Below, piece by piece: positions 1-64,000 of a stretch of DNA of 64,000 nucleotides. This DNA comes from Botrimarina mediterranea (GTDB lineage: Bacteria; Planctomycetota; Planctomycetia; Pirellulales; Lacipirellulaceae). The notes below the pieces were generated by a model. The model had not been told where the DNA came from, did no database searches, and worked only from the letters and a program-made list of their open reading frames with translations. Each line of letters opens with the position of its first letter. The first letter of the stretch is position 1. Made by a program: the position numbers and the translations under genes. Location of the stretch: assembly GCF_007753265.1 (NCBI RefSeq), contig NZ_CP036349.1, positions 2,699,363 through 2,763,362 of the forward strand, in the 5' to 3' direction.

Positions 1-1443
1 TGAATAATCGGCGAGGTCCACGTCGCCATCGGCGTCGTAGTCGCCCGCAAGCGGCGGAGTGGCGATTTCGTAGCGATACGCGTTCCCCAGCGCGCCGGTC
101 GCGGCGGCGTCGGGCACGTAGTCGGGACCGGCGGCGTCGTTGGTCTGCACGAGGAAGTCAAACCCCTCAGCGCCACCAACGGCCGCCAACGGCAGCGACC
201 ATTCGATGTCGTCTGTCGTCGTGGCGTCGGCGGGGATGTCTTGCAAGAAGTTCCAAGAGAACGTCCCCTGCGTCTTTCCCTGGAACCCGTAGAGCCGGTT
301 GTTGAGCACGAGATAGTCGGCGCCGATCGCAAACGCGCCGCCATCGCCGTAGTAGCCGGTGCCGCGATCACCGTCCGTATCAAGATAAATCCGATGCGCC
401 GAGCCGAGTGCGGCAGGTTGACCGTTGCCGGCGTTGAACGTGAGCCTGATGAAGAGATCGTCGGTGTCATTGGCGATCGTTACTGAGTCGATGTCGAGCG
501 CCGCCGGCGTGTCGCCGGCCGGGTCGGCGTCGAAAGCCGCGACGCCCGCCCAGCCGTCGCGCGGCGCATCGATGACAATGGCGCCATCCGCCACGAAGTT
601 GCTCAGCGTTTGCAGCGGGCCTTCGACACGGTTATTCACCGCAGCGACTTTGGCGACGAATTGGTCCCAGTAAGTCGGCAACCGGTCCCACGGGTTACCG
701 AGCACGTCATCGGTGAAGTAGACGCCGCCGACATTCCGCTCGACCGCCAGATCGACGTAGCTCGCCGCCGTGTCGCCCGAGGCGAGCGTGTGCAGCAGAT
801 TCACAAACCGCGTGCTGTCGTAGTCGGCGTTCCAGGCCGAAGGCGTATGGCCAGGGTAGGTCGAGCCGAAGTTCTCCCACACCATCAGCCGGTCCGCCGT
901 GGGGCGGGTGAGGTAAGCCTCGACGGTGGTTGTGCCCGGGTTGCCCATCACCTCCCACTCGGGGTTGATCCCCTTCACGTGTTCATAGATCGCGTTGTAG
1001 TAATCCAGCACGGCCGGGTCGCTGGTGTTGGTGAACTCATCAACGAAGATGCCCTCGATCGGGTACCACTGGGCGTAGCGGTCGATATCGGTGAGCACTT
1101 GATTCAGCGGACGCGCGCCGTAGCTGCTGTAGACATAGCCGATCAGGTTGCCGCCCGCCGTCGTGAACGCATCCGTGACGGCGTCATAGTTGGCGTCCCG
1201 GTTGGCGCCGGGGCCGTTGCCGGGATTCATGATCGCGGTGATCGGCGCTTGGTCTAGAGCCGCCGTCATGCGCCCCCAATCGCTCCCCGGCGAGGGGTAA
1301 AAGTAGGCGGGGACGATAATCTCCAGCGCGAAGGCCGCGCCCGCTGACGCGCCCACCAAGGGCAGGATGGCCAGCAGCGTCAGCAGGCGGGCGATCGCTC
1401 CACCCCAGGATCGGTAGCTCGGAATTAGCGGTCTTGGCGTCAC
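1..1443 (-). CDS. Spherulin-4-like secreted protein with dockerin-like repeat, 3' end outside window
   Basis: Open frame of 481 codons that continues past the left edge. I chose the GTG at 1443 because AAGGGA lies six bases upstream and the previous gene stops at 1452. The N-terminus is a signal peptide (about residues 1-40, hydrophobic stretch RLLTLLAILPLVGASAGAAF). Residues 42-250 resemble the spherulation-specific family 4 fold: IIVPAYFYPSPGSDW, ITAIMNPGNGPG, IEGIFVDEFTN and VGGVYFTDD are the typical TIM-barrel strand motifs. A second part (about 265-460) resembles the DOMON/CBM9-like domain of the two neighbouring PEP-CTERM proteins (DSVTIANDTDDLFIRL). The visible end, GDYDADGDVDLADYS, starts a dockerin-like repeat, so a PEP-CTERM tail is expected beyond the edge. 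It is the last visible gene of the minus-strand set that begins with the sigma factor. Family assignment is from recalled motifs; the substrate, perhaps a galactosaminoglycan or another polysaccharide, is inferred. Confidence 0.75.
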   Translation of the reverse strand, partial: MTPRPLIPSYRSWGGAIARLLTLLAILPLVGASAGAAFALEIIVPAYFYPSPGSDWGRMTAALDQAPITAIMNPGNGPGANRDANYDAVTDAFTTAGGNLIGYVYSSYGARPLNQVLTDIDRYAQWYPIEGIFVDEFTNTSDPAVLDYYNAIYEHVKGINPEWEVMGNPGTTTVEAYLTRPTADRLMVWENFGSTYPGHTPSAWNADYDSTRFVNLLHTLASGDTAASYVDLAVERNVGGVYFTDDVLGNPWDRLPTYWDQFVAKVAAVNNRVEGPLQTLSNFVADGAIVIDAPRDGWAGVAAFDADPAGDTPAALDIDSVTIANDTDDLFIRLTFNAGNGQPAALGSAHRIYLDTDGDRGTGYYGDGGAFAIGADYLVLNNRLYGFQGKTQGTFSWNFLQDIPADATTTDDIEWSLPLAAVGGAEGFDFLVQTNDAAGPDYVPDAAATGALGNAYRYEIATPPLAGDYDADGDVDLADYS

Positions 1444-1451
1444 GGGTCCCT

Positions 1452-2399
1452 TCAGCGTCCGTTGGAAGAGCGACGCGCCAGCGCGCCCAGGGCAAACGCC
1501 GCCAGCAACAAGGCGGTTGGCTCGGGCACGCTCACGGCAGCGGGGGTCCCAGGAGCGCCGTAGTTGTTCGCCCAGATCGTGTAGTCGGCTTGGTTGATCT
1601 CGTCGTCGCCGTTGCCGTCCGCGGGGAGATCCGGGCCGATGTCGTTGAGGCTGTCACGCCAAACGGTGTAGTCGGCGGCGTTGACCAAGCCGTCGCTGTT
1701 GTAGTCGCCGGCGACTTCTGGGGCTGCGGCGAGCGTGTAAGAGATGACCTCGGTCACGTCCCCTTCGCCCTGATCGTTCCAGACCATGAGGTTGAACGAA
1801 TCACTGGTGAAGACCGGTGTGCCCGGCGCCTCGGGTCCAATCGCCAAGCTGAGCGGGATCGACCATTCCATCTGCGTGCCAACAGGGGGCCCCGTGACGT
1901 AGTAAGGGAACGTCAGACCGAGGCCGATGAAGTCGCCTTCATAGTCAACGACGCCTTCCACACCGGTGTTGAACGTGCCGGTGGCTTGCTCGTAGGGGTA
2001 GTCCGTGATGTAGCCGAGCTCCGACCCGATCTCGCCGAGAGCGAAGACGTCGAAGCCCGTCGCCGAGTCTTGGTCGAGGTCGAACGCTAGGTACAACCCG
2101 CTGCCTAAAGGAGCGTTCGTGGTGTTGTGGGTCGTGACGCGGATGTAAAGGTTGTTGGCGTCGTTGGCGATCTGCACCGTGTTGATATCGACAAACGGGG
2201 CGGGAAAGCCGCCGGGGTTGTCGAGCGCGTCGGTGAGGGCGATCGGGATGTCGGCCCAATCGTCGAACTCGGTCCCCTCCACCTCGTCGCGCACCTGGAT
2301 CGACGTTGTGAAGAGGCTGGGAGCGATCACCTGGGCTGACGCGCCCGCTCCGAGAGAGGCGACGCAGAGGATCGCCAAGAAGTTTGGTCGGTGTTTCAT
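1452..2399 (-). CDS. PEP-CTERM protein with DOMON/CBM9-like domain and dockerin-like repeat
   Basis: 315 residues. Signal peptide at 1-22 (LAILCVASLGAGASA). Residues 35-225 look like a beta-sandwich of the DOMON/CBM9 kind (EFDDWADIPIALTD, ANDANNLYIRVTTHN, YLAFDLDQDSATGFD), shared with the genes on both sides. A dockerin-like calcium-binding pair follows at about 230-282 (GDYNSDGLVNAADYTVWRD, then DGNGDDEINQADYTIW). The C-terminus is a PEP-CTERM sorting signal: VPEP, a hydrophobic helix, then an Arg-rich tail (ARRSSNGR). Such proteins are exported and processed by an exosortase in the families known. It ends 8 bases before the start of the spherulin-4-like gene, so the two are probably co-transcribed. 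Binding to sugar or haem is inferred only. Confidence 0.88.
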   Translation of the reverse strand: MKHRPNFLAILCVASLGAGASAQVIAPSLFTTSIQVRDEVEGTEFDDWADIPIALTDALDNPGGFPAPFVDINTVQIANDANNLYIRVTTHNTTNAPLGSGLYLAFDLDQDSATGFDVFALGEIGSELGYITDYPYEQATGTFNTGVEGVVDYEGDFIGLGLTFPYYVTGPPVGTQMEWSIPLSLAIGPEAPGTPVFTSDSFNLMVWNDQGEGDVTEVISYTLAAAPEVAGDYNSDGLVNAADYTVWRDSLNDIGPDLPADGNGDDEINQADYTIWANNYGAPGTPAAVSVPEPTALLLAAFALGALARRSSNGR

Positions 2400-2507
2400 G
2401 GGAAATCGCCTTGGCGGCGGACGCCTAGAGGGGGGATTAGTGCGATTTAGATTCCGGGGCGGACGCGCGAAGGCGCCGCCCCGGAACTCGATTGCTAAAC
2501 GTGACCG

Positions 2508-3173
2508 CTAACCAACTCGCCGACGAGCCGCCGCCGCGAAGAGTCCAACCAGGGCGATCGTCGCCGAGGTCGGTTCGGGGGTGCTCAGCGTGTAGCTGAT
2601 CTTCGATGAAACGTCGCCGGCGCCGGCGTCGGTCCACAGCAAGAGGTCGAAGTCCGCGTCGTCGAAGACCGGCGCATCGGGAACAAAACCTCCGAAATTG
2701 AAATGCAGGCCCAGCGGGATGGCCAGTTCGTGCTCGGGGAAATCGCCGTACGGGGCCAGCAACGCGGCGCCGATGCCGAAGAAGTCGCCCGCCGCGAAGC
2801 CCAGGCCGTTGTTAAAGACGCCGGTTTGCAACTGGAACGGGAAGTCGTTCTGCCAACCGGCCTCGACGCCAACGAGCCCGAGGCCAAAGACGTCGTAGCC
2901 GGTCGCGGGGTTGCTGTCGTAGTCGATCGTGACGAACGTCGATAAAGCCAACGAGTCGTAGGACGAGTAGTAGATGTAGAGGTAGTTGTCGTCGTTGGCG
3001 ACCTTGATGTCGCCGATGTCAACCGAGCCGACGTTGTCCTGCGGGTCGGCGTCGATGACGGGGACATCGGCCCAGTCGCTGAAGTCGCCGTCGATAGAAA
3101 TGTACTTGTAATAGGCCGAGGCCGGGGCGGTCATCGCCACGGCGCCCAGCAAGGCAGCGAGCACGCATCTCAT
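2508..3173 (-). CDS. PEP-CTERM protein with DOMON/CBM9-like domain
   Basis: 221 residues. Signal peptide at 1-20 (AALLGAVAMTAPASA). The body (25-195) repeats the beta-sandwich pattern of the downstream gene: GDFSDWADVPVIDAD, ANDDNYLYIYYSSYD, TIDYDSNPATGYDVFG, so the two are probably paralogues. The tail TPEPTSATIALVGLFAAAARRRVG (here in part) is a standard PEP-CTERM signal, directly attached with no dockerin-like repeat. It lies 108 bases upstream of the next PEP-CTERM gene and 77 bases after the DUF1559 gene on the same strand. AGGAGA lies just upstream of the start. Its ligand is unknown. Confidence 0.85.
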   Translation of the reverse strand: MRCVLAALLGAVAMTAPASAYYKYISIDGDFSDWADVPVIDADPQDNVGSVDIGDIKVANDDNYLYIYYSSYDSLALSTFVTIDYDSNPATGYDVFGLGLVGVEAGWQNDFPFQLQTGVFNNGLGFAAGDFFGIGAALLAPYGDFPEHELAIPLGLHFNFGGFVPDAPVFDDADFDLLLWTDAGAGDVSSKISYTLSTPEPTSATIALVGLFAAAARRRVG

Positions 3174-3250
3174 GAGATCTTCTCCTGGGGGGCTTCACTA
3201 GTTGAGGGAATCGCCTGCTCTCTGCTTCTTCTAAGTTCCGAACGTGGGCC

Positions 3251-4306
3251 TCACTGGCTCAACGCGATGCCATCCGAGCGATGGCCGGTCAAGCGATGGA
3301 CATCGGGATCGATGTCGAAACTGACGAAGTTGACCGACCCGTCGCACATCGACATGTTGAATCCGCCGGAGTGAGCCGAGCCGAACTTCACGTCCTCACC
3401 AATCGTTGATCCGGACTTGTCGGGTTCAAGATTAACAGCACGATTTAGATTGATCGTAGCGACGGTCGTCCGCAGCGTGTCCTCATTGGAGCCGCTGAAC
3501 CCCGCTTCATTATCGCCTTCGTCAAGACCATCGTCGTAGTGATCGGTGGACATATACTTCTCACCGACCATATAGACCTTGGAAGTGCCATCGGTGATCT
3601 TGGCGAACGTGATCTCGGATCGGCAGAACACGACGCCTGTGCCTTGAGTAACAGTCATTGCCGTTTTCGTGTCGGGATCCCGAGTTGACCAGACGGGCTG
3701 CCATGCAAAGTTCAGGGCAGCGTCGTAGTTCGTCTGGCTGTAGGGGATGCCCGCCGGATTGACCGTGGCTTCGCCACTGAACATGTCCCCCGCATTCGCG
3801 GCGTAGTCGGTGCGACTGGAAACGTCGATCGGTAGCTCGCAGTAGGCATACGGCAGGCTGGGGTTTTGTAGTGCGAAGAGATTGGCGCCTCGACGGCTTG
3901 GGCAAGTCATGCCTTCGAATGGCGACTGCACGCGCTTCTTCGTTGCCTCTTCCCTTGCCGCGCCAGTGAGACCGTCGCCGAGGTCGTGCAGCGCCTGCTC
4001 TTCGATGTACGGCAGGATGTTGTAGAGCCATCCACCTGGTTGCTCCTTGCCGTAACCGTACTCGGGATACCCGAGCCAGTTGAACACCCACCCACCGGTC
4101 GGCAGGTGCTTGTGCGTGTCGTGGTGCATGTGGAACGCGAGCGCCAGCTGCTTGAGCTGGTTCTTGCACTGCGTCCGACGAGCCGCTTCGCGGGCCGCCT
4201 GCACCGCGGGGAGCAGCAGCGCCACCAGGATGCCGATGATGGCGATCACCACTAGCAGCTCGACCAGTGTGAAGCCACGGCGGTCGTCGCTCGATCGTCG
4301 AGTCAT
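3251..4306 (-). CDS. DUF1559 pseudopilin-like protein (H-X9-DG type)
   Basis: 351 residues from the ATG at 4306, which has AGGACGG upstream; a longer frame to 4453 overlaps the previous gene and gives an unlikely N-terminus. Residues 10-30 hold the prepilin-type methylation motif [17 protein letters not shown], followed by the typical [21 protein letters not shown] helix (here in part). The C-terminal domain contains [12 protein letters not shown], the H-X9-DG signature of this large planctomycete family. The protein is likely membrane-anchored with its globular domain outside the cytoplasmic membrane. It sits between the FecR/LamG gene and the PEP-CTERM pair, an arrangement I recall as recurrent in planctomycetes. 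Precise function is unknown for the family. Confidence 0.92.
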
Positions 4307-4350
4307 GTTAGGTCCGTCCTTCTGCGTGAAATCACTCGTGGCGAAAATAC

Positions 4351-6087
4351 TCAAATCACCGAACTGCCTTCTTCCGCGTGCCGCTGGACTCGCTCCGGCG
4401 GCAGCACGTGGTCGTAGAGCGCGACGTCGCGGAGCTCGCCCACGAACAGCCACGACGTCAGCGAACGCGGCACGAACTCGGCGGCGCCGATCCGCGCCGG
4501 CCAGGCAAAGTCCTCGAGCGACATCGTTCGACGCGCTTCGCCCACAGGTTCACCATTGACGTAGAATCGCACGACGCCCGTGAGCGACTTGGTTTCGCCT
4601 TCCCGGCCCGCATCCCGCTGTCCCGGGTCGGGCGCGAAGGACGCGGCGACGTGCGTCCATTGGTTCCGCTGCACTTTGCTGTCGGCGTGGAGCTGGTCCC
4701 AGTTCTTGCCGTACTCGCCCGAGCCGGTCCAGAACTGCCACTTGTCGTTCTGCCCGGCGTAGAGCGTGAACCCAAAGCACTGTTCTTTCTCGGTGTTCGA
4801 CTCGAGCACCCAACGCGACGCGAAGACGGATTGGTACTCCGGCCCGCCCGAGACGCGGGCCCAACTCTCGATCGTGAATCCGGTCCGCAAATCAACGGGC
4901 GGTTTGCGCTCGGGCTCGATGTACGACTCGCCGTCGAAATAGGCGCCACGGGGCTGACTGGCGTGGACGTCGTTCAGCTCGGTCGGCCAGTTGCCGATCG
5001 CGTAGCCGTCGAAGCCGTGCTGCGTGAGGTCGAGCACCGCCCGGTGACGCCGCACCCGGTAGAGCGGCCAGTAAGCGAGCGGCTCGTCGGAGAGCACCAA
5101 CCGTTCGTACGGGTGCAGTTGGGTGGTGGTGTCGTCCCACGAGAGCAACAGCCCGTCGGGCGGCGACGCGTTGTCATCGACGCGGAGGTTGCGCGAGCCG
5201 GTGTGGACCACCCGCATCGAACGACCGGCCGCGACGCTCCCCAGCGACGCGCCGACCCGCCCCCGACGCGGCAGGCTGTGGACCGAGGCGGCGCCATCGA
5301 TGACGGTGACGTTCACCTCCGTCTCACCTTCGGCGGCGACGGCGTACGTGGCGGCCTCGCCGGTGACGATCGCCACCGGCGTCTGGACGGTGAGCGCGTC
5401 GTCGTGAGCGACGGTCACCTTGCCTTGCCGCACGAACAGGGTGTGCGAACCGATCACCGAGACTTCGGCAGGGCCCTGCACGAGGACCTCGCCGTCGGCG
5501 ATCTCGAGCCGGGCGGCGCCGCGGGTGAGCTGGAAGACTTCGCCCCGACCGAGTGGCGAACCGACCTTGAGCGACCGCAGCAGGCCGTCGGACGACGCCA
5601 CCGGCGTGAGGCCCACGACGCGGCCCAGGGGCTCATCCCCATCCGTAACGATGGACGAACGTTGCGCCGTCACCGCTACCGCCGGGATCACCCGCGGCGA
5701 CGGCGTCTTGTCCCACCCCGACGCCAGCCACCCGCAGAAGAAGGCCGCGCTAACGGCAAGCCCCCACGGCGCGAACCAAGCGAGCGGGCCGAGGCCGCGC
5801 GACGCCGACGACTCGGCCCGAGTGGGTTTCGCTTCCGCCCGCGCTTGATTGGGGGGCGAATCGTCGGCGATCGGTGGGAGCGTGTCGCCGTTGGCGCTGG
5901 TGGTCTCGTCGCGGAGCGTCTCGCAGTAGTGGGCGGTCTCGATGTACCGCAGCGCGGCGTCGCGGTCGCCGCGGATCAACTCGCCGACCCGCCGCCAGCC
6001 GGCGGGGTCGAGATCGCCGAGCGCGAGTTGTTCGAGCAGCGAATCCAATTCGTCACTCGGCGTCGTGTTGTGCTGGCTGTCCGCCAT
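4351..6087 (-). CDS. FecR-domain, LamG-domain membrane protein (probable anti-sigma factor)
   Basis: 578 residues from the ATG at 6087, which has AGAAGGA upstream. Residues 1-60 form a helical cytoplasmic region ([34 protein letters not shown]) like those that bind ECF sigma factors. One membrane segment lies at about 103-123. A FecR-like beta domain follows at 186-270 ([30 protein letters not shown]), then a LamG/concanavalin-like domain from about 380 to the end ([32 protein letters not shown] in part). The gene is directly downstream of the sigma factor gene, so a sensor/anti-sigma role is a reasonable inference: an external sugar or matrix ligand could release the sigma factor. A 21-bp perfect inverted repeat separates the two genes. 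Confidence 0.88.
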
Positions 6088-6136
6088 AACGTTCCTTCTA
6101 AACCATCCCGTTAGACGAATTGTCTTTGTGTTTTTC

Positions 6137-6224
6137 TGTGGGAGGCGTCTCCAGACGTCGATGACGCGCACCACGCCGTGTTCGGCCAGGAGTCCGTAAT
6201 CGGCGTCTGGAGACGCCTCCCACA
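6137..6224. repeat. Inverted repeat, 21-bp perfect arms, between sigma factor and FecR/LamG genes
   Basis: Arms at 6137-6157 and 6204-6224 are exact reverse complements (core GGAGGCGTCTCCAGACG) around a 46-base loop. It begins 11 bases past the sigma factor stop codon, on the transcript leading into the FecR/LamG gene. It has no run of T after either arm, so it looks more like a REP-type or processing element than a terminator. Confidence 0.85.
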
Positions 6225-6234
6225 AAGCCGTTTC

Positions 6235-6786
6235 TCAGGCGAGTCCTTCACGGCTGAGCGCTTGTCGGATGCATCGTTCCAGGGCCTTGCGGACCCGGCA
6301 CATCGCGACGGTAGCCGCTTTGACGCTGCGGTTCTGGCGGGTCGCGACCTCGGTCATCGACAGGCCGACGCCGTAACGCATCCGGATCGCCTCTTGCTGC
6401 TTGGGCTCGAGTTGCTTGAGGCAACCCCGCAGCGCCGAGCGCCGCGCGTCGAGCAGGTCGCTCTTCTCGTCTTGCAACTCGGCCAGCTCGCCCACCAGGT
6501 GTTCGTCGAACGCCAACGTCTGCCGGCGCTTCTTGTCCCGCAGGTAGCCCAGCACCTCGAACCGAGCGATCGTGCAGACCCAACGGATCAGTTCCTCGGT
6601 CGGCTGCTCTTCTTCGTAGCGGAACGTATCGAGCTTTTTCCAGGCGACGAGCATCGTCGCCTGCATGACCTCGTCGATGATGTCGGCGTCGTAGCCGACG
6701 AGCGTGGCGACAAACGCCCGCACCCGGGGCCCTTGCCGCGCCAGCAGCATCACGAAGTCGTCTGGTTCAACCTTTGAGCCCGGCAC
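6235..6786 (-). CDS. ECF-type RNA polymerase sigma factor
   Basis: 183 residues, GTG start at 6786 with GGAG about nine bases upstream. Region sigma-2 is at about 10-80 (VGYDADIIDEVMQATMLVAW, TFRYEEEQPTEELIRWVCTI), with a linker, then sigma-4 at about 115-175 (LEPKQQEAIRMRYGVGLSMT, followed by a helix-turn-helix EVATRQNRSVKAATVAMCRV). The length and the Leu-rich sigma-4 match the planctomycete/verrucomicrobial ECF group often annotated as Rhodopirellula/Verrucomicrobium family. It is the first gene of a minus-strand set leading into the FecR/LamG protein, DUF1559 protein and PEP-CTERM proteins. Control of these surface genes is inferred from order alone. Confidence 0.92.
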   Translation of the reverse strand: MPGSKVEPDDFVMLLARQGPRVRAFVATLVGYDADIIDEVMQATMLVAWKKLDTFRYEEEQPTEELIRWVCTIARFEVLGYLRDKKRRQTLAFDEHLVGELAELQDEKSDLLDARRSALRGCLKQLEPKQQEAIRMRYGVGLSMTEVATRQNRSVKAATVAMCRVRKALERCIRQALSREGLA

Positions 6787-7255
6787 CGACGCTCCGTCGA
6801 TTTATTGAGGGGTCGCTTGTCTTGGAGTAAGCCGCCCGCCAGCCGTCTTCTCTGGTCAGCAGAGGCGGTCAGGCGTCCGGCCTAACCGCTCTGACCAAGC
6901 AACGGGGCATGGTAAGTAAAGGCAACACGAAATCTTCAAATTTCGGCGCCCGGAGAGATAGCCCTGCGCTTTTGCCGAAGGCCGCAGGTGCTGGGTTCGC
7001 TGTAAGGTTCTTCCCGGCAACGGGTTGCGCCAGTGCGCGGGGCAATGAGCATCGTCAGGAAGTTCATGACGAGATCGCGCGCCGTGCCGGAACCCGCTCG
7101 GTGTGCGACGTCTTACGAAGGGCGTCAACGGCTGCGCAAATCCGCTAGCGATTGGCCGCGAAGAACGTCATCCTGTGGGGAGTACCGAAGTTGGTACATC
7201 GGCGGGCCCCGTCCGCTGACGTTGTCTCGCTGCCAGGATGTTGCGGAGACGAAGG
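6787..7255. other. Intergenic region between divergent sigma factor and DUF1549/DUF1553 genes
   Basis: 469 bases without a convincing gene. It should hold divergent promoters. An imperfect hairpin is visible at about 6853-6897 (TGGTCAG at 6853 pairing with CTGACCA near 6891). Short open frames here have no clear ribosome site or domain. No clear sigma-70 consensus was recognised. Confidence 0.5.
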
Positions 7256-9847
7256 ATGCGGAAACGCTGGGTTGCGGTCCTGAGCCTCGCCTCGACGCTC
7301 GCCTGGGCGTTGTTGGCTGGCGGCGCGTTTGGCGATGGCTCCGCGCTGGACCACTTCGAGCGCCGCATCCGCCCGGTGCTGATCGAGCACTGCTATCCGT
7401 GCCACTCGCAGGCGAGCGGCGTCACTCAGGGCGGTCTGCGGCTCGACACGGCCGCGGCAATGTGCCGTGGCGGCGACTCGGGGCCGGTCCTCTCCGCCGA
7501 CACACCCGAGGACAGCCCGCTGCTCCAGGCGTTGCGTTACGAGGGCTACGAGATGCCCCCCTCCGGCAAGCTGCCGGACGAGACGATCGCCGCGTTCGCC
7601 GAGTGGATCGCCGCCGGCGCCCACGACCCGCGCGAAGGTGACGAGCCAATCACCGAGCCGCCGACGATCGACGCCAAGTCGCACTGGTCGTTCCAGCCAA
7701 TCGAACGGCCCGAGGTCCCGCAGGTCGAGTCCGCCGGGGTCCGCACGCCGATCGACGCGTTCGTTACCGCTAAGCAGCGCGAGGCCGGCGTTGAGCCGGC
7801 GCCGGCCGCCACGTCGCACGACCTGTTACGTCGCGTCTACTTCGACCTCACCGGCTTGCCGCCGACGGCCGCCGAGATCGAGCGCTTCCAGAACGACCCG
7901 AGCGATGAGGCCTACGAAGCGATTGTCGATGCGCTGCTCGCTTCGCCGCGGTTTGGCGAGCGCTGGGGCCGCTACTGGCTCGACGTGGCGCGCTACGCGG
8001 ACACCAAGGGCTATGTCTTCGAGGAGGATCGCAACTACCCCAACGCCTACCGCTACCGCGACTGGGTGATCGCCAGCTTCAACGATGACCTGCCTTACGA
8101 CCAGTTCCTCATCGCGCAAATCGCGGCCGATCAACTCGGCGAGGAAGCGCCGCGCGAGGCGATGGGCTACCTGACACTCGGGCGGCGGTTCCTCAACAAC
8201 CCGCACGACATCATTGACGACCGCATCGACGTCGTCACCCGCGGCATGCTCGGGCTCACCGTCGCCTGCGCGCGGTGCCATGATCACAAGTACGACCCGA
8301 TCCCAACGGCCGACTACTACTCGCTCTACAGCGTCTTCGCCAGCAGCGAAGAGCAGAAGCCCGAGAACTGCCCCCCGGTGCTGGTCGATCGCGCCGAGCC
8401 GGTGCAGCAGGTCGTCTTCCTCCGCGGCAACCCCGGCATGCGGGGCGAACCGACGCCGCGCCAATTCCTGGCATGCGTGACCGACGGGGATCGCCGGCCG
8501 TTCGAGAAGGGGAGCGGGCGGCGCGAACTCGCCGAAGCGATCGCCAGCCCCGACAACCCACTCACCGCGCGCGTCTGGGCCAACCGTGTGTGGGGCTGGC
8601 TCTTCGGGCGCGGCCTCGTGGCGACGGCGAGCGACTTTGGGTTGCGTGGCGAGGCGCCAACCCATCCCGAGCTGCTCGACTATCTCGCCACAGCGCTGAT
8701 CGACGACGGTTGGTCGACAAAGCGGCTCGTGCGGCGGATCGTGCTGTCGAGCGTTTACCGCCAGAGTTGCGAGGCGCCGCCGGCGTCGCTTGAAACCGAC
8801 CCCGGCAATACGTTGCTCACACGTCGCGAACGGCGGCGACTGGACCTCGAGGCGAACCGCGACGCGGTGCTGCAAGCGTGCGGGCGACTCGACTTGGCGA
8901 TGGGCGGCCCGTCGCAACAACTGGTGGGCGACACGCCGACGACACGCCGCGCGGTCTATGGATTCGTTGAACGCCAGAACCTCCCGGCGTTCTTCCGTAC
9001 GTTTGATTTTCCGAGCCCCGACACGCACGCCTCGAACCGCGCGGTGACGGTCTCGCCGCAACAGGCGCTCTACTTCCTCAATAGCCCGTTGATGATCGCC
9101 AACGCCGCGGCTTTAGCTGAGCATAGCGCGGAAGCCGGCGCCGATGAGGCGGCTCGCGTCGAGTGGATGTTCCGCCAGACACAGGGCCGCCGGCCCAGCG
9201 ACGCCGAGCGGGCGGACCTCTTCGCCTTCCTCACGGACCCCGCCGCCGCCGAGGCGCCGCCGGCGCCGGAATGGAGTTACGGCTGGGGCCGCATTGATGA
9301 AGCAAGCGTCACGATTGACTTCCACGTGTTGCCGCACTTCAAGGGTGACGCTTGGCAAGGCGGGCCCGAGTTGCCGGATCCGTCGATCGGCTGGGTCATG
9401 CTCAACGCCGGCGGCGGCCACCCCGGTGACACCACCCACCAAGCGATCCGCCGCTGGACCGCGCCCGCGCCCGGAGATGTCACGGTGGCGGGCAAGCTGT
9501 CACACGGCTCGGACCAAGGCGACGGCGTCCGCGCCCGCGTCGTGCATTCGGTCGGCGCCATCACGGGCGAGTGGACCGCCGCCAACGCGACCACCGACAC
9601 CGGAACGCAGCCAATGCGCGTCGCGGCGGGCGACACGATCGATTTCGTTGTCGATTGCCGAGAGAGCGAAGCATTCGATTCGTTCGGCTGGGACGTTACG
9701 CTCAACCTCCTCCGCGAAGGCGAAGAGGTCGCGACGCCCTACCGATCGACAACAGGCTTCGAAGGCCCCGCGCCGGCGCCGCTCGACCGCTGGGGCCGAC
9801 TCGCGCAGGTGCTGCTGATGTGCAACGAGTTCCAGTTCGTCGATTGA
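7256..9847 (+). CDS. DUF1549/DUF1553 (PSD1) protein with N-terminal cytochrome c domain
   Basis: 863 residues from the ATG at 7256 (GGAGACGAAGG upstream); an ATG at 7238 has a poorer site. Signal peptide at 1-27. A planctomycete cytochrome c domain (PSCyt1) follows with the haem motif CYPCH at 46-50. DUF1549 (PSCyt2) covers about 140-370, with LLRRVYFDLTGLPPT, RYADTKGY and the second motif CARCHDHKYDPIPTADYY. DUF1553 (PSD1) covers about 410-640 (NPLTARVWANRVWGWLFGRG, HPELLDYLA, SVYRQS). An extra segment of roughly 160 residues (about 675-835) interrupts the usual C-terminal end, before the closing WGRLAQVLLMCNEFQFVD. It is followed by a DUF1501 gene, the standard pairing. A periplasmic redox role in sugar use has been proposed for such pairs; the reaction is unknown. 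Confidence 0.93.
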   Translation: MRKRWVAVLSLASTLAWALLAGGAFGDGSALDHFERRIRPVLIEHCYPCHSQASGVTQGGLRLDTAAAMCRGGDSGPVLSADTPEDSPLLQALRYEGYEMPPSGKLPDETIAAFAEWIAAGAHDPREGDEPITEPPTIDAKSHWSFQPIERPEVPQVESAGVRTPIDAFVTAKQREAGVEPAPAATSHDLLRRVYFDLTGLPPTAAEIERFQNDPSDEAYEAIVDALLASPRFGERWGRYWLDVARYADTKGYVFEEDRNYPNAYRYRDWVIASFNDDLPYDQFLIAQIAADQLGEEAPREAMGYLTLGRRFLNNPHDIIDDRIDVVTRGMLGLTVACARCHDHKYDPIPTADYYSLYSVFASSEEQKPENCPPVLVDRAEPVQQVVFLRGNPGMRGEPTPRQFLACVTDGDRRPFEKGSGRRELAEAIASPDNPLTARVWANRVWGWLFGRGLVATASDFGLRGEAPTHPELLDYLATALIDDGWSTKRLVRRIVLSSVYRQSCEAPPASLETDPGNTLLTRRERRRLDLEANRDAVLQACGRLDLAMGGPSQQLVGDTPTTRRAVYGFVERQNLPAFFRTFDFPSPDTHASNRAVTVSPQQALYFLNSPLMIANAAALAEHSAEAGADEAARVEWMFRQTQGRRPSDAERADLFAFLTDPAAAEAPPAPEWSYGWGRIDEASVTIDFHVLPHFKGDAWQGGPELPDPSIGWVMLNAGGGHPGDTTHQAIRRWTAPAPGDVTVAGKLSHGSDQGDGVRARVVHSVGAITGEWTAANATTDTGTQPMRVAAGDTIDFVVDCRESEAFDSFGWDVTLNLLREGEEVATPYRSTTGFEGPAPAPLDRWGRLAQVLLMCNEFQFVD

Positions 9848-9856
9848 AAGAAAAAA

Positions 9857-9946
9857 TTTACCACAGAGGCACGGAGAGCACCGAGGAAAGCACTGAGTAA
9901 TCTTGTCCCCGTGCGTCCTTCGTGCTCTCTGTGCCTCTGTGGTAAA
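9857..9946. repeat. Inverted repeat (ACCACAGAGGCAC family) between DUF1553 and DUF1501 genes
   Basis: Arms of 25 bases at 9857-9881 and 9922-9946 pair with one mismatch (core ACCACAGAGGCAC / GTGCCTCTGTGGT). The right arm runs into AAAAAA and the left arm is preceded by AAAAAATTT, so the opposite strand would show a T run. I recall this sequence as a widely scattered repeat in planctomycetes and related genomes. Confidence 0.85.
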
Positions 9947-9966
9947 AAACTGAGCGATATAAGCTT

Positions 9967-11385
9967 ATGGACCCGTTATTGAGCCGCCGCGAGATGCTTA
10001 CGCGCTGTGGCATGGGCTTTGGCGCGATGACGCTTGGGACGATGCTCGGCGCACCCGCGACCGCGTCGAGCGGCGGCGCCGCCGATTGGCTCGCGCCGAA
10101 GGCGCCGCACTTTCCGGTGAAGGCGAAGCACGTTATTCACTTGTTCATGAACGGCGGTCCGTCGCACCTCGACACGTTCGACCCCAAGCCGATCCTCGAG
10201 AAGTACGCCGGCAAACCACTCGAAGGGGGCGCGCCCGCGACCGAACGACCGACCGGCGCGCCGCTCCCCTCGCCGTTCAAGTTCAAGAAGTACGGCCAGA
10301 GCGGCATCGAGGTCAGCGAGCTCTTCCCGCACGTCGCCGAGAGCATCGACGACATCGCCGTGGTGCGTTCGATGTACGCCGACGTGCCCAACCACGAGCC
10401 GTCGCTGCTGCTGATGAACTGCGGCGAGGCGCGGCTGCCGCGGCCGAGCTTCGGGTCGTGGCTCACTTATGGCCTCGGCGCCGAGAACGCGAACCTGCCC
10501 GCGTTTGTCGTGCTCTGTCCCGGCGGCTTCCCGATCCAAGAGACCCAGAACTGGCAGTCGGGCTTCTTGCCGGGCGTCTATCAGGGATCGTATGTCGATC
10601 CGAATAGCGAGACCGTCGAGCGGATGATCGAGCACGTCCGCAACCGCGCAACCCCAACCAGTGCGCAAGCAGCGCAGCTTGAATTAATGCGGCGGCTCGA
10701 AGAGCATCGCCACACGGCGGCGGAATTCGACCCGGCGCTCGAGGCGCGGATCCAGTCGTTCGAGCTCGGCTTCCGAATGCAGTCCGAGGCGACCGACGCG
10801 TTCGACGTGACGCGCGAGCCGGCCCACATTCGTGAGATGTACGGCCCCGGTGTGCAAGGCAAGCAGATGCTCATCGCCCGCCGACTGGTCGAACGCGGCG
10901 TCCGCACGGTGCAGGTGTGGCACGGCGCGGGCCAACCGTGGGACAGCCACGACGACCTCGAAGTGCAGCACCGCCGCCTTGCCGGTGAATGCGACCAAGC
11001 GATCGGCGCGTTGCTCAAAGACCTCAAGCAGCGCGGCTTGCTCGAAGAGACGCTCGTCCTCTGGGGCGGCGAGTTCGGCCGCACGCCGACGGTCGAGCTG
11101 CCGAAGGAGGGCCTCAACGCCGGCAAGATCAACGGCCGCGACCACAACCACTACGGCTTCACCGTCTGGATGGCGGGCGGCGGCGTCCGCGGCGGGCAGG
11201 TCTACGGCGCCACCGACGAGCTCGGCTTCAAAGCGGTCGAGAACCGCGTCCACGTGCACGACCTGCACGCCACGATGCTAAAGCTGCTCGGCTTCGACCA
11301 CACGAAGCTCACCTACCGCCACGCCGGCCGCGACTTCCGTTTAACGGACGTTCATGGGACGGTCGTCGAGAGACTGATCGCGTAA
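9967..11385 (+). CDS. DUF1501 family protein with Tat-type signal
   Basis: 472 residues. The N-terminus has a twin-arginine motif, SRREMLTRCGMGFGAMTLGTM, fitting Tat export. The body belongs to the DUF1501 family, which shares the alkaline phosphatase/sulfatase fold: KHVIHLFMNGGPSHLDTFDP near 60, VWHGAGQPWDSHDDL near 318, LVLWGGEFGRTPTVE near 362, GRDHNHYGFTVWMAGGG near 388. It follows the DUF1549/DUF1553 gene by 119 bases containing an inverted repeat. These two families are almost always neighbours in planctomycetes and probably act together outside the cytoplasm. Enzymatic activity is not established. Confidence 0.93.
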   Translation: MDPLLSRREMLTRCGMGFGAMTLGTMLGAPATASSGGAADWLAPKAPHFPVKAKHVIHLFMNGGPSHLDTFDPKPILEKYAGKPLEGGAPATERPTGAPLPSPFKFKKYGQSGIEVSELFPHVAESIDDIAVVRSMYADVPNHEPSLLLMNCGEARLPRPSFGSWLTYGLGAENANLPAFVVLCPGGFPIQETQNWQSGFLPGVYQGSYVDPNSETVERMIEHVRNRATPTSAQAAQLELMRRLEEHRHTAAEFDPALEARIQSFELGFRMQSEATDAFDVTREPAHIREMYGPGVQGKQMLIARRLVERGVRTVQVWHGAGQPWDSHDDLEVQHRRLAGECDQAIGALLKDLKQRGLLEETLVLWGGEFGRTPTVELPKEGLNAGKINGRDHNHYGFTVWMAGGGVRGGQVYGATDELGFKAVENRVHVHDLHATMLKLLGFDHTKLTYRHAGRDFRLTDVHGTVVERLIA

Positions 11386-12005
11386 AGCCGCCCATGGCGC
11401 CTGACGCAGTCCCTGGGGCGCCGTGAGGTTCGCACAGGGGGAGCCGAGGGCTCTCCCGGAGGTCGGTCCCAGGACCCGAATCCGCGGAGCGGAGGGCCCA
11501 GGTCATGGACACCTGTTTAGGGGCTCTGGGAGAGCGATAGAGCGTGCTTTAGAGGTCCCCTCGGCACTTCCCTCGGGGGCCGCGTCCGAACGCTGGAAGG
11601 GGCCTCCTATCGCGTCTACGAGCGTGTCGACAAAAACCCCGAGAAAAACGCGTCCCCGCGGCCCTCAGCCGACGGTGTGAGAGCATTTTGCGTCAATCGT
11701 CTTGATCAAAGGCTTTGGCGATCAAGTGGTGTATGTCACACGATAGGCAAGAACCGGGGGCTAAGGCCCCGCGGCTAAAAAGGGCTCGCCCGTAAGATCT
11801 GCCGGCACGCTTTAGCGTCCGGTTCTTCGACTCTGCAGCCATCGGTGGGTCGGCCCCACTTCGCGGGAAGGCACACGACAAACCGCAGGAATCGGGACTC
11901 GTTTTGATTGCAATACGAATGCTGAGCTAGGATATTTGGGGCGCGCTCGCGGCGCCGCAGATCGCTGGCGCTCAGCCACTTTTCATTTTCTTGGGGGCGT
12001 ACGCT
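11386..12005. other. Intergenic region with REP-like elements
   Basis: 620 bases with no convincing gene. An inverted pair GCTCTCCC (11450-11457) / GGGAGAGC (11528-11535) and the element at 11749-11827 are visible. The end, near 11930-12000, should carry the promoter of the next plus-strand gene; GGGGGCG precedes its start codon. Confidence 0.5.
11749..11827. repeat. REP-like inverted repeat (AAGAACCGG...CCGGTTCTT)
   Basis: Arms at 11749-11762 and 11814-11827 pair over 14 bases with two mismatches (AAGAACCGG / CCGGTTCTT). Between them are GGCTAAGGCCCCGCGGCTAA and GCACGCTTTAGCGT, words I recall as part of a dispersed planctomycete repeat. No coding frame runs through it. Confidence 0.65.
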
Positions 12006-13004
12006 ATGTCCGCGTCGCGTTGGAGGTGTGTTCTCTTTGTGGCCGTGTTGGGGGGGATCGCGTCGATCGGCGAGGCTCAGAGTGGGCTCGCAGAGACCCC
12101 TGAGGAATCCCCCTCCGCAACGGCCTCGGCTGATTCGCATGCCCACGAGGTGGATCGTCCCAAGTCAGAACTCGAAGAGTACTTGGGGCAGTACCTCGAC
12201 GCCTTCAACCAAGGGGACGCCAAGGCCGCTGCTGCGCTTTGGGCCGAGGACGCCGTCTGGCGTAGCGATACGGCGGGCTCGGCGACCATCGGTCGCGAAG
12301 CGATTGAGACATCGCTTGCTGAGGTTTTCGCCGCGAAGCCGGCGCTCAAGCTCTCGACTCGTATCGATCGCACCCATGTCATCACCGATGGCGTGGTGTC
12401 GCTTGTTGGGACCACGACGACGAGCAGCCCCGGCGAAGACCCAATGGCTTCGGCCTTCACGGCGGTCGTCAAGAAGACCGACGAGGGTTGGCGGCTGTGC
12501 GACGTTCACGAGTACGCCCCGACCGTCGCGATGGCCCCGCGCGACAAGCTGCAGGAGCTCGCCTTTTTAGTGGGCGAGTGGCAAGACGACAACGAGGCCG
12601 CATCGGTTTCGACGACGGTCCGCTGGGGCGCTGGCGAGTCCTTCCTGGTGCGGAGCTATGTCGTCTCCGGCGACGACGGAGAGCCGGTGCTGCAAGGCAC
12701 CCAGGTGATCGGCTGGGACCCGCGGGCCGAGAAGTTCCGCTCGTGGTCTTTCGATTCTGAAGGGGGATTCGGCGACGGCGTCTGGTCGCGTACGGGGGAC
12801 GAGTGGATCGGGCGGCTGACGCAGACGCTTCCGGATGGAGCGCTCGCGTCGGCCACGCAAGTGATCCGTCAAATCGATGCGGATACGCTCGAGGTAGCAA
12901 CTGTTGGCCGCGAGGTTGCGGGCGAGCCCCAACCTTCGGCCGAACCGGTGCGGGTGTCGCGCGTTGTGGCGGCGGACGAGGAGAAGGTCGCCGGCGGGGA
13001 CTAA
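12006..13004 (+). CDS. Exported SnoaL/DUF4440-like protein (SgcJ/EcaC type) with second beta domain
   Basis: 332 residues from the ATG at 12006, with GGGGGCG upstream. Signal peptide at about 1-28. Residues 50-170 have the cone-shaped SnoaL-like pattern of SgcJ/EcaC proteins: LEEYLGQYLDAFNQGDAKAA, ALWAEDAVWRS, IGREAIETSL, VVKKTDEGWRLCDVHEY. Residues 180-310 form a second unit resembling DUF1579-like lipocalin-type domains (LAFLVGEWQDDNEA, WDPRAEKFRSWSFDSEGGFG). Residues 24-50 are a low-complexity linker. It is followed 55 bases later by the Gly/Pro/Asn-rich protein gene. Domain type is by pattern only; the substrate is unknown. Confidence 0.75.
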   Translation: MSASRWRCVLFVAVLGGIASIGEAQSGLAETPEESPSATASADSHAHEVDRPKSELEEYLGQYLDAFNQGDAKAAAALWAEDAVWRSDTAGSATIGREAIETSLAEVFAAKPALKLSTRIDRTHVITDGVVSLVGTTTTSSPGEDPMASAFTAVVKKTDEGWRLCDVHEYAPTVAMAPRDKLQELAFLVGEWQDDNEAASVSTTVRWGAGESFLVRSYVVSGDDGEPVLQGTQVIGWDPRAEKFRSWSFDSEGGFGDGVWSRTGDEWIGRLTQTLPDGALASATQVIRQIDADTLEVATVGREVAGEPQPSAEPVRVSRVVAADEEKVAGGD

Positions 13005-13059
13005 TCCGACCGTCGTTCTCTCTTCCAGAAGGCTTTACTTCATCCAAGCTTGGTTAATC

Positions 13060-15006
13060 ATGGCGAATCGAAGGACGGCGTGCTGCCTTTGTCTGTTAGC
13101 GGTTGTAGCTTGGATGCTCCAGTCGGCGGATGTCAGCGCGGTAGGCATGCGTGGCGGCGGTGGACGCGGGGGTGGAGGCGCGCACATGGGCGGTGGCGGG
13201 GGTGGACGCCCGATGGGCGGCGCCAGGCCCGGTGGCGGTGGCATCTCGCACGGGAGTGCGCCCAGCCTCGGCGGCGGTCGGCCTCAAGTTTCTCGCCCGC
13301 AAGTCTCTCGGCCTCCGAACCCCGGCGCACGACCCAACCCGGGCGGAGCGAACTTTGGCAACCGTCCTGGCGGCGCTCGGCCGACACCGTCGATGCCGAA
13401 CGTGAGCAGGCCCAATATCAACCGTCCCAATCCCGGCGGCGTCCAGCGACCGGCGGGTGGATTGAATCCTGGGATGGCGAACCGTCCCGGCGGCGCCCGA
13501 CCCAACTTGCCGGGTAACACGCCGCAACGCCCCAATACCAGCATTCCGAACTTAGCGAACAAACTACCGCAGCGTCCGGGCGGCGCCGTCCCGATGCCGT
13601 CGCGTCCCAATGTGCCCGGTGGAGTGACACGTCCCGGCGGAGCGAACCGTCCCGATCTGGCCAACCGTCCCGGCGGCAATCGCCCCGGCGCCGGAACGCT
13701 GCCGGGCGGAATTGGTCAAGGCAGTCGTCCCACGACGCGTCCCGGCGGTCGGCCTAGTGCGGGTGACCTCAATGATTTCCTTGGCATCCAAAAGCCCAGT
13801 CGACCCACGACGCTTCCTGCGACGCGGCCCGGTGGTGAACGTCCTGTGACGTTACCTGGCCGGCCCGGCGACATCGCCCGACCTGGGGATCGACCCGGCG
13901 GGAATCGGCCGGGCGCTGGCGAACGGCCCGTTACGCTGCCGGGCCGTCCTGGTGATCTTGCCAAGCCCGGTAATCGTCCCGGTAGTGACCGCCCCGTCAC
14001 ATTGCCTGGTCGCCCCGGCGATCGGCCTGGTGCGGGGAACCGTCCCGGCGGCGGGGATCGTCCAGAACTACCGGACTGGGTAAACCGGCCCGGGCGCCCT
14101 GGCGGCGACTGGCGCCCCGGGGGAGACAACAGTCACATCCATCGGCCGCCTAGTTGGGCGGACCGTCCCGGCTCGATCAACATCAATAACAATTGGAACA
14201 CGATCATCAATCGGGGTGGCAACAACCTCGGCAACTGGATCGCCCGCAATCCAAGCCGCGGCTTGTACTGGGGCAACTGGGGCAACAGCATCCGCCACAA
14301 CTGGGGCCATTACCACCACCACAACGATTGGTTCGGACCCCGCTGGTGGAACGGCCATTATCATCACATGGGCGGGTGGCACTACCACTACTGGAACCAC
14401 AATAACCGGTGGTCGTACTGGTGGACGGTTCCGGTCTGGGCGAACCTCAACAGCTGGTTCACGTGGTCAACGCCCTCGGGTTATTGGAGCCAGCCGTATT
14501 ACTACGACTACGGTTCGGGCGGCAACGTGACCTACCATGACAACAGCGTCTATATCGACGGTCAGCAAGTGGGCTCGACGGCGGACTTCGCGGCGAGCGC
14601 GGCGGAACTAGCGACGGTGCAGCCGCCAGCCAATGAAGAGGAGGCCCAAGACGCGGAATGGATGCCGTTGGGTACGTTCGCGGTCTCGACTGACGAAAAG
14701 GACAGCGAGCCTTCGCGGACGGTACAGCTGGCCGTCAACAAGCAGGGGATCGTCAGTGGTACGCTCTACAACTCTCAGACCGACACTGCGCAGACGGTCC
14801 TCGGACAGGTGGATAAAGAGACCCAACGCGTCGCAATGCGGATCGGCGAGAGCGACGACATCATTGTCGAGACCGGCCTCTACAACCTGACGCAGGATGA
14901 GTGTCCGGTGATGGTTCACTTCGGCGCCGAGAAGACCGAGAACTGGCTCCTGGTGCGACTCGAATACGAGGGCGATGAGAACGAAGAGGGCGGTGACAAC
15001 GAGTGA
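13060..15006 (+). CDS. Large exported Gly/Pro/Asn-rich repeat protein with His/Trp-rich segment
   Basis: 648 residues from the ATG at 13060; a longer frame reaches back into the preceding gene. Signal peptide at about 1-28. Residues 30-55 are almost all glycine. Residues 60-370 are a low-complexity array built on NRPGG, GRPGD, VTLPGRPGD and similar units, very rich in G, R, P and N. Residues 380-485 are rich in Trp, His and Asn (NWGNSIRHNWGHYHHHNDW, YHHMGGWHYHYWNHNNRW). The C-terminal 130 residues look like an ordered domain (WMPLGTFAVSTDEKDSEPSR, VSGTLYNSQTD). Proteins of this kind in Rhodopirellula have been annotated as mu-protocadherin-like surface proteins; that name has no functional value. 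A structural role in the cell envelope or metal binding is inference. Confidence 0.8.
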   Translation: MANRRTACCLCLLAVVAWMLQSADVSAVGMRGGGGRGGGGAHMGGGGGGRPMGGARPGGGGISHGSAPSLGGGRPQVSRPQVSRPPNPGARPNPGGANFGNRPGGARPTPSMPNVSRPNINRPNPGGVQRPAGGLNPGMANRPGGARPNLPGNTPQRPNTSIPNLANKLPQRPGGAVPMPSRPNVPGGVTRPGGANRPDLANRPGGNRPGAGTLPGGIGQGSRPTTRPGGRPSAGDLNDFLGIQKPSRPTTLPATRPGGERPVTLPGRPGDIARPGDRPGGNRPGAGERPVTLPGRPGDLAKPGNRPGSDRPVTLPGRPGDRPGAGNRPGGGDRPELPDWVNRPGRPGGDWRPGGDNSHIHRPPSWADRPGSININNNWNTIINRGGNNLGNWIARNPSRGLYWGNWGNSIRHNWGHYHHHNDWFGPRWWNGHYHHMGGWHYHYWNHNNRWSYWWTVPVWANLNSWFTWSTPSGYWSQPYYYDYGSGGNVTYHDNSVYIDGQQVGSTADFAASAAELATVQPPANEEEAQDAEWMPLGTFAVSTDEKDSEPSRTVQLAVNKQGIVSGTLYNSQTDTAQTVLGQVDKETQRVAMRIGESDDIIVETGLYNLTQDECPVMVHFGAEKTENWLLVRLEYEGDENEEGGDNE

Positions 15007-15121
15007 CTTCGTTGGGGCATGAACGTAGGTCTCTCGACCCCTCCCTGATGACCCACATCTCTTATAGCTGCACTGCCGCCGTTTGATGATTCGGCTGCCT
15101 CTCAAAACGACATGAAATCCT

Positions 15122-17473
15122 ATGCACCGCGCAACCCACCGACTTCAGCTGTTGATTGCGGCAGGCACGGCAGCGTTTGCCGGTAGCATTGCGCTCGCCC
15201 AGCAGATGTTGCCCCCACCAGACGGAGCGTTCGAGGGCAAGATCGGCCTTACCTACAAAGATTCGGAACCCGTCAAACCGAAGCTGAAGACGCCTGAGAC
15301 ATTCGGCATCAAGGACGCGCCGAACATCTTGATCGTCCTCATCGACGATTGCGGCTTCGGTCAGATGGGGACGTTCGGCGGCGCAATTCCGACGCCAGCT
15401 CTAGACCGTGTCGCTAATAACGGACTGCGCTTCAACCGGTTTCACACCACAGCCCTCTGCTCGCCGACGCGCGCGGCGCTACTGACCGGACGTAACCACC
15501 ACTCGGTGGGCAGCGGCGTTATCGGCGAGGCCGGCACGGGCTTTCCGGGTTACGACGGGATCATCCCCGCATCGGCCGGCACCTTCGCGGAAGTCTTGCG
15601 CGAGTACGGCTATATGAATGCGTGGTTTGGCAAGAACCACAACGTGCCGGACTGGGAAACGAGCATCGTCGGCCCCTTCGACCGCTGGGCAGACGGGCTC
15701 GGTTTCGATTACTTCTACGGCTTTGTCGGGGGCGACACCGATCAGTACAGCCCCGCCTTGGTTGAGAACAAGAAGCGTCTTGAGCCGCCCGCCACGAACG
15801 AGGACGGATCGCCGTACCATCTGACGACCGACTTGGCGGATCACGCTATCCGTATGATGCGGGCCTCCAAGGCCGTCGCCCCCCAGCGTCCGTTCTTTGT
15901 CTACTTTGCGACCGGCGCCACGCACGCGCCGCACCAAGTCCCCGAGGAGTGGATCGCCAAATTCAAAGGGAAGTTCGACGGCGGCTGGGACAAGTACCGC
16001 GAAGAGACCTTCGCTCGACAGAAAAAACAGGGCGTCATCCCCAGCGATGCGAAGCTTACTCCGCGTCCCGACTCCTTGCCTGCGTGGGACTCGCTTCCGG
16101 CGGATCAGCGGCAAGTTTATGCCCGCATGATGGAGGTGTTCGCCGCCTTCACCGCGCACACCGACCACGAAGTCGGCCGACTGCTCGATACGATTGACGA
16201 GATGGGCGAACTCGACAACACGATCGTCATCTACATGGCGGGCGACAATGGTTCGAGCGCCGAAGGGGGGCTCGAAGGCCTCGTCAATGAGATGACGTTC
16301 TTCAATGCGATCGCCGAGCCGCTTGAGATGAAGCTCGACTCGCTCGACTCGCTGGGCAGTGCGAAGCATTACAACCACTTTCCCGCGGCATGGGCGTGGG
16401 CCATGGACACGCCGTTTCAGTGGACGAAGCAGATCGCCAGCCATTTCGGCGGCACGCGTAACGGCATGGCCATCTCGTGGCCGAAGGGGATTAAGGCCCG
16501 GGGTGAGCTACGCGATCAGTTCCATCACGTGATTGACATCGCCCCGACGCTGCTCGAGGTCATCGGCATCGAGGCGCCGGCCGAATTGAACGGCGTCGCG
16601 CAGAAGCCGATAGAGGGGGTCAGCATGGCCTACGCCTTCGATGACGCCGACGCCGAGGACCGCCGCACAACCCAATACTTCGAGATGCTCGGTAACCAGG
16701 GGCTCTACCACGACGGTTGGATGGTCAGCGCGGTACGCGGCATACCTTGGGAAAGCGAGTCACCGCCGATCGACTTGCTCGACATGCCCTGGGAGCTGTA
16801 CCACGTCGAGGAGGACTTCGCCCAAGCGAACGACCTGGCCAAGCAGCACCCGGAGAAAGTGCAAGAGTTGGTAAAGTTGTTCTTCGCCGAGGCCGCGAAG
16901 TACCAAGTCCTGCCACTCGACGGTCGTAAGACTGAGAGGCTGAACGTCGAGAATCGGCCGAGCCTCACTCAGGGACGCACCACGTTCACCTACCCGAACC
17001 ACTTGCGTCTGCCCGAGGGCGCTGCGCCGGACCTCAAGCACAAGAGCCACGAGATTGTCGCCGAGGTGAATATTCCCGACCATGGCGCCGATGGCATGCT
17101 CTTTACGCAGGGCGGCCGCTTTGGCGGGTTCGGATTGTTCGTGAAGGACGGCAAGCTCGTCTATCACTACAACTTGGTCGGCGTCGATCGTTACAACATC
17201 GAGTCCGAGAACAAGCTGCCGACCGGAGACGTTGTGCTCAAGGCGGTCTACAAGACCGACGCGGACAAACCCTTCGCCGGCGCGGAGGTAACGCTTTACG
17301 CCAATGACAAGGCGATCGGCAAGGGACGCGTCGAGAAGAGTATTCCCAATCGCGTGACGCTCGACGAGACGCTTGACATCGGCTTCGATACGGGCACGCC
17401 GTTGGTGGATGACTACGAAGTCCCTTTTGCGTTCGAGGGTAAGTTGAAGTCCGTGACGGTGAACCTCGAATGA
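15122..17473 (+). CDS. Sulfatase (arylsulfatase type)
   Basis: 783 residues with a signal peptide at 1-27 (LIAAGTAAFAGSIALAQ). The metal-binding pair is D75-D76 (ILIVLIDDCGFG). The formylglycine motif is C113-S-P-T-R (ALCSPTRAALLTGRNHH), so the Cys form needs an FGE or anSME maturase, which is not in this window. Further sulfatase motifs are GKNHNVPDWE near 175, THAPHQVPEEW near 268 and MAGDNGSSAEGG near 371. The length and the C-terminal beta domain after residue 560 match the long arylsulfatases that often sit beside HAD phosphatases. The HAD gene follows 61 bases later. The substrate is probably a sulfated organic compound or polysaccharide in the periplasm. Confidence 0.95.
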   Translation: MHRATHRLQLLIAAGTAAFAGSIALAQQMLPPPDGAFEGKIGLTYKDSEPVKPKLKTPETFGIKDAPNILIVLIDDCGFGQMGTFGGAIPTPALDRVANNGLRFNRFHTTALCSPTRAALLTGRNHHSVGSGVIGEAGTGFPGYDGIIPASAGTFAEVLREYGYMNAWFGKNHNVPDWETSIVGPFDRWADGLGFDYFYGFVGGDTDQYSPALVENKKRLEPPATNEDGSPYHLTTDLADHAIRMMRASKAVAPQRPFFVYFATGATHAPHQVPEEWIAKFKGKFDGGWDKYREETFARQKKQGVIPSDAKLTPRPDSLPAWDSLPADQRQVYARMMEVFAAFTAHTDHEVGRLLDTIDEMGELDNTIVIYMAGDNGSSAEGGLEGLVNEMTFFNAIAEPLEMKLDSLDSLGSAKHYNHFPAAWAWAMDTPFQWTKQIASHFGGTRNGMAISWPKGIKARGELRDQFHHVIDIAPTLLEVIGIEAPAELNGVAQKPIEGVSMAYAFDDADAEDRRTTQYFEMLGNQGLYHDGWMVSAVRGIPWESESPPIDLLDMPWELYHVEEDFAQANDLAKQHPEKVQELVKLFFAEAAKYQVLPLDGRKTERLNVENRPSLTQGRTTFTYPNHLRLPEGAAPDLKHKSHEIVAEVNIPDHGADGMLFTQGGRFGGFGLFVKDGKLVYHYNLVGVDRYNIESENKLPTGDVVLKAVYKTDADKPFAGAEVTLYANDKAIGKGRVEKSIPNRVTLDETLDIGFDTGTPLVDDYEVPFAFEGKLKSVTVNLE

Positions 17474-17534
17474 CAACTCAGACTGAACGCCTTAGTTAGG
17501 TAGGCGTTGACCATTCGCACTCTTTGGGCAGGAA

Positions 17535-18545
17535 ATGAAAAGTATCGATCGCGCCAGGGCCTTCACCCTGTTCGGTGTCCTCTACCTGACCGCGAACGCG
17601 GCCATCGCGCAGCAGGCGGACCCGTTGCCGTCGTGGAACGACGGCGCGTCCAAGTCGGCGATTATCGCGTTCGTCGAGAGCGTCACCACCGAGGGCTCCG
17701 CGGGATTTGTCCGGCCCGCCGAGCGCATCGCCGTGTTCGACAATGACGGCACGCTCTGGGCCGAGCAGCCCGTTTACTTCCAGGGGCTGTTCGCGATCGA
17801 TCGCATCAAGAAGCTCGCGCCCGAGCATCCCGAGTGGGAGACGACCGAGCCGTACAAGAGCGCTATCGCAGGCGACATGAAGGGGTTGATGGCTACCGGC
17901 AAGGAGGGCTTGCTGAAGGTCATCGCCGCCTCGCATGCAAACATCACGGCAGACAAGTTTGCCGCGTCGGTGCGAGAGTGGTTGCGGACGGCGCGCCACC
18001 CGCAGACCGGGAAGCCCTATGCGCAGATGGTCTACCGACCGATGCGCGAGTTGCTTGACTACCTACGGTCGAAGGGCTTCAAGACGTTCATCGTCTCGGG
18101 CGGCGGCATCGACTTCATGCGCGTCTTCGCCGAGCGCGTCTACGGTGTGCCGCCGGAGCAGGTGATCGGATCGACGATCGACGCCGAGTTCGAGATGCGC
18201 GACGGCGTCCCGACGATTCTCAAGACCGGCAAGCTGGTTCTCGTGGACGACAACGTCGGCAAACCCGTTGGGATCTACCGGCACATCGGCCGCCGGCCGA
18301 TCTTCGCCGCGGGCAACTCCGACGGCGATTTGCAGATGCTCCAGTACACGACGATTCCACGTAGCGCGGACGACAAGGCGCCAAGCTTCGGTCTGATCGT
18401 CCATCACACCGACGCCGATCGAGAGTGGGCTTACGACCGCGACTCCCACATCGGCAAGCTCGACAAGGCGCTCGACGAGGCGCCGCAACGCGGCTGGACG
18501 GTTGTCGATATGAAAGCCGACTGGAAGACGGTCTTCGCTCAGTGA
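17535..18545 (+). CDS. HAD-superfamily phosphatase, exported
   Basis: 336 residues with a signal peptide at about 1-26 (TLFGVLYLTANAAIAQ). HAD motif I is FDNDGTLW with D69 as nucleophile and D71 as general acid/base. Motif II is TFIVSGGG near 184, the conserved lysine lies further on, and motif IV is GNSDGDLQML near 263. The SGGGIDFMR and EPVYFQ-like cap segments resemble phosphoserine-phosphatase-like HAD proteins encoded next to arylsulfatases. GGCAGGAA precedes the start. It probably forms an operon with the sulfatase. The convergent SHD1 gene begins past a large inverted repeat. Confidence 0.9.
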   Translation: MKSIDRARAFTLFGVLYLTANAAIAQQADPLPSWNDGASKSAIIAFVESVTTEGSAGFVRPAERIAVFDNDGTLWAEQPVYFQGLFAIDRIKKLAPEHPEWETTEPYKSAIAGDMKGLMATGKEGLLKVIAASHANITADKFAASVREWLRTARHPQTGKPYAQMVYRPMRELLDYLRSKGFKTFIVSGGGIDFMRVFAERVYGVPPEQVIGSTIDAEFEMRDGVPTILKTGKLVLVDDNVGKPVGIYRHIGRRPIFAAGNSDGDLQMLQYTTIPRSADDKAPSFGLIVHHTDADREWAYDRDSHIGKLDKALDEAPQRGWTVVDMKADWKTVFAQ

Positions 18546-18572
18546 CGCTGCGTCGAGGGGCGTTAAGAAGGA

Positions 18573-18661
18573 TTCACCACGAAGGACACGAAGGACACGA
18601 CGGCCTGTCTCAGGGACCAGCTTCGTCCTATCAGTAATGCCGTCGTGTTCGTCGTGGTGAA
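18573..18661. repeat. Inverted repeat (TTCACCACGAAGGACAC family) between convergent genes
   Basis: Left arm 18573-18604 contains GAAGGACAC twice in tandem; right arm 18639-18661 (GCCGTCGTGTTCGTCGTGGTGAA in meaning, here described by its ends GCCGTCGTG and GGTGAA) pairs with it when one copy is looped out. It lies between the convergent HAD and SHD1 genes and could serve both as a bidirectional stop. The family resembles the ACCACAGAGGCAC element at 9857. Confidence 0.7.
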
Positions 18662-18673
18662 GAAAACTTTCTT

Positions 18674-19603
18674 CTACCTGCTGACTCGGCGGACGGGGCC
18701 GGCGATGTAGCCCGGGTTGCGGCTCAGGGCGGCAGCGGTCGCTTGGCGGCTGTCGCGGCCGGGGACGACGACCCACAGTGGCGTGCCGGCGACGCCCTGC
18801 CCGGGCATGAGCGTGACTTCCCATAGCGAAGTCACGCCGGCTTCGACGGTTTGCATCATGAGTTGGAGCTTGGCGATCTGCTGAGTGACCTCGGCGTCTT
18901 GCTGACGAGCGGCGGCGAGGGTGCGCAGTTCGTCGGACATGCTCGACTGCGACTCGTAGTTGCCGTGGGCGGCGACCCAGCGGTCCCAGCCCGGCTTGAG
19001 GACTTCGAGGTCCTCGTCGCGGAACAAGAAGAACGGGAAGGCGTACTCGTCCCCGCTGGGGAGCTCGAGGATGACGCCCTCGACCTTGTAGGTCGCCGGC
19101 TGACCGCGGCGTCGGACGAGCCAGCGCTCGAGCGAAGCCTTGTCGTTGATCGTCGGCAGGTTCTCGAAGTGGGCGACAACACGCGGCGCGATCTTCTGAT
19201 AGACGTCCGGCAGGTTGTCGAAGACGCGGTCGTTGACGTAGACCTTGCTGCGCCGCCGTTGGAAGGTGACGTCGCGCTCGACGAAGTCGACGACGTTGCC
19301 GATGATCTCGATGCCGCCGACGGTGGTCCAGGTCTGCTGCTTGTTGGCGACCCTGTCGGCCGCGAGCTTGGCCTCTTCGGTGGCGAGATAGGCCTGGTCT
19401 TCTTCGGAGAGCTGCTCGACGTCGATCGACACGAGGTGGTGGTCGCCCCGTTGCAGGATGGCCGCCTTCTCGGTGAGGGCCACCAGCTCGGCGTCCACCG
19501 TGTACTGCCCGCTGCTGTCGCTCCAGGTGCGGGCGTCGCAACTAGTGGCGCCGACGAACAGGAGGCAGGCGGCGACCAGGAAGGCGAGGGGGCGGATCGT
19601 CAT
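18674..19603 (-). CDS. SHD1-domain (SLA1 homology) exported protein
   Basis: 309 residues with an N-terminal signal peptide (LAFLVAACLLFVGATSCDA); the SC may be a lipobox but the fit is weak. Directly after it comes an SHD1-type segment, ARTWSDSSGQYTVDAELVAL, ending VSIDVEQLSEEDQAYL, which is typical of hundreds of planctomycete surface proteins. The rest (100-309) has no recognised domain; it contains a helical part near 240-260 (LAAARQQDAEVTQQIAKLQL). A second similar segment, TWTTVGGIEIIGNVVDFVER, may be a degenerate SHD1 copy. Function is unknown; SHD1 in yeast Sla1 binds NPFxD peptides. Confidence 0.75.
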   Translation of the reverse strand: MTIRPLAFLVAACLLFVGATSCDARTWSDSSGQYTVDAELVALTEKAAILQRGDHHLVSIDVEQLSEEDQAYLATEEAKLAADRVANKQQTWTTVGGIEIIGNVVDFVERDVTFQRRRSKVYVNDRVFDNLPDVYQKIAPRVVAHFENLPTINDKASLERWLVRRRGQPATYKVEGVILELPSGDEYAFPFFLFRDEDLEVLKPGWDRWVAAHGNYESQSSMSDELRTLAAARQQDAEVTQQIAKLQLMMQTVEAGVTSLWEVTLMPGQGVAGTPLWVVVPGRDSRQATAAALSRNPGYIAGPVRRVSR

Positions 19604-19695
19604 GGCGAATCGGCTGCAGAGGGATCACGGGACCAGTACAGGTCTATCGTAATCCGTCACCGGTCCGTTGGCGACCAACGCCCATCACCACTCGG

Positions 19696-20931
19696 CTAAA
19701 GCAGCATTACCGCCCGAACGCCTAGCACCAGGGCCGTATCGACGTTCTCCCGCGACGGGGCGAGGACCTGGAGGTCGGGCGTCACGTTGAGCCAGGGGGT
19801 CGCCTGCCAGTTGTAGAAGAGTTCGACGCCGTGGCCGTCGCCGATCGGACCGAGGAACGTCTCAATGATCGGCCCGATCTCGCCGCTCGACCCCGCGACG
19901 AACCAGCCGGCGCCCCAGGTGTCGGCCTCGTGGCCGCGCATCGGGTTGTGTCCCCCGAGGCCGAAGCTGAGGAACCACGACAGCGGATTGATCTCCTCGT
20001 CCGAGATCGCCGCCCGCCCGAAGACGCCCCAACCACGGCCGGCGTCACAGGGATCGACGAAGAGGTGTTGGTCGAAGTTCCAGTACACGGCCCAGGCGTC
20101 GCTGGCCTGAGCCACGGGAATGTCCGGCAGCACCACGCGCGGGTCTTGGCCGAGCGACGTGAACTCACGGTTGTTCCAAGCGGCGCCGACCAGCTGGTGC
20201 CCGGGCAGGCCATAGAACTCGGTGGGCAGCCGGAGTTCGGCCGCCATCGCGACTCCGTCGTTGAACAACTCGCTGAAACCGGAGGTCTTCGCGGTGTCTT
20301 CCGAGTTGAGCAGCATATAGCTGAAGACGGGCTCGCCCTCATCGCCCAGCACAGCGAAGCCGCACCCGAGTGTCGAGTACGGAACCACCCGCAGCAGCGC
20401 CGGGTTGGTGACGAATCCGACGTTCGAGAACTGCGTCTTGCCGCGGCCGTGGGCGAACGCGTTGAGGTCGCCATCGAGCGTGTCGAGCTTGCCCGCGAAA
20501 ACAGCGAACCGCTCCGACAACGCCTGGGTGAACAAGACGTTGGTCAGATAGAGCTCTTCGCTGTCGGCGACCGGCAAGGCTGTGAGCACCGACGCCGGTA
20601 GGAAGGCGCCCGTGTCGCCGTTGATGTTTTCGCCAAAGCGGTGTTCGGCGCGGACCTTGAGGAACAGGCCCTCTTGGACGCCAAGCTTGCCGAAATCGAC
20701 GTTGGTGACGTAGTCGCCGTGGCCGCCGTATTTGAAGTGTTGGTTAAGACCGCCGGCGGTGACGCCCTGATAGAACTGGGCCACGTCGAACTGGAAAGTG
20801 ACGCCGTTGTCCGCCAGGTACGTACGGTTCCCGTACCAATCGCCGGTCAGAGGCTCTTGGGCGAGGGCTTGGCCCGATCCCACGCTGGCGGCGGCGAGCG
20901 CCAGGGAGCGGGCGATGTGGGAAATACGCAT
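19696..20931 (-). CDS. Carbohydrate-selective porin, OprB family
   Basis: 411 residues from the ATG at 20931 with GGAGG nine bases upstream. Signal peptide at 1-24 (SLALAAASVGSGQALA). The OprB pattern is clear: PLTGDWYGNRTYLADNGVTF at the start of the mature protein, LFTQALSERFAVFAGKLDTL, FGLGGHNPMRGHEADTWGAG and VELFYNWQATPWLNVTPDLQ near the end. It would form an outer-membrane beta-barrel for sugar uptake. It sits between the two sulfatases, which fits uptake of products of sulfated sugar breakdown. It is divergent from the second sulfatase. Confidence 0.92.
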   Translation of the reverse strand: MRISHIARSLALAAASVGSGQALAQEPLTGDWYGNRTYLADNGVTFQFDVAQFYQGVTAGGLNQHFKYGGHGDYVTNVDFGKLGVQEGLFLKVRAEHRFGENINGDTGAFLPASVLTALPVADSEELYLTNVLFTQALSERFAVFAGKLDTLDGDLNAFAHGRGKTQFSNVGFVTNPALLRVVPYSTLGCGFAVLGDEGEPVFSYMLLNSEDTAKTSGFSELFNDGVAMAAELRLPTEFYGLPGHQLVGAAWNNREFTSLGQDPRVVLPDIPVAQASDAWAVYWNFDQHLFVDPCDAGRGWGVFGRAAISDEEINPLSWFLSFGLGGHNPMRGHEADTWGAGWFVAGSSGEIGPIIETFLGPIGDGHGVELFYNWQATPWLNVTPDLQVLAPSRENVDTALVLGVRAVMLL

Positions 20932-21161
20932 GGGTAGCCGCCTCCGTGCGGGTCTGCCGGGTCCTTGTGAGAGGGTATCGGGCAGTGGCCATTTCCATTC
21001 GAGTTGGCTGCGATTTGCCGGTATAATCAGCCTCTTCCGAACGCTCCGAACGACAAAAAAATGCAACCAGACGCCACGAAAATGCTGGGCGATTGAGGGG
21101 GGGGTGGGCTAACCTTTCAGCGCGGGCGCAGGCCCAACTAACACGTCCTTCTTGTCTTAAA

Positions 21162-22709
21162 ATGAGCGACGCCATGATCAGGTCCCTCGGGTTTTTCTGC
21201 CTCCTAGCCTTGGCCGCGGTGGCCCACGGCGCCGACAAGCCGAACATCCTGGTGATCTGGGGTGACGACATCGGCACGTGGAATATCAGCCACAACAACC
21301 GCGGGATGATGGGCTACATGACTCCCAACATCGACCGCATCGCCCGCGAAGGCGTGGCGTTCACCGACTACTACGGGCAGCAGAGTTGCACGGCGGGTCG
21401 GGCGGCGTTCATCGGCGGCAACGTGCCGGTCCGCACCGGGATGACCAAGGTCGGCATGCCCGGCGCCCCGCAGGGTTGGCAGAAGTCCGACGTTACGATG
21501 GCCACCGTGCTGAAAAGCGCGGGCTACGCCACGGGCCAGTTTGGCAAAAACCACCAAGGGGACCGCGACGAGCACCTCCCCACGATGCACGGCTTCGACG
21601 AGTTCTTCGGCAACCTCTACCACCTCAACGCCGAGGAAGAGCCGGAGAACATGGACTACCCGAAGGACCCCGAGTTCCGCAAGAAGTTTGGTCCGCGCGG
21701 CGTCTTGCATTGCAAAGCCGACGGCAAGGGGGGTCAGACCATCGAAGACACCGGCGCGCTAACCAAGAAGCGGATGGAGACCATCGACGACGAGTCGATC
21801 AAGGTCGCTAAAGAATTCATCGAGAAACAAAGTAAAGAAGGCAAGCCTTTCTTTTGCTGGTGGAATGCGACTCGCATGCATTTCCGCACGCATGTGAAGG
21901 AAGAGAACCGTGGCATTTCCGGCCAGGACGAGTACAGCGACGGCATGGTCGAACACGATCGCCATGTAGGCGAATTGCTTGAGCTGATCGATGAACTCGG
22001 ACTCGCCGAGAACACGATCGTTCTCTACTCGACCGACAACGGCCCGCACTACAACACGTGGCCCGACGCCGGTACGACCCCCTTCCACGGCGAGAAGAAC
22101 TCGAACTGGGAAGGCGCCTTCCGCGTGCCGGCATTCGTTCGCTGGCCGGGCGAGTTCCCCGCCGGCGAGACCCGCAACGGCATCGTCTCGCACGAAGACT
22201 GGCTGCCGACCTTCGCCGCCGCCGCTGGCGTGACCGACATCAAAGAGAAGCTCCGTGAAGGGGTCGAGCTCAACGGCCGCACCTACCGCAACTACATCGA
22301 CGGATACAATCAGCTCGACTACCTTAGCGGCGAGTCTGAAGAGTCGCCGCGTAAAGAGTTCTGGTACGTCGGCGACGACGGCCAGGTCATGGCCGCTCGC
22401 TACAACGACTGGAAAGTGGTCTTCCTTGAAAACCGCGCCAATCGGCTCCAGATCTGGAAGGAGCCCTTCGTCCAGTTGCGTGCGCCCGACCTCTACAATC
22501 TGCGTCGCGACCCGTTTGAGAAGGCGAAGATCGGCTCAAACACGTACGAAGACTGGTACATCGACCGCGCCTTTGTGATGATTCCGATCCAGCAGATGGC
22601 GGGGAAGTTCTTGATGACGATGAAGGAATTTCCTCCGAGTCAGAAGCCAGGCTCCTGGAACCTCAGCGAGATCGAGGAGCAGATCAGCAGCGGTATCGGC
22701 AGCAACTAA
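21162..22709 (+). CDS. Sulfatase with CTAGR active-site motif
   Basis: 515 residues from the ATG at 21162; a second ATG at 21174 is also possible. Signal peptide at about 1-23. Metal ligands D35-D36 lie in ILVIWGDDIGTW. The formylglycine motif is C76-T-A-G-R, the C-x-A-x-R variant in which Ala replaces the usual Pro. Other motifs: GQFGKNHQGDRDEHLPTMHG near 125 and YSTDNGPHYNTWPDAGTTPF near 290. The protein is close in layout to arylsulfatases that lack a long C-terminal extension. A strong terminator follows. It lies divergent from the OprB porin. Periplasmic desulfation of a carbohydrate is inferred. Confidence 0.94.
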   Translation: MSDAMIRSLGFFCLLALAAVAHGADKPNILVIWGDDIGTWNISHNNRGMMGYMTPNIDRIAREGVAFTDYYGQQSCTAGRAAFIGGNVPVRTGMTKVGMPGAPQGWQKSDVTMATVLKSAGYATGQFGKNHQGDRDEHLPTMHGFDEFFGNLYHLNAEEEPENMDYPKDPEFRKKFGPRGVLHCKADGKGGQTIEDTGALTKKRMETIDDESIKVAKEFIEKQSKEGKPFFCWWNATRMHFRTHVKEENRGISGQDEYSDGMVEHDRHVGELLELIDELGLAENTIVLYSTDNGPHYNTWPDAGTTPFHGEKNSNWEGAFRVPAFVRWPGEFPAGETRNGIVSHEDWLPTFAAAAGVTDIKEKLREGVELNGRTYRNYIDGYNQLDYLSGESEESPRKEFWYVGDDGQVMAARYNDWKVVFLENRANRLQIWKEPFVQLRAPDLYNLRRDPFEKAKIGSNTYEDWYIDRAFVMIPIQQMAGKFLMTMKEFPPSQKPGSWNLSEIEEQISSGIGSN

Positions 22710-22763
22710 CGTCGCTGCTCACCATTGCGGGCTGCTGAAACCGTCGAAGAGCTAATGTCACAT

Positions 22764-22798
22764 GGCCGCCGGTCCCACTTGGGACCGGCGGCCTTCTT
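22764..22798 (+). terminator. Intrinsic terminator after second sulfatase gene
   Basis: A 13-bp perfect stem, GGCCGCCGGTCCC at 22764-22776 with its complement at 22781-22793, has a four-base loop and is followed by TTCTTTC. It lies 55 bases after the sulfatase stop codon. Confidence 0.85.
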
Positions 22799-23056
22799 TC
22801 TAGGGAAATACCCGCAGAACGTCACGTCCCCCTCGGCACGGGCGGGATGACAAAATGAGCCGCCTGTTCCAGGCCGGCCGCAGTCACACCGACGAGGCCA
22901 ATAATCGCGAACCTGCGTCGATGATCGAGAGGGTGAGCCGCTACGCGGACGGCATCGGCCGGTAGGCCATCACTTCACTCTGATGGCGATAGCGTGACAT
23001 AGTCACGGATTTGAGTAGGCTACGCCTACGCGTATCGGCTCCTGAGGAGAGAGGGC

Positions 23057-23120
23057 CTGAGCCGTGGCGGAGTACAGCGCGACTTATACTCCATACCGAG
23101 GGCTACCGCCCACGGCTCAG
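23057..23120. repeat. REP-like inverted repeat (CTGAGCCGTGGCGG family)
   Basis: Left arm 23057-23070 (CTGAGCCGTGGCGG) pairs with 23106-23120 (CCGCCCACGGCTCAG) with a single bulged base. The interior word CGAGGGCTA also recalls dispersed planctomycete repeats. It lies just 26 bases beyond the stop codon of the convergent GH16 gene. Confidence 0.75.
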
Positions 23121-23145
23121 ACGCTACGGCCAGGAGCAGTATGCC

Positions 23146-24267
23146 CTAGTCCGCGCTCGTAGCACGCATTGGCGTCAACAGGCGAGAAATGATTGCGGCA
23201 CCGATCGACATGGCGACGGTCTGCGGCTCGGGAACCGCCACAGTCGATGCGGTCGTCTGACCGTAGGTCGCTTCCCAAATCTCGTAGTCGAGGTAATCGA
23301 CAACTTGGTCGCCATTCGCATCGGCCGAGAGCCGGGTCCCGGTGCGATTGAGGTTATCTCGCCACAGCGTGTAATCAGCGGCGTCGACGAGGCCGTCGCG
23401 GTTGTAGTCTCCCGACATCGCCTGGGTAGCGGGGCGCCAGTATCGGACGTAATCGACTTGCATCGTCTGCGGCCAGACGGTTGAGCCGTTCGGGTCGCCG
23501 CCGAAGTCGCCGCCGACGGCGAGGTTGAGAATGATGTTCTTGGGCGTCTCGAAGATCGGTCGATCGGGGGTTTCGGTGAGCGTGTAATGGAGCACGTCAT
23601 CGACGTAGAAACGAAGCGTCTCCTCGTCCCACTCGACGGCGTAAGTGTGGAAGCCCTCGTGGAAATTGACGGGCTCACCGTTCACCTCGGCGGTGTGCTC
23701 ATGAAACTCGAAGCGGTGGTCGTTGCAGCACGGGCCGGGCTCTTTCTGCCAGTGATAGGCGCTACTGACGAGGTTCGGCTGGCTGCCGCGGTTCTCGAGG
23801 ATGTCGATCTCACCCCCCTGAGGCCACGAGACGTTGTTGGCGTTGAGCCAGAACGCCGGCCACATCCCCTGCGAAGTCGGCAGGTCGATGCGGGCCTCGA
23901 ACCGCCCCGGGCCGTAGAGGTCCTTCGACGTAATCAAGCCAGACTGATACGCCTTTCCGTCTCGGGGCGTGTTAATGGCCGTCAGCTTCAAGTTGCCATC
24001 GGCGATGGCGACTTGGTTGGGATGGTAGAACTGCTTCTCATTGTTGTGGCTGTTGCGGCGGTCGGCGGCTTCCCACTTTGTGGTGTCGAGTGAGTCCCCG
24101 GAGAACTCGTCGTGCCATACGAGGTCCCAACCGGGAAGGGCGGGCGGCTCCTGAGCGCTTGCAGAGCTATGGATTGCCAGCGTCGTAGCGACGGCGGCCG
24201 CCGCACACAGCCGGCGCGCGGTGCAGCTCATCGTTTCGATTGACAAGGTGGCCTTCACAATGCTCAT
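23146..24267 (-). CDS. GH16 family beta-glucanase (laminarinase-like) with dockerin-like repeat and PEP-CTERM
   Basis: 373 residues. Signal peptide ends near 38. The GH16 domain covers about 45-280: WDLVWHDEFSGDSLDTTKW at the start, GRFEARIDLPTSQGMWPAFW, and the catalytic motif GEIDILE with E153 as nucleophile, D155 and E158 as acid/base. DGNGSQ-like strands and QTMQVDYVRYW close the domain, as in laminarinases. A dockerin-like pair follows (GDYNRDGLVDAADYTLWRD, ANGDQVVDYLDYEIW), then VPEPQTVAMSIGAAIISRLL and a tail with few arginines, so the PEP-CTERM is somewhat divergent. It would hydrolyse beta-1,3 or mixed beta-glucans outside the cell. A later Met at 13 is an alternative start. Confidence 0.93.
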   Translation of the reverse strand: MSIVKATLSIETMSCTARRLCAAAAVATTLAIHSSASAQEPPALPGWDLVWHDEFSGDSLDTTKWEAADRRNSHNNEKQFYHPNQVAIADGNLKLTAINTPRDGKAYQSGLITSKDLYGPGRFEARIDLPTSQGMWPAFWLNANNVSWPQGGEIDILENRGSQPNLVSSAYHWQKEPGPCCNDHRFEFHEHTAEVNGEPVNFHEGFHTYAVEWDEETLRFYVDDVLHYTLTETPDRPIFETPKNIILNLAVGGDFGGDPNGSTVWPQTMQVDYVRYWRPATQAMSGDYNRDGLVDAADYTLWRDNLNRTGTRLSADANGDQVVDYLDYEIWEATYGQTTASTVAVPEPQTVAMSIGAAIISRLLTPMRATSAD

Positions 24268-24297
24268 CGTACGCTTGTCTCCATCGGGACCGATGAC

Positions 24298-24795
24298 TTA
24301 AGAGTTGTTGTTGCGAGTAGAACCGCCGGCGACCTTCCCCGACCAGAGCTGGTCGTACTCGGCGGCATCCACCTCGCGCTGGGTCATGTTGAGGAATCCG
24401 ACCATTCGCATTCCCTCGGCGCCTTCTGCTTCGAAGACGACCGGTTCTTGAGAGCCCATCATGCTCCCCTTAACTCGGTAGCGAACCCTAAGTGGCTGGC
24501 CATCGCGATCGCTGATGAAAACGGTGTCGATCGAGGCGGAATCGACTCCGATCCGCGATAACTTATCTGGGCTGATCCCTTGAATAAATTGCCGAAAGTC
24601 CTGTTCGTCTTTAGGGCCGTTGAAGTCGTGCTTCTTCTGGTAGGCGAAGTAAAGATTCGTCAGCCGCTGGACATTCGACTCATTGAGCGAGGCAAGAGTA
24701 GATTCGGGGCTGCTTTGGCTACAGCCGGTGACCGTGGCGACGAACAACAATCCGCAACACAGGGTCCATCGATAAGGGTTATGGACAACCATCAA
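24298..24795 (-). CDS. Small lipoprotein of unknown function
   Basis: 165 residues. The N-terminus is a lipoprotein signal with lipobox VTGC (LLFVATVTGCSQSSPE). The mature part is about 140 residues with no recognised domain; it contains LYFAYQKKHDFNGPKDEQDF, FISDRDGQPLRVRYRVKG and a Thr/Asn-rich end. It lies 15 bases downstream of the DUF1559 gene stop on the same strand, so the two are probably co-transcribed. Small lipoproteins next to DUF1559 genes are common in planctomycetes in my recollection. Function unknown. Confidence 0.75.
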   Translation of the reverse strand: MMVVHNPYRWTLCCGLLFVATVTGCSQSSPESTLASLNESNVQRLTNLYFAYQKKHDFNGPKDEQDFRQFIQGISPDKLSRIGVDSASIDTVFISDRDGQPLRVRYRVKGSMMGSQEPVVFEAEGAEGMRMVGFLNMTQREVDAAEYDQLWSGKVAGGSTRNNNS

Positions 24796-24810
24796 CCGTC
24801 CTTCCTGCTC

Positions 24811-25884
24811 TCAGAGGTCATCGAAAGAGATCGTTGATCCATCGGCACGTTTGCCAAGCTGATCAAGTAGAACGAGGTCGGCATCCATTGAGATCGTTCG
24901 TACGGAACCATCTCCAAGCAGGGCCATTAAGACACTCGGATGCGCCGAGCCGAAGCCTTGCTCGTCGGGGACGTTTGTCGAAGGTCTTCCTCGATCCATG
25001 ACGACGCGACTCTGCGAGTCCGGCTTGACGGCGACCTCAACATTCGGGCTCGAAGTCCCTTGAGTAAGGGCTCCGAACTGCCGCATCGTCGGCCAGTCCG
25101 CTCCGATATAGTAACCGTACAGTTCCCAATAGGGGTGCCTACCGCCAGCGGCGGCGGAATCGATGCTGTAGAGGGCGCCGTTCGCGGCTTTTTCAGCGAC
25201 GAGAATTGTCTTCGAGCTGCCGTCCGTTACTTTGGCGAAGCTTATCTTGCCAAACTCCCAAACCTCGCCGCTGTTGACATTGACCTGCCCGCCCTTAACG
25301 ATAATGCCGGTCCAGACGGCGTCCTCCTCGTTCGTATTTGGTGGGCCCGTGTTTTGCCACGCAAACCCTTGCCAACCCGGGTCGTTGTGGCTCGCCATGA
25401 TACCGGCGTAGTCTCCTAAGGCGTAGACATCGAGTCCGTCATTGCCAAACCTGTTGTTGCGGGTCGGGCAATTGAACGCTGAGACAGGCCGTTCGATTAG
25501 ACCGGTGTCAACAAACCCGGTATTCCCGGACCCGTCTCCTTCTCGGAGGTCGTAAAGACTCTGCTCTTCCATGTAAGGGAGGATCTGGTACATCCAGCCG
25601 GCGTACTCGTACCCGTAATGAGGGCCCGTCAGCTCATTCGGAGCGAAGAACTGAGATACCGCACCACCGGCGGTGGGGAAGTACTTATTAGACGAAACAA
25701 AGTTATGACATGCCAAGCCGATCTGTTTGAGGTTGTTGCCACACTGCATGCGACGCGCGGCTTCTCGTGCGGCTTGTACCGCGGGCAGTAAGAGCGCCAC
25801 CAGGATCCCGATGATCGCGATCACCACCAGCAATTCGACGAGGGTGAATCCGACGCGGCCCTGTCGCTCGATTCCAGTCTTCAT
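24811..25884 (-). CDS. DUF1559 pseudopilin-like protein (H-X9-DG type), second copy
   Basis: 357 residues. Residues 10-32 contain [20 protein letters not shown], the prepilin-type N-terminal motif, followed by [20 protein letters not shown]. The C-terminal signature is HPSVLMALLGDG, again H, nine residues, DG. The overall layout matches the copy at 3251, with RNNRFGNDGLDVYALGDYAG in place of the equivalent loop. A ribosome site (TGAGGAAGCG) lies upstream of the start. It precedes the small lipoprotein gene and follows a PEP-CTERM gene on the same strand. Confidence 0.92.
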   Translation of the reverse strand: MKTGIERQGRVGFTLVELLVVIAIIGILVALLLPAVQAAREAARRMQCGNNLKQIGLACHNFVSSNKYFPTAGGAVSQFFAPNELTGPHYGYEYAGWMYQILPYMEEQSLYDLREGDGSGNTGFVDTGLIERPVSAFNCPTRNNRFGNDGLDVYALGDYAGIMASHNDPGWQGFAWQNTGPPNTNEEDAVWTGIIVKGGQVNVNSGEVWEFGKISFAKVTDGSSKTILVAEKAANGALYSIDSAAAGGRHPYWELYGYYIGADWPTMRQFGALTQGTSSPNVEVAVKPDSQSRVVMDRGRPSTNVPDEQGFGSAHPSVLMALLGDGSVRTISMDADLVLLDQLGKRADGSTISFDDL

Positions 25885-25976
25885 CGCTTCCTCAGGGGAT
25901 CAGGTGAACGGGTGAACGATGACATCACCAACTCCGGCCCCGCCGCCGCATGGCGGACGGGGCCGGCGAGAATCAA

Positions 25977-27170
25977 TCAACGACGACGGGCTTGCGACGC
26001 GCCACAGGCCAATAGCAGCCCCACCAGAGCGACCGAGGTCGGCTCGGGGATCGCTACCGACGAAGAGGCCGCGAACGGGTCGGGCGTCGAGTCGCCGTAG
26101 AAGTCGGCCCAGGTGTCGTACTGCGGCTGACCAATTACGCCGCCGTTGATGTCGTTAGGCAGCGAGCCTTCGGCATTGCCGAACGCGTCACGCCACACGG
26201 TGTAATCAGCAGCGTTGGCGACGCCGTCGTCGTTGTAATCGCCGGGGACGAAGTCTTGGCTCTTGGGCATCGGGTTCGGATTCGGCGTCGCCAATAGTGA
26301 AGCCTCGTCGGCGAAGACCTCGAAGAGAACGTTGTCCACGAAGAAGCTGCCGCCCGCGGTGAGGTCGTTGCCGGCGTAGTCGCCAACGAACATGGTGCCG
26401 CGGACCTCCTCGATGGAATCCACGAAGAACTGCTCATCGCCGATCTGCCAGCCAAAGCCGGGCTGGTCGTCCGGCAGGTCGTCGATCAGCAGCGTCGTCT
26501 CGACGAGCACCCAATCGGGACCGGTTGTCGGAGGGAGTGAGACCGTGTAGGGGTCACCGTTATTGTTGGGGATAGACCCGTTGTTGTTCAGGTCGATCCG
26601 CGCAGCTTCGCTCTGACCGAAGCCTGCCCAGAAGGGGTCGGGGGCGTTGATGTCGGTGTCCCAAAGGCGATCGCCGTATCCCGCGGTGGCTTTGCGTCCC
26701 GCATCAAAGTCGCCGAACTGGCTGCCGTACTCTTTCCACAACTCGAGCTTCAGCACCGGCTCGACGCTGGGTTCTTTGACAATCGGGTCATTAGGGTCTT
26801 GCTGGAACCAAGCCGAAAAGCGAATGACGTTGCCATTCTGCAAACGCCCGCCGCCGTTGACCGAGGCAATCGCCGAATTGACAGGATTGGGGTTCGGGAT
26901 ATCGGTATTGCCGCCAGCTGCGCTGGAGTCGATGCCATTCTCACCGTTGGAGAGCGAAACGCCGAAGCCCGCCCCAGAATTGCCGCTGCCGTTCATCGTG
27001 TAGACGGCGATGTTGTTGAGGTCGAGCCTCGCCGTGGTGTCGACGCCGATGTTCGAGCCGCCGAAGACGCCGTTGAGGTCGGTGATCAGCGGTGAGGCAA
27101 TTTCAGCGAGGCTTGCCGTCGGAGCGGCAAGGAGCGCCGCCGCGGTCATCGAGAGAAGTCGTGGATTCAT
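25977..27170 (-). CDS. PEP-CTERM protein with dockerin-like repeat
   Basis: 397 residues. Signal peptide at 1-22 (TAAALLAAPTASLA). The central part (25-300) looks like a jelly-roll or concanavalin-type beta domain (GNVIRFSAWFQQDPNDPIV, WVLVETTLLIDDLPDDQPG, SFFVDNVLFEVFADE). A dockerin-like repeat follows near 307-360 (GDYNDDGVANAADYTVWRD); its second half, NDINGGVIGQPQYDTW, is degenerate. The C-terminus is IPEPTSVALVGLLLACGASQ then Arg-Arg-Arg. A carbohydrate-binding role is inferred. It belongs to the polysaccharide-use section around the GH16 gene. Confidence 0.85.
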   Translation of the reverse strand: MNPRLLSMTAAALLAAPTASLAEIASPLITDLNGVFGGSNIGVDTTARLDLNNIAVYTMNGSGNSGAGFGVSLSNGENGIDSSAAGGNTDIPNPNPVNSAIASVNGGGRLQNGNVIRFSAWFQQDPNDPIVKEPSVEPVLKLELWKEYGSQFGDFDAGRKATAGYGDRLWDTDINAPDPFWAGFGQSEAARIDLNNNGSIPNNNGDPYTVSLPPTTGPDWVLVETTLLIDDLPDDQPGFGWQIGDEQFFVDSIEEVRGTMFVGDYAGNDLTAGGSFFVDNVLFEVFADEASLLATPNPNPMPKSQDFVPGDYNDDGVANAADYTVWRDAFGNAEGSLPNDINGGVIGQPQYDTWADFYGDSTPDPFAASSSVAIPEPTSVALVGLLLACGASQARRR

Positions 27171-27801
27171 CGGTTGGACTACCTAAGTCAGATGTCGTCG
27201 AGGAGATGACGCCGAAGCGCCTCAGAAACCGCACTGCCCACCCCGCAGAAACCGGTTCGTCAGACGCAGCTAAGTAAAGAAGAGTTTGTGGACAAGTGTC
27301 TCTGGCGCCATCCAGGACTTGTCGCCCGCTGAAAAGTTGCTGTTGCCGCCGATCCCTTCTTAGCGGACCAACCAGTGCTCTCACCCGCTACTTGTTTGTA
27401 GTGCCGCTTGACATTTTGAGGAGTTAGTGACCCATCCCAAGTCGATTAGATCGAAGCCTGTGGATGGCGCCGGACAAGGAAGTCACTGGGCTCAATAGAC
27501 GCTGCTGCCCGTCTCTTACTCTTCACTTCGCGATCGCGTCGTCGCAACCAACGGTTACGGTTGGCGTTGCCATCTTGAGGACCGTAGCCGCGAGCGGCGC
27601 CGACCACAAAGCTGAAACACGAGAGACAAGTTACTAGTGATACTGGGCATTTCGCGTCTGCTTGTCAAGCGTACTGGGGACGAATTTTCTCCGGTATCTG
27701 ACGGAAAAACTCGCCGCGTTTTCAGAGAGTTGTCGCTTGATCGCCCAACGCCTTTGGATATGCTGAGTTACAGCAAGGTAACTGTTACGCAGTAAGGCAG
27801 C
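27171..27801. other. Intergenic region between divergent PEP-CTERM and lacI-family genes
   Basis: 631 bases with no convincing gene. Its right end carries the operator candidate described separately and the ribosome site AAGG of the regulator gene. The remainder shows no hairpin or repeat that I could support. Confidence 0.5.
27766..27788 (+). promoter_or_regulatory. Palindromic operator candidate upstream of the LacI-family gene
   Basis: GTAACTGTTAC at 27778-27788 is a palindrome with a single central base, ending 13 bases before the regulator start codon. It overlaps a second inverted pair, AGTTAC (27766-27771) / GTAACT (27778-27783). The same GTAAC-N-GTTAC word reappears after the regulator gene at 28986-28996, which suggests autoregulation. 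Confidence 0.55.
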
Positions 27802-28836
27802 ATGTCCAATATCCGTCAAGTCGCCCGACAGGCCAAAGTCTCGATTGCCACGGTCTCTCGTGTCCTGAATGGCCACGACAGTGTGGCGCCCGACCTCCGC
27901 CGCCGAGTCATGACGGCCATTGACGCTTGCGACTACGCCCCACAGGTCGGCAAACGCGCTAGCCGGGCTCTGGCGCTTGTCTATGCCGGCATCGCGACTC
28001 CGTCGTCTCCTTACGACTCGGCTTGCATCGGCGGGATGGTCGAAGCGCTAGAGCAGGTCGCCATGGACCTCACCATCCTCAATCACAATCGCGATCGCGG
28101 GGAAGGGGAGTCCTTTAGGCGATTCTTCAAACGAAAGGAGGTTTGCGGCGTCGTTCTCCGCTGCACCGACACGCACCGCCACGTTGCCTCTGAGATGGCC
28201 GACGAGGGAATTCCCGTCGTCGTCGTGGGCGACCATTGGGAGCATCCCACGTTGCCGTTCATCTACAGCAATTCGCGGCAGGCCAGCCGCGACGCCATCG
28301 ACTACCTCTGTTCCCTAGGTCACAAGCGGATTGCGTTTGCTACTTGCGAGCGCGACGACGGAGACCACGTTGATCGTTACGATTCCTACCGGCAGGTGCT
28401 CGAAGAGCACGACTTATTCGACGACCGACTCGTGTGGCGAATTCCGCCTCACCGGCTCGACGGGGCGCAACTGATGCGTTCGATGATGGGCAGCCGGAAC
28501 CGTCCAACGGCTGCCTTTATTGCCGACCCTCTGGTCGCTGTCGGCGCCATCAACGAGGCTCGGAACATGGGGGTCCGCATTCCCGAGGACTTTTCGGTGA
28601 TCGGATTTGACGATACCGACACCCGCAACACGATCTCGCCGACGATGACGGCGGTGTGCCAAAATTCGCATCAGTTGGGACTGATGGCGGTCAATTACTT
28701 GCACGACCTGCAACTGGGGCGGGCTCCTGCTGCCGATACCGCGATCCAACAGCAAGCGTGGCTTGAGATCAATCACACGACCGGCCCGCCTCCAGAAGTC
28801 GCCACGCGCGTGCTCCCGAACGGAGCGAGAATCTAG
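27802..28836 (+). CDS. LacI-family transcriptional regulator
   Basis: 344 residues. The N-terminal helix-turn-helix is classic LacI: SNIRQVARQAKVSIATVSRV, with the hinge LNGHDSVAPDLRRRVMTAI. The periplasmic-binding-protein-like effector domain covers about 60-330: DSACIGGMVEALEQVAMDL, GIPVVVVGDHWEHPTLPFIY, GHKRIAFATCERDDGDHVDR, FIADPLVAVGAINEARNMGV, and PEDFSVIGFDDTDTRNTISP. The family usually senses a sugar and represses catabolic genes. Candidate operators lie directly upstream and in the following intergenic region before the PEP-CTERM gene. The neighbouring GH92 and GH16 genes are possible targets, which is inference. Confidence 0.94.
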   Translation: MSNIRQVARQAKVSIATVSRVLNGHDSVAPDLRRRVMTAIDACDYAPQVGKRASRALALVYAGIATPSSPYDSACIGGMVEALEQVAMDLTILNHNRDRGEGESFRRFFKRKEVCGVVLRCTDTHRHVASEMADEGIPVVVVGDHWEHPTLPFIYSNSRQASRDAIDYLCSLGHKRIAFATCERDDGDHVDRYDSYRQVLEEHDLFDDRLVWRIPPHRLDGAQLMRSMMGSRNRPTAAFIADPLVAVGAINEARNMGVRIPEDFSVIGFDDTDTRNTISPTMTAVCQNSHQLGLMAVNYLHDLQLGRAPAADTAIQQQAWLEINHTTGPPPEVATRVLPNGARI

Positions 28837-29141
28837 CAAATCCCGTCGCTGTAAGGTCTCTCTTGTGTCTTGGGTGACGGCGGCGAGTAACAAGGGCAGG
28901 CGCCGGTGGTTAATGCAGCGGATCAGAAGGCGAATCGGTCGCAAGCCTCGACCGAGGCATTGGTTCAATCCGTCGCGGGCCGCAGGTAACAGTTACATTG
29001 CCAGCGTTGTGAAATCGCTTTCGAAAACGATTGACGACGCTTATCTCCAGCATCTATTGTGAGCAGAGCAGTGTTTCACTGTTTCGCGGCGCCCTCGAAT
29101 CTCGCCGCCTCCTTGTCCACATCTCTTGAGGAAGCCTTGTG
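28837..29141. other. Regulatory intergenic region after lacI-family gene
   Basis: 305 bases. It carries two palindromic operator candidates at 28986-28996 and 29013-29032, and GAGGAAG at 29128 as the ribosome site for the next gene. No gene is evident. Confidence 0.6.
28986..29032 (+). promoter_or_regulatory. Pair of palindromic operator candidates upstream of PEP-CTERM gene
   Basis: GTAACAGTTAC at 28986-28996 matches the site ahead of the LacI-family gene. AATCGCTTTCGAAAACGATT at 29013-29032 is a 20-base palindrome with one mismatched pair around TTTCGAAA, very like LacI-family operators. They lie 110-156 bases upstream of the PEP-CTERM start codon. Confidence 0.65.
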
Positions 29142-29771
29142 ATGAGACAACTTACCGTGTGCGGCATCGCCGCGATCTTATCTGCGGTTGGGCTCTCTGC
29201 TCACGCCGCCAACCTGCTCGTCGATCCGGGGTTCGAAGACCCGGCATCCCTCACCTTCGACGGCGCCCCATTCGTCGGCACCTGGGAAGGCTTCAACAAC
29301 GGCGGTGCGAACACGACTGCCTTAAGCGGAACCAATCCTCGTACCGGCGCGTCGTCTCTTGACTTGTTCCTTGGCGATGCGAACGGTTTCGCCGGAGCAT
29401 TCCAAGAAGTCCCTGCCTTCGAAGGCGCCGAGGTCACCTTTACTGGTTGGCATGCTCTCGCTACCGGCTCCGTCGCTGGCGGCACCGAGGTCCGTATCGA
29501 GTTTGTGGATGCGGGTGGCGTGGAAGTTGGTCGCACCGGCAACCTCGCGCCTAGCCTGACAGCCGACGGCAACTACGAGTCCTTCATCCAATCGGGTATC
29601 GCCCCAGCCGGCACCGCAGGAGCGCGAGCAGTGTACGCGATTCAGAGTTTCGGCGCGGGACTCACGCAGAATGTCTTCGTTGACGATTTGTCAATGACGG
29701 TGATCCCCGAGCCGGCCGCCGTGCTGCTCGCCCTACTCGGTTTGGCCCCGCTGACTCGCCGCCGCAGTTGA
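29142..29771 (+). CDS. PEP-CTERM protein with jelly-roll domain
   Basis: 209 residues from the ATG at 29142, with GAGGAAG upstream. Signal peptide at 1-22 (VCGIAAILSAVGLSAHA). The body (24-185) starts NLLVDPGFEDP and contains TWEGFNNGG, GASSLDLFLGDANG and VFVDDLSM, a pattern of carbohydrate-binding beta-sandwich domains often found in PEP-CTERM proteins. The C-terminus is IPEPAAVLLALLGLAPLTRR. A strong terminator follows. Its promoter region holds the operator pair, so it is the best target of the adjacent LacI-family regulator. It may bind the sugar polymer that the region degrades; this is inferred. Confidence 0.87.
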   Translation: MRQLTVCGIAAILSAVGLSAHAANLLVDPGFEDPASLTFDGAPFVGTWEGFNNGGANTTALSGTNPRTGASSLDLFLGDANGFAGAFQEVPAFEGAEVTFTGWHALATGSVAGGTEVRIEFVDAGGVEVGRTGNLAPSLTADGNYESFIQSGIAPAGTAGARAVYAIQSFGAGLTQNVFVDDLSMTVIPEPAAVLLALLGLAPLTRRRS

Positions 29772-29803
29772 GTACTCTAGAGCTCCATAGCGTCAATAAT
29801 ATC

Positions 29804-29838
29804 GAAAGGGCCGCGACGGTAATCGTCGCGGCCCTTTT
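29804..29838 (+). terminator. Intrinsic terminator after PEP-CTERM gene
   Basis: Stem AAAGGGCCGCGACG (29804-29817), loop of five bases and perfect complement at 29823-29836, running into TT. It lies 33 bases beyond the stop codon and 45 bases from the stop of the convergent GH92 gene, which it might also serve. Confidence 0.88.
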
Positions 29839-29882
29839 TGCTAGTCGTGTGGCAAGTTGGATTATGCACCGGACTACCGCTG

Positions 29883-32033
29883 TCATTCTGGAATTGTGCG
29901 AATCACAATCCTCTTGCCGTCAACCAGCTCTTGATGCGAGACCGATAACCCTTGCAGTCTCTCGTTTCCGCAAGTGACTGACTCGATTCGGCGGCCTTGC
30001 CCCTCTCGAACGACAGTGATTTCGACTTCCCCGATCTGGATTCGAGCCTCATCAAAGACGGGGACACAGACTAGGTAGTCTTCGTCGGCGGGCGAGTAAG
30101 TGTAGAGACCGATCGCGTTGAAAACGTACCAAGACGACATCTCGCCGGCGTCGTCCATGCCGCACAGTGTTCGGCCATCGTCCATGCCGTAGAAGCGGTC
30201 CATGATCTCATCAAGGATCGCCTGCGTTTTCTCTTGCTTGCCGACCCAATAATAGAGGTAGGGAAAGCCGTGGTCGGGCTGGTTGCCGTGGCAGTACTGG
30301 CCGATGAAGCTGTTGACGTTCATCGCGATGTGAGCTGGGTTCCAAGGGATCGAGAACAGCCGATCGAGTTGCTCTTCGAACGCCTGCTTGCTCGGGTAGA
30401 GGGCGATGAGCCCCTCGGTGTCGTGCGGCGCGAAGAACGAAGATTGCCAGGCGTTCGCTTCGCGATACAGGTACTCGTAGTAGGGGTACTCGGCGTCGAA
30501 GGGCTCCACCCAACTACCGTCCGCTTTGCGGCCGCGCATCAGTCCCGTTGAGGCGTCAAAAACGTTCGCGTAGTTGCCGGCACGCTTCATCAAGTCGTCG
30601 GCAACGTCTTCGTGCCCGAGGTCACGAGCCAGCAAGGCCAGCGCGTAATCGTCGTAGGCGTACTCGAGCGTCTTGGTAACGCCGGCTTTGGCCTTGGTCT
30701 CGACGACGGGCGATTCGACCTCGGGGGTTGAGACATACCCTTTCTCGATGTATTCCGCCAAGTGCGGTCGCGCGCGGCGGGACTCTTCGGTCGCGTTCTT
30801 CAGAAGCAGCACATACGCCTTCTGAACGTCGTAGCCACGCACGCCACGCCGATAGCAGCCGGTAATGAACGCCGCGGCGTGGTCGCCGTGGAAGAAGGTC
30901 GGCATGAAGCCGGTTGCTTCGCCGCGATCGATCATCGATTGGATGACGTCCTCGGCGACTTTGGGCGTCAGCATCGCCAACAGCACGAGTTTGTTGCGGT
31001 AGTCGTCCCATAGCGAGGGAATCGTGTAATAGGCGAAGTCCTTCTTGACGACCCGGCCGCCTTCGTCGGTAAACTCACCATTCACGTCGCTACGCAGAGC
31101 CGGCCATAGGAACGACCGGTAGAGGCAAGAGTAAAACAGCCCTCGTTGCCGCTCCGTTCCGCCCTCGACTTCGATGTGCGATAGCAGGGCTTCCCACTCG
31201 GCGGCGGCCTCGTCACGGACCTCGTCGAAAGACTTGTCCGCCAGTTCTTCCTCGAGATTAAGCTTGGCGTTCTCGACACTCACGAACGAGAGGCCAATGC
31301 GGATCTCCAACGGCTCGGCGCCCTCGTGGAAGTGAACAACCGACACCGGCCGACGGCGACCACGGAGGGTTTCGACCTTGTCGATCGCGTGGTTCGCTAC
31401 GGCGTAGAAGTAGACCTTCTCATGGGCCGACTGATGGCCCGTGAGAGTGTGCTCGTCCGGCTGGTCGAGCTTCCAATCGCGGACACGTTCGTTCGAGATC
31501 GCCAGATCGAAGACTACGGCCTCGCCGCCTTCGTTAGCGTACTTGTATCGATGCAGACCGCAACGCGCGGTGACCGTAACCTCGGCGTCGATGTCGTAAC
31601 GATCCAAGTGGACGCGGTAGTAGCCGGGATGCGCCTCTTCACGCTCGTGGCTGAACTTCGAGGCGAAGTCACGCGGGTTGACCTCGCCGGCCACGGGGAG
31701 CATCGGGAGGTAGCAGAGGTTCCAGTGGCCCTTGTTGGTGTGAGTGAAGGAGAGGATCTCGTCATCCTCGTACTCGTATCCCGCGCCGCTGCGGTACTCG
31801 GTCATGGGGCTGAGCTGCACCATCGCGTTGGGCCGCGACGCACCGGGGAACGTGAGGCCCGCCCACACCCGCCATGGCGGTTCGAAGCCAATGTCCTTGA
31901 CGTTTGTCAGCGGCGCCGTCCCGAGGAACGGATCGACGTAGTCGACGAGCCGTTGTTGGGCACGCAGCGAGTTAGCCGTCATGGCGACGAGGATGGCAGC
32001 CGTCGTCGCAAACAGCAGGCGGGCGATAGGCAT
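29883..32033 (-). CDS. GH92 family alpha-mannosidase-like hydrolase
   Basis: 716 residues with a signal peptide at about 1-25. The family GH92 layout is clear. The N-terminal beta domain begins LVDYVDPFLGT and has FPGASRPNAMVQLSPMT and YEYEDDEILSFTHTNKGHWN. The (alpha/alpha)6 catalytic domain includes ALRSDVNGEFTDEGG, SLWDDYRNKLVLLAML, GEATGFMPTFFHGDHAAAFI, GNQPDHGFPYLYYW and GMDDAGEMSSWYVFNAIGLY. GH92 enzymes are calcium-dependent exo-alpha-mannosidases acting by inversion. DAGEMSSW-like motifs hold calcium and catalytic residues in characterised members. It lies convergent to the PEP-CTERM gene controlled by LacI sites, and upstream there is no obvious operator. Confidence 0.94.
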   Translation of the reverse strand: MPIARLLFATTAAILVAMTANSLRAQQRLVDYVDPFLGTAPLTNVKDIGFEPPWRVWAGLTFPGASRPNAMVQLSPMTEYRSGAGYEYEDDEILSFTHTNKGHWNLCYLPMLPVAGEVNPRDFASKFSHEREEAHPGYYRVHLDRYDIDAEVTVTARCGLHRYKYANEGGEAVVFDLAISNERVRDWKLDQPDEHTLTGHQSAHEKVYFYAVANHAIDKVETLRGRRRPVSVVHFHEGAEPLEIRIGLSFVSVENAKLNLEEELADKSFDEVRDEAAAEWEALLSHIEVEGGTERQRGLFYSCLYRSFLWPALRSDVNGEFTDEGGRVVKKDFAYYTIPSLWDDYRNKLVLLAMLTPKVAEDVIQSMIDRGEATGFMPTFFHGDHAAAFITGCYRRGVRGYDVQKAYVLLLKNATEESRRARPHLAEYIEKGYVSTPEVESPVVETKAKAGVTKTLEYAYDDYALALLARDLGHEDVADDLMKRAGNYANVFDASTGLMRGRKADGSWVEPFDAEYPYYEYLYREANAWQSSFFAPHDTEGLIALYPSKQAFEEQLDRLFSIPWNPAHIAMNVNSFIGQYCHGNQPDHGFPYLYYWVGKQEKTQAILDEIMDRFYGMDDGRTLCGMDDAGEMSSWYVFNAIGLYTYSPADEDYLVCVPVFDEARIQIGEVEITVVREGQGRRIESVTCGNERLQGLSVSHQELVDGKRIVIRTIPE

Positions 32034-32308
32034 GGGTGTTGAGTCTCAGAGGTGGGCAGCCGCTGGCGGCGTGGGAGCCGTTTCAAGCTTTGGGACTGAT
32101 CATAACGTCTGTATCGAAGAGCGCGATCACGCCGGTCTCTACAAAGTGGGCTTGCTCACGTTCTGGGCGTCAGCTGAAACGGACTTACGGGCCGCAGTGA
32201 GCTGGTTTATGAGCGACCGTTCCGTCCGTCATGCCGTCAGGAGCTAGTGTTCCCACGTGCGGAAAAAGGGACGCAAGAGCGTCCGTCAGCCCCTCCGGGA
32301 GATACGTT

Positions 32309-33187
32309 GTGACCACGACTGTAGCGGCGACTCGTGACGATCTCTGGCGCCGATTTGCTGAACTCATACAACGTCATCCTAAGAAGTCGATCGCGATCTC
32401 TTTGGTGTTGGCGACGATAGTCGCGATCTTCGACTACGCCACCGGGGACGAAGTCCCCATCTTGTTCTGCTACCTGCCCTCGGTGATGCTGATCTGCTGG
32501 GTCTCGAACCTCGCGATGGGCGCCACACTAGCGGCCGTCTGTTGCACGGGTTGGTTGATCGATGATTTGATCGGGCTTGAAGAAGGTGGAGTCACCGCCC
32601 ACGAATGTTGGACGGCCGCTTCGCACGCCATGTGTTTTGCCGTGGTCATCGTGATGCTGCGGCGACTCAAAGTCGGATACGCGAATGAACGTCGCTTAGC
32701 CCGGACGGACGCCTTAACGGGTCTGCTTAACGCCAAAGCGTTCCGCGAACGCGCGGAGGAAGAGATCGCGCGTGTCAATCGTTACGGCCATCAGGTATCT
32801 GCGGCCTTTATCGATTGTGACAATTTCAAAACGGTCAATGACACCCTGGGCCATCAAGAGGGAGATCGACTCCTTGCCGCTATCGCACAAGAGATGAAGG
32901 TCGCCGTCCGGGAGACCGATGTTCCCGCCCGCATGGGCGGCGACGAGTTTGCCATCCTGTTGCCAGAGACTTCTCAGCAGGACGCGCACAACGTCGTCAA
33001 TCGATTGCAAGCGGCTCTCAATGATCGGATGCAGCAGGAGAAATGGCCCGTTACCTTCAGCATTGGGGTAGCAATCTACACGTCGCCCCCCGCCTCAGTT
33101 GACGCCCTCCTGCACAGCGCTGACAAGTTGATGTACGAGGTGAAGGCCGGCAGCAAGAACGACTTCGTGCTGCGGCTGGTCGCCTGA
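32309..33187 (+). CDS. Membrane diguanylate cyclase (GGDEF) with I-site
   Basis: 292 residues from a GTG at 32309 with GGGAG seven bases upstream; an ATG at 32231 in frame has no such site. Three or four membrane segments lie in residues 28-118. The GGDEF domain covers about 131-292: RTDALTGLLNAKAF, DCDNFKTVNDTLGHQEGD, RMGGDEFAILLPE with GGDEF at 210-214, and FSIGVAIY. R201-E-T-D204 five residues before GGDEF is a product-inhibition I-site. It probably makes cyclic di-GMP and is feedback-controlled. It is the last gene before the type VI cluster, on the same strand as tssK, 119 bases away. An input domain beyond the membrane part is not evident. Confidence 0.92.
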   Translation: MTTTVAATRDDLWRRFAELIQRHPKKSIAISLVLATIVAIFDYATGDEVPILFCYLPSVMLICWVSNLAMGATLAAVCCTGWLIDDLIGLEEGGVTAHECWTAASHAMCFAVVIVMLRRLKVGYANERRLARTDALTGLLNAKAFRERAEEEIARVNRYGHQVSAAFIDCDNFKTVNDTLGHQEGDRLLAAIAQEMKVAVRETDVPARMGGDEFAILLPETSQQDAHNVVNRLQAALNDRMQQEKWPVTFSIGVAIYTSPPASVDALLHSADKLMYEVKAGSKNDFVLRLVA

Positions 33188-33306
33188 TCCGCCATCACAG
33201 GCGGAATCACCGGCGCAGGCGGCAATCTCTATTTGTTCTCGCCCGCCTTGGCAATCCGTTTCGATAACTAAGTCGAAACACTTCCCCGGCCTTACGGGCG
33301 CTCGCG

Positions 33307-34776
33307 ATGCACGACCTACCGATCCACTGGCACGAGGGGATGTTCCTTACCCCTCAGCACTTTCAGGCCGCCGACCGCTGGCAGGCCCGGGCGCGTTCCA
33401 TCGGCTCACGCTGGGACAACCACTACAACTGGGGAGTGCGGTCGGTCGAGATCGACACCGACGCCCTCCGCAACGGCCGCCTGGTGGTGCGGAGCTTGCA
33501 GGCCCGGATGCCGGACGGTGAGCTGCTGTGCTTCCCCGAGGACGGGGTGCTGCCGATCGTCGATCTGCGAGAATCCCTGCGTCGCAATCGCACGGCGCGT
33601 GTGGAGCTGGCGCTGCCGCTCGCCAAGCCGAATCAACGTGAGGTGACGGAAGACGCTGCGCTGGTCTCGGCGCGGAGCGTGGTCGAGCTGCGTGACGCCG
33701 TCGATTGCAATACCGGAGCCGGTGTTCAGTCGATCCCCGTGCTGCGTCCCAACGCCCGACTGCTCGTTACCGGCGACGATCAAGCCGGCTATCAGACACT
33801 CTCCATCTTGCAGGTGCGCCGCTCCGAAGGGGCTAACGCCGAGCCGGAGCTCGACCCCGAGTTCATCCCGCCGTTGTTGGCCTGCGACGCTTGGGCGCCG
33901 CTGCAAGTCGGCGTTCTGTTGCGGTTGCTTGAGCGGATCGAACGGAAGGCCGATGTGCTCGCCTCCCAAGCCGCCGGTCGCGGGCTCGACTTCGATAGCG
34001 CCGGCCAAGGCGAACGGCTGCTGCTGGAGCAGGTCCGTGTCCTTAACGAGGCGATCGGCGTGCTGTCGATCGACGTCGCGGCGCAAGGCGTGGCGCCTTT
34101 GCTGGTCTATCGGGAACTCGCCCGGATCGTTGGCAAGTTGTCAGCGTTCGCACACGGTATGCGTAGCCGTGTGCTGCCGGCCTACGACCATGACGACTTA
34201 GCGAGGTGCTTTTTCTCCGCTCGGCGCGAGATCGAGGCTCTGCTGTCGGAGGTCGTTGAGCCAAGCTATCAGGAACGCCAGTTTATTGCTGATAAGGCGA
34301 CGCTCGCGGTCGATGTCGACGCCTTGTGGCTTGAGCCGTCGCACCGATTGCTCGTTGGCGTGCAGTCGTCGGCGGCGCCGGACGATGTCCAGCGTCTTTT
34401 GACCGCCGGCCGTAGTCTGAAGGTTGGCGCTAGTGATCGTGTCGATGATATCTTCATGCGAGGAGAATCCGGTCTCGCGCTGACACGCATCATCCACGTT
34501 CCGCGCGCCTTGCCCGTCAGGCCAGGCCTGGAATACTACGAGATCGGCGTCGATCAGTCGCCTAGCGATTGGCTCGCGGTAGGGCGATCCATGTCATTAG
34601 CTGTTCGTTTTGCCGAGCATCTAGTGGGCGATCAGCCTGCTGATCGCAACGAGATCGTCCTTAACGATGAAGGCAAGACGTTTACGCTGTCTCTCTCGCT
34701 CTTCGCGTTGCCGAATACGACCGCAGGTCGGATCAACCAACGGGACGTGACGCCGGCCGAATTGACGTCGGTTTGA
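33307..34776 (+). CDS. tssK: Type VI secretion baseplate protein TssK
   Basis: 489 residues, starting MHDLPIHWHEGMFLTPQHFQ, the hallmark of TssK. TssK forms trimers linking the baseplate to the membrane complex (TssL/TssM). Additional family features are the N-terminal shell (RWDNHYNWGVRSVEIDTDAL), LLEQVRVLNEAIGVLSIDVA and PRALPVRPGLEYYEIGVDQS. The length is close to the usual 440-460. It is the only gene of its strand at this end and is convergent to tssG, so it is transcribed apart from the other baseplate genes. Confidence 0.94.
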   Translation: MHDLPIHWHEGMFLTPQHFQAADRWQARARSIGSRWDNHYNWGVRSVEIDTDALRNGRLVVRSLQARMPDGELLCFPEDGVLPIVDLRESLRRNRTARVELALPLAKPNQREVTEDAALVSARSVVELRDAVDCNTGAGVQSIPVLRPNARLLVTGDDQAGYQTLSILQVRRSEGANAEPELDPEFIPPLLACDAWAPLQVGVLLRLLERIERKADVLASQAAGRGLDFDSAGQGERLLLEQVRVLNEAIGVLSIDVAAQGVAPLLVYRELARIVGKLSAFAHGMRSRVLPAYDHDDLARCFFSARREIEALLSEVVEPSYQERQFIADKATLAVDVDALWLEPSHRLLVGVQSSAAPDDVQRLLTAGRSLKVGASDRVDDIFMRGESGLALTRIIHVPRALPVRPGLEYYEIGVDQSPSDWLAVGRSMSLAVRFAEHLVGDQPADRNEIVLNDEGKTFTLSLSLFALPNTTAGRINQRDVTPAELTSV

Positions 34777-34827
34777 TAGCGGACCGTGCGTAGTGTCGCA
34801 GAAAGGTGGCGTCGCGATTGCCGTTGT

Positions 34828-35940
34828 TCAGAGCGTTGTCGTCTCGATCGGCTCAAACACCGGCTCGTTCCCATCGCGGGCCAGTGGCTCGCTAGTGAGC
34901 CACGCGTCCCAGCCGAGCCGACGGCTGCCGGTTGCCTGCGATTGCAGTCGCGGTACGCTCGTCTGCTGGAGGACTAACTGCACGTCGAAATCAGTGCAAG
35001 GTCCGAGCAGGAACCTCGTCATCTGACACAGCATCTGAAAGCGACGACGGCGTGGTCCGGCAGTCGTTTCGGGGAGGAACTGCTCGAAACGTTCTTGGTT
35101 GAGCGGGCCAACCTGGAGGCGGACCCGGCTTTGTAGGTCCCACACGCGGCCGCCCAGCAACGCGTCGACGCCGAGCCGGTTCGCTTGGCCCCGCATGCCG
35201 GCGCGGGTTCGATCTGTGTCGTCTAGCGACAGCCATTGGCCCTGGAAGGGGAGGAGCTTGATTGGCGTTTGAAAGTACTCGGTAAGCACCGCCTCGATCT
35301 GTGAAGCGGGTCGCTGCCGCCGCGCAAGCACGCCGGCGTGCCGAGCCAGCGCTTGATCGACGACGCGGTCGAGCGTCCACTCTTCGGTCTTGTCACGGAC
35401 TTGGAGGCGGTCGCGTAACGACGGCGCCCCGACACCCGCCAGACTGTGCAACGCGTTGGTAAAGCGATCGGGCTCGATGCGATCGGCGTCGCCGCCAACC
35501 ACGCCCCGATCAATCCGCCGACCCGCCCACGCCCGATACAGCTGGCCGATGAAGCGGTTGCTGAAGAGGTCGTACCAAGCGTGCAGGGCGTGCTTTGCCG
35601 CGCCCCGCACGCGGCGTTGCAGCTGGACGAGCTGTTCGGTGTAATGCCGGGGCAAGACGCCGCTGGGCCCGGTGACGCCCATGAAGGACACAACCATCCG
35701 CGCCGGATCCTCACCAGTCGCCGCCTGGATGGATTCAATTTCGCTCGCTGGAAAGGCGGTTGATGCCGGTGTCTGAAACCGGACCGCTTGCTGGCGATGC
35801 GACGACTCCGATGGCGCCTGCCGTTGCAGCAGATCGACAGCTTGATAGAAGTCGAACTTGCCCGGCTGTTTACACAGCTGCTCTTGAACCGAGCAGGCGC
35901 CGGCGCTTTGTGGCTTCGTCTTGTCGAGAGTCGAGGTCAT
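34828..35940 (-). CDS. tssG: Type VI secretion baseplate protein TssG
   Basis: 370 residues. TssG features: LCKQPGKFDFYQAVDLLQRQ, VRFQTPASTAFPASEIESI, MVVSFMGVTGPSGVLPRHYT and FYDLFSNRFI-like ALHAWYDLFSNRFI. It forms the wedge with TssF and TssE. It overlaps tssF by four bases (ATGA at 35937-35940), so the two are translationally coupled. It is the last gene of the minus-strand core operon. Confidence 0.94.
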   Translation of the reverse strand: MTSTLDKTKPQSAGACSVQEQLCKQPGKFDFYQAVDLLQRQAPSESSHRQQAVRFQTPASTAFPASEIESIQAATGEDPARMVVSFMGVTGPSGVLPRHYTEQLVQLQRRVRGAAKHALHAWYDLFSNRFIGQLYRAWAGRRIDRGVVGGDADRIEPDRFTNALHSLAGVGAPSLRDRLQVRDKTEEWTLDRVVDQALARHAGVLARRQRPASQIEAVLTEYFQTPIKLLPFQGQWLSLDDTDRTRAGMRGQANRLGVDALLGGRVWDLQSRVRLQVGPLNQERFEQFLPETTAGPRRRRFQMLCQMTRFLLGPCTDFDVQLVLQQTSVPRLQSQATGSRRLGWDAWLTSEPLARDGNEPVFEPIETTTL

Positions 35941-37784
35941 ACGAGTTGCACGCCTCCCGCGCGAGCCGGCCAGGTCTTCACAACGCCCGATTGCTTCGTT
36001 GCGAGCGTGAGCCGTGTGAACGAGTTAACCGTGGCATACTCGGCAAAGAAATGCTCGAGGACGCTGGCGAAAAGGTAGGCGCCGACGCCACGATAAGACT
36101 CTTCATCGACCACGAGCTCGACAGCGACCCCGCGGCAAAACCCTCCGGTCTGCGCCCCTCCGATCCGACAGGTCGTTGGTCGTGAGGATAGCGAGACGAC
36201 GCCGTCGATCATCTCGCTATTCAAGATCGCACGGCGGCGATCCCTTCTACGATCGGCGAAGTCATAGAGGCGCAGCAGCTCCTGCAGGGCGGGCGCAGCG
36301 AACCGTTCATCGACTAGTGACAGATGGTTCAACGACAGATGCGACACCAGACGCCAGGCGTCGCGTGGCCCGAGCGGCGGCTGCATCGGCGCCGTGGGAC
36401 GCGATAGGCAACGCACCGAGCGGATGGGCAGGGGGGTGTCGCCGACCAGCGGCGTTCCGTGGGGCCCCCCCGTCAAACGTTCTGGGGCGTTTCGGTTGGT
36501 GCACGTAGCGTGGACGGTTACCGTATGTTCGGCGGGCTTCTCATTGTCGAAGTCGCGATCGGCGACGCGAAGCCAGACGTCACTCCCCGCGTCGTCGCAA
36601 CGATCGGATGGCCGCCGACGCGTGTGCCAAAACGCGCGGGCCTCGTCGGCGCCTGGCCAAGAGTTTTCGTGGTTGAGGCTGTAAAGCGGCCTGAGTTCTT
36701 GCGACTTCATCCCGTCGACGGTGACGACCCGATCGATCGCGTAGACCTCGGTCGCATCACGCTGTTGCGCGTCGGGGACGATGGGATACTCGGTACGCGT
36801 GTGTGTGAGTCGGATCGGTTCGCAGACCTTCTCGAAGAGATTGACGATCGGCGTGCAGCCCAGCCGCAAGGTGTCGGCGTCAACCTCAGCCGCGAGGCGC
36901 TCGTCGACCTCGCTGAGGTAAACGACAACGTCAACGGTACGACCAGCCTCCACCAGCGCGGGCGCCAAACTCGATAGGTCCAGAAAGGCAAACTTCTGGG
37001 GAAAGGCGAACAGCTCTGTCAGTAGGCGGTAGGCGTGGTTGGAGGTGGCGGGGTAGGGGAGGAGCCCTTCGTTCTCTTCGAATCCGACGGGCTGGATCGC
37101 CCCATCGCTCAGTACCGCCAGGCGACGTTTATCGCTGGCCTCCGCGTCGTAGACCTCGATCGACGTGACGCTCGTGAGCAGCAGCTCGTAGAGTTTCGCC
37201 ACCAAGACGGCGTCGCCCTGCAGGTGGAAGCGGAGCTTGTCGAGCGTTAGGTCCGCCAGAGCCATGTCCGCATGCGCTCGCAGGCGGATTCGGAGGACGC
37301 CTTGGGTCTTGGGTGGCGGCGACAACGACGGCGCGAACGGCGGCAACTCGACCCGCGATTCAACGATGTCCAGCGGCCACAGCGTCGTGTCGTAGCAGGT
37401 GCGATAGCGGCACGCGACGCCGTCGGGCGTCGTTGCACGCAGGCGGCTGCCACGTGGCACGGGAGTGCCGGTGGGCTGAGGCGCCGAGGGGTCAGGCTTG
37501 AACTCGGCGATCGCCATCGACGGGATCGGCGCCAAGTAATGTGGGTAGAGCGTTCCCAGCAGTCCGTCGGTGACTTCTGGGAACTCTTCGTCGAGTTTCT
37601 TTTCAACGCGGGCGCTCAGCAGCGCGAAGGCCTCCATCAAGCGCTCGACATGCGGGTCACGGCTCTGCCCCCCATCCAGCAGCAGTTGCCCCGCGGCGGC
37701 CGGAAATTGCTTAGCAAACTCCTCCGCGTCGTGGCGGATGAAGTGCAGTTCACGTTCGTAGTACGGGTAGAGCGTCGTGCTCAT
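35937..37784 (-). CDS. tssF: Type VI secretion baseplate protein TssF
   Basis: 615 residues, starting YPYYERELHFIRHDAEEFAK, with FPEVTDGLLGTLYPHYLAPI and RDPHVERLMEAFALLSARV, all typical for TssF (VasA/ImpG). The C-terminus has FADRRRDRRRAILNSEMIDG and FCRGVAVELVVDEESYRGVG. It overlaps tssE at its start and tssG at its end by four bases each. TssF, TssG and TssE together build the baseplate wedge around VgrG. Confidence 0.95.
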   Translation of the reverse strand: MSTTLYPYYERELHFIRHDAEEFAKQFPAAAGQLLLDGGQSRDPHVERLMEAFALLSARVEKKLDEEFPEVTDGLLGTLYPHYLAPIPSMAIAEFKPDPSAPQPTGTPVPRGSRLRATTPDGVACRYRTCYDTTLWPLDIVESRVELPPFAPSLSPPPKTQGVLRIRLRAHADMALADLTLDKLRFHLQGDAVLVAKLYELLLTSVTSIEVYDAEASDKRRLAVLSDGAIQPVGFEENEGLLPYPATSNHAYRLLTELFAFPQKFAFLDLSSLAPALVEAGRTVDVVVYLSEVDERLAAEVDADTLRLGCTPIVNLFEKVCEPIRLTHTRTEYPIVPDAQQRDATEVYAIDRVVTVDGMKSQELRPLYSLNHENSWPGADEARAFWHTRRRPSDRCDDAGSDVWLRVADRDFDNEKPAEHTVTVHATCTNRNAPERLTGGPHGTPLVGDTPLPIRSVRCLSRPTAPMQPPLGPRDAWRLVSHLSLNHLSLVDERFAAPALQELLRLYDFADRRRDRRRAILNSEMIDGVVSLSSRPTTCRIGGAQTGGFCRGVAVELVVDEESYRGVGAYLFASVLEHFFAEYATVNSFTRLTLATKQSGVVKTWPARAGGVQLV

Positions 37785-38236
37785 GTTCGCTCCGCGGTGA
37801 TCTGTGCACGTCCGCTAGTCGAGCGAACATTAAGCGCTAGCGACAGGTCGGCCGAATCGGCAAGAGTCGCCTCAATCCGCAGCCGACCAATCGGCGAGCG
37901 TGACTTGGGGTCTTCGACCCGCACCCGGACTCGTCTCAAGCGAGGTTCGAAGCGTCGCAGTGTCTTCTCAATCCGCCGCGCCGTGGCGAAGCGTTCTTCG
38001 TGCGTGCCGATCGACGTGGCTTGCGGCGCCGGGGAGCCATAGCGGTGAATCGAGCTTGCTACTTCTGGGAACTCGCTATCGACTTCGGCGTCGTCGATGC
38101 AACAAGTGTTGAGTAGCAGCTCGATATCGTCAATCAAGCGTTCGATACGCACGGGCTGTCGCTGTTCGACGCCGTGGCACGCATCGACCAAGTGGTCGAG
38201 CAGCGAGGACGTGGAGGCGTTCGGGCGGTGGGGCAT
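37781..38236 (-). CDS. tssE: Type VI secretion baseplate protein TssE (gp25-like)
   Basis: 151 residues from the ATG at 38236; a TTG at 38248 is also in frame. Gp25/TssE features: VRIERLIDDIELLLNTCC, FPEVASSIHRYG, ATARRIEKTLRRFEPRLRRV and VRVEDPKSRSPIGRLRIEAT. The EPRL motif region of the family is preserved. It overlaps tssF by four bases. A strong hairpin separates it from hcp upstream, so its expression may be lower than that of hcp. Confidence 0.92.
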   Translation of the reverse strand: MPHRPNASTSSLLDHLVDACHGVEQRQPVRIERLIDDIELLLNTCCIDDAEVDSEFPEVASSIHRYGSPAPQATSIGTHEERFATARRIEKTLRRFEPRLRRVRVRVEDPKSRSPIGRLRIEATLADSADLSLALNVRSTSGRAQITAERT

Positions 38237-38256
38237 GATCGAAAGCAATGCATAAT

Positions 38257-38296
38257 GAAAACGGGCCGCGGCCGCGACGACGCGGCCGCGGCCCGT
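38257..38296 (-). terminator. Strong hairpin between hcp and tssE
   Basis: ACGGGCCGCGGCCGCG at 38261-38276 and its perfect complement at 38281-38296 form a 16-bp GC stem with a four-base loop. On the minus strand the stem is followed by TTTTCATT. It stands between the hcp stop (38322) and the tssE start (38236). Confidence 0.85.
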
Positions 38297-38321
38297 TCGT
38301 ATCCTCTCGGGCGTGTCCGAA

Positions 38322-38825
38322 TCAGACAGCCTTGTTCTCTTCCAGGTTCCAACCCGCCTTGACCGGCGTCTCGAGGGCGCCCTTGCCCGTCTGCGGACGG
38401 TACTGGTAGGTGATCTTGGCGAAGGCCAGGGTCACCGTGTCGATCGGCAGTGAGCTGCCCGAGCCGCCGCCCGTATTGTAGGACGACACGAGGACTTGCT
38501 CGAGCTTGATCGAGTAGAAGTCCTCTTGCTCGCCGCCGGCCTTACGGGCGGTCAGGGTGGCTTCCTTGATGTGCTCGCCCTTGGCGCACGAGAGGAACAG
38601 CTTCGGGGACGCCTTGCAGGTGTACATCGTAAAGGTCAGGTCCTGCATCGAGACCTTGCCGCTGCCGCCGCCGTTGACGAACGGGATACTGACGGGCTGC
38701 GTTTCGCCCCAGTTGAAACCCAGGATCTGGATCTCTTTGCCGTGCTTGGAGTCGAGCGACTCGCCTTCGATGCCATCGATCTTCAGGAAGTAGTCGATCG
38801 AGGGATTGGGTGCGCTGTGGTCCAT
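38322..38825 (-). CDS. hcp: Type VI secretion tube protein Hcp (TssD)
   Basis: 167 residues, the usual size. Hcp1-family motifs: YFLKIDGIEGESLDSKHGKE, IQILGFNWGETQPV, GKVSMQDLTFTMYTCKASPK, LFLSCAKGEHIKEATLTARK and ITYQYRPQTGKG. Hcp hexamers stack into the inner tube ejected by sheath contraction. GGAGAT lies before the start. A hairpin with a T run follows, which would let hcp transcripts accumulate. It is preceded by the DUF4157 gene by only 17 bases. Confidence 0.96.
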   Translation of the reverse strand: MDHSAPNPSIDYFLKIDGIEGESLDSKHGKEIQILGFNWGETQPVSIPFVNGGGSGKVSMQDLTFTMYTCKASPKLFLSCAKGEHIKEATLTARKAGGEQEDFYSIKLEQVLVSSYNTGGGSGSSLPIDTVTLAFAKITYQYRPQTGKGALETPVKAGWNLEENKAV

Positions 38826-38842
38826 GGTTTATCTCCGGTTAG

Positions 38843-39172
38843 TTATTTCTGGTAATGAAGGGCGAGGGCGCCCATGATGTCGGCTTCGCGTTCGAGGCCG
38901 CTGTTGTCGTTAACGCCAATCATCCTCTTGAATTGCATCGTAGGATTGACACGTCCCTGCTTCTGTTGAACGACGTGCCAGGCTTCATGCGGTAGATGCT
39001 TCTCCTGGCCGGGGGCCAAGTGAATGTCCGTCCCCTGAGCGTAGGCGTGCGCCTGGAGCTGCGCAGGTTTCGAGCTGTTGTAGTGGACTTTGACATCGTC
39101 CATGCTGTAGCCCGACAGGTTCTCGATGCCGCTTTTGAGGTTGTCCGGCAGTCCGGTGTTGTTTTCAGCCAC
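38843..39172 (-). CDS. Stand-alone DUF4157 (eCIS-core) putative metalloprotease
   Basis: 109 residues, GTG start at 39172 with AGGAG seven bases upstream. The whole protein matches the DUF4157/eCIS-core pattern: LPDNLKSGIENLSGYSMDDV, VHYNSSKPAQLQAHAYAQGT, DIHLAPGQEKHLPHEAWHVV, QQKQGRV and the closing LEREADIMG. H62-E-A-W-H66 is a HExxH zinc site and E95 or E97 in LEREAD could be the third ligand. In other bacteria this domain belongs to proteins linked to extracellular contractile injection systems, usually as the N-terminal part of large proteins. Here it is free, and sits between tssC and hcp in a type VI operon. It could be an effector, a cargo-loading factor or a maturation protease; none is established. 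Confidence 0.88.
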   Translation of the reverse strand: MAENNTGLPDNLKSGIENLSGYSMDDVKVHYNSSKPAQLQAHAYAQGTDIHLAPGQEKHLPHEAWHVVQQKQGRVNPTMQFKRMIGVNDNSGLEREADIMGALALHYQK

Positions 39173-39201
39173 GGTTGTCTCCTATCGGATCAGGGGGGCG
39201 C

Positions 39202-39228
39202 CGGTGAGGGGCCAAATACCCCTCACCG
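39202..39228. other. Hairpin between tssC and the DUF4157 gene
   Basis: CGGTGAGGGG at 39202-39211 pairs with CCCCTCACCG at 39219-39228 across a seven-base loop. There is no T run on the minus strand. It lies in the 88-base gap between tssC and the DUF4157 gene and may modulate the transcript. Confidence 0.65.
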
Positions 39229-39260
39229 GGCGTCCCTGTGCATGAAGATGGTCTCTACGA

Positions 39261-40730
39261 TCAGCCCTTCTTGGGTACTTCCGCGACTAGCCGCATCGAC
39301 GCGGTGAGCGTTTCAAGCTGGAAGTGCGGACGCAGCCAAGCGACGGCCTCGTACCAGCCGGGCTTGCCGGCGACTTCGCGGACCTCGACCTTGGCGTCGG
39401 ACAGCGGGCACTTGGCCTTGGTCTCGTCGCCAGCCATCGTGGGATCGCAAACGTAGTTCGAGATCCAATCGTTGAGCCACTTCTCGCACTGGTTGGCTTC
39501 GAGCATTGAGCCGACCTTGTCGCGGGCCATCACCTTCAGGTAGTGGGCGAAACGCGAGACGCACATCAGGAAGTTGATCTTCGTCGAGAGGTCCGCGTTC
39601 GCGGTCGCCAAGTCATCGAAGAACGTCTTCTGCTTCTGAGCCGACTGGGCGCCCATGAACACGGCGAAGTCGGTGTTCTTGGCGTGCAGGAGCGGAAGGA
39701 AGCCGAGCGTCGAAAGCTCGAATTCGCGCCGGTCGGAGATCGCGATCTCGGTCGGGCACTTCATTGCGACGTCGCCGTCGTCGGTGTTGAACGTGTGGAC
39801 CGGCAGGTTCTCGACCTTGCCACCACCCTCAACGCCGCGAACCTTCGCGAACCAACCGTACTTGCTAAACGCGCTGGTGACGCGGACCGCGTAGGCCCAC
39901 GCCGCGTTCATCCACAGGTACTTGCCGTGGTCGCGGCCATCGACGAACTCCTCAAAGTCGAACTCTTCGACGCTCTTGAAGTCCTTGCCGTAGGGAAGGC
40001 GCCCCAGAGCACGCGGCAGGCAAAGGGCGACGTAGCGAGCGTCTTCCGAGTCGCGGAACGAACGCCACGAGGCGTGCGCGGCCGACTCGAAAATCTTCGC
40101 CAGGTCACGCGGGTTGGGCAGCTCGGTAAAGCTGGTCAGGTTCAGCAGGGCCGGCGAGGCGCCGGTGATGAACGGGGCGTGCGAAGCCGCAGCCACGTTC
40201 GAGATCATCTTTAGAAGGCTGATGTCCTCCGGGTGACGGCTGAACTCGTAGTCGCCCACGAGCAGGCCATAAGGCTCGCCGCCCAGTTGGCCGTACTCTT
40301 CCTCGTAAACCTTCTTGAAGAGGGCGCTCTGGTCGAACTCAACAGCGGTCTCCAGGTCCTTGAGTAGCTCACGCTTAGTGAGGTTCAGGACGCGGATTTT
40401 CAGCGTCGTACCGGTCTCCGATTGGTGGACGAGGTAGTGCAGGCCCCGCCAGCTCCCTTCGAGCTTCTGGAACTTCGGGTCGTGCATGATCTCGTTGAGC
40501 TGAGCCGAGATCTTCTCGTCGATCTTACCAATCCAGTGATTGATCTCTGCTGCGGCGTCCTTACTGGTCAGCTGATCGTCAGTGACGATGTGGCTGAGGA
40601 ACTCCTGCAGGTAGTCCTTCTGTTGTTCTAATTCGGTGTCGTCGAGCGCGCGTGAATTCTGGAGCAACTGCTCCAGCAGGCTCAACTCGTCGAGCTCTGC
40701 GGTGTCTTGGGTGGCTACTGCTGTCGCCAT
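39261..40730 (-). CDS. tssC: Type VI secretion sheath large subunit TssC (VipB)
   Basis: 489 residues. TssC features: LDDTELEQQKDYLQEFLSHI near the N-terminus, DPKFQKLEGSWRGLHYLVHQ, LLVGDYEFSRHPEDISLLKM, FITGASPALLNLTSFTELPN, ARYVALCLPRALGRLPYG and FLMCVSRFAHYLKVMARDKV. It forms the contractile sheath with TssB. GGAGA precedes the start. It follows tssB by 54 bases on the minus strand. Confidence 0.97.
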   Translation of the reverse strand: MATAVATQDTAELDELSLLEQLLQNSRALDDTELEQQKDYLQEFLSHIVTDDQLTSKDAAAEINHWIGKIDEKISAQLNEIMHDPKFQKLEGSWRGLHYLVHQSETGTTLKIRVLNLTKRELLKDLETAVEFDQSALFKKVYEEEYGQLGGEPYGLLVGDYEFSRHPEDISLLKMISNVAAASHAPFITGASPALLNLTSFTELPNPRDLAKIFESAAHASWRSFRDSEDARYVALCLPRALGRLPYGKDFKSVEEFDFEEFVDGRDHGKYLWMNAAWAYAVRVTSAFSKYGWFAKVRGVEGGGKVENLPVHTFNTDDGDVAMKCPTEIAISDRREFELSTLGFLPLLHAKNTDFAVFMGAQSAQKQKTFFDDLATANADLSTKINFLMCVSRFAHYLKVMARDKVGSMLEANQCEKWLNDWISNYVCDPTMAGDETKAKCPLSDAKVEVREVAGKPGWYEAVAWLRPHFQLETLTASMRLVAEVPKKG

Positions 40731-40784
40731 TATGACGGTCTCCGGTTAGTTGTATTGATGTTCAGATGGAGGAAGGGCGTGGCG

Positions 40785-41291
40785 TCACTCGGACTTTCCG
40801 TCGCCCAACTCGTCGGCGAGCGACTTGGCGGCTTCGGGGTTGGTCAACACTTCACGCAGCAAGTCGGCGTACGAATCGTTGCCTTCCATCGTGCTGAGGA
40901 TCTGACGCAACTTGTGGCGGGCGTCGAGCAGCGCGTTCAGCGCCGGCGTTTGCTTGGCGACGTTCTGCGGCTCGAAGTCGGTGATGTCTTCGAACTTCAG
41001 TTCGACCGAGAGGTTCGTGTCCTCGTCCGTCAGGCGGTTCGGGACGCTCATCACCAGCCGCGGCGCGGTCTTGGCGAGCACTTCGTTGAAGTTGTCGCGG
41101 TCGATCGGTACGAACTTGCGCTCCTTCACGGCCTTGGGCGTCTCTTCGGCGTCGCCGGCGAGATCGGACATCACGCCAACGACCATCGGCAGTTCTTTCT
41201 GCTCCAGGGCGCCGCCAGTCTCGACGTCATAAGTAATCTGCACGCGCGGGCGACGCACCCGGTCCAGCGTGTGTTGAAGGCTCTCGCTCAT
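40785..41291 (-). CDS. tssB: Type VI secretion sheath small subunit TssB (VipA)
   Basis: 168 residues. TssB features: RVQITYDVETGGALEQKELP, MVVGVMSDLAGDAEETPKAV, KERKFVPIDRDNFNEVLAKT, APRLVMSVPNRLTDEDTNLS and DITDFEPQNVAKQTPALNAL. GAGGAAG precedes the start. It lies 66 bases downstream of tssA. Confidence 0.97.
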   Translation of the reverse strand: MSESLQHTLDRVRRPRVQITYDVETGGALEQKELPMVVGVMSDLAGDAEETPKAVKERKFVPIDRDNFNEVLAKTAPRLVMSVPNRLTDEDTNLSVELKFEDITDFEPQNVAKQTPALNALLDARHKLRQILSTMEGNDSYADLLREVLTNPEAAKSLADELGDGKSE

Positions 41292-41357
41292 CGGTAAACT
41301 TCCTCAGTGGTAGGCTCGGGGGACGCCCCGAAACGGACACGGGTGGTCAATAAAGGC

Positions 41358-42395
41358 TCAATGGGCCAACACGGCGGTTCCGTCCGGTTCGGCAATCCCA
41401 AACTCACGATTCAGTTCCGAGAGCGCCGAAGGCTCACGGATCACTTGCTCCATCAGACGCGGGAACGGCAGCCTTCCGAGACGCACCGCCCGCTTGATCA
41501 AATAGGGGACCGGGCTATGCGGCTCCATCGCCCTGAGCCGTTCGGCTGTGGTGTCGAGCAAGGCGTAAAGCTGCTCTCGCGCCGGATCACGCTGGGGCTC
41601 GTCGTCCGACGGTTCGATCATCTCTGCGTCGGTGGTGACAGCCCCCGGGGCCGCAACCCCGAGTTGTTTCAGTTCGTCGGCCAGCAGGCCCGCAAGGTCG
41701 CTCAGAGCGCTGCGGACGTTGAGAAGTCCCGGCGACGCATCCCCCATCCGCTCTTCGAGGACGCTGCAAAGCCGCTCGAGGCTGGCAAGCGACTGAAGTG
41801 CGAACTGATGCTGCTGACGAAAGACTTCCGTCACCGTGTTGTCGCGCAGACTCGTCAGACGGTTGAGATCGTCTGGCGACGAAGCCGAGCGAAGTCGCGT
41901 CCAGGCGACAAAGCTGAGCGGAGACTCCGATTCACCAAGCAACGGCAGGGTACGTAGCAGGCTTGGGAAGCAGACGCCGCGGTCGGGATCGTCCAGCAGG
42001 TTCGCCAACGGCACGCCGCGGCTTTCAACGGGGTCGTCTCCCTCAAGCGGCGTCAGTCGGTCCCAACAAGACTCAACGAGTTGCGCTAGCAGTTCGAGAC
42101 CTTGTGACAAGCCGGCCAGTCCCTCGCAACGGGTCCAGGCCTCGGTCAGGTGGCACGCCGTCCGCAAATCCTTCGCCTTCTCTCGCAACGACTCTTCGCA
42201 CTGCCGTGCGACTTCGGCCCAGTCGGCCCTCTTGAGGACGGCGGGGCGTGTTGCGTCGGTGAATTCGTCTTGGGACTCTTCGCGACGCAGTTCACGCAGC
42301 GCTGGCGCCAGCGTCAACGCAAAGTGCGAAGCATCTCCCTCGGGGTGGTCCCCAGGGACAGGTCGCAGCAGCGTTTCGAGATCGACGGGTGGCAT
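41358..42395 (-). CDS. tssA: Type VI secretion protein TssA (ImpA-N domain)
   Basis: 345 residues. The ImpA N-terminal domain is seen in LLRPVPGDHPEGDASHFALT, LKRADWAEVARQCEESLREK, AKDLRTACHLTEAWTRCEGL, AGLSQGLELLAQLVESCWDR and LTPLEGDDPVESRGVPLANL. The C-terminal part has a short helical region, REQLYALLDTTAERLRAMEP and HSPVPYLIKRAVRLGRLPFP, as in the short TssA class. It caps and primes tail assembly. It is the first gene of the minus-strand core operon, divergent from tssL. Confidence 0.93.
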   Translation of the reverse strand: MPPVDLETLLRPVPGDHPEGDASHFALTLAPALRELRREESQDEFTDATRPAVLKRADWAEVARQCEESLREKAKDLRTACHLTEAWTRCEGLAGLSQGLELLAQLVESCWDRLTPLEGDDPVESRGVPLANLLDDPDRGVCFPSLLRTLPLLGESESPLSFVAWTRLRSASSPDDLNRLTSLRDNTVTEVFRQQHQFALQSLASLERLCSVLEERMGDASPGLLNVRSALSDLAGLLADELKQLGVAAPGAVTTDAEMIEPSDDEPQRDPAREQLYALLDTTAERLRAMEPHSPVPYLIKRAVRLGRLPFPRLMEQVIREPSALSELNREFGIAEPDGTAVLAH

Positions 42396-42579
42396 CGTGA
42401 GGCCGACGGCTGATTCGGTTAGGCGCAGCTTGGATTGGGCAGATGCAATGTGGACGCTCTTGAAATTAGGTCACCCCGGCACGCCGTAAGCCGGGCCGAA
42501 AAAAAATCACTGCTGTTTTCAGCGCTGCGCCGCTGGCCGAAGGTCGTGACGTACTCTTCTGCGCTGCTTCGGCCGGCCC

Positions 42580-43242
42580 ATGGCCTGCGCTGCCCGTGTA
42601 TCCGTCACAACTGCTACAGCCAGACTCATGCCGTTCGCCTCGTCACTGTCGCTGCACCGCGCAATCGACTACGCGCTGCGGCTGCATGCTGCGGTTGAGC
42701 GTGGCGCTAGCCGCGATATCGCCCACGAGCAAGCGGTGCTCACAAACCTAGCGCTTGATACGCCCGGCTGCGACCTGCCGGGGCAGTGCCGAGGCGCCCG
42801 TTACGCGCTGGTTTGCTGGCTCGACGAACTGTTCACTTGCCACTCTCGCTGGGCCGACGCCTGGAACGAAGGCAAGCTCGAATCCACCCTCTACGGCGGC
42901 AATGACCGGGCGTGGGAGTTCTGGCGTCAGGCCAAGCTCGCCGACGCCGAACCCAACGACGATTCCCTTGCGGCCTTTTACTTGTGCGTTGCGCTCGGCT
43001 TCCGCGGCGAATTACGGAACCAGCCCGAGCGGCTCGCCGCTTGGGTCGAGAAGGCAAGATCACGCGTCGCTCGCGGCGCCACACCGGCCTCGCAAACGAC
43101 ACGGATCGCACGTCGATCCCGCCCCTCCAATCGGCTGTGGGGCAAGACCCGGCTCCGACGGTTCGTGACGTTTGCCACGATCGCTGCAACGGTGCTGCTG
43201 CCGCTAGCCGCCTTCGCCATCACACGGAGGGTGCTTGGCTAG
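42580..43242 (+). CDS. tssL: Type VI secretion membrane-complex protein TssL (DotU)
   Basis: 220 residues from the ATG at 42580; an ATG at 42628 is an alternative. DotU/TssL features: RAIDYALRLHAAVERG, CRGARYALVCWLDELFTCHS, WADAWNEGKLESTLYGGNDR, AWEFWRQAKLADAEPNDDSL and FYLCVALGFRGELRNQPERL. The single membrane segment is at the C-terminus (FVTFATIAATVLLPLAAFAI), as in TssL. No peptidoglycan-binding domain follows. It is followed at once by the tssM-like gene. Confidence 0.92.
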   Translation: MACAARVSVTTATARLMPFASSLSLHRAIDYALRLHAAVERGASRDIAHEQAVLTNLALDTPGCDLPGQCRGARYALVCWLDELFTCHSRWADAWNEGKLESTLYGGNDRAWEFWRQAKLADAEPNDDSLAAFYLCVALGFRGELRNQPERLAAWVEKARSRVARGATPASQTTRIARRSRPSNRLWGKTRLRRFVTFATIAATVLLPLAAFAITRRVLG

Positions 43243-43243
43243 C

Positions 43244-44749
43244 ATGATTGCCCTACTCAAGAAGATTGCCCTCGGTGTTATTAAGTCGGCCTTTACGCCA
43301 CTAGCGGGCGGTAAAGTGACGGGCGTCGCTCATGCGTTGCTCGTCGTCGTGACACTGGTAGGACTCTGGCAACTAAATCTGTGGTTGGGTCTTGACCAAG
43401 TGGTGCACGCTCCCTCCCGACTGGTGCGGGAATGGTGGCTGCCGCTGCTGTTCTTACTCAGCTACGGCTTGGTTTGGATTTCTCTCTGGACCTGGCGCGC
43501 CTTCAGCGAGCCGACAGCGGGTTCTCCGTTCCCCGATATCGATGACGCTTGGCGTGCCGTCGTATCAGCGATGGAACGCTGGGGCGCTGACCGCCGAGAC
43601 AAGCCGCTGGTCCTCGTCTTGGGCCAACCCTCGATGCGTGAGCAAGACCTCCTTTCAGCGCTGAGGGTGGCTCCGACGTTTGGGCCGGCGCCTTCAGCGT
43701 CTGGCGGGCCGTTGTGCGTCGTCGCCGATGACCGCGCTATCTACCTGATGTGCTCAGAAACGTCGCTGCTATCGCTCGGAACAGAGAAGCTGATTCAACG
43801 CCGCACTACGCAAAGCAGTCGGAAACTCACGGCAGCGGCTTCGGCGTTTGAAGCGACGATGCCCGCCGCCTTGCGTGTCGAAGCGAATGGTGACGACTCT
43901 ACCGGGACCGCCACGCTCGTCGCTCCGGCGATAACTCAGACACCGTTTGACGACTCCATCGCTGACGACCTCCCGTCGACGCCACTGTTTACCGATGAGC
44001 AGGCGTCTCGCTGCGCCGGCCGGCTCAGCCATTTGCTGCAACTCGTGGCCCGCGATCGTGAGCCAGGATTGCCGGTTGATTCGGCAGCGGTGGTTTTTCC
44101 CTGTGACGCCCTCGCCGACACCGACGCGACTGCCCAGATGGCGGACGCGATGCGGCAGGACCTTGCAGTTGTCGAAGAGGCCGGAGTGCGCTGCGGCGTC
44201 ATCGCGATCGGCGCTGACCTACAACACGTGCCCGGCGCCGGGCAGCTTTTGCACTTACTCTCCGCCGACCGCAAAGCTCGTGTCTACGGCGCCAAGCTGC
44301 CGCATGACGCCCTGACCTCCGAGTCGGCGTTGCGAGACGCGGTGGATTGGCTGACCGGAGTCGTGACGCCAACCCTCTGTCAGCGGCTGTTCCAGTTTGA
44401 TGAGGACGGCTTTGAGTCGTTGCCCGACAACGCGGCTCTGCACGCCTTCCAGAGTGAGGTGGGTCGCCGTGGCGAGCACTTGGCCAACTTGCTGACTCAG
44501 GGCCTCGATACCGGCAGCGGCGATGCCTGGCCGTGCGTGGGGACCTATTTGGTCGCTACTGGCGATCCCGTCGGTGGCAGCCAGGCGTTTGGAGCCGGAC
44601 TGTTAGATAGCCTGCTCGATTCGCCCGTACGCGCCGCCTGGACCAAGGAAGCCCTGCAGCGAGACGCGCTCGTGACCCGCAGCGTCGCCATCGGATACGC
44701 CGCCTTCGGCATCGCGACATTAACTGTCATCGGACTGCTTGCTTTCTGA
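43244..44749 (+). CDS. Short TssM-like (IcmF-related) membrane protein
   Basis: 501 residues from the ATG at 43244; a TTG at 43235 fits the GGAGG site at 43226 more closely and would overlap tssL by eight bases. Two membrane segments (about 30-50 and 65-85) precede a cytoplasmic domain, and a third hydrophobic segment (about 482-501) ends the protein. Position after tssL and the layout match the N-terminal half of TssM/IcmF. KPLVLVLGQPSMREQDLL stands where the Walker A motif is expected but has no GxxGxGK[ST]. The long periplasmic part of TssM, several hundred residues in Gram-negative model systems, is absent: the chain stops at the third membrane segment. Identity is inferred from position and topology more than from sequence. 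Confidence 0.75.
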   Translation: MIALLKKIALGVIKSAFTPLAGGKVTGVAHALLVVVTLVGLWQLNLWLGLDQVVHAPSRLVREWWLPLLFLLSYGLVWISLWTWRAFSEPTAGSPFPDIDDAWRAVVSAMERWGADRRDKPLVLVLGQPSMREQDLLSALRVAPTFGPAPSASGGPLCVVADDRAIYLMCSETSLLSLGTEKLIQRRTTQSSRKLTAAASAFEATMPAALRVEANGDDSTGTATLVAPAITQTPFDDSIADDLPSTPLFTDEQASRCAGRLSHLLQLVARDREPGLPVDSAAVVFPCDALADTDATAQMADAMRQDLAVVEEAGVRCGVIAIGADLQHVPGAGQLLHLLSADRKARVYGAKLPHDALTSESALRDAVDWLTGVVTPTLCQRLFQFDEDGFESLPDNAALHAFQSEVGRRGEHLANLLTQGLDTGSGDAWPCVGTYLVATGDPVGGSQAFGAGLLDSLLDSPVRAAWTKEALQRDALVTRSVAIGYAAFGIATLTVIGLLAF

Positions 44750-44755
44750 GCAGGT

Positions 44756-45667
44756 CTATCGCTTCGATGATTGCCAGAGTTCGACAAGGCTTCTGTTTGC
44801 CTGGGGTGGTTTAGGCGCCGGAGGCGTTGCGACCGGTGGCATATCAAGCGGTGGTGGGGCGCCACCTGCTGTGGGTTGAGCGTACGCTACCCGTACCGCG
44901 TCGTCCTCGGAGCCAACCGTGCTCAGCGGCGCCTCCGGGGGCGTCGCCGGCGCTGAAACATCAGTGCATTGCTGACAACGTTGCAGAGCCACCAGCGCCA
45001 TTTGCCGCACCGCGGGGCAGCGCTCTGCCGGATTACCATCGTCGCATCCGCCGGTGACGCAGACCGTCAAGGCCTTCGTCGTCGCGGGTGTGCAACAGCA
45101 CCCGCATGCCAGCGCTTTAGCCGCTTCGAGTCGCACGCACTCGTCCCGGTCGGCGCGGAGCGAGGCGATCAACGCCGCCTCGGCTTCCGGGTAATAGCGA
45201 CAGTCGAGGCAGGCTAAGTAAGCCACTGCTTCGCGCCGCAGGCCGGCCTCGGCCTTCTCGGACTTGATCTGCGCCGCGGCGGCGACGCTTGGTGGGGGCG
45301 GCGGCGGTGGCTTGGGCACGGCGCCCGGCGCCATGCCGGCGGGCTGGGTGGCGTTCAACTCAACCGCGGCAGCGAACTCGTTATCGCAGGGCGCCGGGAT
45401 CAATCCGCCGGTCAACTTGCTGATTGGCCGAACGGCGTTCCCGAGGAACTTGCCGAAATTCGAGGTCTGGCAGTGCAAGTGGGCGCGACGGCACGTCCAG
45501 GCGACGTTGCCCCAAAAGCCCCGCGGCTCTGCGCCGGCTGCGGCCGACGGCAGGACCTCGCCTTGTGCGGAGGCGACGACTGCTAACGTCAACATACACG
45601 ACGCTAGCAAACGCGATGCTGCTAGCGTCTGGGTGCGAAGTTGTTGTCGAATCGTTCGGTCCGCCAT
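44756..45667 (-). CDS. Exported cysteine-rich protein with HEAT-like repeats
   Basis: 303 residues from the ATG at 45667; a longer frame starts at 45715. Signal peptide at about 1-38 (LLASCMLTLAVVASAQGE). A proline run (PPPPPPP) near 130 separates a short cysteine-bearing part (TCRRAHLHC) from helical repeats: LRREAVAYLACLDCRYYPEA, ALIASLRADRDECVRLEAAK, ALACGCCCTPATTKAL and RCPAVRQMALVALQRCQQC, reading as HEAT-like with many cysteines. The end is Pro-rich. It is encoded between tssM-like and an outer-membrane barrel gene from which it diverges. It is unrelated to known core Tss proteins and may be an accessory envelope component. Confidence 0.7.
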   Translation of the reverse strand: MADRTIRQQLRTQTLAASRLLASCMLTLAVVASAQGEVLPSAAAGAEPRGFWGNVAWTCRRAHLHCQTSNFGKFLGNAVRPISKLTGGLIPAPCDNEFAAAVELNATQPAGMAPGAVPKPPPPPPPSVAAAAQIKSEKAEAGLRREAVAYLACLDCRYYPEAEAALIASLRADRDECVRLEAAKALACGCCCTPATTKALTVCVTGGCDDGNPAERCPAVRQMALVALQRCQQCTDVSAPATPPEAPLSTVGSEDDAVRVAYAQPTAGGAPPPLDMPPVATPPAPKPPQANRSLVELWQSSKR

Positions 45668-45791
45668 GGGGAGACCACAGTCGAGGCTGCTTTCGTGACG
45701 ATCAAGTGAAAGCAAGTTGTGTCCAAGGGCTTAGTTCGGTCTTTTGTTGCTTGCCACCCAACCAAAACAGCGTCCTGCCGACGAGAGCGAC

Positions 45792-47123
45792 ATGAAGCCG
45801 CCCCGCCGCCCACGATGCTACTGCTCTATCAAGTGGGGGTTGCTGGCGTTGGCGTCAGTGCTGACTTCGGCGTCGGCGATCGCGGAAGAAACGCCAGCTA
45901 TCCTCCGGTTGCCGAGCTTGGTCGCCGAGACCGAGGACTCTCAGCCGGCGCGTTGGTCGCCAGAACGCATCGCGCGGCGACTCCCGCCCGCTGAGCCGAC
46001 GCCACCGGACCCGGTTCCTGTCGAACCCGCTCCAACGATCGAGCCTGATACACAAGACGCTCCGATCGTTGAATCAGTCCCAGCGCCGCCATCGCCGACG
46101 CCGTTGGTTGAACCGCTGCCGATGCCGTCGGTTGTGGAGGCTCCGCCGCCGATCGAGTCGCCTGTCGCAAGCTTCGGTTTCTGCGACTACTGCGGCTGCG
46201 GATGCAATTCCGGGTCGTGCTGTGATGACTGCAATTCGACGGGGCGCCTTGGGCGCTTTGGCAGGGCCATCTATCGCGGCCTCTGCTGCCCCGATCCTTG
46301 CTATAAGCCGGTTTGGACACCGCTAGCAGACGCGGCGTTCTTTACGACCGCAGTACGTCCGGTGAACCAGCAACGGTTCCGTTGGGACTACGCTGAGGAC
46401 CTGATGCGACCCGATCGGGCGGAGTACTTCTGGGCGCGAACGACCGACCCCGGCAAAGGGCCGCGGCCGACGCCGTTTGCGATCGACTACGACGAGCTCA
46501 GCCACTATGTCGAAGTCGCGCACGGCTCTTTCGGTGCGTCGTTCGAGTACCGCTATCGCTCGCTCGACGCCGACGGCGCCCATGCCGCCGGTTTCGGAGA
46601 CCTGACGATCGGCACGAAGACGTTGCTCTTCGACACGAGCCTCGTGCAGTTCGCTTTCCAGTTCTTGACGCACGTGCCCGCGGGCGTGGCGAACGAGGGC
46701 CTCGGCGTCGGGCACGTGTCGCTCGAGCCGGGCGCCGTGCTTGGTTTCAATCTCACGCCGAACTCCTACCTGCAAGCCGAATTCAACGAGTGGATCCCGC
46801 TCGGCGGCGACGCGGACTATGCCGGCGCCGTCTTCCGCTACAACGTGGCTTACAACCACGTCGTCGCACGATTGATGCCTGGCGTCCCGATCATCGGCGT
46901 TGTCGAAATGAACGGCTGGCGATTCCAGGACGGCGCCTACACCGACGTCACCGTCGTGCCGCAGTTTCAACCGGCCAGCGGTGAGTCCTACCTGCACGGG
47001 GCGGCCGGCGTGCGGATGTTCATGTGCGACCGCGTCGACATGGGCGTCAGTTACTCCACACCGGTCACCAGCGATGGCTGGGCCGAGACATGGATTCGTT
47101 CCGAGTTACGCGTCCGCTACTGA
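45792..47123 (+). CDS. Outer-membrane beta-barrel protein with Pro-rich and Cys-rich N-terminal part
   Basis: 443 residues from the ATG at 45792. Signal peptide at 1-31. Residues 65-127 are Pro/Glu-rich (PAEPTPPDPVPVEPAP). Residues 131-147 hold a Cys cluster (CDYCGCGCNSGSCCDDC), followed by CCPDPC at 165-170. The remainder (175-443) has alternating beta-strands ending in WIRSELRVRY, a terminal aromatic strand typical of outer-membrane barrels: VEVAHGSFGASFEYRYRSLD, FGDLTIGTKTLLFDT, YLQAEFNEWIPLGGDADYAG. The barrel is inferred from strand pattern. It lies divergent from the Cys-rich HEAT-like gene, 124 bases away, and its end overlaps the minus-strand gene at 47117 by seven bases. A role as an outer anchor for the secretion machine is a guess. 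Confidence 0.72.
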   Translation: MKPPRRPRCYCSIKWGLLALASVLTSASAIAEETPAILRLPSLVAETEDSQPARWSPERIARRLPPAEPTPPDPVPVEPAPTIEPDTQDAPIVESVPAPPSPTPLVEPLPMPSVVEAPPPIESPVASFGFCDYCGCGCNSGSCCDDCNSTGRLGRFGRAIYRGLCCPDPCYKPVWTPLADAAFFTTAVRPVNQQRFRWDYAEDLMRPDRAEYFWARTTDPGKGPRPTPFAIDYDELSHYVEVAHGSFGASFEYRYRSLDADGAHAAGFGDLTIGTKTLLFDTSLVQFAFQFLTHVPAGVANEGLGVGHVSLEPGAVLGFNLTPNSYLQAEFNEWIPLGGDADYAGAVFRYNVAYNHVVARLMPGVPIIGVVEMNGWRFQDGAYTDVTVVPQFQPASGESYLHGAAGVRMFMCDRVDMGVSYSTPVTSDGWAETWIRSELRVRY

Positions 47124-47566
47124 AGAATCGGCAACTTGCTATTCCGCCAATCCCATCCGTCGAGCACGCCCTGGCTCTGTTTGGGCGGGGTGATGCTCGG
47201 TTCTTTCGCTTGACGGCCTAGTAGTTCGGCTGCAAGTCGATGGCCGAGCGTCGGATCGATTGGCGGTGACGCGGGCTCGGCGGGAAGCGTCTCAGGCTTC
47301 TGTTGTGCAGCGGCCTGCTGCTTGGCGATCGCGGCCTTGTTGGCGGCAGCGAGAGTAGCGATCGCTTCTTTCTTGGCCGCAATCTGCCCCAGCGCAGACT
47401 GATTCGCCGTTAACAGCTGAGTCGCAATGTGAGCCGTGGTCCCAGCCAGCCGGGATAACTCGCTGCGCAAGAGCGGCTCCATCGGGCCACGCTGAGCCGT
47501 GGACAAATCTCGATGGAGTTCGTTGAGCGTCTTCAGGACGATGTCGATGGACTTGTTGGTGTTCAC
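47117..47566 (-). CDS. Small coiled-coil/Ala-rich protein in vgrG operon
   Basis: 149 residues from a GTG at 47566 with AAGGAGA eight bases upstream; the GTGA overlaps the stop of the DUF6931-like gene, so the two are coupled. Residues 1-100 are helical: NTNKSIDIVLKTLNELHRDL, ELSRLAGTTAHIATQLLTAN, QSALGQIAAKKEAIATLAAA, and NKAAIAKQQAAAQQKPET. The C-terminus is Pro-rich, ending RNSKLPILQ. I recognise no domain. It may be an adaptor or a chaperone for the spike genes; this comes only from its position. Confidence 0.65.
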   Translation of the reverse strand: MNTNKSIDIVLKTLNELHRDLSTAQRGPMEPLLRSELSRLAGTTAHIATQLLTANQSALGQIAAKKEAIATLAAANKAAIAKQQAAAQQKPETLPAEPASPPIDPTLGHRLAAELLGRQAKEPSITPPKQSQGVLDGWDWRNSKLPILQ

Positions 47567-48180
47567 TTCCAGTCTCCTTCGGTCCACAGGCTGGACCCGC
47601 GGAGTATCTCCGCTGCGATGCGGAGCGATTGGCGGAGCACCGCGTCTCGCTCGGCGGTGGACGGCGCCGCAGCCGCCATCAGCACGGCGTTCGCGGCTGC
47701 TTTGGCGGCTACTCCCGGCGGCGGCGGCACCTCGGGCTGCCCGGGCAGCGAGATACTCCCCTCGGCCCAGAAAGCCGCGGTTGCCGCCGCGCCCGCCGGC
47801 GTGTCAAAGCCCACGGTTTCGGCAGCGGCCTGCGCGGTGCGGCGCTTCGATTCCGTTGGATCAAAAACCCATGCGACAGCGGCGTCGATCGCCGCGGCAG
47901 TGGCGTCGCCTTCCAAAGGCGGCGATAGGCGTAGCAGGTTCCAAACACACAACAACGCCCACCACACCGCGCGACGTGGTCCGAGATACGCGGCGGCGAA
48001 ACGCGTTGCGTCCTCTAGCTGATTCGTCTCGACAAGACGGGAGAAGTAGGCGTCCGCCGTCTCATTCGAATCGGGCCTTGTCGTCCACGGCCCGGCTGCA
48101 GCCGCAGCGACACAAACGTCCTGTGCGGGCGGCGCCACGGTTGAGCTGTCAACTTCGGCGATAGCGGAGGCGGGTGGCAT
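47563..48180 (-). CDS. DUF6931-like protein
   Basis: 205 residues. The pattern ARFAAAYLGPRRAVWWALLC, followed by NLLRLSPPLEGDATAAAI and WVFDPTESKRRTAQAAAETV, is what I recall for DUF6931, a helical family found with type VI spike genes. The segment PAGAAATAAFWAEGSISLPG is also in that family. Biochemical role unknown. The gene lies 17 bases after PAAR on the minus strand and its stop overlaps the start of the small coiled-coil gene by four bases. Confidence 0.65.
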   Translation of the reverse strand: MPPASAIAEVDSSTVAPPAQDVCVAAAAAGPWTTRPDSNETADAYFSRLVETNQLEDATRFAAAYLGPRRAVWWALLCVWNLLRLSPPLEGDATAAAIDAAVAWVFDPTESKRRTAQAAAETVGFDTPAGAAATAAFWAEGSISLPGQPEVPPPPGVAAKAAANAVLMAAAAPSTAERDAVLRQSLRIAAEILRGSSLWTEGDWK

Positions 48181-48197
48181 GAGTCGGTCCTGTTAAT

Positions 48198-48497
48198 TCA
48201 TCCAAACAACACGGTAGGGGCGCCGAGCACAATCTTGCCGCCGTGAGCGGTAGGGTCACCCAACCGTGCGGCGGGCTTGCCACCCAGAAGGACCGTGGTG
48301 CTCCCCATCGCAACCGTGTCGGGCAGCCCGACGCAGACGGCCATATCGCCCACAACCGAAGCGGGCATCGACGCAACGAGCACCGTCGGCGCGCCGGGGC
48401 CAGTGATCGGGCCGCCAACGTGCGGAATCGGCGGCACCCCCGGTGTCACCATCGGGCATACGTGCATATCGGTAAGTCGTGCGGCTGGGGCGCCCAT
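48198..48497 (-). CDS. PAAR-domain spike-tip protein
   Basis: 99 residues from the ATG at 48497, which is the conserved start MGAPAARLTDMHVCPM. The PAAR repeats are PAARLTDMHVC, MPASVVGDMAVCVG and PAARLGDPTAHGG near the end. No effector domain is attached. PAAR proteins sharpen the VgrG trimer; the compact size is typical for a stand-alone tip. It follows the tail-protein gene by 80 bases. A longer frame to 48575 exists but its extra residues are not PAAR-like. Confidence 0.94.
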   Translation of the reverse strand: MGAPAARLTDMHVCPMVTPGVPPIPHVGGPITGPGAPTVLVASMPASVVGDMAVCVGLPDTVAMGSTTVLLGGKPAARLGDPTAHGGKIVLGAPTVLFG

Positions 48498-48577
48498 GAT
48501 GCAGAAGAAGTGGTTAGTGTTCAGCGATTGGTAGTCACAACGGTTGAACTGACGGCTAATGCCGACAGACATCAACC

Positions 48578-50098
48578 TTAGTTGATCATCGTTACTGCGC
48601 CCTTGATGGCGGTTTGGCCGGAACCCTGGACGGCGACCATCGTGCCCTTGGCTTCGAAGTTCATGTCCGCTTGGTGCGTGACATTCATGCCTTTGGTGGT
48701 CTGCCCATTCTGGTCCACGGCGACGCTACTCGAGCCGCAGCTCATCGTCACGCCGGAGGTCGTGAGTTCGAGGCACGGTCCGCCGCCGGCGCCGACCGAT
48801 AGTTTGATGCCGGTCGAGGTCATCGAGATCAAAGCTCCCGAGCCTTCGGCGCCGACCGATAGCTTCATCCCGTCGGGCGTCATCTCTACTTTGCTGCCCG
48901 TGTCGCCGCCGGTGTTGACGGTGATCGTCCCTTGTTGGCCGGTGGTGATGTCAATCTGCCCGGTTGTGCCGGCACGCCGGACCTGCATCGCGGCGGGGCC
49001 GCAGACGATCGTCGCTTGGCCGGTCGAGTTGATCGCGACAACGCCGTTGTCTTGGCCGTCGGCGCCGTGGGCGTCCAGATGGATCAGTGACGCATCGGTG
49101 TCGCTGTCTTCGGTCGCTCTCGCTCGCAGAGAGATATGCCGCGCCCCGGTCGCTAGGAGTCCGTCGTAACACTGATACTGGTCGGCCTCGTCGGAGCCGA
49201 ACTTCATGTCACTCGTGTCGGGCCCGTTTGCCGCGGCCTCGGCGGCCGCGGCGTCGGCTGCGGGGTCGTCTTCCGTCGATTCTTCCGATGAATCATCACT
49301 CTCAGCAGAGTTCTCAGCGTCATCGACCGAGGTGTCCTCGGAGTTCGCTTCGGCTTCTTCGGCAGCCTTGTCCGCCTCGCCTGCCGCCGTGAGTGACGCC
49401 CCTTGGTCGGTTGCTTTTGACGCCAAGTTGAGCACTAGCGACGAGTAGTCCGATCCCAAGGCGCCGGCGTGGTCGTTGAGACTGCTCGCTTCGGACTGCT
49501 TCTCTAAGCCCGCATCGCATTCTCCAGTCGCCTTCTCAAACTCGATCAGCAAGTTAAGCAGCATGCCGCTTACCCCCCGCGGGCCGAGCGACCGCACGAG
49601 GTTCTCCCACGCGACAGGATCGCTGTCTTGCTTCTTCCATCCAAGCAGTGTCAGCGCCGACGCCGCTGTAACGATCCCTGCTACGAAATAGGTCCGAGGA
49701 TTAGCCTCATCGAAGGTCTGCACGCCACGCCGTGTGATCTCAGCGCCGTGATGGATCGATAGCGAGGGACCGTAGTGCAGAGAACGTTGTGGACCGAAGA
49801 CGCCCGACCAGTCGCCCATCGGCGCCAGCAGGTCCTGGGCCTGCTGGAGAATGCCGTCATCGACAAGGCTCGTTGGGTCAAGCACCAGAGACATCGAGCC
49901 GCCGGTGACGATCTCACTCGTCGAACCCGCCGGCCAGCCGCCGACAATCGACGCGGCGTGCCCGAGGGTGACATCGATTGCCGCCTCATATCCCCTGGAA
50001 AGGCAGGCCGACCGCCAGTTCTTCGTGGCGGATGTCGGTTGCCCATTAAGGTTGGCGAGTTTCGGCGCGTCGGATTCCTGTTCCGCAGCTTCAGCCAT
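48578..50098 (-). CDS. Separate VgrG-tail-like protein with acidic linker
   Basis: 506 residues. Residues 1-235 are unrecognised; a hydrophobic stretch at 136-153 (YFVAGIVTAASALTLLG) could be a membrane segment. Residues 241-295 are an acidic Ala/Glu/Asp/Ser linker. Residues 330-506 show repeated short beta units like the triangular beta-helix of VgrG tails: GQIDITTGQQGTITV, SKVEMTPDGMKLSVG, GALISMTSTGIKLSVG, CLELTTSGVTMSCGSSS and VAVDQNGQTTKGM, ending GTMVAVQGSGQTAIKGAVTM. The gene is directly after a vgrG whose own end is short. It may complete the spike needle, or be an effector delivered on it. Confidence 0.8.
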   Translation of the reverse strand: MAEAAEQESDAPKLANLNGQPTSATKNWRSACLSRGYEAAIDVTLGHAASIVGGWPAGSTSEIVTGGSMSLVLDPTSLVDDGILQQAQDLLAPMGDWSGVFGPQRSLHYGPSLSIHHGAEITRRGVQTFDEANPRTYFVAGIVTAASALTLLGWKKQDSDPVAWENLVRSLGPRGVSGMLLNLLIEFEKATGECDAGLEKQSEASSLNDHAGALGSDYSSLVLNLASKATDQGASLTAAGEADKAAEEAEANSEDTSVDDAENSAESDDSSEESTEDDPAADAAAAEAAANGPDTSDMKFGSDEADQYQCYDGLLATGARHISLRARATEDSDTDASLIHLDAHGADGQDNGVVAINSTGQATIVCGPAAMQVRRAGTTGQIDITTGQQGTITVNTGGDTGSKVEMTPDGMKLSVGAEGSGALISMTSTGIKLSVGAGGGPCLELTTSGVTMSCGSSSVAVDQNGQTTKGMNVTHQADMNFEAKGTMVAVQGSGQTAIKGAVTMIN

Positions 50099-50126
50099 AT
50101 TCGGAGACGCTAATAGTCAGAGGCGA

Positions 50127-51929
50127 TTACTTAGGGAAGCCAAACAGCGATCCGCACACGCTTATCGAGCTGCCTAGCACATAGCTGTGCTCGCTCTGCT
50201 CGTTCTTCTTGACGGAATGCCCCTCGGACTGAATCTCAAGATGTTCGTTATAGAGTTCATCGTGGAAAGTGATGCCGTTGTACTCGGACGTCGGGTTGCC
50301 CTGGATGCTGCATGATCGCACGCCTGCGACGTCCTGCTGCCGCGGCATCTCCATCGGCGGCAAATTCTTCGCGTTGTAAACGCTGCCGACGATGATCGGG
50401 CGGTCGGGGTCCCCGTGCTCGAAGGCGACAAGCACTTCGTTGCCATGCCGAGGCCAGAAGAAGGCGCCCCAGCCCGCGCCGGCCCAGAATTGGGCGACCC
50501 GCACCCAACACGAACGATTCGTCGGGCCGACGGCGCCATCCGGTTGCTCGCCTTCGACGACAGCCTCCGCCCGGCGGTCCCACGGAAACCGGATCTTTAC
50601 GCGGCCGTACTTGTCGTAGAGTTGTGTCTTGAGTTTGGTGATGTCCGCCTCGCTCTCGGTGAGGTCGGCGACCACCCACGCCGATTGGACACCATGGATT
50701 CGGGGCTTAGGCGTCACCTGGCGGGGACGATACGGCGTCGCCTTCGGCCAGCAGTAGAACTCGTTCTCGTAATGCAACGCTTCGTCATCGGGTGACGCGT
50801 AAGCGCCGCCAACCTTCAGGTCGTGGAAGATACGCGTCACCACATAGTCGGTGTCGGCGTTGAAGTGCCCCGACAGGGTGAAGGCGCCCCCCGGCGTCAG
50901 CGCCAAAGCGTCGCTCCCGCCGTCGATCGAGATCGCCTCGGCGGTAAGCAAATCGCAGACACGTTGCGCTTCCCGCTCGGCGTCCGCCCGCATATTGGAC
51001 AGGGCGTCTTTGCCGACGCCATCGGCGCCTGGGTTCTGTTCTTTCGTCCCGACGCCGTCGTACCGCACGGTGTAGCCGCTTCCGTAATCCAGGAGCGCGT
51101 GTTCCGTCCCGTCGGGCGGCAGCTTGTGCGTCGATGCGCCCAGCGACAGCGTCGCCGCTACCTTGCGAGTTGCTTCAAAGGGATCGCGTGGCGCCTGAAA
51201 ATGCGTGTCGCGGAAGGTGATGCCCGTCGGCGCTAGCGCTTGAGTCTTTCGCCAACGCTTGACCGCCGGTTTGTCTTGAACACCGCCATCCGTCGGGCGG
51301 TATTCGAGCGGCGCGAGGTCCGCTCCGACGGCAGCCTGCGTCGAGTCGTCGCAGAGCACCATCGTGTGCTTCTTCTCGTCATGCTCGAAGTAATAGAAGA
51401 TGCCTGCCTCTTCCATCAATCGGCTTACGAACGCAAAATCGGTCTCGCCGTACTGCACCCGGTAGTTGTGGGGCAGCCGCTCTTCGGCGTGCGTGTACGC
51501 TGTTTTCTTCTCCTCAATGCCGGCGAGCAACTCCTCAAGGATGTCGTCAACTTTCATATCTTGGAAGATGCGACAATTGCTCTGTAAAGCGAGCCGCGCC
51601 AGTTTGGGTTGCACCAAGGCGGCGTAGTAGGAAAAGTTGTCGTCGCGGCCCGACTGCGTGAACGCCGTGACGACGCCATTCCAGTAGCGGGTTGTCTGGC
51701 CGGGGAGATCAACCGTGACCGTCATCGATTTGCCGAGGACTTCGGAGAAATCGATGTCGTCCGCTTCGCTGAGAAATGTCAACTCGATCCGGAACGGCTC
51801 GGACAACGCCTCGATGCAGCGCATCGAGGTCGCGATCAGCGGCGAGTCGAGCGACGACGACACGCGCAGCACGCGGCCCTTGTCGCTTAGCGTGTACTCG
51901 GTGGCTCCACTCTCGGCGGCGTCGGACAT
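50127..51929 (-). CDS. vgrG: Type VI secretion spike protein VgrG (TssI)
   Basis: 600 residues. The gp27-like part is clear: CIEALSEPFRIELTFLSEAD, YAALVQPKLARLALQSNCRI, FQDMKVDDILEELL, YRVQYGETDFAFVSRLMEEA and GIFYYFEHDEKKHTMVLCDD. The gp5 OB-fold follows: YDKYGRVKIRFPWDRR, CWVRVAQFWAGAGWGAFFWP, RHGNEVLVAFEHGDPDRPII and VGSVYNAKNLPP. After ITFHDELYNEHLEIQSEGHS the chain ends within about 35 residues, with SYVLGSSISVCGSLFGFPK, so the long beta-helix needle and DUF2345-type tail are missing. The tail-like protein is encoded 28 bases downstream. It is first in the spike operon, divergent from the giant caspase-like genes. Confidence 0.95.
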   Translation of the reverse strand: MSDAAESGATEYTLSDKGRVLRVSSSLDSPLIATSMRCIEALSEPFRIELTFLSEADDIDFSEVLGKSMTVTVDLPGQTTRYWNGVVTAFTQSGRDDNFSYYAALVQPKLARLALQSNCRIFQDMKVDDILEELLAGIEEKKTAYTHAEERLPHNYRVQYGETDFAFVSRLMEEAGIFYYFEHDEKKHTMVLCDDSTQAAVGADLAPLEYRPTDGGVQDKPAVKRWRKTQALAPTGITFRDTHFQAPRDPFEATRKVAATLSLGASTHKLPPDGTEHALLDYGSGYTVRYDGVGTKEQNPGADGVGKDALSNMRADAEREAQRVCDLLTAEAISIDGGSDALALTPGGAFTLSGHFNADTDYVVTRIFHDLKVGGAYASPDDEALHYENEFYCWPKATPYRPRQVTPKPRIHGVQSAWVVADLTESEADITKLKTQLYDKYGRVKIRFPWDRRAEAVVEGEQPDGAVGPTNRSCWVRVAQFWAGAGWGAFFWPRHGNEVLVAFEHGDPDRPIIVGSVYNAKNLPPMEMPRQQDVAGVRSCSIQGNPTSEYNGITFHDELYNEHLEIQSEGHSVKKNEQSEHSYVLGSSISVCGSLFGFPK

Positions 51930-52185
51930 TGCGAAGGACGTGTAAGGAGGCGCAGTTGCTCTGCTGGCATCGGCACCGAGGCGCTACTAGGCGCCGTCAA
52001 TCGAGTCTTCGGGCAGGCGAATCTCGGCAAATTGCGTGGGCCCTGCGGGACGTCGCAATCGTGCGGGATGCGCGGGCTTTGCGGTTGATTTCTTCGTGTC
52101 GCATTTTCACCACACCCACCCGGGAGAGCTAAGTTTCTGCGGCTCGAACGAGCCAATCGATCGACATCTCCATCTTGGGTTGGAT
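51930..52185. promoter_or_regulatory. Divergent promoter region of vgrG and giant pseudo-caspase genes
   Basis: 256 bases between vgrG (minus) and the first giant gene (plus). It must contain both promoters. TAAGGAGGCG at 51942 is a strong Shine-Dalgarno-like word on the plus strand but no convincing gene follows it. No hairpin stands out. Confidence 0.5.
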
Positions 52186-55100
52186 ATGAGACAAGACGCC
52201 AACCACGCCAAACGTCCCGCCCCCCGTTGCGCCGAGGTAGCTCGAGTCGAGTTACTTCGCCGATGGCGCGTCGGCATTGGAGTCGCTGGCGCGTTCCTCT
52301 TCGCCGCTGGAGTGGCATGTCTTGCGGTCTTGCTAAGTCCGCCGGCCAGGGTGAATCTCATCGCCGTAGGCGCCGACTACGCTGCCAACCTATCCGTGCC
52401 TCACAACGCACACGGTTGGCGCGGCCTGCGAGGCCTTTGCGACTATGCCGTATCGACGTCCGACGCCTTTCGGGGCCGATCACTTCTAGACGCCGCTGCT
52501 GCGCCGCTCGTCGCGGATGACGAGTTCACATGGTCCGACGCCGTCGGCCTCATGGAGGAACCAGGCGCGCTGCTGCTCGTTTCGCTGCACGGCGGCGCTG
52601 ACGAAAAAGGCCCTTACTTGCAGAGGGAGGCATGTGCGCCCGGCGAGGATCCAACCCGGCGATTGTATGTTGCCGACCTATTGCACGAGTTACGTAAGCT
52701 TCCAACTTCGCTACCCAAGATTGTCGCCTTCGACGCAACGATGTCCCCCGGTTCATTGCGCTACGGCGAAGCCGGGAACGAGTTTGCAGCAAGTCTCCGT
52801 TCTCTGAACAGCGAGATAGAGGCGATCCCTGGTTTGTTGGTCGTCAGCTCGAGCGACATCGGCGAACAGTCGTGGCGTTACGGCGACTACGGCTCTACCG
52901 CATTTACCGAGTCGCTACTTGCAGCACTCCGTGGCGCGGCGAACGACACCGACTCAGACGGGCGGCTTAGCATCCAAGAAATACTAGCAAAGGTATCGAG
53001 TCAGCTTCAACAGAACGCGACTACGATCGGAAGGACGCAAACGGTGCTGAGGCTTCCTCTCGGTGAAATAGGCCTGAGCCGATCTCGGCAAGTCGAGATT
53101 GCTATTGCTAATCCCGGCTACACGCCGGCGCCGACGCCGGTGGCTAGGGAGCTTCCCAAGGCCGAACTCCTGGCTAACTGGGCCGGTATGGCGGAGGTCA
53201 CAGCGCATCTGCCAAACCCCGAATCAAGCTCCACCCTAGCGTGGCGTCGTTACCGAGGGTTGCTGATCCGGCGTGAACAACTGCTGACAGCAGGCGCAAT
53301 CGAAGCCGCCCAGCGTGTTAATGACGAGATCGGCGACACACAGGCACTTCTACTCGAGGCGAGCCATGCAAGTGATTGCTGCGATGGACCGGTCGAGGCC
53401 AATCGCGCCGCTACGGGCGACCCTCTGCGAGGACTTGTCACTGCCGCATTTGCGGAACTCTGGCCGGCAGCGGGCGTTAACCACCATGTCGTGGCCGCGC
53501 GCGTCTTTAGCGAAGTTCCCGTATCCGAGCTCCCAGCGTTGCGGCACGGGTTGCTCGACCGCGTTGTCGAGACGGTGGCCGACGATCCCCAGGGACGTCT
53601 CCTTCACGGCGCTGCGCTGGTGGAAGCGTTGCACGACCCGCTGACGCCGCTTCCCGCCGAAGCCCATCTGCTGTCGGTTTTAGCTGAAGGACTGCCGAGC
53701 GACCTCTCGGCGGCATCGTGGCGTGAGGCGTTGCGGCTAGCAATCGAGACGCGACGGCTTTCGACGGCGCCTTTCACACCGGAGAGCTTGGATCAATTGC
53801 CCTACACCGCTGAGCTGTTTCCTTGGTTACAAGGTGGTTTTGCTGAGGCGGACCGAGCTCGCCTCAAAGGAGAGGATTTGCTCTTCGTCGGTGAGCCAGA
53901 ACTCCAAGCAGCCATCGTTTCACTCCAGAAGGCAAAAAAGCTCTACGAAGCGTTGTTGAGCGACGCGCAGACCGTGCGTCGATCTCTGAGAGTTCGGGAT
54001 ACAGCCTACAACGTACTAGGGTTCTATACCGACGCTACCGAACGTCTCGTTGCGACCTCGCCAGCGATTGCCGAAGAGATCGCCGAGATTACCAACCAAG
54101 CCATCGTTGCGCACCTTGCAATAGGCGAACTCAGCGACATTCTTTTGTCGGTAGAGATCGGCAATCGGGCGCCATCGATTGCCTTGCAAGAACTGACTTC
54201 CAAGACAGAGATTGCATCGAAGGCAGTCGAAGGATTGCGTGATGAGTTCCGACACTTCCGGAGCCGCCTGCTCACACGCACCGGAGCCCCATTGGAGCTC
54301 AATCGTGAAGCGGCTTTAGCGGTCCCCGACATCGAAGTCGCCGAGCGGATCCGCCTGCTATCGTCCGTGACGCCGACAGTTCAAAGCGACGTTATGGAAA
54401 GCATCAACGGAAAGGAAGGGATTCATCACGAGCTGGAAATTGGTGAACGCTCACGACGAGCAAGGCTTGCACTTGCCATTGTTGGTAGACGCGTCTACGA
54501 ACGCGCCGTCGAGGGGCGGGATGTCTACCAAGACACTGTCCGTGCCGTCACGCAGGATGTCGACGCCGCCAACCAAGCGACAAGAGCCTGTGCGTCGCTG
54601 ATGATATCAGCGCTAAACGACTCTCGCGCGTTGAGCGAGATTGTCGTCGATAGTGGAGCTGATGAAGCTCACCGCCAGCGCGTCGTCCGGGCGGCGGCCG
54701 CATTACGTCGCTTCGCCGGAGCCGCCGCGCAGAATCTTCCACCATCACTGCTCGAGGAAGTGCGTCGCGTCGGCCGCTACGACTATTTGCTTTGGGAGGC
54801 AGAACGTTCGCTGAGCGAACTCTGGAGCGACGCGCAGCCCGGCGAAGGTCCGCGATTTCAGTCGCTGGCTATGGCGTACTTGGGTGCTGCCGATCGTCTC
54901 ATCCCCGGCCGCGAGTCAACCGATCGACTTGCCGCTGTTGCGAGCCAGCCACTGGTGTGGAAGCTGAACGCCCCTGCATCAGTAAACCTCGTGTCGTCCG
55001 TCGCGCCGGCTTTCTCGTTGAAGATCGAGGCTTCTGACTCGCCACTTGGCCATGATGCGGACGGCGTCGCGGCCGTGAAGCTCAGCATCCCGGAGGGCTA

Positions 55101-57087
55101 TGCGCTGATCGGAGCCGCAACGAATTGCCGCCGGGGCGTTGCAATACAACCGGGTGCGGGGCTAGCCGAGAATGCGGTTGTCGTCGGGCATACTGGCGAC
55201 ACCGTGGACATCGCCTCGCAGAGCGACTTGCGGCTTAGTGGCTGGTTCCGCGGCAGTCAGTTCGAATCGACGGTGACCCTCCGAAATCTTGCAACACCTA
55301 CCGCCGAGTTTGTCGATGCGCCACGCCGTCCAGGCGCTGGGGTAGCGATACTCGATACTCGAGCCGAAGCGGATAACGCTGCTGACGGCGCTATCGCGAT
55401 CGTGCTGGACGCCTCAGGGAGCATGGGGCCTGGAGACGAAGCGGCCTCGAAGTATCGCCAAGCCGTCGTCACACTCGAGTCCTTGCTGCGTGATCTTCCG
55501 ACAGGTGTTCAAGTCAGCGTCTGGGTCTTCGGCCAAGCGGTTGGTGGCGATAAGACAACCGATAAACCCGAAGGGACGATCGTCCGTGTGATCGATCCAG
55601 TCCGCTGGAACCCTGCCGATAAGGCTCAGTTGCAGGACGTGATGCGCGAGCTCGCCTATCCCCGCATCGAGCCTTGGAACGAATCGCCGCTCGTACGCGC
55701 CATGCTGATGGCAAGCCGTGATCTGCGCAGTGCCGCGGGCTACAAGTCGGTGATCGCCATCACCGATGGTGTCGATAACCGTACCGCCGGAGACGCATAT
55801 GCCAACCCAATGAATCTTCCACTTGACGCGTTGATGCGTGAGGAGCTTTCGGGCGCCGGTGTCTCGGTACAGGTGATTGCGTTTCGGGTCGATGTCCCCG
55901 AACAGACCGCCGCACGGCAGCAGTTCAGCTTTCTCAATCAACTTTCCCCCGCGGGCAGATGGTGGGAAGCTAGCGAGACCTCCGAATTGGAGCGGATGCT
56001 GCGGCAGGCCTTCGAAGAGAGCCAGACGACGCCACTCTACACCGCCAGCGCGACGGCGCTTCGGGGCCCCGCGGGCGTTGCGACAGTATCCAATGGCCTC
56101 CACCCATTGACTTGGCCATCGGCTCCAGTGCCCGAGGGGGTTTACGATCTCCCCCGTCTCACGAACGACGCAACGCCGCAGAAGGCGCTCCTTTCCGACG
56201 GAGACTTGTTGTTGTTGGCTGCCCGTCAGACGACAGGTGGCCTCTACTTGTCGTCAAAGAGCTTCTCCGCGAATCAGCCACTGACGCAGCCGGCGATTGA
56301 GACGGCCGGTTGGCGGGCCGCTGTGCTCTGCGATCGGCTGCTTCCCAACGGAGACCGCTCCACGCTGGTCTGCATTGAAAAGCAGCCAGATTCGCAACCA
56401 ATGCCGATGCTGAAGTTGGAGAGGCCCGCCGCGGTTTGGTTCGAGGCCAGCGACGACCCCGCACAACGTCTGCGTTGGCGACGCCTGGATGGCTACCCGG
56501 CCCCGTGCTGGGAGGTCGAATGGCCTGCAGGCTCGGCGACAGGAAAACTAGCCGTCTGGTGGGCCAAGGCGAATGCCCCGACCGCGAACGTCGCCGTCCG
56601 ACCCGACCTGCTGCGGCGAGAGCTGGTGGACTTTGTTGGGCACTCATGGCGACTCGACGGCGAGTCCATCGTGCTAAAACGACTCGCTATCGAGACACAG
56701 CGACTGCCCGACGCACGCGGCGAAATTGTCGAACAGCCATGTCTTGTCGTCGAGCTACGCGGTGCGATTCGCTGCCTTACGCGGCTGCAAGGATATTCAA
56801 CTGCGGGGCAACGCCAGCAGTGGTTCGATGAAGCGCAGGCCTCGGTGGCGACCTTCTGGCCGGTGACTGCCGAGTCGCTTGGCGGCGCAGTCGAAGGAAT
56901 CGAGCTGATAGCGGCCGCAACCTTGAAGCAACAAGCTGAGTCCGCGGGGCGAACCGCCTTGTTTAAGGAGGGACCCGCCCCATCGACAGAGGACTACCGC
57001 CCGATCCCCGTAGTGGATTGGTTCAACACGGCGCCCACCGGACGCCCCGCAAGTGATGCTCGCCGCGTCGAATGGAGCGTCCGATGA
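52186..57087 (+). CDS. Giant membrane-anchored pseudo-caspase with vWA domain
   Basis: 1633 residues from the ATG at 52186; a longer frame to 52036 starts at a GTG. One membrane segment lies at 29-50 (VGIGVAGAFLFAAGVACLAV). Residues 55-280 look like a caspase (peptidase C14) fold: LLLVSLHGGADEKG at 129 with H135-G136 in place of the His-Gly dyad, KIVAFDATMSPG at 178 where the catalytic Cys of the DAC motif is Thr185, and GLLVVSSSDIGEQSWRYGDY followed by STAFTESLLAALRG. Residues 290-1060 are mostly helical without a known domain. A von Willebrand A domain begins near 1069, with the MIDAS motif D1075-A-S-G-S (IAIVLDASGSMGPGD), and covers about 200 residues. The remaining 360 residues are unrecognised. 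It is coupled by ATGA overlap to the next gene. Confidence 0.8.
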   Translation: MRQDANHAKRPAPRCAEVARVELLRRWRVGIGVAGAFLFAAGVACLAVLLSPPARVNLIAVGADYAANLSVPHNAHGWRGLRGLCDYAVSTSDAFRGRSLLDAAAAPLVADDEFTWSDAVGLMEEPGALLLVSLHGGADEKGPYLQREACAPGEDPTRRLYVADLLHELRKLPTSLPKIVAFDATMSPGSLRYGEAGNEFAASLRSLNSEIEAIPGLLVVSSSDIGEQSWRYGDYGSTAFTESLLAALRGAANDTDSDGRLSIQEILAKVSSQLQQNATTIGRTQTVLRLPLGEIGLSRSRQVEIAIANPGYTPAPTPVARELPKAELLANWAGMAEVTAHLPNPESSSTLAWRRYRGLLIRREQLLTAGAIEAAQRVNDEIGDTQALLLEASHASDCCDGPVEANRAATGDPLRGLVTAAFAELWPAAGVNHHVVAARVFSEVPVSELPALRHGLLDRVVETVADDPQGRLLHGAALVEALHDPLTPLPAEAHLLSVLAEGLPSDLSAASWREALRLAIETRRLSTAPFTPESLDQLPYTAELFPWLQGGFAEADRARLKGEDLLFVGEPELQAAIVSLQKAKKLYEALLSDAQTVRRSLRVRDTAYNVLGFYTDATERLVATSPAIAEEIAEITNQAIVAHLAIGELSDILLSVEIGNRAPSIALQELTSKTEIASKAVEGLRDEFRHFRSRLLTRTGAPLELNREAALAVPDIEVAERIRLLSSVTPTVQSDVMESINGKEGIHHELEIGERSRRARLALAIVGRRVYERAVEGRDVYQDTVRAVTQDVDAANQATRACASLMISALNDSRALSEIVVDSGADEAHRQRVVRAAAALRRFAGAAAQNLPPSLLEEVRRVGRYDYLLWEAERSLSELWSDAQPGEGPRFQSLAMAYLGAADRLIPGRESTDRLAAVASQPLVWKLNAPASVNLVSSVAPAFSLKIEASDSPLGHDADGVAAVKLSIPEGYALIGAATNCRRGVAIQPGAGLAENAVVVGHTGDTVDIASQSDLRLSGWFRGSQFESTVTLRNLATPTAEFVDAPRRPGAGVAILDTRAEADNAADGAIAIVLDASGSMGPGDEAASKYRQAVVTLESLLRDLPTGVQVSVWVFGQAVGGDKTTDKPEGTIVRVIDPVRWNPADKAQLQDVMRELAYPRIEPWNESPLVRAMLMASRDLRSAAGYKSVIAITDGVDNRTAGDAYANPMNLPLDALMREELSGAGVSVQVIAFRVDVPEQTAARQQFSFLNQLSPAGRWWEASETSELERMLRQAFEESQTTPLYTASATALRGPAGVATVSNGLHPLTWPSAPVPEGVYDLPRLTNDATPQKALLSDGDLLLLAARQTTGGLYLSSKSFSANQPLTQPAIETAGWRAAVLCDRLLPNGDRSTLVCIEKQPDSQPMPMLKLERPAAVWFEASDDPAQRLRWRRLDGYPAPCWEVEWPAGSATGKLAVWWAKANAPTANVAVRPDLLRRELVDFVGHSWRLDGESIVLKRLAIETQRLPDARGEIVEQPCLVVELRGAIRCLTRLQGYSTAGQRQQWFDEAQASVATFWPVTAESLGGAVEGIELIAAATLKQQAESAGRTALFKEGPAPSTEDYRPIPVVDWFNTAPTGRPASDARRVEWSVR

Positions 57088-60000
57088 CACAGCAAACTCC
57101 CGCAACGAACTCACGAAGTCTTTTTGCTTGGTTGCTCGCCGGGGTCGCGGCGGCGCTCGTCGGCGTGCTGGCGGCGGTAGTGCTTTGCCTTCAAACAATG
57201 GAGCATCAGCAGCTAATTGCTTGCTGGACGGATCATCTCCACACGCCGCTCATCGCCGATAATCTAGCCGCTCGTAACGACAAGCAGTCGCTCTGCGCCG
57301 CCGCGTACTTCGACGTCCAAGGGACATCGATCGACGCGCTAGCGAAAGGCCTCGTCGATCAGCACGCCGACTCGCAAGTGATTTACATCAGCGCGTACGC
57401 AACGCGCGGTCGCGATGGCGAGGTGCTGCTGCTTACGGAAGACTTCGATCCCTTAACGGCTCGCAACGGAGTCGCTTTCGAAGCCTTGCTTCGGCGCATC
57501 GAGTCGGACCCGACGCCCAAGTTGCTGGTGCTCGACCTGTCATGGGAACTTGCCGAGGGGTTGGCCGGCATGCTGCCATGCGACATTGGTCGAGAGGTGC
57601 ACGAGCGGCTCCGGGCGACGCCTCTCAAGAACTGCCTGACGCTCGTCAGTTGTGCTGCCGGAGAATCGCCGACACGGATCGAAGGCGTTGGGCGAACAAC
57701 TTTTGGATACTTCTTCGAGATGGGTCTCGCCGGCGCCGCGGACAGCTGCAACGAATCGCATATCACCGATGGCCGGGTTACAGCTCTAGAGTTAGCTAAC
57801 TACGTCACCGAGCGTGTGACACGCTGGTCGCGACGACACGGCGCCGAGACGCAGAGCCCAAAGACCTACCACCATGGTGATACCGATCTCACCTTGGCGC
57901 CTGCACGCCGTGCTGAGCTAGTTTCGGCAAAATCCCAAACGCCCGAGCCCTATCCAGACTGGCTCGTCGAAGGATGGCGGAGGCGCGATAGCTGGAAGGC
58001 CAGCGGTGAGGCCTTCGTGATTCCACGGCTTGTCAAACGCTACGAGGCTGAGCTTATCGAAGCCGAAAGCCGCTGGCGATGGGGAGTCATCGCAAACCAC
58101 AGTGAGCGTTGGGAAACCAATTGCCGCACGGTTCTGCAAGAGATTGAGTCTGCCCAAAAGCGACTCGCCGCCACCCCTGTTGTATCGCTTGCCCAATTGA
58201 CAACGCCTGCGAATCAAGACTACTTACAAGCTTGGCTGGCTTGGTTTGCGGCGACCGACAAGCAAGCGGCAGCCGGAGTGTTCTCATCAGCCGTTGACGG
58301 CGCTAGCTACACGGACCTCGCCCAGGCGGCGGCGCTCGCGATCGCCGAATCGGGAGAGCAACTGCGCGACGGCCTGATCATTGCTACTGACGAGTTGGCG
58401 CGACGGTCTAGCTCGCCGCACTTCATTGAAGTCGCCGACCTCCGGATGCTAGCCGAAGTCGCTAAAAAGCGGTCCGACGCCGAGACCTCAACGCTCGCCG
58501 AGTTCTTGCGGGTGGCGACGCTGCGATCTCAGGTCGGCGCCGACTATGACTTGCCAGCGGCGCTCGTAGCGGAGCTCGACATCGCCAATCAGAATCGACA
58601 ATCGGCATGGGCGGCGCTGGTTTCGCCGGGTTTCGCGTCACTGAACGACGCCCGAGCGTATAACCGTCAAGCGATGCGGGGCTATCAAGCGATCGTCTCT
58701 CGCCAGCGGCTCTACCACCGGGCGCAACTATCCGTCGATCGCGCGCTCGATACCCTGCCGTCGATGGCGCCACTGCTGAGAGTCTTGTCCAGAGACCGTA
58801 ACGATTGGACCGCCGCCTTAAGGTACACGGACCAACTGCTCTCAATGCTGCAAGCGAAAACCGGTCAGAACGACGACGCCATTGACGCGACCACTGGGCG
58901 GCTTGAGCAACGATTGGAGCGACTGACACAGATTGCCAGCGTCGAAGCCGTGGCGCTGCTCGCTGACGAAGTCCGGGATGGCGACGCAAAGCGAGCGCAG
59001 TTGGCGGACGCCTTACTCGCCACGCCGTTGCTCGCGGCAGATGAGAGGGCGACGCTAGTTTCCGCCCTTCGTGAGGCCGCGGCACAGACGGCAGCGTTGC
59101 TGTACGCCTTTGCCCACGAGCCGCACGGCGTCGAAGCTAGCAATGGATTGCCCCCGAGTTTCCAGGAAGCAACTCGGACTGAGGATCTGGCGAAGTGGGA
59201 GGCCGAGATGGCTCTGGCCACGCTTCGGCTCGCACGCCTCTCGCAGGTGGGGCCCAAGCGGGTATCCGATGCCCTCTGCTCACCTGCCGAGCTACGCATG
59301 GCGATCAAGGACGCCCAAGTCGCTGACCTCAGTAGATTGTCTCCGTCGGAATTGCGTTGCGCTTGCTTCGTGCTGCCGCCGCGTCCTTTTCAGCCGCTCC
59401 TCGACAAACAAGAGCAGACTCCGACCCTTGTGGGCGAGATTGCGCAACGAGAAGCATGGGCCCGTCGCTACGCATCCCGCATCTTCGACGCGGCGAAAGA
59501 CTTGCAGGCCCCATCGCCTTACCTAGACCTCGCCCGCCGCCTCGATGCTAACGTTGCGACCAAGACCGCATGGCTGAGGGTAAATGGCGCGACAGATGGG
59601 ACCCCAGTTTCGCTCGCCGGCTTCTCTTCAAGCGAGCCGACCGTGTCGTTGCCGGTGCGGGTCGATCACTCGGCGGACGAATCCCCAATCATTGAAGTGT
59701 TGCAGCCCGCCGATTGCCTTCGGATTCGCCAAGAAGTGCGACGCGTGCCCTCAGGGTCGGAGGTGCAGCTCACTTTACAGCTCCGAGACGATGCAACCGT
59801 CGTCCAGCAACTCGCGACCCACGGTGTGCTGCTGCGGGTCCGACGCGGTGACGTAGTGACGCATCGCCGAATCGCCACCCCCGGCGTTGCGTCAGTATCG
59901 CCCGTCGAGCTACTGGTCGAGATCGCCGGTGTAAGTATCCCGTGGAGTGACCGGATCGAATTGCCGCCCACGTCAGGCCCGACGCCGCTGCGTCTCATTG

Positions 60001-61523
60001 CGGTGAATCATTCCGACCGATGCATCTCGCTGCAAGCTGAAGTAGACACGGGCGTTACGCTGCACGCGGAGACGCAAATCGAAGCTGGTTCAGAGAAGCC
60101 GTTGATATTTGCGCCATTGGCGCCGCCCGCCGAAGGCGCCGCAACGGCGGAAGTCCTCCCCTCGCTTGCAGTGACGCTCCGTGATGGCGCCGCCGAGCTG
60201 ATGAAGGGGACGGCGGTTCTCGGAGTAGCAGAACCCGCCTCGTACCTCCGTCTTCGTGACGCACGCTACGTTAACGACGGCGTGACGGCGCCACGGTTGA
60301 GATTCATCGTCGAACGGCTCGAAGCGTCGCCTAGCCCCATCAGCCTGCTCTGGACCGTAGCGAACGAACGAAGCCAGCGTGGACCCGTCGTACGAGGTGG
60401 AACGCTCGCCGCTACTCTCACCACCGACTCGCCCGTGGCGACGCTGGAGGCCGAAGTGGCGACAGGCATCGGATCGCTCCAGAAATTGAACGCCGTCGCC
60501 ACGATCAACGGCGTCGTCGGCGCCCTGACATTCACTAGCGACAGTCAAATCGGTACGCGCTCGTCGGTGCTCAAGCGGTCGACGAAACCGATTCTACAGC
60601 TAGTCGCCCCCACAATGATCGCGTCGGGATCACCACTGCCGTACTCAATCGATACGCAATCGACTCCGAAAGGAGTGAAGCTCGAGGTGACGCTCGTTCC
60701 GGCGAGCTCCAGCGGATCGGCGCTGTCCGCGGCAACGCACCGCTATCCGACGGCCCGTCGGCACGCCGTCTCGATGACGGCGCCGAGCAAGCCCGGTGAT
60801 ATGACGGTCGTCAGCACGATTGGTGCGTGGGACGGGGAGTTCGATTCGATGGGCCTATCGGGCCATTGGCGAGTGGTTGCCGTCGCTATCGATGAGGACG
60901 GCGTCATTGTCGCTCGCTCAAACGCCGAGGTCATGATTGACGGTGAGGCGCCGAGCCGGGTCGATTTGACGACACAGACGCCGTTGGTAGCCGGCAAACC
61001 GGCCGGGTTTCGTATCGATGCGGCGGACGACCTTTCGGGTGTTGACTCGGTTCGTCTCTACCTCGGTTATCCTATCGAGAACGCCCCACCCGCCGACGCC
61101 AAGCCGATTGTCGCCGCACCGCTGGCCGGCGAACCCGGCGCTTGGTCGGCGGCGCTGCCGATGCCGGCGGCGACGACAGCGGTCGTCACCGTCGAGGTGA
61201 CCGATCGCGTCGGCAAGGTTCGCAACAAGACACAGCAGCTTGTGCTAATCGACGAGGCAACTGCTGCTCTGGGGAGTGTCGCGGGAACCGTCGTCGAGGG
61301 CGTGTTGCCCCAGCCGAACCTGACGGTCGAACTCCGTGACCCACAACAACAGCCGGTGGCGTCGTCTAAGACGGACGCGAAGGGCGCCTTTCACTTCGCC
61401 GGCGTGAAGCCCGGCAAGTACCTCGTGTGGAGCATCAAAGCGGCGTCGCAACGCGTTGACGCCGCCGCCGTCGATGTCCAGGCGGGCGCCGAAGCGAAAG
61501 TCGACCTGCGGCTATCGTTCTGA
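57084..61523 (+). CDS. Second giant membrane-anchored pseudo-caspase with C-terminal Ig-like domain
   Basis: 1479 residues from the ATG at 57084, whose ATGA overlaps the previous stop by four bases. One membrane segment lies at 12-36 (SLFAWLLAGVAAALVGVLAA). Residues 40-245 resemble the caspase-like part of the upstream protein: VIYISAYATRGRDGEVLLL at 99 has Ala in place of the His-Gly dyad, and LLVLDLSWELAEGLAG at 147 has Ser-Trp instead of a catalytic Cys. FEMGLAGAADSCNESHITDG and RVTALELANYVTERV continue the pattern. Residues 250-900 are helical. Several beta-rich segments follow, and the last 85 residues (about 1395-1479) look like a carboxypeptidase-regulatory-like or SpaA Ig fold (DAKGAFHFAGVKPGKYLVWS). 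No vWA domain is seen. Function unknown. Confidence 0.78.
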   Translation: MTQQTPATNSRSLFAWLLAGVAAALVGVLAAVVLCLQTMEHQQLIACWTDHLHTPLIADNLAARNDKQSLCAAAYFDVQGTSIDALAKGLVDQHADSQVIYISAYATRGRDGEVLLLTEDFDPLTARNGVAFEALLRRIESDPTPKLLVLDLSWELAEGLAGMLPCDIGREVHERLRATPLKNCLTLVSCAAGESPTRIEGVGRTTFGYFFEMGLAGAADSCNESHITDGRVTALELANYVTERVTRWSRRHGAETQSPKTYHHGDTDLTLAPARRAELVSAKSQTPEPYPDWLVEGWRRRDSWKASGEAFVIPRLVKRYEAELIEAESRWRWGVIANHSERWETNCRTVLQEIESAQKRLAATPVVSLAQLTTPANQDYLQAWLAWFAATDKQAAAGVFSSAVDGASYTDLAQAAALAIAESGEQLRDGLIIATDELARRSSSPHFIEVADLRMLAEVAKKRSDAETSTLAEFLRVATLRSQVGADYDLPAALVAELDIANQNRQSAWAALVSPGFASLNDARAYNRQAMRGYQAIVSRQRLYHRAQLSVDRALDTLPSMAPLLRVLSRDRNDWTAALRYTDQLLSMLQAKTGQNDDAIDATTGRLEQRLERLTQIASVEAVALLADEVRDGDAKRAQLADALLATPLLAADERATLVSALREAAAQTAALLYAFAHEPHGVEASNGLPPSFQEATRTEDLAKWEAEMALATLRLARLSQVGPKRVSDALCSPAELRMAIKDAQVADLSRLSPSELRCACFVLPPRPFQPLLDKQEQTPTLVGEIAQREAWARRYASRIFDAAKDLQAPSPYLDLARRLDANVATKTAWLRVNGATDGTPVSLAGFSSSEPTVSLPVRVDHSADESPIIEVLQPADCLRIRQEVRRVPSGSEVQLTLQLRDDATVVQQLATHGVLLRVRRGDVVTHRRIATPGVASVSPVELLVEIAGVSIPWSDRIELPPTSGPTPLRLIAVNHSDRCISLQAEVDTGVTLHAETQIEAGSEKPLIFAPLAPPAEGAATAEVLPSLAVTLRDGAAELMKGTAVLGVAEPASYLRLRDARYVNDGVTAPRLRFIVERLEASPSPISLLWTVANERSQRGPVVRGGTLAATLTTDSPVATLEAEVATGIGSLQKLNAVATINGVVGALTFTSDSQIGTRSSVLKRSTKPILQLVAPTMIASGSPLPYSIDTQSTPKGVKLEVTLVPASSSGSALSAATHRYPTARRHAVSMTAPSKPGDMTVVSTIGAWDGEFDSMGLSGHWRVVAVAIDEDGVIVARSNAEVMIDGEAPSRVDLTTQTPLVAGKPAGFRIDAADDLSGVDSVRLYLGYPIENAPPADAKPIVAAPLAGEPGAWSAALPMPAATTAVVTVEVTDRVGKVRNKTQQLVLIDEATAALGSVAGTVVEGVLPQPNLTVELRDPQQQPVASSKTDAKGAFHFAGVKPGKYLVWSIKAASQRVDAAAVDVQAGAEAKVDLRLSF

Positions 61524-61559
61524 TGGTGGAGCCGATGCCGTGGGTGCGTCACCGAAGGC

Positions 61560-62336
61560 TTACAGCCGCGGCAGCGTCAGTCCACCATCGACCAAAATCA
61601 CGTTTCCCGTCGCGTAAGAAAGCTCTCCACAGGCGAGCACCGCGACCGCCCGGCCGACGTCGTCGGGTGTCCCCCACCGGGGTTCGACCGTCAGCCCGTC
61701 GGCGATGAGGCGATCGTACTTCTCCGTGACGCCCGCCGTCATATCGGTGCGGATCACGCCCGGACGGACCTCGTAGACAGAGACGCCATACTCGGCTAAC
61801 CGCGCGGCCCACAGCTGCGTCGCCATTGCGACGCCCGCTTTGCTGATGCAGTAGTCGCCGCGATTGACCGACGCCACCGTCGCACTGACCGACGAGACAT
61901 TCACCACCACGCCGCGCATACCTGCATCCGAAGGGGCCTGTTCAATCATCCGCTTCGCGGCGAGTTGTGTGAGGAAGTAGGGCCCCTGCAAGTTGATACG
62001 GATTAGACGCTCGAAGCTCTCCTCGGAAGCATCCAGCAAATCGGCGCGCACGTCCGGGGCGACGCCGGCGTTGTTCACCAACGCGTCGAGACGACCGAAG
62101 CGTTCAAACACTTCGTCCACCATCCGCTGGCGATCATCGGCCGAGGCGATGTCGGCACGGCAGTACAGCACCTCGGCGCCCTGCGCCGTCAGCTGGTCGA
62201 GCGCGTCTTGCACGTCCTCCGCGGGGCGGCGGCCGTTGACGGCGACGTCGAAGCCCGACTGCGCGAGCCGCAAGGCGACCCCGAGGCCGATGCCCCGGGT
62301 GCCGCCGGTAACCAGCGCCGCTTTCTTGCCAGCCAT
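61560..62336 (-). CDS. Short-chain dehydrogenase/reductase (SDR), 3-ketoacyl-reductase-like
   Basis: 258 residues from the ATG at 62336; a longer frame to 62438 overlaps the GH88 gene. The cofactor motif is T10-GGTRGIG. NNAG is at 88-91, the catalytic residues are S149 (NVSSVSA), Y162 and K166 (YCISKAG). The end GNVILVDGGLTLPRL is typical. The closest pattern is the FabG/glucose-dehydrogenase-like classical SDR. It follows the GH88-like hydrolase by five bases, so both are probably co-transcribed and may act on the same sugar. The substrate cannot be told from sequence. Confidence 0.93.
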   Translation of the reverse strand: MAGKKAALVTGGTRGIGLGVALRLAQSGFDVAVNGRRPAEDVQDALDQLTAQGAEVLYCRADIASADDRQRMVDEVFERFGRLDALVNNAGVAPDVRADLLDASEESFERLIRINLQGPYFLTQLAAKRMIEQAPSDAGMRGVVVNVSSVSATVASVNRGDYCISKAGVAMATQLWAARLAEYGVSVYEVRPGVIRTDMTAGVTEKYDRLIADGLTVEPRWGTPDDVGRAVAVLACGELSYATGNVILVDGGLTLPRL

Positions 62337-62341
62337 CGCTG

Positions 62342-63730
62342 TTAGCTCGCTGTGGGACCGAAGAACGTGTAGTAGGGCTCGCCCTTCGCTAGCCGCTGAA
62401 CGTATAGAGCGAGTTCGCGGGCGTGGTAGTCGCCCCACATGCTCGACTCACCGCACGGGACCGACTGGCCCGCCGGGATGTGGTCCCAGCTGTTGGGGCG
62501 GTGGTAGACCGAGTGCAGGATCAAGCCCTGGTGGCTGTCATCGGTCGAGAGGTACGCGGGGCTCAAAAGCGTGTCGAGCACTGTGAGCCCCGCCTGACGA
62601 TAACGCCCGCCGGCCTCGCCGTCGCCGCGCGATTCTAGGTAGCGACCCAACCGCAACAAGCCCTGGGCGCCGATTGCGGCGGCGGAGCTATCGACCGGCT
62701 CGTGGGCGTTGAACGGCTCGGCGGGGCGGTCGAGATAGTCGCCCAACAGCGCGAGGCCCGGCGCGCCGGTGTCCCAATAGGGGATGCCGCAAGTCGGCGT
62801 GTGTTCGATGTAGAAGTCGCAAGTCGCCTGCGCCGCCTTGAGGAACACGGCCTCGACGGCATCACGACCTCCGAACGGCTCGAACTCGGCGTCGTCGAGC
62901 GTGGCGAGCCACTCGAGTTCCTCCGGGAAGCCGACCATCGCCCACGACAGACCGCGGGTCCAGGTGCTGAATGCCGAGTAACCCTGCTGCGTCGAGGGGC
63001 AGCGGTACTCGCCGTTTTTCGTGTTGAAGACCGACTCGTGCGCCGCTCGGCCACGGACATCGTAGGCGTCGCGGCCGTCGCCGTACCAAAGGTTGTAGCG
63101 CGCCGTCGCCTTGGCGTGGTCGATCAACCGGCCGAGCAGGCTGATCTTTTCATCCCGTTCGCCCAAGAGAGCGTGGCCCAACTGATGCGACACAGCGAGC
63201 GCCCGACACGAACGGATCGTATCGACGAACAGCGACTGCGGGCCGTTGAACGAGTAGATGTAACCGCCGCCGTCGATGGTCGGCGACCACCGCGCCGCCT
63301 GCACCGCGCCGGTCACTTTGAGGGCCAGCTCGCAGAACCGCCGCAGCCAGGCGTCCTCCGGCAGTCGGCCTTCGCGTTGCAGCCGCCAGATCGCGCCGTA
63401 GGTGCTGACATTGTTGAACCCGTGGTCGTGAACGCCGACGTGCGTCAGGTGCGGCGCCATGGCGTCGACCGTGCGGTCGATTCCCAGCTGCAAGAAGCGT
63501 TCGTCGCCCGTCGCGTCGAACTGCAGCAGCGCGGCGCCATACTGAAAGCCCTGCGTCCACTCGGTCCAGCCGCGCGCCGTGTAGCGGCCCTCGACCGTGA
63601 ACACCGGCGAAGGCGATCCCGGTGGCAGCGAAGCCTCGATCGCGTCGATCTTCGCGGCGGAGGCCGACCACAACCGGTCGAGCTTAGGGAGCAAATCACT
63701 CGGCGTGATCTGCCAGTTGATCTGAATCAT
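62342..63730 (-). CDS. GH88-like unsaturated uronyl hydrolase
   Basis: 462 residues with no signal peptide, so cytoplasmic. GH88 features: GFQYGAALLQFDATGDERFL, HDHGFNNVSTYGAI with D102 at the place of the conserved HDxGF Asp, FVDTIRSCRALAVSHQLG with the second Asp near 169, WTRGLSWAMVGFPEELEWLA, CGIPYWDTGAPGLAL, PVDSSAAAIGAQGLLRLGRY and SSMWGDYHARELALYVQRL. Family members open the unsaturated uronic acid ring produced by polysaccharide lyases. The SDR gene follows five bases later. Exact glycan substrate is unknown, but uronic-acid polysaccharides fit the nearby sulfatases and hydrolases. Confidence 0.88.
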   Translation of the reverse strand: MIQINWQITPSDLLPKLDRLWSASAAKIDAIEASLPPGSPSPVFTVEGRYTARGWTEWTQGFQYGAALLQFDATGDERFLQLGIDRTVDAMAPHLTHVGVHDHGFNNVSTYGAIWRLQREGRLPEDAWLRRFCELALKVTGAVQAARWSPTIDGGGYIYSFNGPQSLFVDTIRSCRALAVSHQLGHALLGERDEKISLLGRLIDHAKATARYNLWYGDGRDAYDVRGRAAHESVFNTKNGEYRCPSTQQGYSAFSTWTRGLSWAMVGFPEELEWLATLDDAEFEPFGGRDAVEAVFLKAAQATCDFYIEHTPTCGIPYWDTGAPGLALLGDYLDRPAEPFNAHEPVDSSAAAIGAQGLLRLGRYLESRGDGEAGGRYRQAGLTVLDTLLSPAYLSTDDSHQGLILHSVYHRPNSWDHIPAGQSVPCGESSMWGDYHARELALYVQRLAKGEPYYTFFGPTAS

Positions 63731-63925
63731 GACGAACGGACGCCCAATGAGTCGCTACGAGGAGGCTGACCACGGCGAGGCGGGCACAGCAAAGCTCTAT
63801 AAAGCGACCATCGTAGGCGCCGATCCGCCTTGCATCCAGGCTGTGGCAGGCCCCGTCTTCAGAAACACCGAGGATTACGCGAAATCGGACAGCGATTGCG
63901 GGCGACGCCAGGTCCCTTCAACTTC

Positions 63926-64000
63926 TCAGTGGTGGAACGACGCTGTCTTTTCCGTGTCGTTCTCATCCTCGTCGGGCTCGGCGGGCATCTCGAGGTCGAG
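63926..64000 (-). CDS. 3' end of a gene entering from the right edge
   Basis: The reverse strand from 64000 is open for 24 codons and then TGA at 63926-63928. The residues read LDLEMPAEPDEDENDTEKTA and end SFHH. Nothing downstream argues against it, and an acidic tail of this kind is common at C-termini, but 25 codons are too few to prove a gene. Confidence 0.35.
   Translation of the reverse strand, partial: LDLEMPAEPDEDENDTEKTASFHH

What the first reader, a model, noticed from the sequence alone, without database searches (positions are those of the whole stretch)
52186..61523. Two coupled giant membrane-anchored pseudo-caspases beside the VgrG operon
Both proteins start with one membrane segment and a caspase-like fold. 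In the first the His-Gly remains but the catalytic Cys is Thr; in the second both sites are lost. The first adds a vWA domain with an intact MIDAS motif and the second an Ig-like end. Their large size and pairing suggest a structural or sensing role, not proteolysis. I know of no described type VI component of this kind.
Basis: partly seen in the sequence, partly recalled or inferred. Interest (0 to 1): 0.85.

Follow-up and report, generated by a model that had tools for sequence, protein, structure and literature searches.

The report
Dead-caspase giants in planctomycete type VI
Two giant membrane-anchored proteins with worn-out caspase domains accompany nearly every type VI secretion machine examined in this group of planctomycete bacteria, where a standard envelope-spanning part of the machine is missing, so they are good candidates for its replacement.

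Summary
P0001 (52186-57087, 1633 aa) and P0002 (57072-61523, 1483 aa) overlap by 16 nt. Each has one N-terminal membrane segment and a caspase-like domain. P0001 keeps His135 but has Thr185 at the Cys site; P0002 has lost both. P0001 adds a long helical region and a vWA domain with conserved MIDAS; P0002 adds Ig-like domains and a C-terminal CarboxypepD_reg domain. A model of P0001 (pLDDT 85) matches MALT1 paracaspase and vWA structures.

Of 246 genomes of the order, 59 have such giants (>=1300 aa); 57 of these have TssC. In most clusters read, a pair lies beside tssK-tssL-tssM or vgrG-DUF6931. Scorable giants lack the intact His/Cys dyad in 48 of 52; complete small caspases of the same order keep it in 7 of 7.

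The new point: TssM here ends after its last membrane helix. IcmF_N open frames are <=822 aa in the class (76 of 76) but >=1051 aa in 54 of 56 from other classes; IcmF_C is found in 0 of 74 T6SS genomes of the class against 20 of 51 outside. The pair most likely supplies the missing periplasmic part. That step is inferred; membership in the T6SS is strongly supported.

The parts
52186..57087 (+). P0001, 1633 aa, giant membrane-anchored pseudo-caspase with vWA domain (P1-type)
   Evidence: ORF; full-length orthologues in 13 of 246 genomes of the order (own included), all 13 TssC-positive
52276..52332 (+). transmembrane segment, residues 31-49, N side positively charged (8 K/R, 3 D/E)
   Evidence: hydropathy
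52348..53085 (+). caspase-like domain, residues 55-300; His135 kept, Thr185 at the Cys site
53158..54945 (+). long helical region, about residues 325-920
   Evidence: AlphaFold2 model of residues 50-1249, mean pLDDT 85.1
55366..55980 (+). vWA domain, residues about 1061-1265, conserved MIDAS
   Evidence: PF13519 E 1.7e-5, 25.8 bits, just under the Pfam cut-off of 27; conservation; Foldseek vWA hits
57072..61523 (+). P0002, 1483 aa, giant membrane-anchored pseudo-caspase with Ig-like and CarboxypepD_reg domains (P2-type); overlaps P0001 by 16 nt
57132..57188 (+). transmembrane segment of P0002, residues 21-39
   Evidence: hydropathy
57219..57896 (+). caspase-like domain of P0002, residues about 50-275; Tyr109 and Ser157 at the catalytic sites
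   Evidence: profile comparison
59619..61241 (+). beta/Ig-like domains of P0002, residues about 850-1390
   Evidence: model of residues 46-1245, mean pLDDT 83.4; Foldseek Ig-like hits; residues beyond 1245 were not modelled
61278..61514 (+). CarboxypepD_reg (PF13620) domain of P0002, residues 1403-1481
   Evidence: 33.3 bits, over the Pfam cut-off of 32.3
43235..44749 (+). short TssM, 504 aa: IcmF-related N domain, ends after the last membrane segment (residues 484-502)
   Evidence: PF14331 29.9 bits; alignment A3 of 9 short TssM; hydropathy
42580..43242 (+). TssL (DotU)
   Evidence: PF09850 E 9e-19
33307..34776 (+). TssK
   Evidence: TIGR03353 E 2.5e-78
34828..42395 (-). core tss genes, in minus-strand order TssA, TssB, TssC, Hcp, TssE, TssF, TssG
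   Evidence: TssC by TIGR03355; the other names rest on my reading of the ORFs and on conservation in relatives
50127..51929 (-). vgrG, divergent from P0001
   Evidence: TIGR03361 E 1.8e-124
48578..50098 (-). detached VgrG extension; fused to VgrG in four relatives
47563..48180 (-). DUF6931 protein, found beside vgrG and the pair in many relatives
   Evidence: PF22011 E 2.8e-42

Best explanation
The two proteins are core parts of a lineage-specific T6SS membrane complex. SHOWN by computation: an N-terminal membrane segment; P1/P2 pairing; co-occurrence with T6SS and, in most clusters read, a place beside tssK-tssL-tssM or vgrG; a degenerate catalytic dyad beside a conserved vWA MIDAS; a TssM without its periplasmic part in this class, whereas TssM is long in other classes of the phylum. 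INFERRED: TssL and the short TssM still hold the baseplate at the inner membrane, while the 1400-1600-residue ectodomains of P0001 and P0002 stand in the periplasm. There the dead caspase domain serves as a binding platform at the membrane, the helical region as a stalk, and the vWA and Ig/CarboxypepD ends as contacts between subunits or with wall or outer membrane. Together they do the job of the TssM periplasmic arm, and perhaps of TssJ, building or gating the channel. Provenance (inferred): an ordinary bacterial caspase was taken over and lost catalysis.
For: Co-occurrence: giants >=1300 aa in 57 of 70 TssC+ and 2 of 176 TssC- genomes of the order. For the other 13, giants >=1300 aa turn up in 4 (G154, G205, G208, and G194 where the frame is broken), partial frames in 5, none in 4. 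Adjacency: P2-type, short tssM and P1-type consecutive in G350; in G381 and G437 short tssM lies between a P1-type giant and a 1604-aa frame without a profile hit; vgrG-DUF6931-P1-P2-tssM-tssL-tssK in Singulisphaera sp. GP187, with one small gene between; 22 of 39 within 25 kb. TssM: open frames <=822 aa in 76 of 76 in the class, >=1051 in 54 of 56 outside; IcmF_C in 0 of 74 against 20 of 51 outside, 15 of them over the curated cut-off; E. coli control positive. N-terminal anchor in 60 of 62 giant ORFs examined (one giant counted twice). Dyad lost in 48 of 52 scorable giants. Giants cluster by machine type on a tree (5 changes against a shuffled mean of 12.8, 0 of 500 as low; labels mine). Parallel: the Bacteroidota T6SS membrane complex also uses a vWA protein (TssR) and a PKD protein (TssP) (PMC10781749, passages); canonical TssM has about 750 periplasmic residues (PMC4256274, passages).
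Against: No interaction, localisation or mutant data. Foldseek names no TssM, TssJ or TssR in the best 50. In 8 of 39 genomes the giants found lie >400 kb from any TssC/TssM gene listed on the same contig: five of these sit beside vgrG (G049, G107, G172, G209; G040), but in G140, G221 and G245 the 20 kb read holds neither tss nor vgrG. Four TssC+ genomes of the order show no giant (G099, G139, G216, G230); in G139 the contig ends in tssK, but in G216 about 20 kb around tssK-tssM were read. Two genomes have giants without TssC (G159, G244; 88% and 80% complete). TssJ absence was not tested. TssM of the anammox relative Kuenenia, which has the pair, was not seen. IcmF_C was not detected in 31 of 51 outside genomes either, so frame length carries the argument. 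Counts are not corrected for shared ancestry.
Confidence: 0.6

Rival explanations
1. The pair is an envelope sensor or trigger that regulates T6SS firing rather than a structural part: the vWA MIDAS or the Ig/CarboxypepD end binds a ligand or a neighbour cell, and the pseudo-caspase relays the signal to TssM.
For: vWA MIDAS strictly conserved; one genus keeps both His and Cys (4 of 33 P1-type). From memory, not from a call: the proteobacterial T6SS kinase PpkA has a periplasmic vWA domain.
Against: No kinase or other signalling domain was found in the window pair. Presence in nearly all machines examined in the order, and the match with TssM truncation, fit a required part better than an accessory sensor.
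Confidence: 0.2
2. They are envelope assembly, wall-crossing or VgrG-loading factors tied to vgrG: they ready the wall or help the spike, and something else unseen replaces the TssM arm.
For: In the window's own lineage the pair travels with vgrG even when the tss core is on another contig or >400 kb away.
Against: In many other lineages the pair sits beside tssK-tssL-tssM. Known spike chaperones are, as far as I recall, cytoplasmic, whereas these carry an N-terminal membrane anchor.
Confidence: 0.12
3. They are secreted or surface effectors or adhesins delivered by the T6SS, lying beside vgrG as cargo.
For: vgrG neighbourhood; vWA and Ig-like domains are common in adhesins (established knowledge).
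Against: An N-terminal anchor in 60 of 62 ORFs; no toxin domain found in the window pair; a recurring P1/P2 pair rather than variable cargo; clustering by machine type.
Confidence: 0.05
4. The link with T6SS is only phylogenetic: giant caspase proteins are general planctomycete envelope proteins that happen to be common in T6SS-bearing genera.
For: A few giant caspase ORFs exist without TssC (G159, G244; G334, G326, G348 with frames of 1420-1735 aa). G358, outside the class, has TssC, a long TssM and a 1416-aa frame with a weak caspase match near its end. G140, G221 and G245 have giants with no tss or vgrG gene in the 20 kb read.
Against: 2 of 176 TssC-negative genomes of the order have giants against 57 of 70 positive ones; physical adjacency. 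Within family f1, full-length pairs occur in 6 of 36 genomes, and all 6 have TssC.
Confidence: 0.03

Closest known systems
Canonical T6SS membrane complex TssJ-TssL-TssM
   Same: TssL and the cytoplasmic, membrane-embedded part of TssM are present in the window and in relatives
   Different: TssM stops after its last membrane helix; IcmF_C in 0 of 74 T6SS genomes of the class; a pair of giants accompanies it; TssJ not tested
Bacteroidota T6SS-iii membrane complex TssN-Q-O-P-R (PMC10781749; abstract and passages seen)
   Same: A lineage-specific periplasmic set in place of the canonical one; TssR carries a vWA domain and TssP PKD (Ig-like) domains
   Different: There tssJ, tssL and tssM are all lacking, whereas here TssL and a short TssM remain; no caspase-like domain was mentioned in the passages seen; homology was not tested
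Prokaryotic caspases, Pfam PF00656 Peptidase_C14
   Same: Fold and the surrounding sequence motifs
   Different: Catalytic His and/or Cys lost in 48 of 52 scorable giants; N-terminal membrane anchor; 1430-1920 aa in those scored
EACC1-associated caspases and caspase-vWA conflict systems (NCBIfam NF047832; PMC7159879 seen in listing and abstract start only)
   Same: A weak NCBIfam hit on P0001 210-276 (19.3 bits against a cut-off of 140)
   Different: No other match to those systems in the window pair; found in T6SS context; pseudo-enzymes

Membership tests
Type VI secretion system (machine) | Conserved core genes tssB, tssC, tssE, tssF, tssG, tssK, hcp, vgrG in one cluster | tested here: met
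   Curated models for TssC, TssK and VgrG and TssL; the rest by my reading and conservation in relatives
Canonical TssM (IcmF) | Cytoplasmic IcmF N domain between membrane helices | tested here: met
   PF14331 29.9 bits in the window protein; 64 of 70 genomes of the order. The genome-wide search missed the window's own copy
Canonical TssM (IcmF) | Large periplasmic part (about 750 residues, PMC4256274) with IcmF_C | tested here: not met
   504 aa, ends after the last helix; IcmF_C 0 of 70 and 0 of 4
Canonical T6SS membrane complex | TssJ outer-membrane lipoprotein | not tested
Caspase peptidase C14 | Caspase fold | tested here: met
   P0001: Foldseek MALT1, prob 1.00, TM 0.65 over caspase domain 3v4o_A, hhalign. 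P0002: by profile only; its Foldseek list shows no caspase
Caspase peptidase C14 | Catalytic His-Cys dyad | tested here: not met
   P0001 H135/T185, P0002 Y109/S157
vWA domain with MIDAS | DxSxS, Thr/Ser and Asp metal site | tested here: met
   D, S, S each 36/36; Ser/Thr and Asp 31/31 of rows not trimmed there; Pfam score just under its own cut-off
T6SS-iii membrane complex (TssNQOPR) | Homologues of TssN, Q, O, P, R | not tested
   Only the vWA and Ig-like resemblance from passages of PMC10781749
PpkA-type T6SS regulator (kinase plus vWA; recalled) | Ser/Thr kinase domain in the vWA protein | tested here: not met
   No kinase hit in P0001 with Pfam or NCBIfam

The most novel reading that the evidence does not exclude
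Planctomycetes of this class run a third kind of T6SS membrane complex, besides TssJLM and the Bacteroidota TssNQOPR: the TssM periplasmic arm (and perhaps TssJ) was lost and replaced by two giant single-pass envelope proteins built on a domesticated, catalytically dead caspase fold, one with a metal-binding vWA domain and one ending in Ig-like/CarboxypepD domains.
Probability: 0.5. Interest if true: 0.9.

Novelty: new variant of a known kind. Interest (0 to 1): 0.82.

Why it matters
How T6SSs outside Proteobacteria and Bacteroidota cross the envelope is, as far as I know, open. Here a whole lineage has a TssM cut off at the membrane and a conserved pair of giants that goes with the cut. That makes the question testable with two genes, would give a second case in which the periplasmic part of the complex is replaced, and shows a caspase fold reused, catalytically dead, beside a secretion machine.

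Tried and rejected
Close-relative scan of genome contigs with P0001 alone found nothing; with profile A1 it returned 31 loci from a capped list, of which five (L178-L182) hold giants; I also read L183 (a 758-aa vWA ORF) and set the other 25, matched over the vWA region only, aside unread. PF00656 in the own genome: no match, so the giants are beyond that model. PDB sequence searches with P0001, P0002 and A4: nothing. Foldseek with the P0002 model gave mostly Ig-like or noise hits. Rejected: effector/cargo (anchor, pairing), active protease in general (dyad lost in 48 of 52), purely phylogenetic link (adjacency).

Limits of the counts: one search scored only the two best candidates per genome at E<=1e-10, so it can miss giants. 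Open frames are the tool's stop-to-stop frames and some are cut by contig ends. The dyad and anchor counts cover only giants in loci that I fetched. Six of 58 giants could not be scored for the dyad. A 1144-aa ORF with an intact C-terminal caspase beside a giant and vgrG in G102 is left out of the giant counts because it is under 1300 aa. Two of nine 'small' rows are ends of giants cut by a contig or locus edge and are left out of '7 of 7'. One giant seen in two overlapping loci (L116/L117) was dropped from the dyad count but not from the anchor count; 5 of the 62 ORFs there also show a hydrophobic stretch further on. In some searches I transcribed numbers by hand, and added the window's own TssM position. 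IcmF_C missed 31 of 51 outside genomes although TssM frames there are mostly long. The single/tandem labels are mine, from TssC counts, and approximate; the tree has long branches and weak deep forks. The three two-T6SS genomes used there are of one genus, so they are one case, not three.


Full report
OBSERVATION. In the 12 full-length orthologue pairs that I measured elsewhere the two are adjacent, -4 to 76 nt apart. P0001 has a membrane segment at 31-49 and P0002 at 21-39; in P0001 the N side is rich in K/R, so the bulk should be periplasmic (prediction by hydropathy only). Pfam sees vWA (just under its cut-off) and CarboxypepD_reg, and NCBIfam gives a faint caspase hit on P0001.

CASPASE FOLD. 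P1-type domains from 20 giants (A4) align by hhalign to seven ordinary caspases of the order with E 1e-26, and P2-type domains (17 rows) to P1-type with E 4e-39. The giant of G332 passes the PF00656 cut-off; of the other six giant domains tried in that call none did, while the two small caspases passed it easily. AlphaFold2 on P0001 50-1249 gave pLDDT 85.1, pTM 0.76; Foldseek's best hits are MALT1 paracaspase (E 2e-4; TM 0.65 over the isolated domain 3v4o_A), and a metacaspase and vWA domains follow. The P0002 model (46-1245, pLDDT 83.4, pTM 0.69) hits mostly Ig-like domains and no caspase in the best 50; its caspase fold rests on the profile match.

DEAD ENZYME, LIVE MIDAS. Of 58 giants >=1300 aa in the loci fetched, plus the window, 52 could be scored and 4 keep both His and Cys, all of one genus (G049, G107, G119, G122); the other 48 have lost one or both. 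Small caspases of the same order keep both in 7 of 7 complete cases. The vWA metal site is conserved in every row covered.

LINK TO T6SS. In 59 relatives (own genome included), 8 have nearly full-length P0001 homologues, the same 8 have the P0002 homologue next to it, and all 8 have TssC, which occurs in 17 of 59. In 246 genomes of the order, giants >=1300 aa occur in 57 of 70 TssC+ and 2 of 176 TssC- genomes (Fisher p about 2e-40, not corrected for ancestry). Of the 13 TssC+ genomes without one, reading fetched tss regions or search rows showed giants in G154, G205, G208 and (broken frame) G194, partial frames in G160, G214, G004, G070, G083, and none in G099, G139, G216, G230. Two giants, often with a HEAT-like gene between, lie beside tssK-tssL-tssM in G145, G156, G220, G241, G090, G174, G169 and G152, and beside vgrG in the 13 genomes of the window's lineage and in G075 and G085. 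In G350 the order is P2-type, tssM, P1-type; G381 and G437 have a 1604-aa frame without profile hit, tssM and a P1-type giant. Named carriers are Singulisphaera sp. GP187 (vgrG-DUF6931-small gene-P1-P2-tssM-tssL-tssK), a Gemmataceae MAG in which P2 is broken, two Planctomycetota MAGs and a Candidatus Kuenenia stuttgartiensis MAG. Where the giant's contig also has a listed TssC or TssM gene, 22 of 39 genomes have it within 25 kb and 30 of 39 within 60 kb; 8 are beyond 400 kb, five of these beside vgrG and three (G140, G221, G245) with neither tss nor vgrG in the 20 kb read.

GIANTS FOLLOW THE MACHINE TYPE. G152, G169 and G191, all of one genus, each have two T6SSs. Their P1-type giants form two separate clades, each with SH-aLRT 100, that group across genomes and not within a genome; the second giant lies away from the second T6SS, so which giant serves which machine is inferred, though in G152 and G191 a further giant-like frame begins beside tssK of the second cluster. 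Over 38 labelled rows, labels for single or tandem tssC, assigned by me, cluster on the tree (5 changes against a shuffled mean of 12.8, 0 of 500 shuffles as low).

THE MISSING TssM ARM. The window's TssM is 504 aa and ends after its last membrane segment, as do the eight others aligned. IcmF_N open frames are 291-822 aa in the class (76 frames) and 633-1620 aa outside it, 54 of 56 being >=1051. IcmF_C was found in 0 of 70 TssC+ genomes of the order and 0 of 4 of the class outside the order, and in 20 of 51 TssC+ genomes of other classes, 15 over the curated cut-off; E. coli, the control, rings. In the literature the TssM periplasmic part is about 750 residues and its end, which binds TssJ, is needed for function (PMC4256274, passages). 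So either these machines work without a periplasmic arm or something replaces it. The giants have the right predicted topology, size, neighbours and distribution.

HOW IT WOULD WORK. TssL and short TssM dock the baseplate; P0001 and P0002 ectodomains form the transperiplasmic part or its gate. I give 0.9 that the pair belongs to the machine and 0.6 to the replacement role. The Bacteroidota system offers a parallel: there tssJ, tssL and tssM are lacking and TssN-Q-O-P-R, with a vWA (TssR) and PKD domains (TssP), form the complex (PMC10781749, abstract and passages). Planctomycetes are said to have an unusually wide periplasm (recalled), which would call for long parts.

KNOWN OR NEW. None of my searches of the held library listed a paper that by its title or abstract start concerns planctomycete T6SS membrane complexes or caspase-like T6SS parts; I saw listings (some capped), and passages of five papers (PMC3482391, PMC13373197, PMC4793230, PMC10781749, PMC4256274). 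The library lacks most subscription journals and preprints.

NAMES. The genome tools give kinship without names; that the order is Pirellulales and the class Planctomycetia is my inference, not a tool result. 'Class' here means what the tool calls same order or same class.

Noticed in passing
window 48578-51929: VgrG is split in two genes here (hub/spike 50127-51929 and an extension 48578-50098) and in the nearest relative G001, but is one ORF of 1114-1159 aa in G005, G007, G015 and G018.
   Followed up: partly
L116:8925-10877, L135:3659-5212, L149:7235-8788, L170:7551-12062: ORFs matching both TssB and TssC profiles in one frame (517-1503 aa), apparently fused sheath proteins, in several planctomycetes.
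   Followed up: no
L067:9544-14097: A 1517-aa ORF in G040 with a TssC-like part followed by a TssA part.
   Followed up: no
L070, L111, L114, L134, L142 and others: Two tssC genes in tandem in many relatives, a second T6SS type beside the single-tssC type of the window.
   Followed up: partly
window 44756-45715 (-) and e.g. L109:4647-6182, L112:5564-7267, L119:11692-12744: A HEAT-like protein lies next to short tssM in the window and between the two giants in many other clusters; a candidate further part.
   Followed up: no
window 47563-48180 (-); L062, L066, L102-L104, L182: DUF6931 genes, often two in a row, accompany vgrG and the giants; the paper library holds no paper naming DUF6931.
   Followed up: no
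L068:3206-11566: Three caspase genes in tandem in G040, all with intact His and Cys, not T6SS giants.
   Followed up: no
L066, L102, L103, L104: The P0001 orthologue of one genus keeps both His and Cys, so it may still be active or be the ancestral state.
   Followed up: partly
L132:9781-13215: A 1144-aa ORF with an intact C-terminal caspase next to a giant and vgrG in G102.
   Followed up: no
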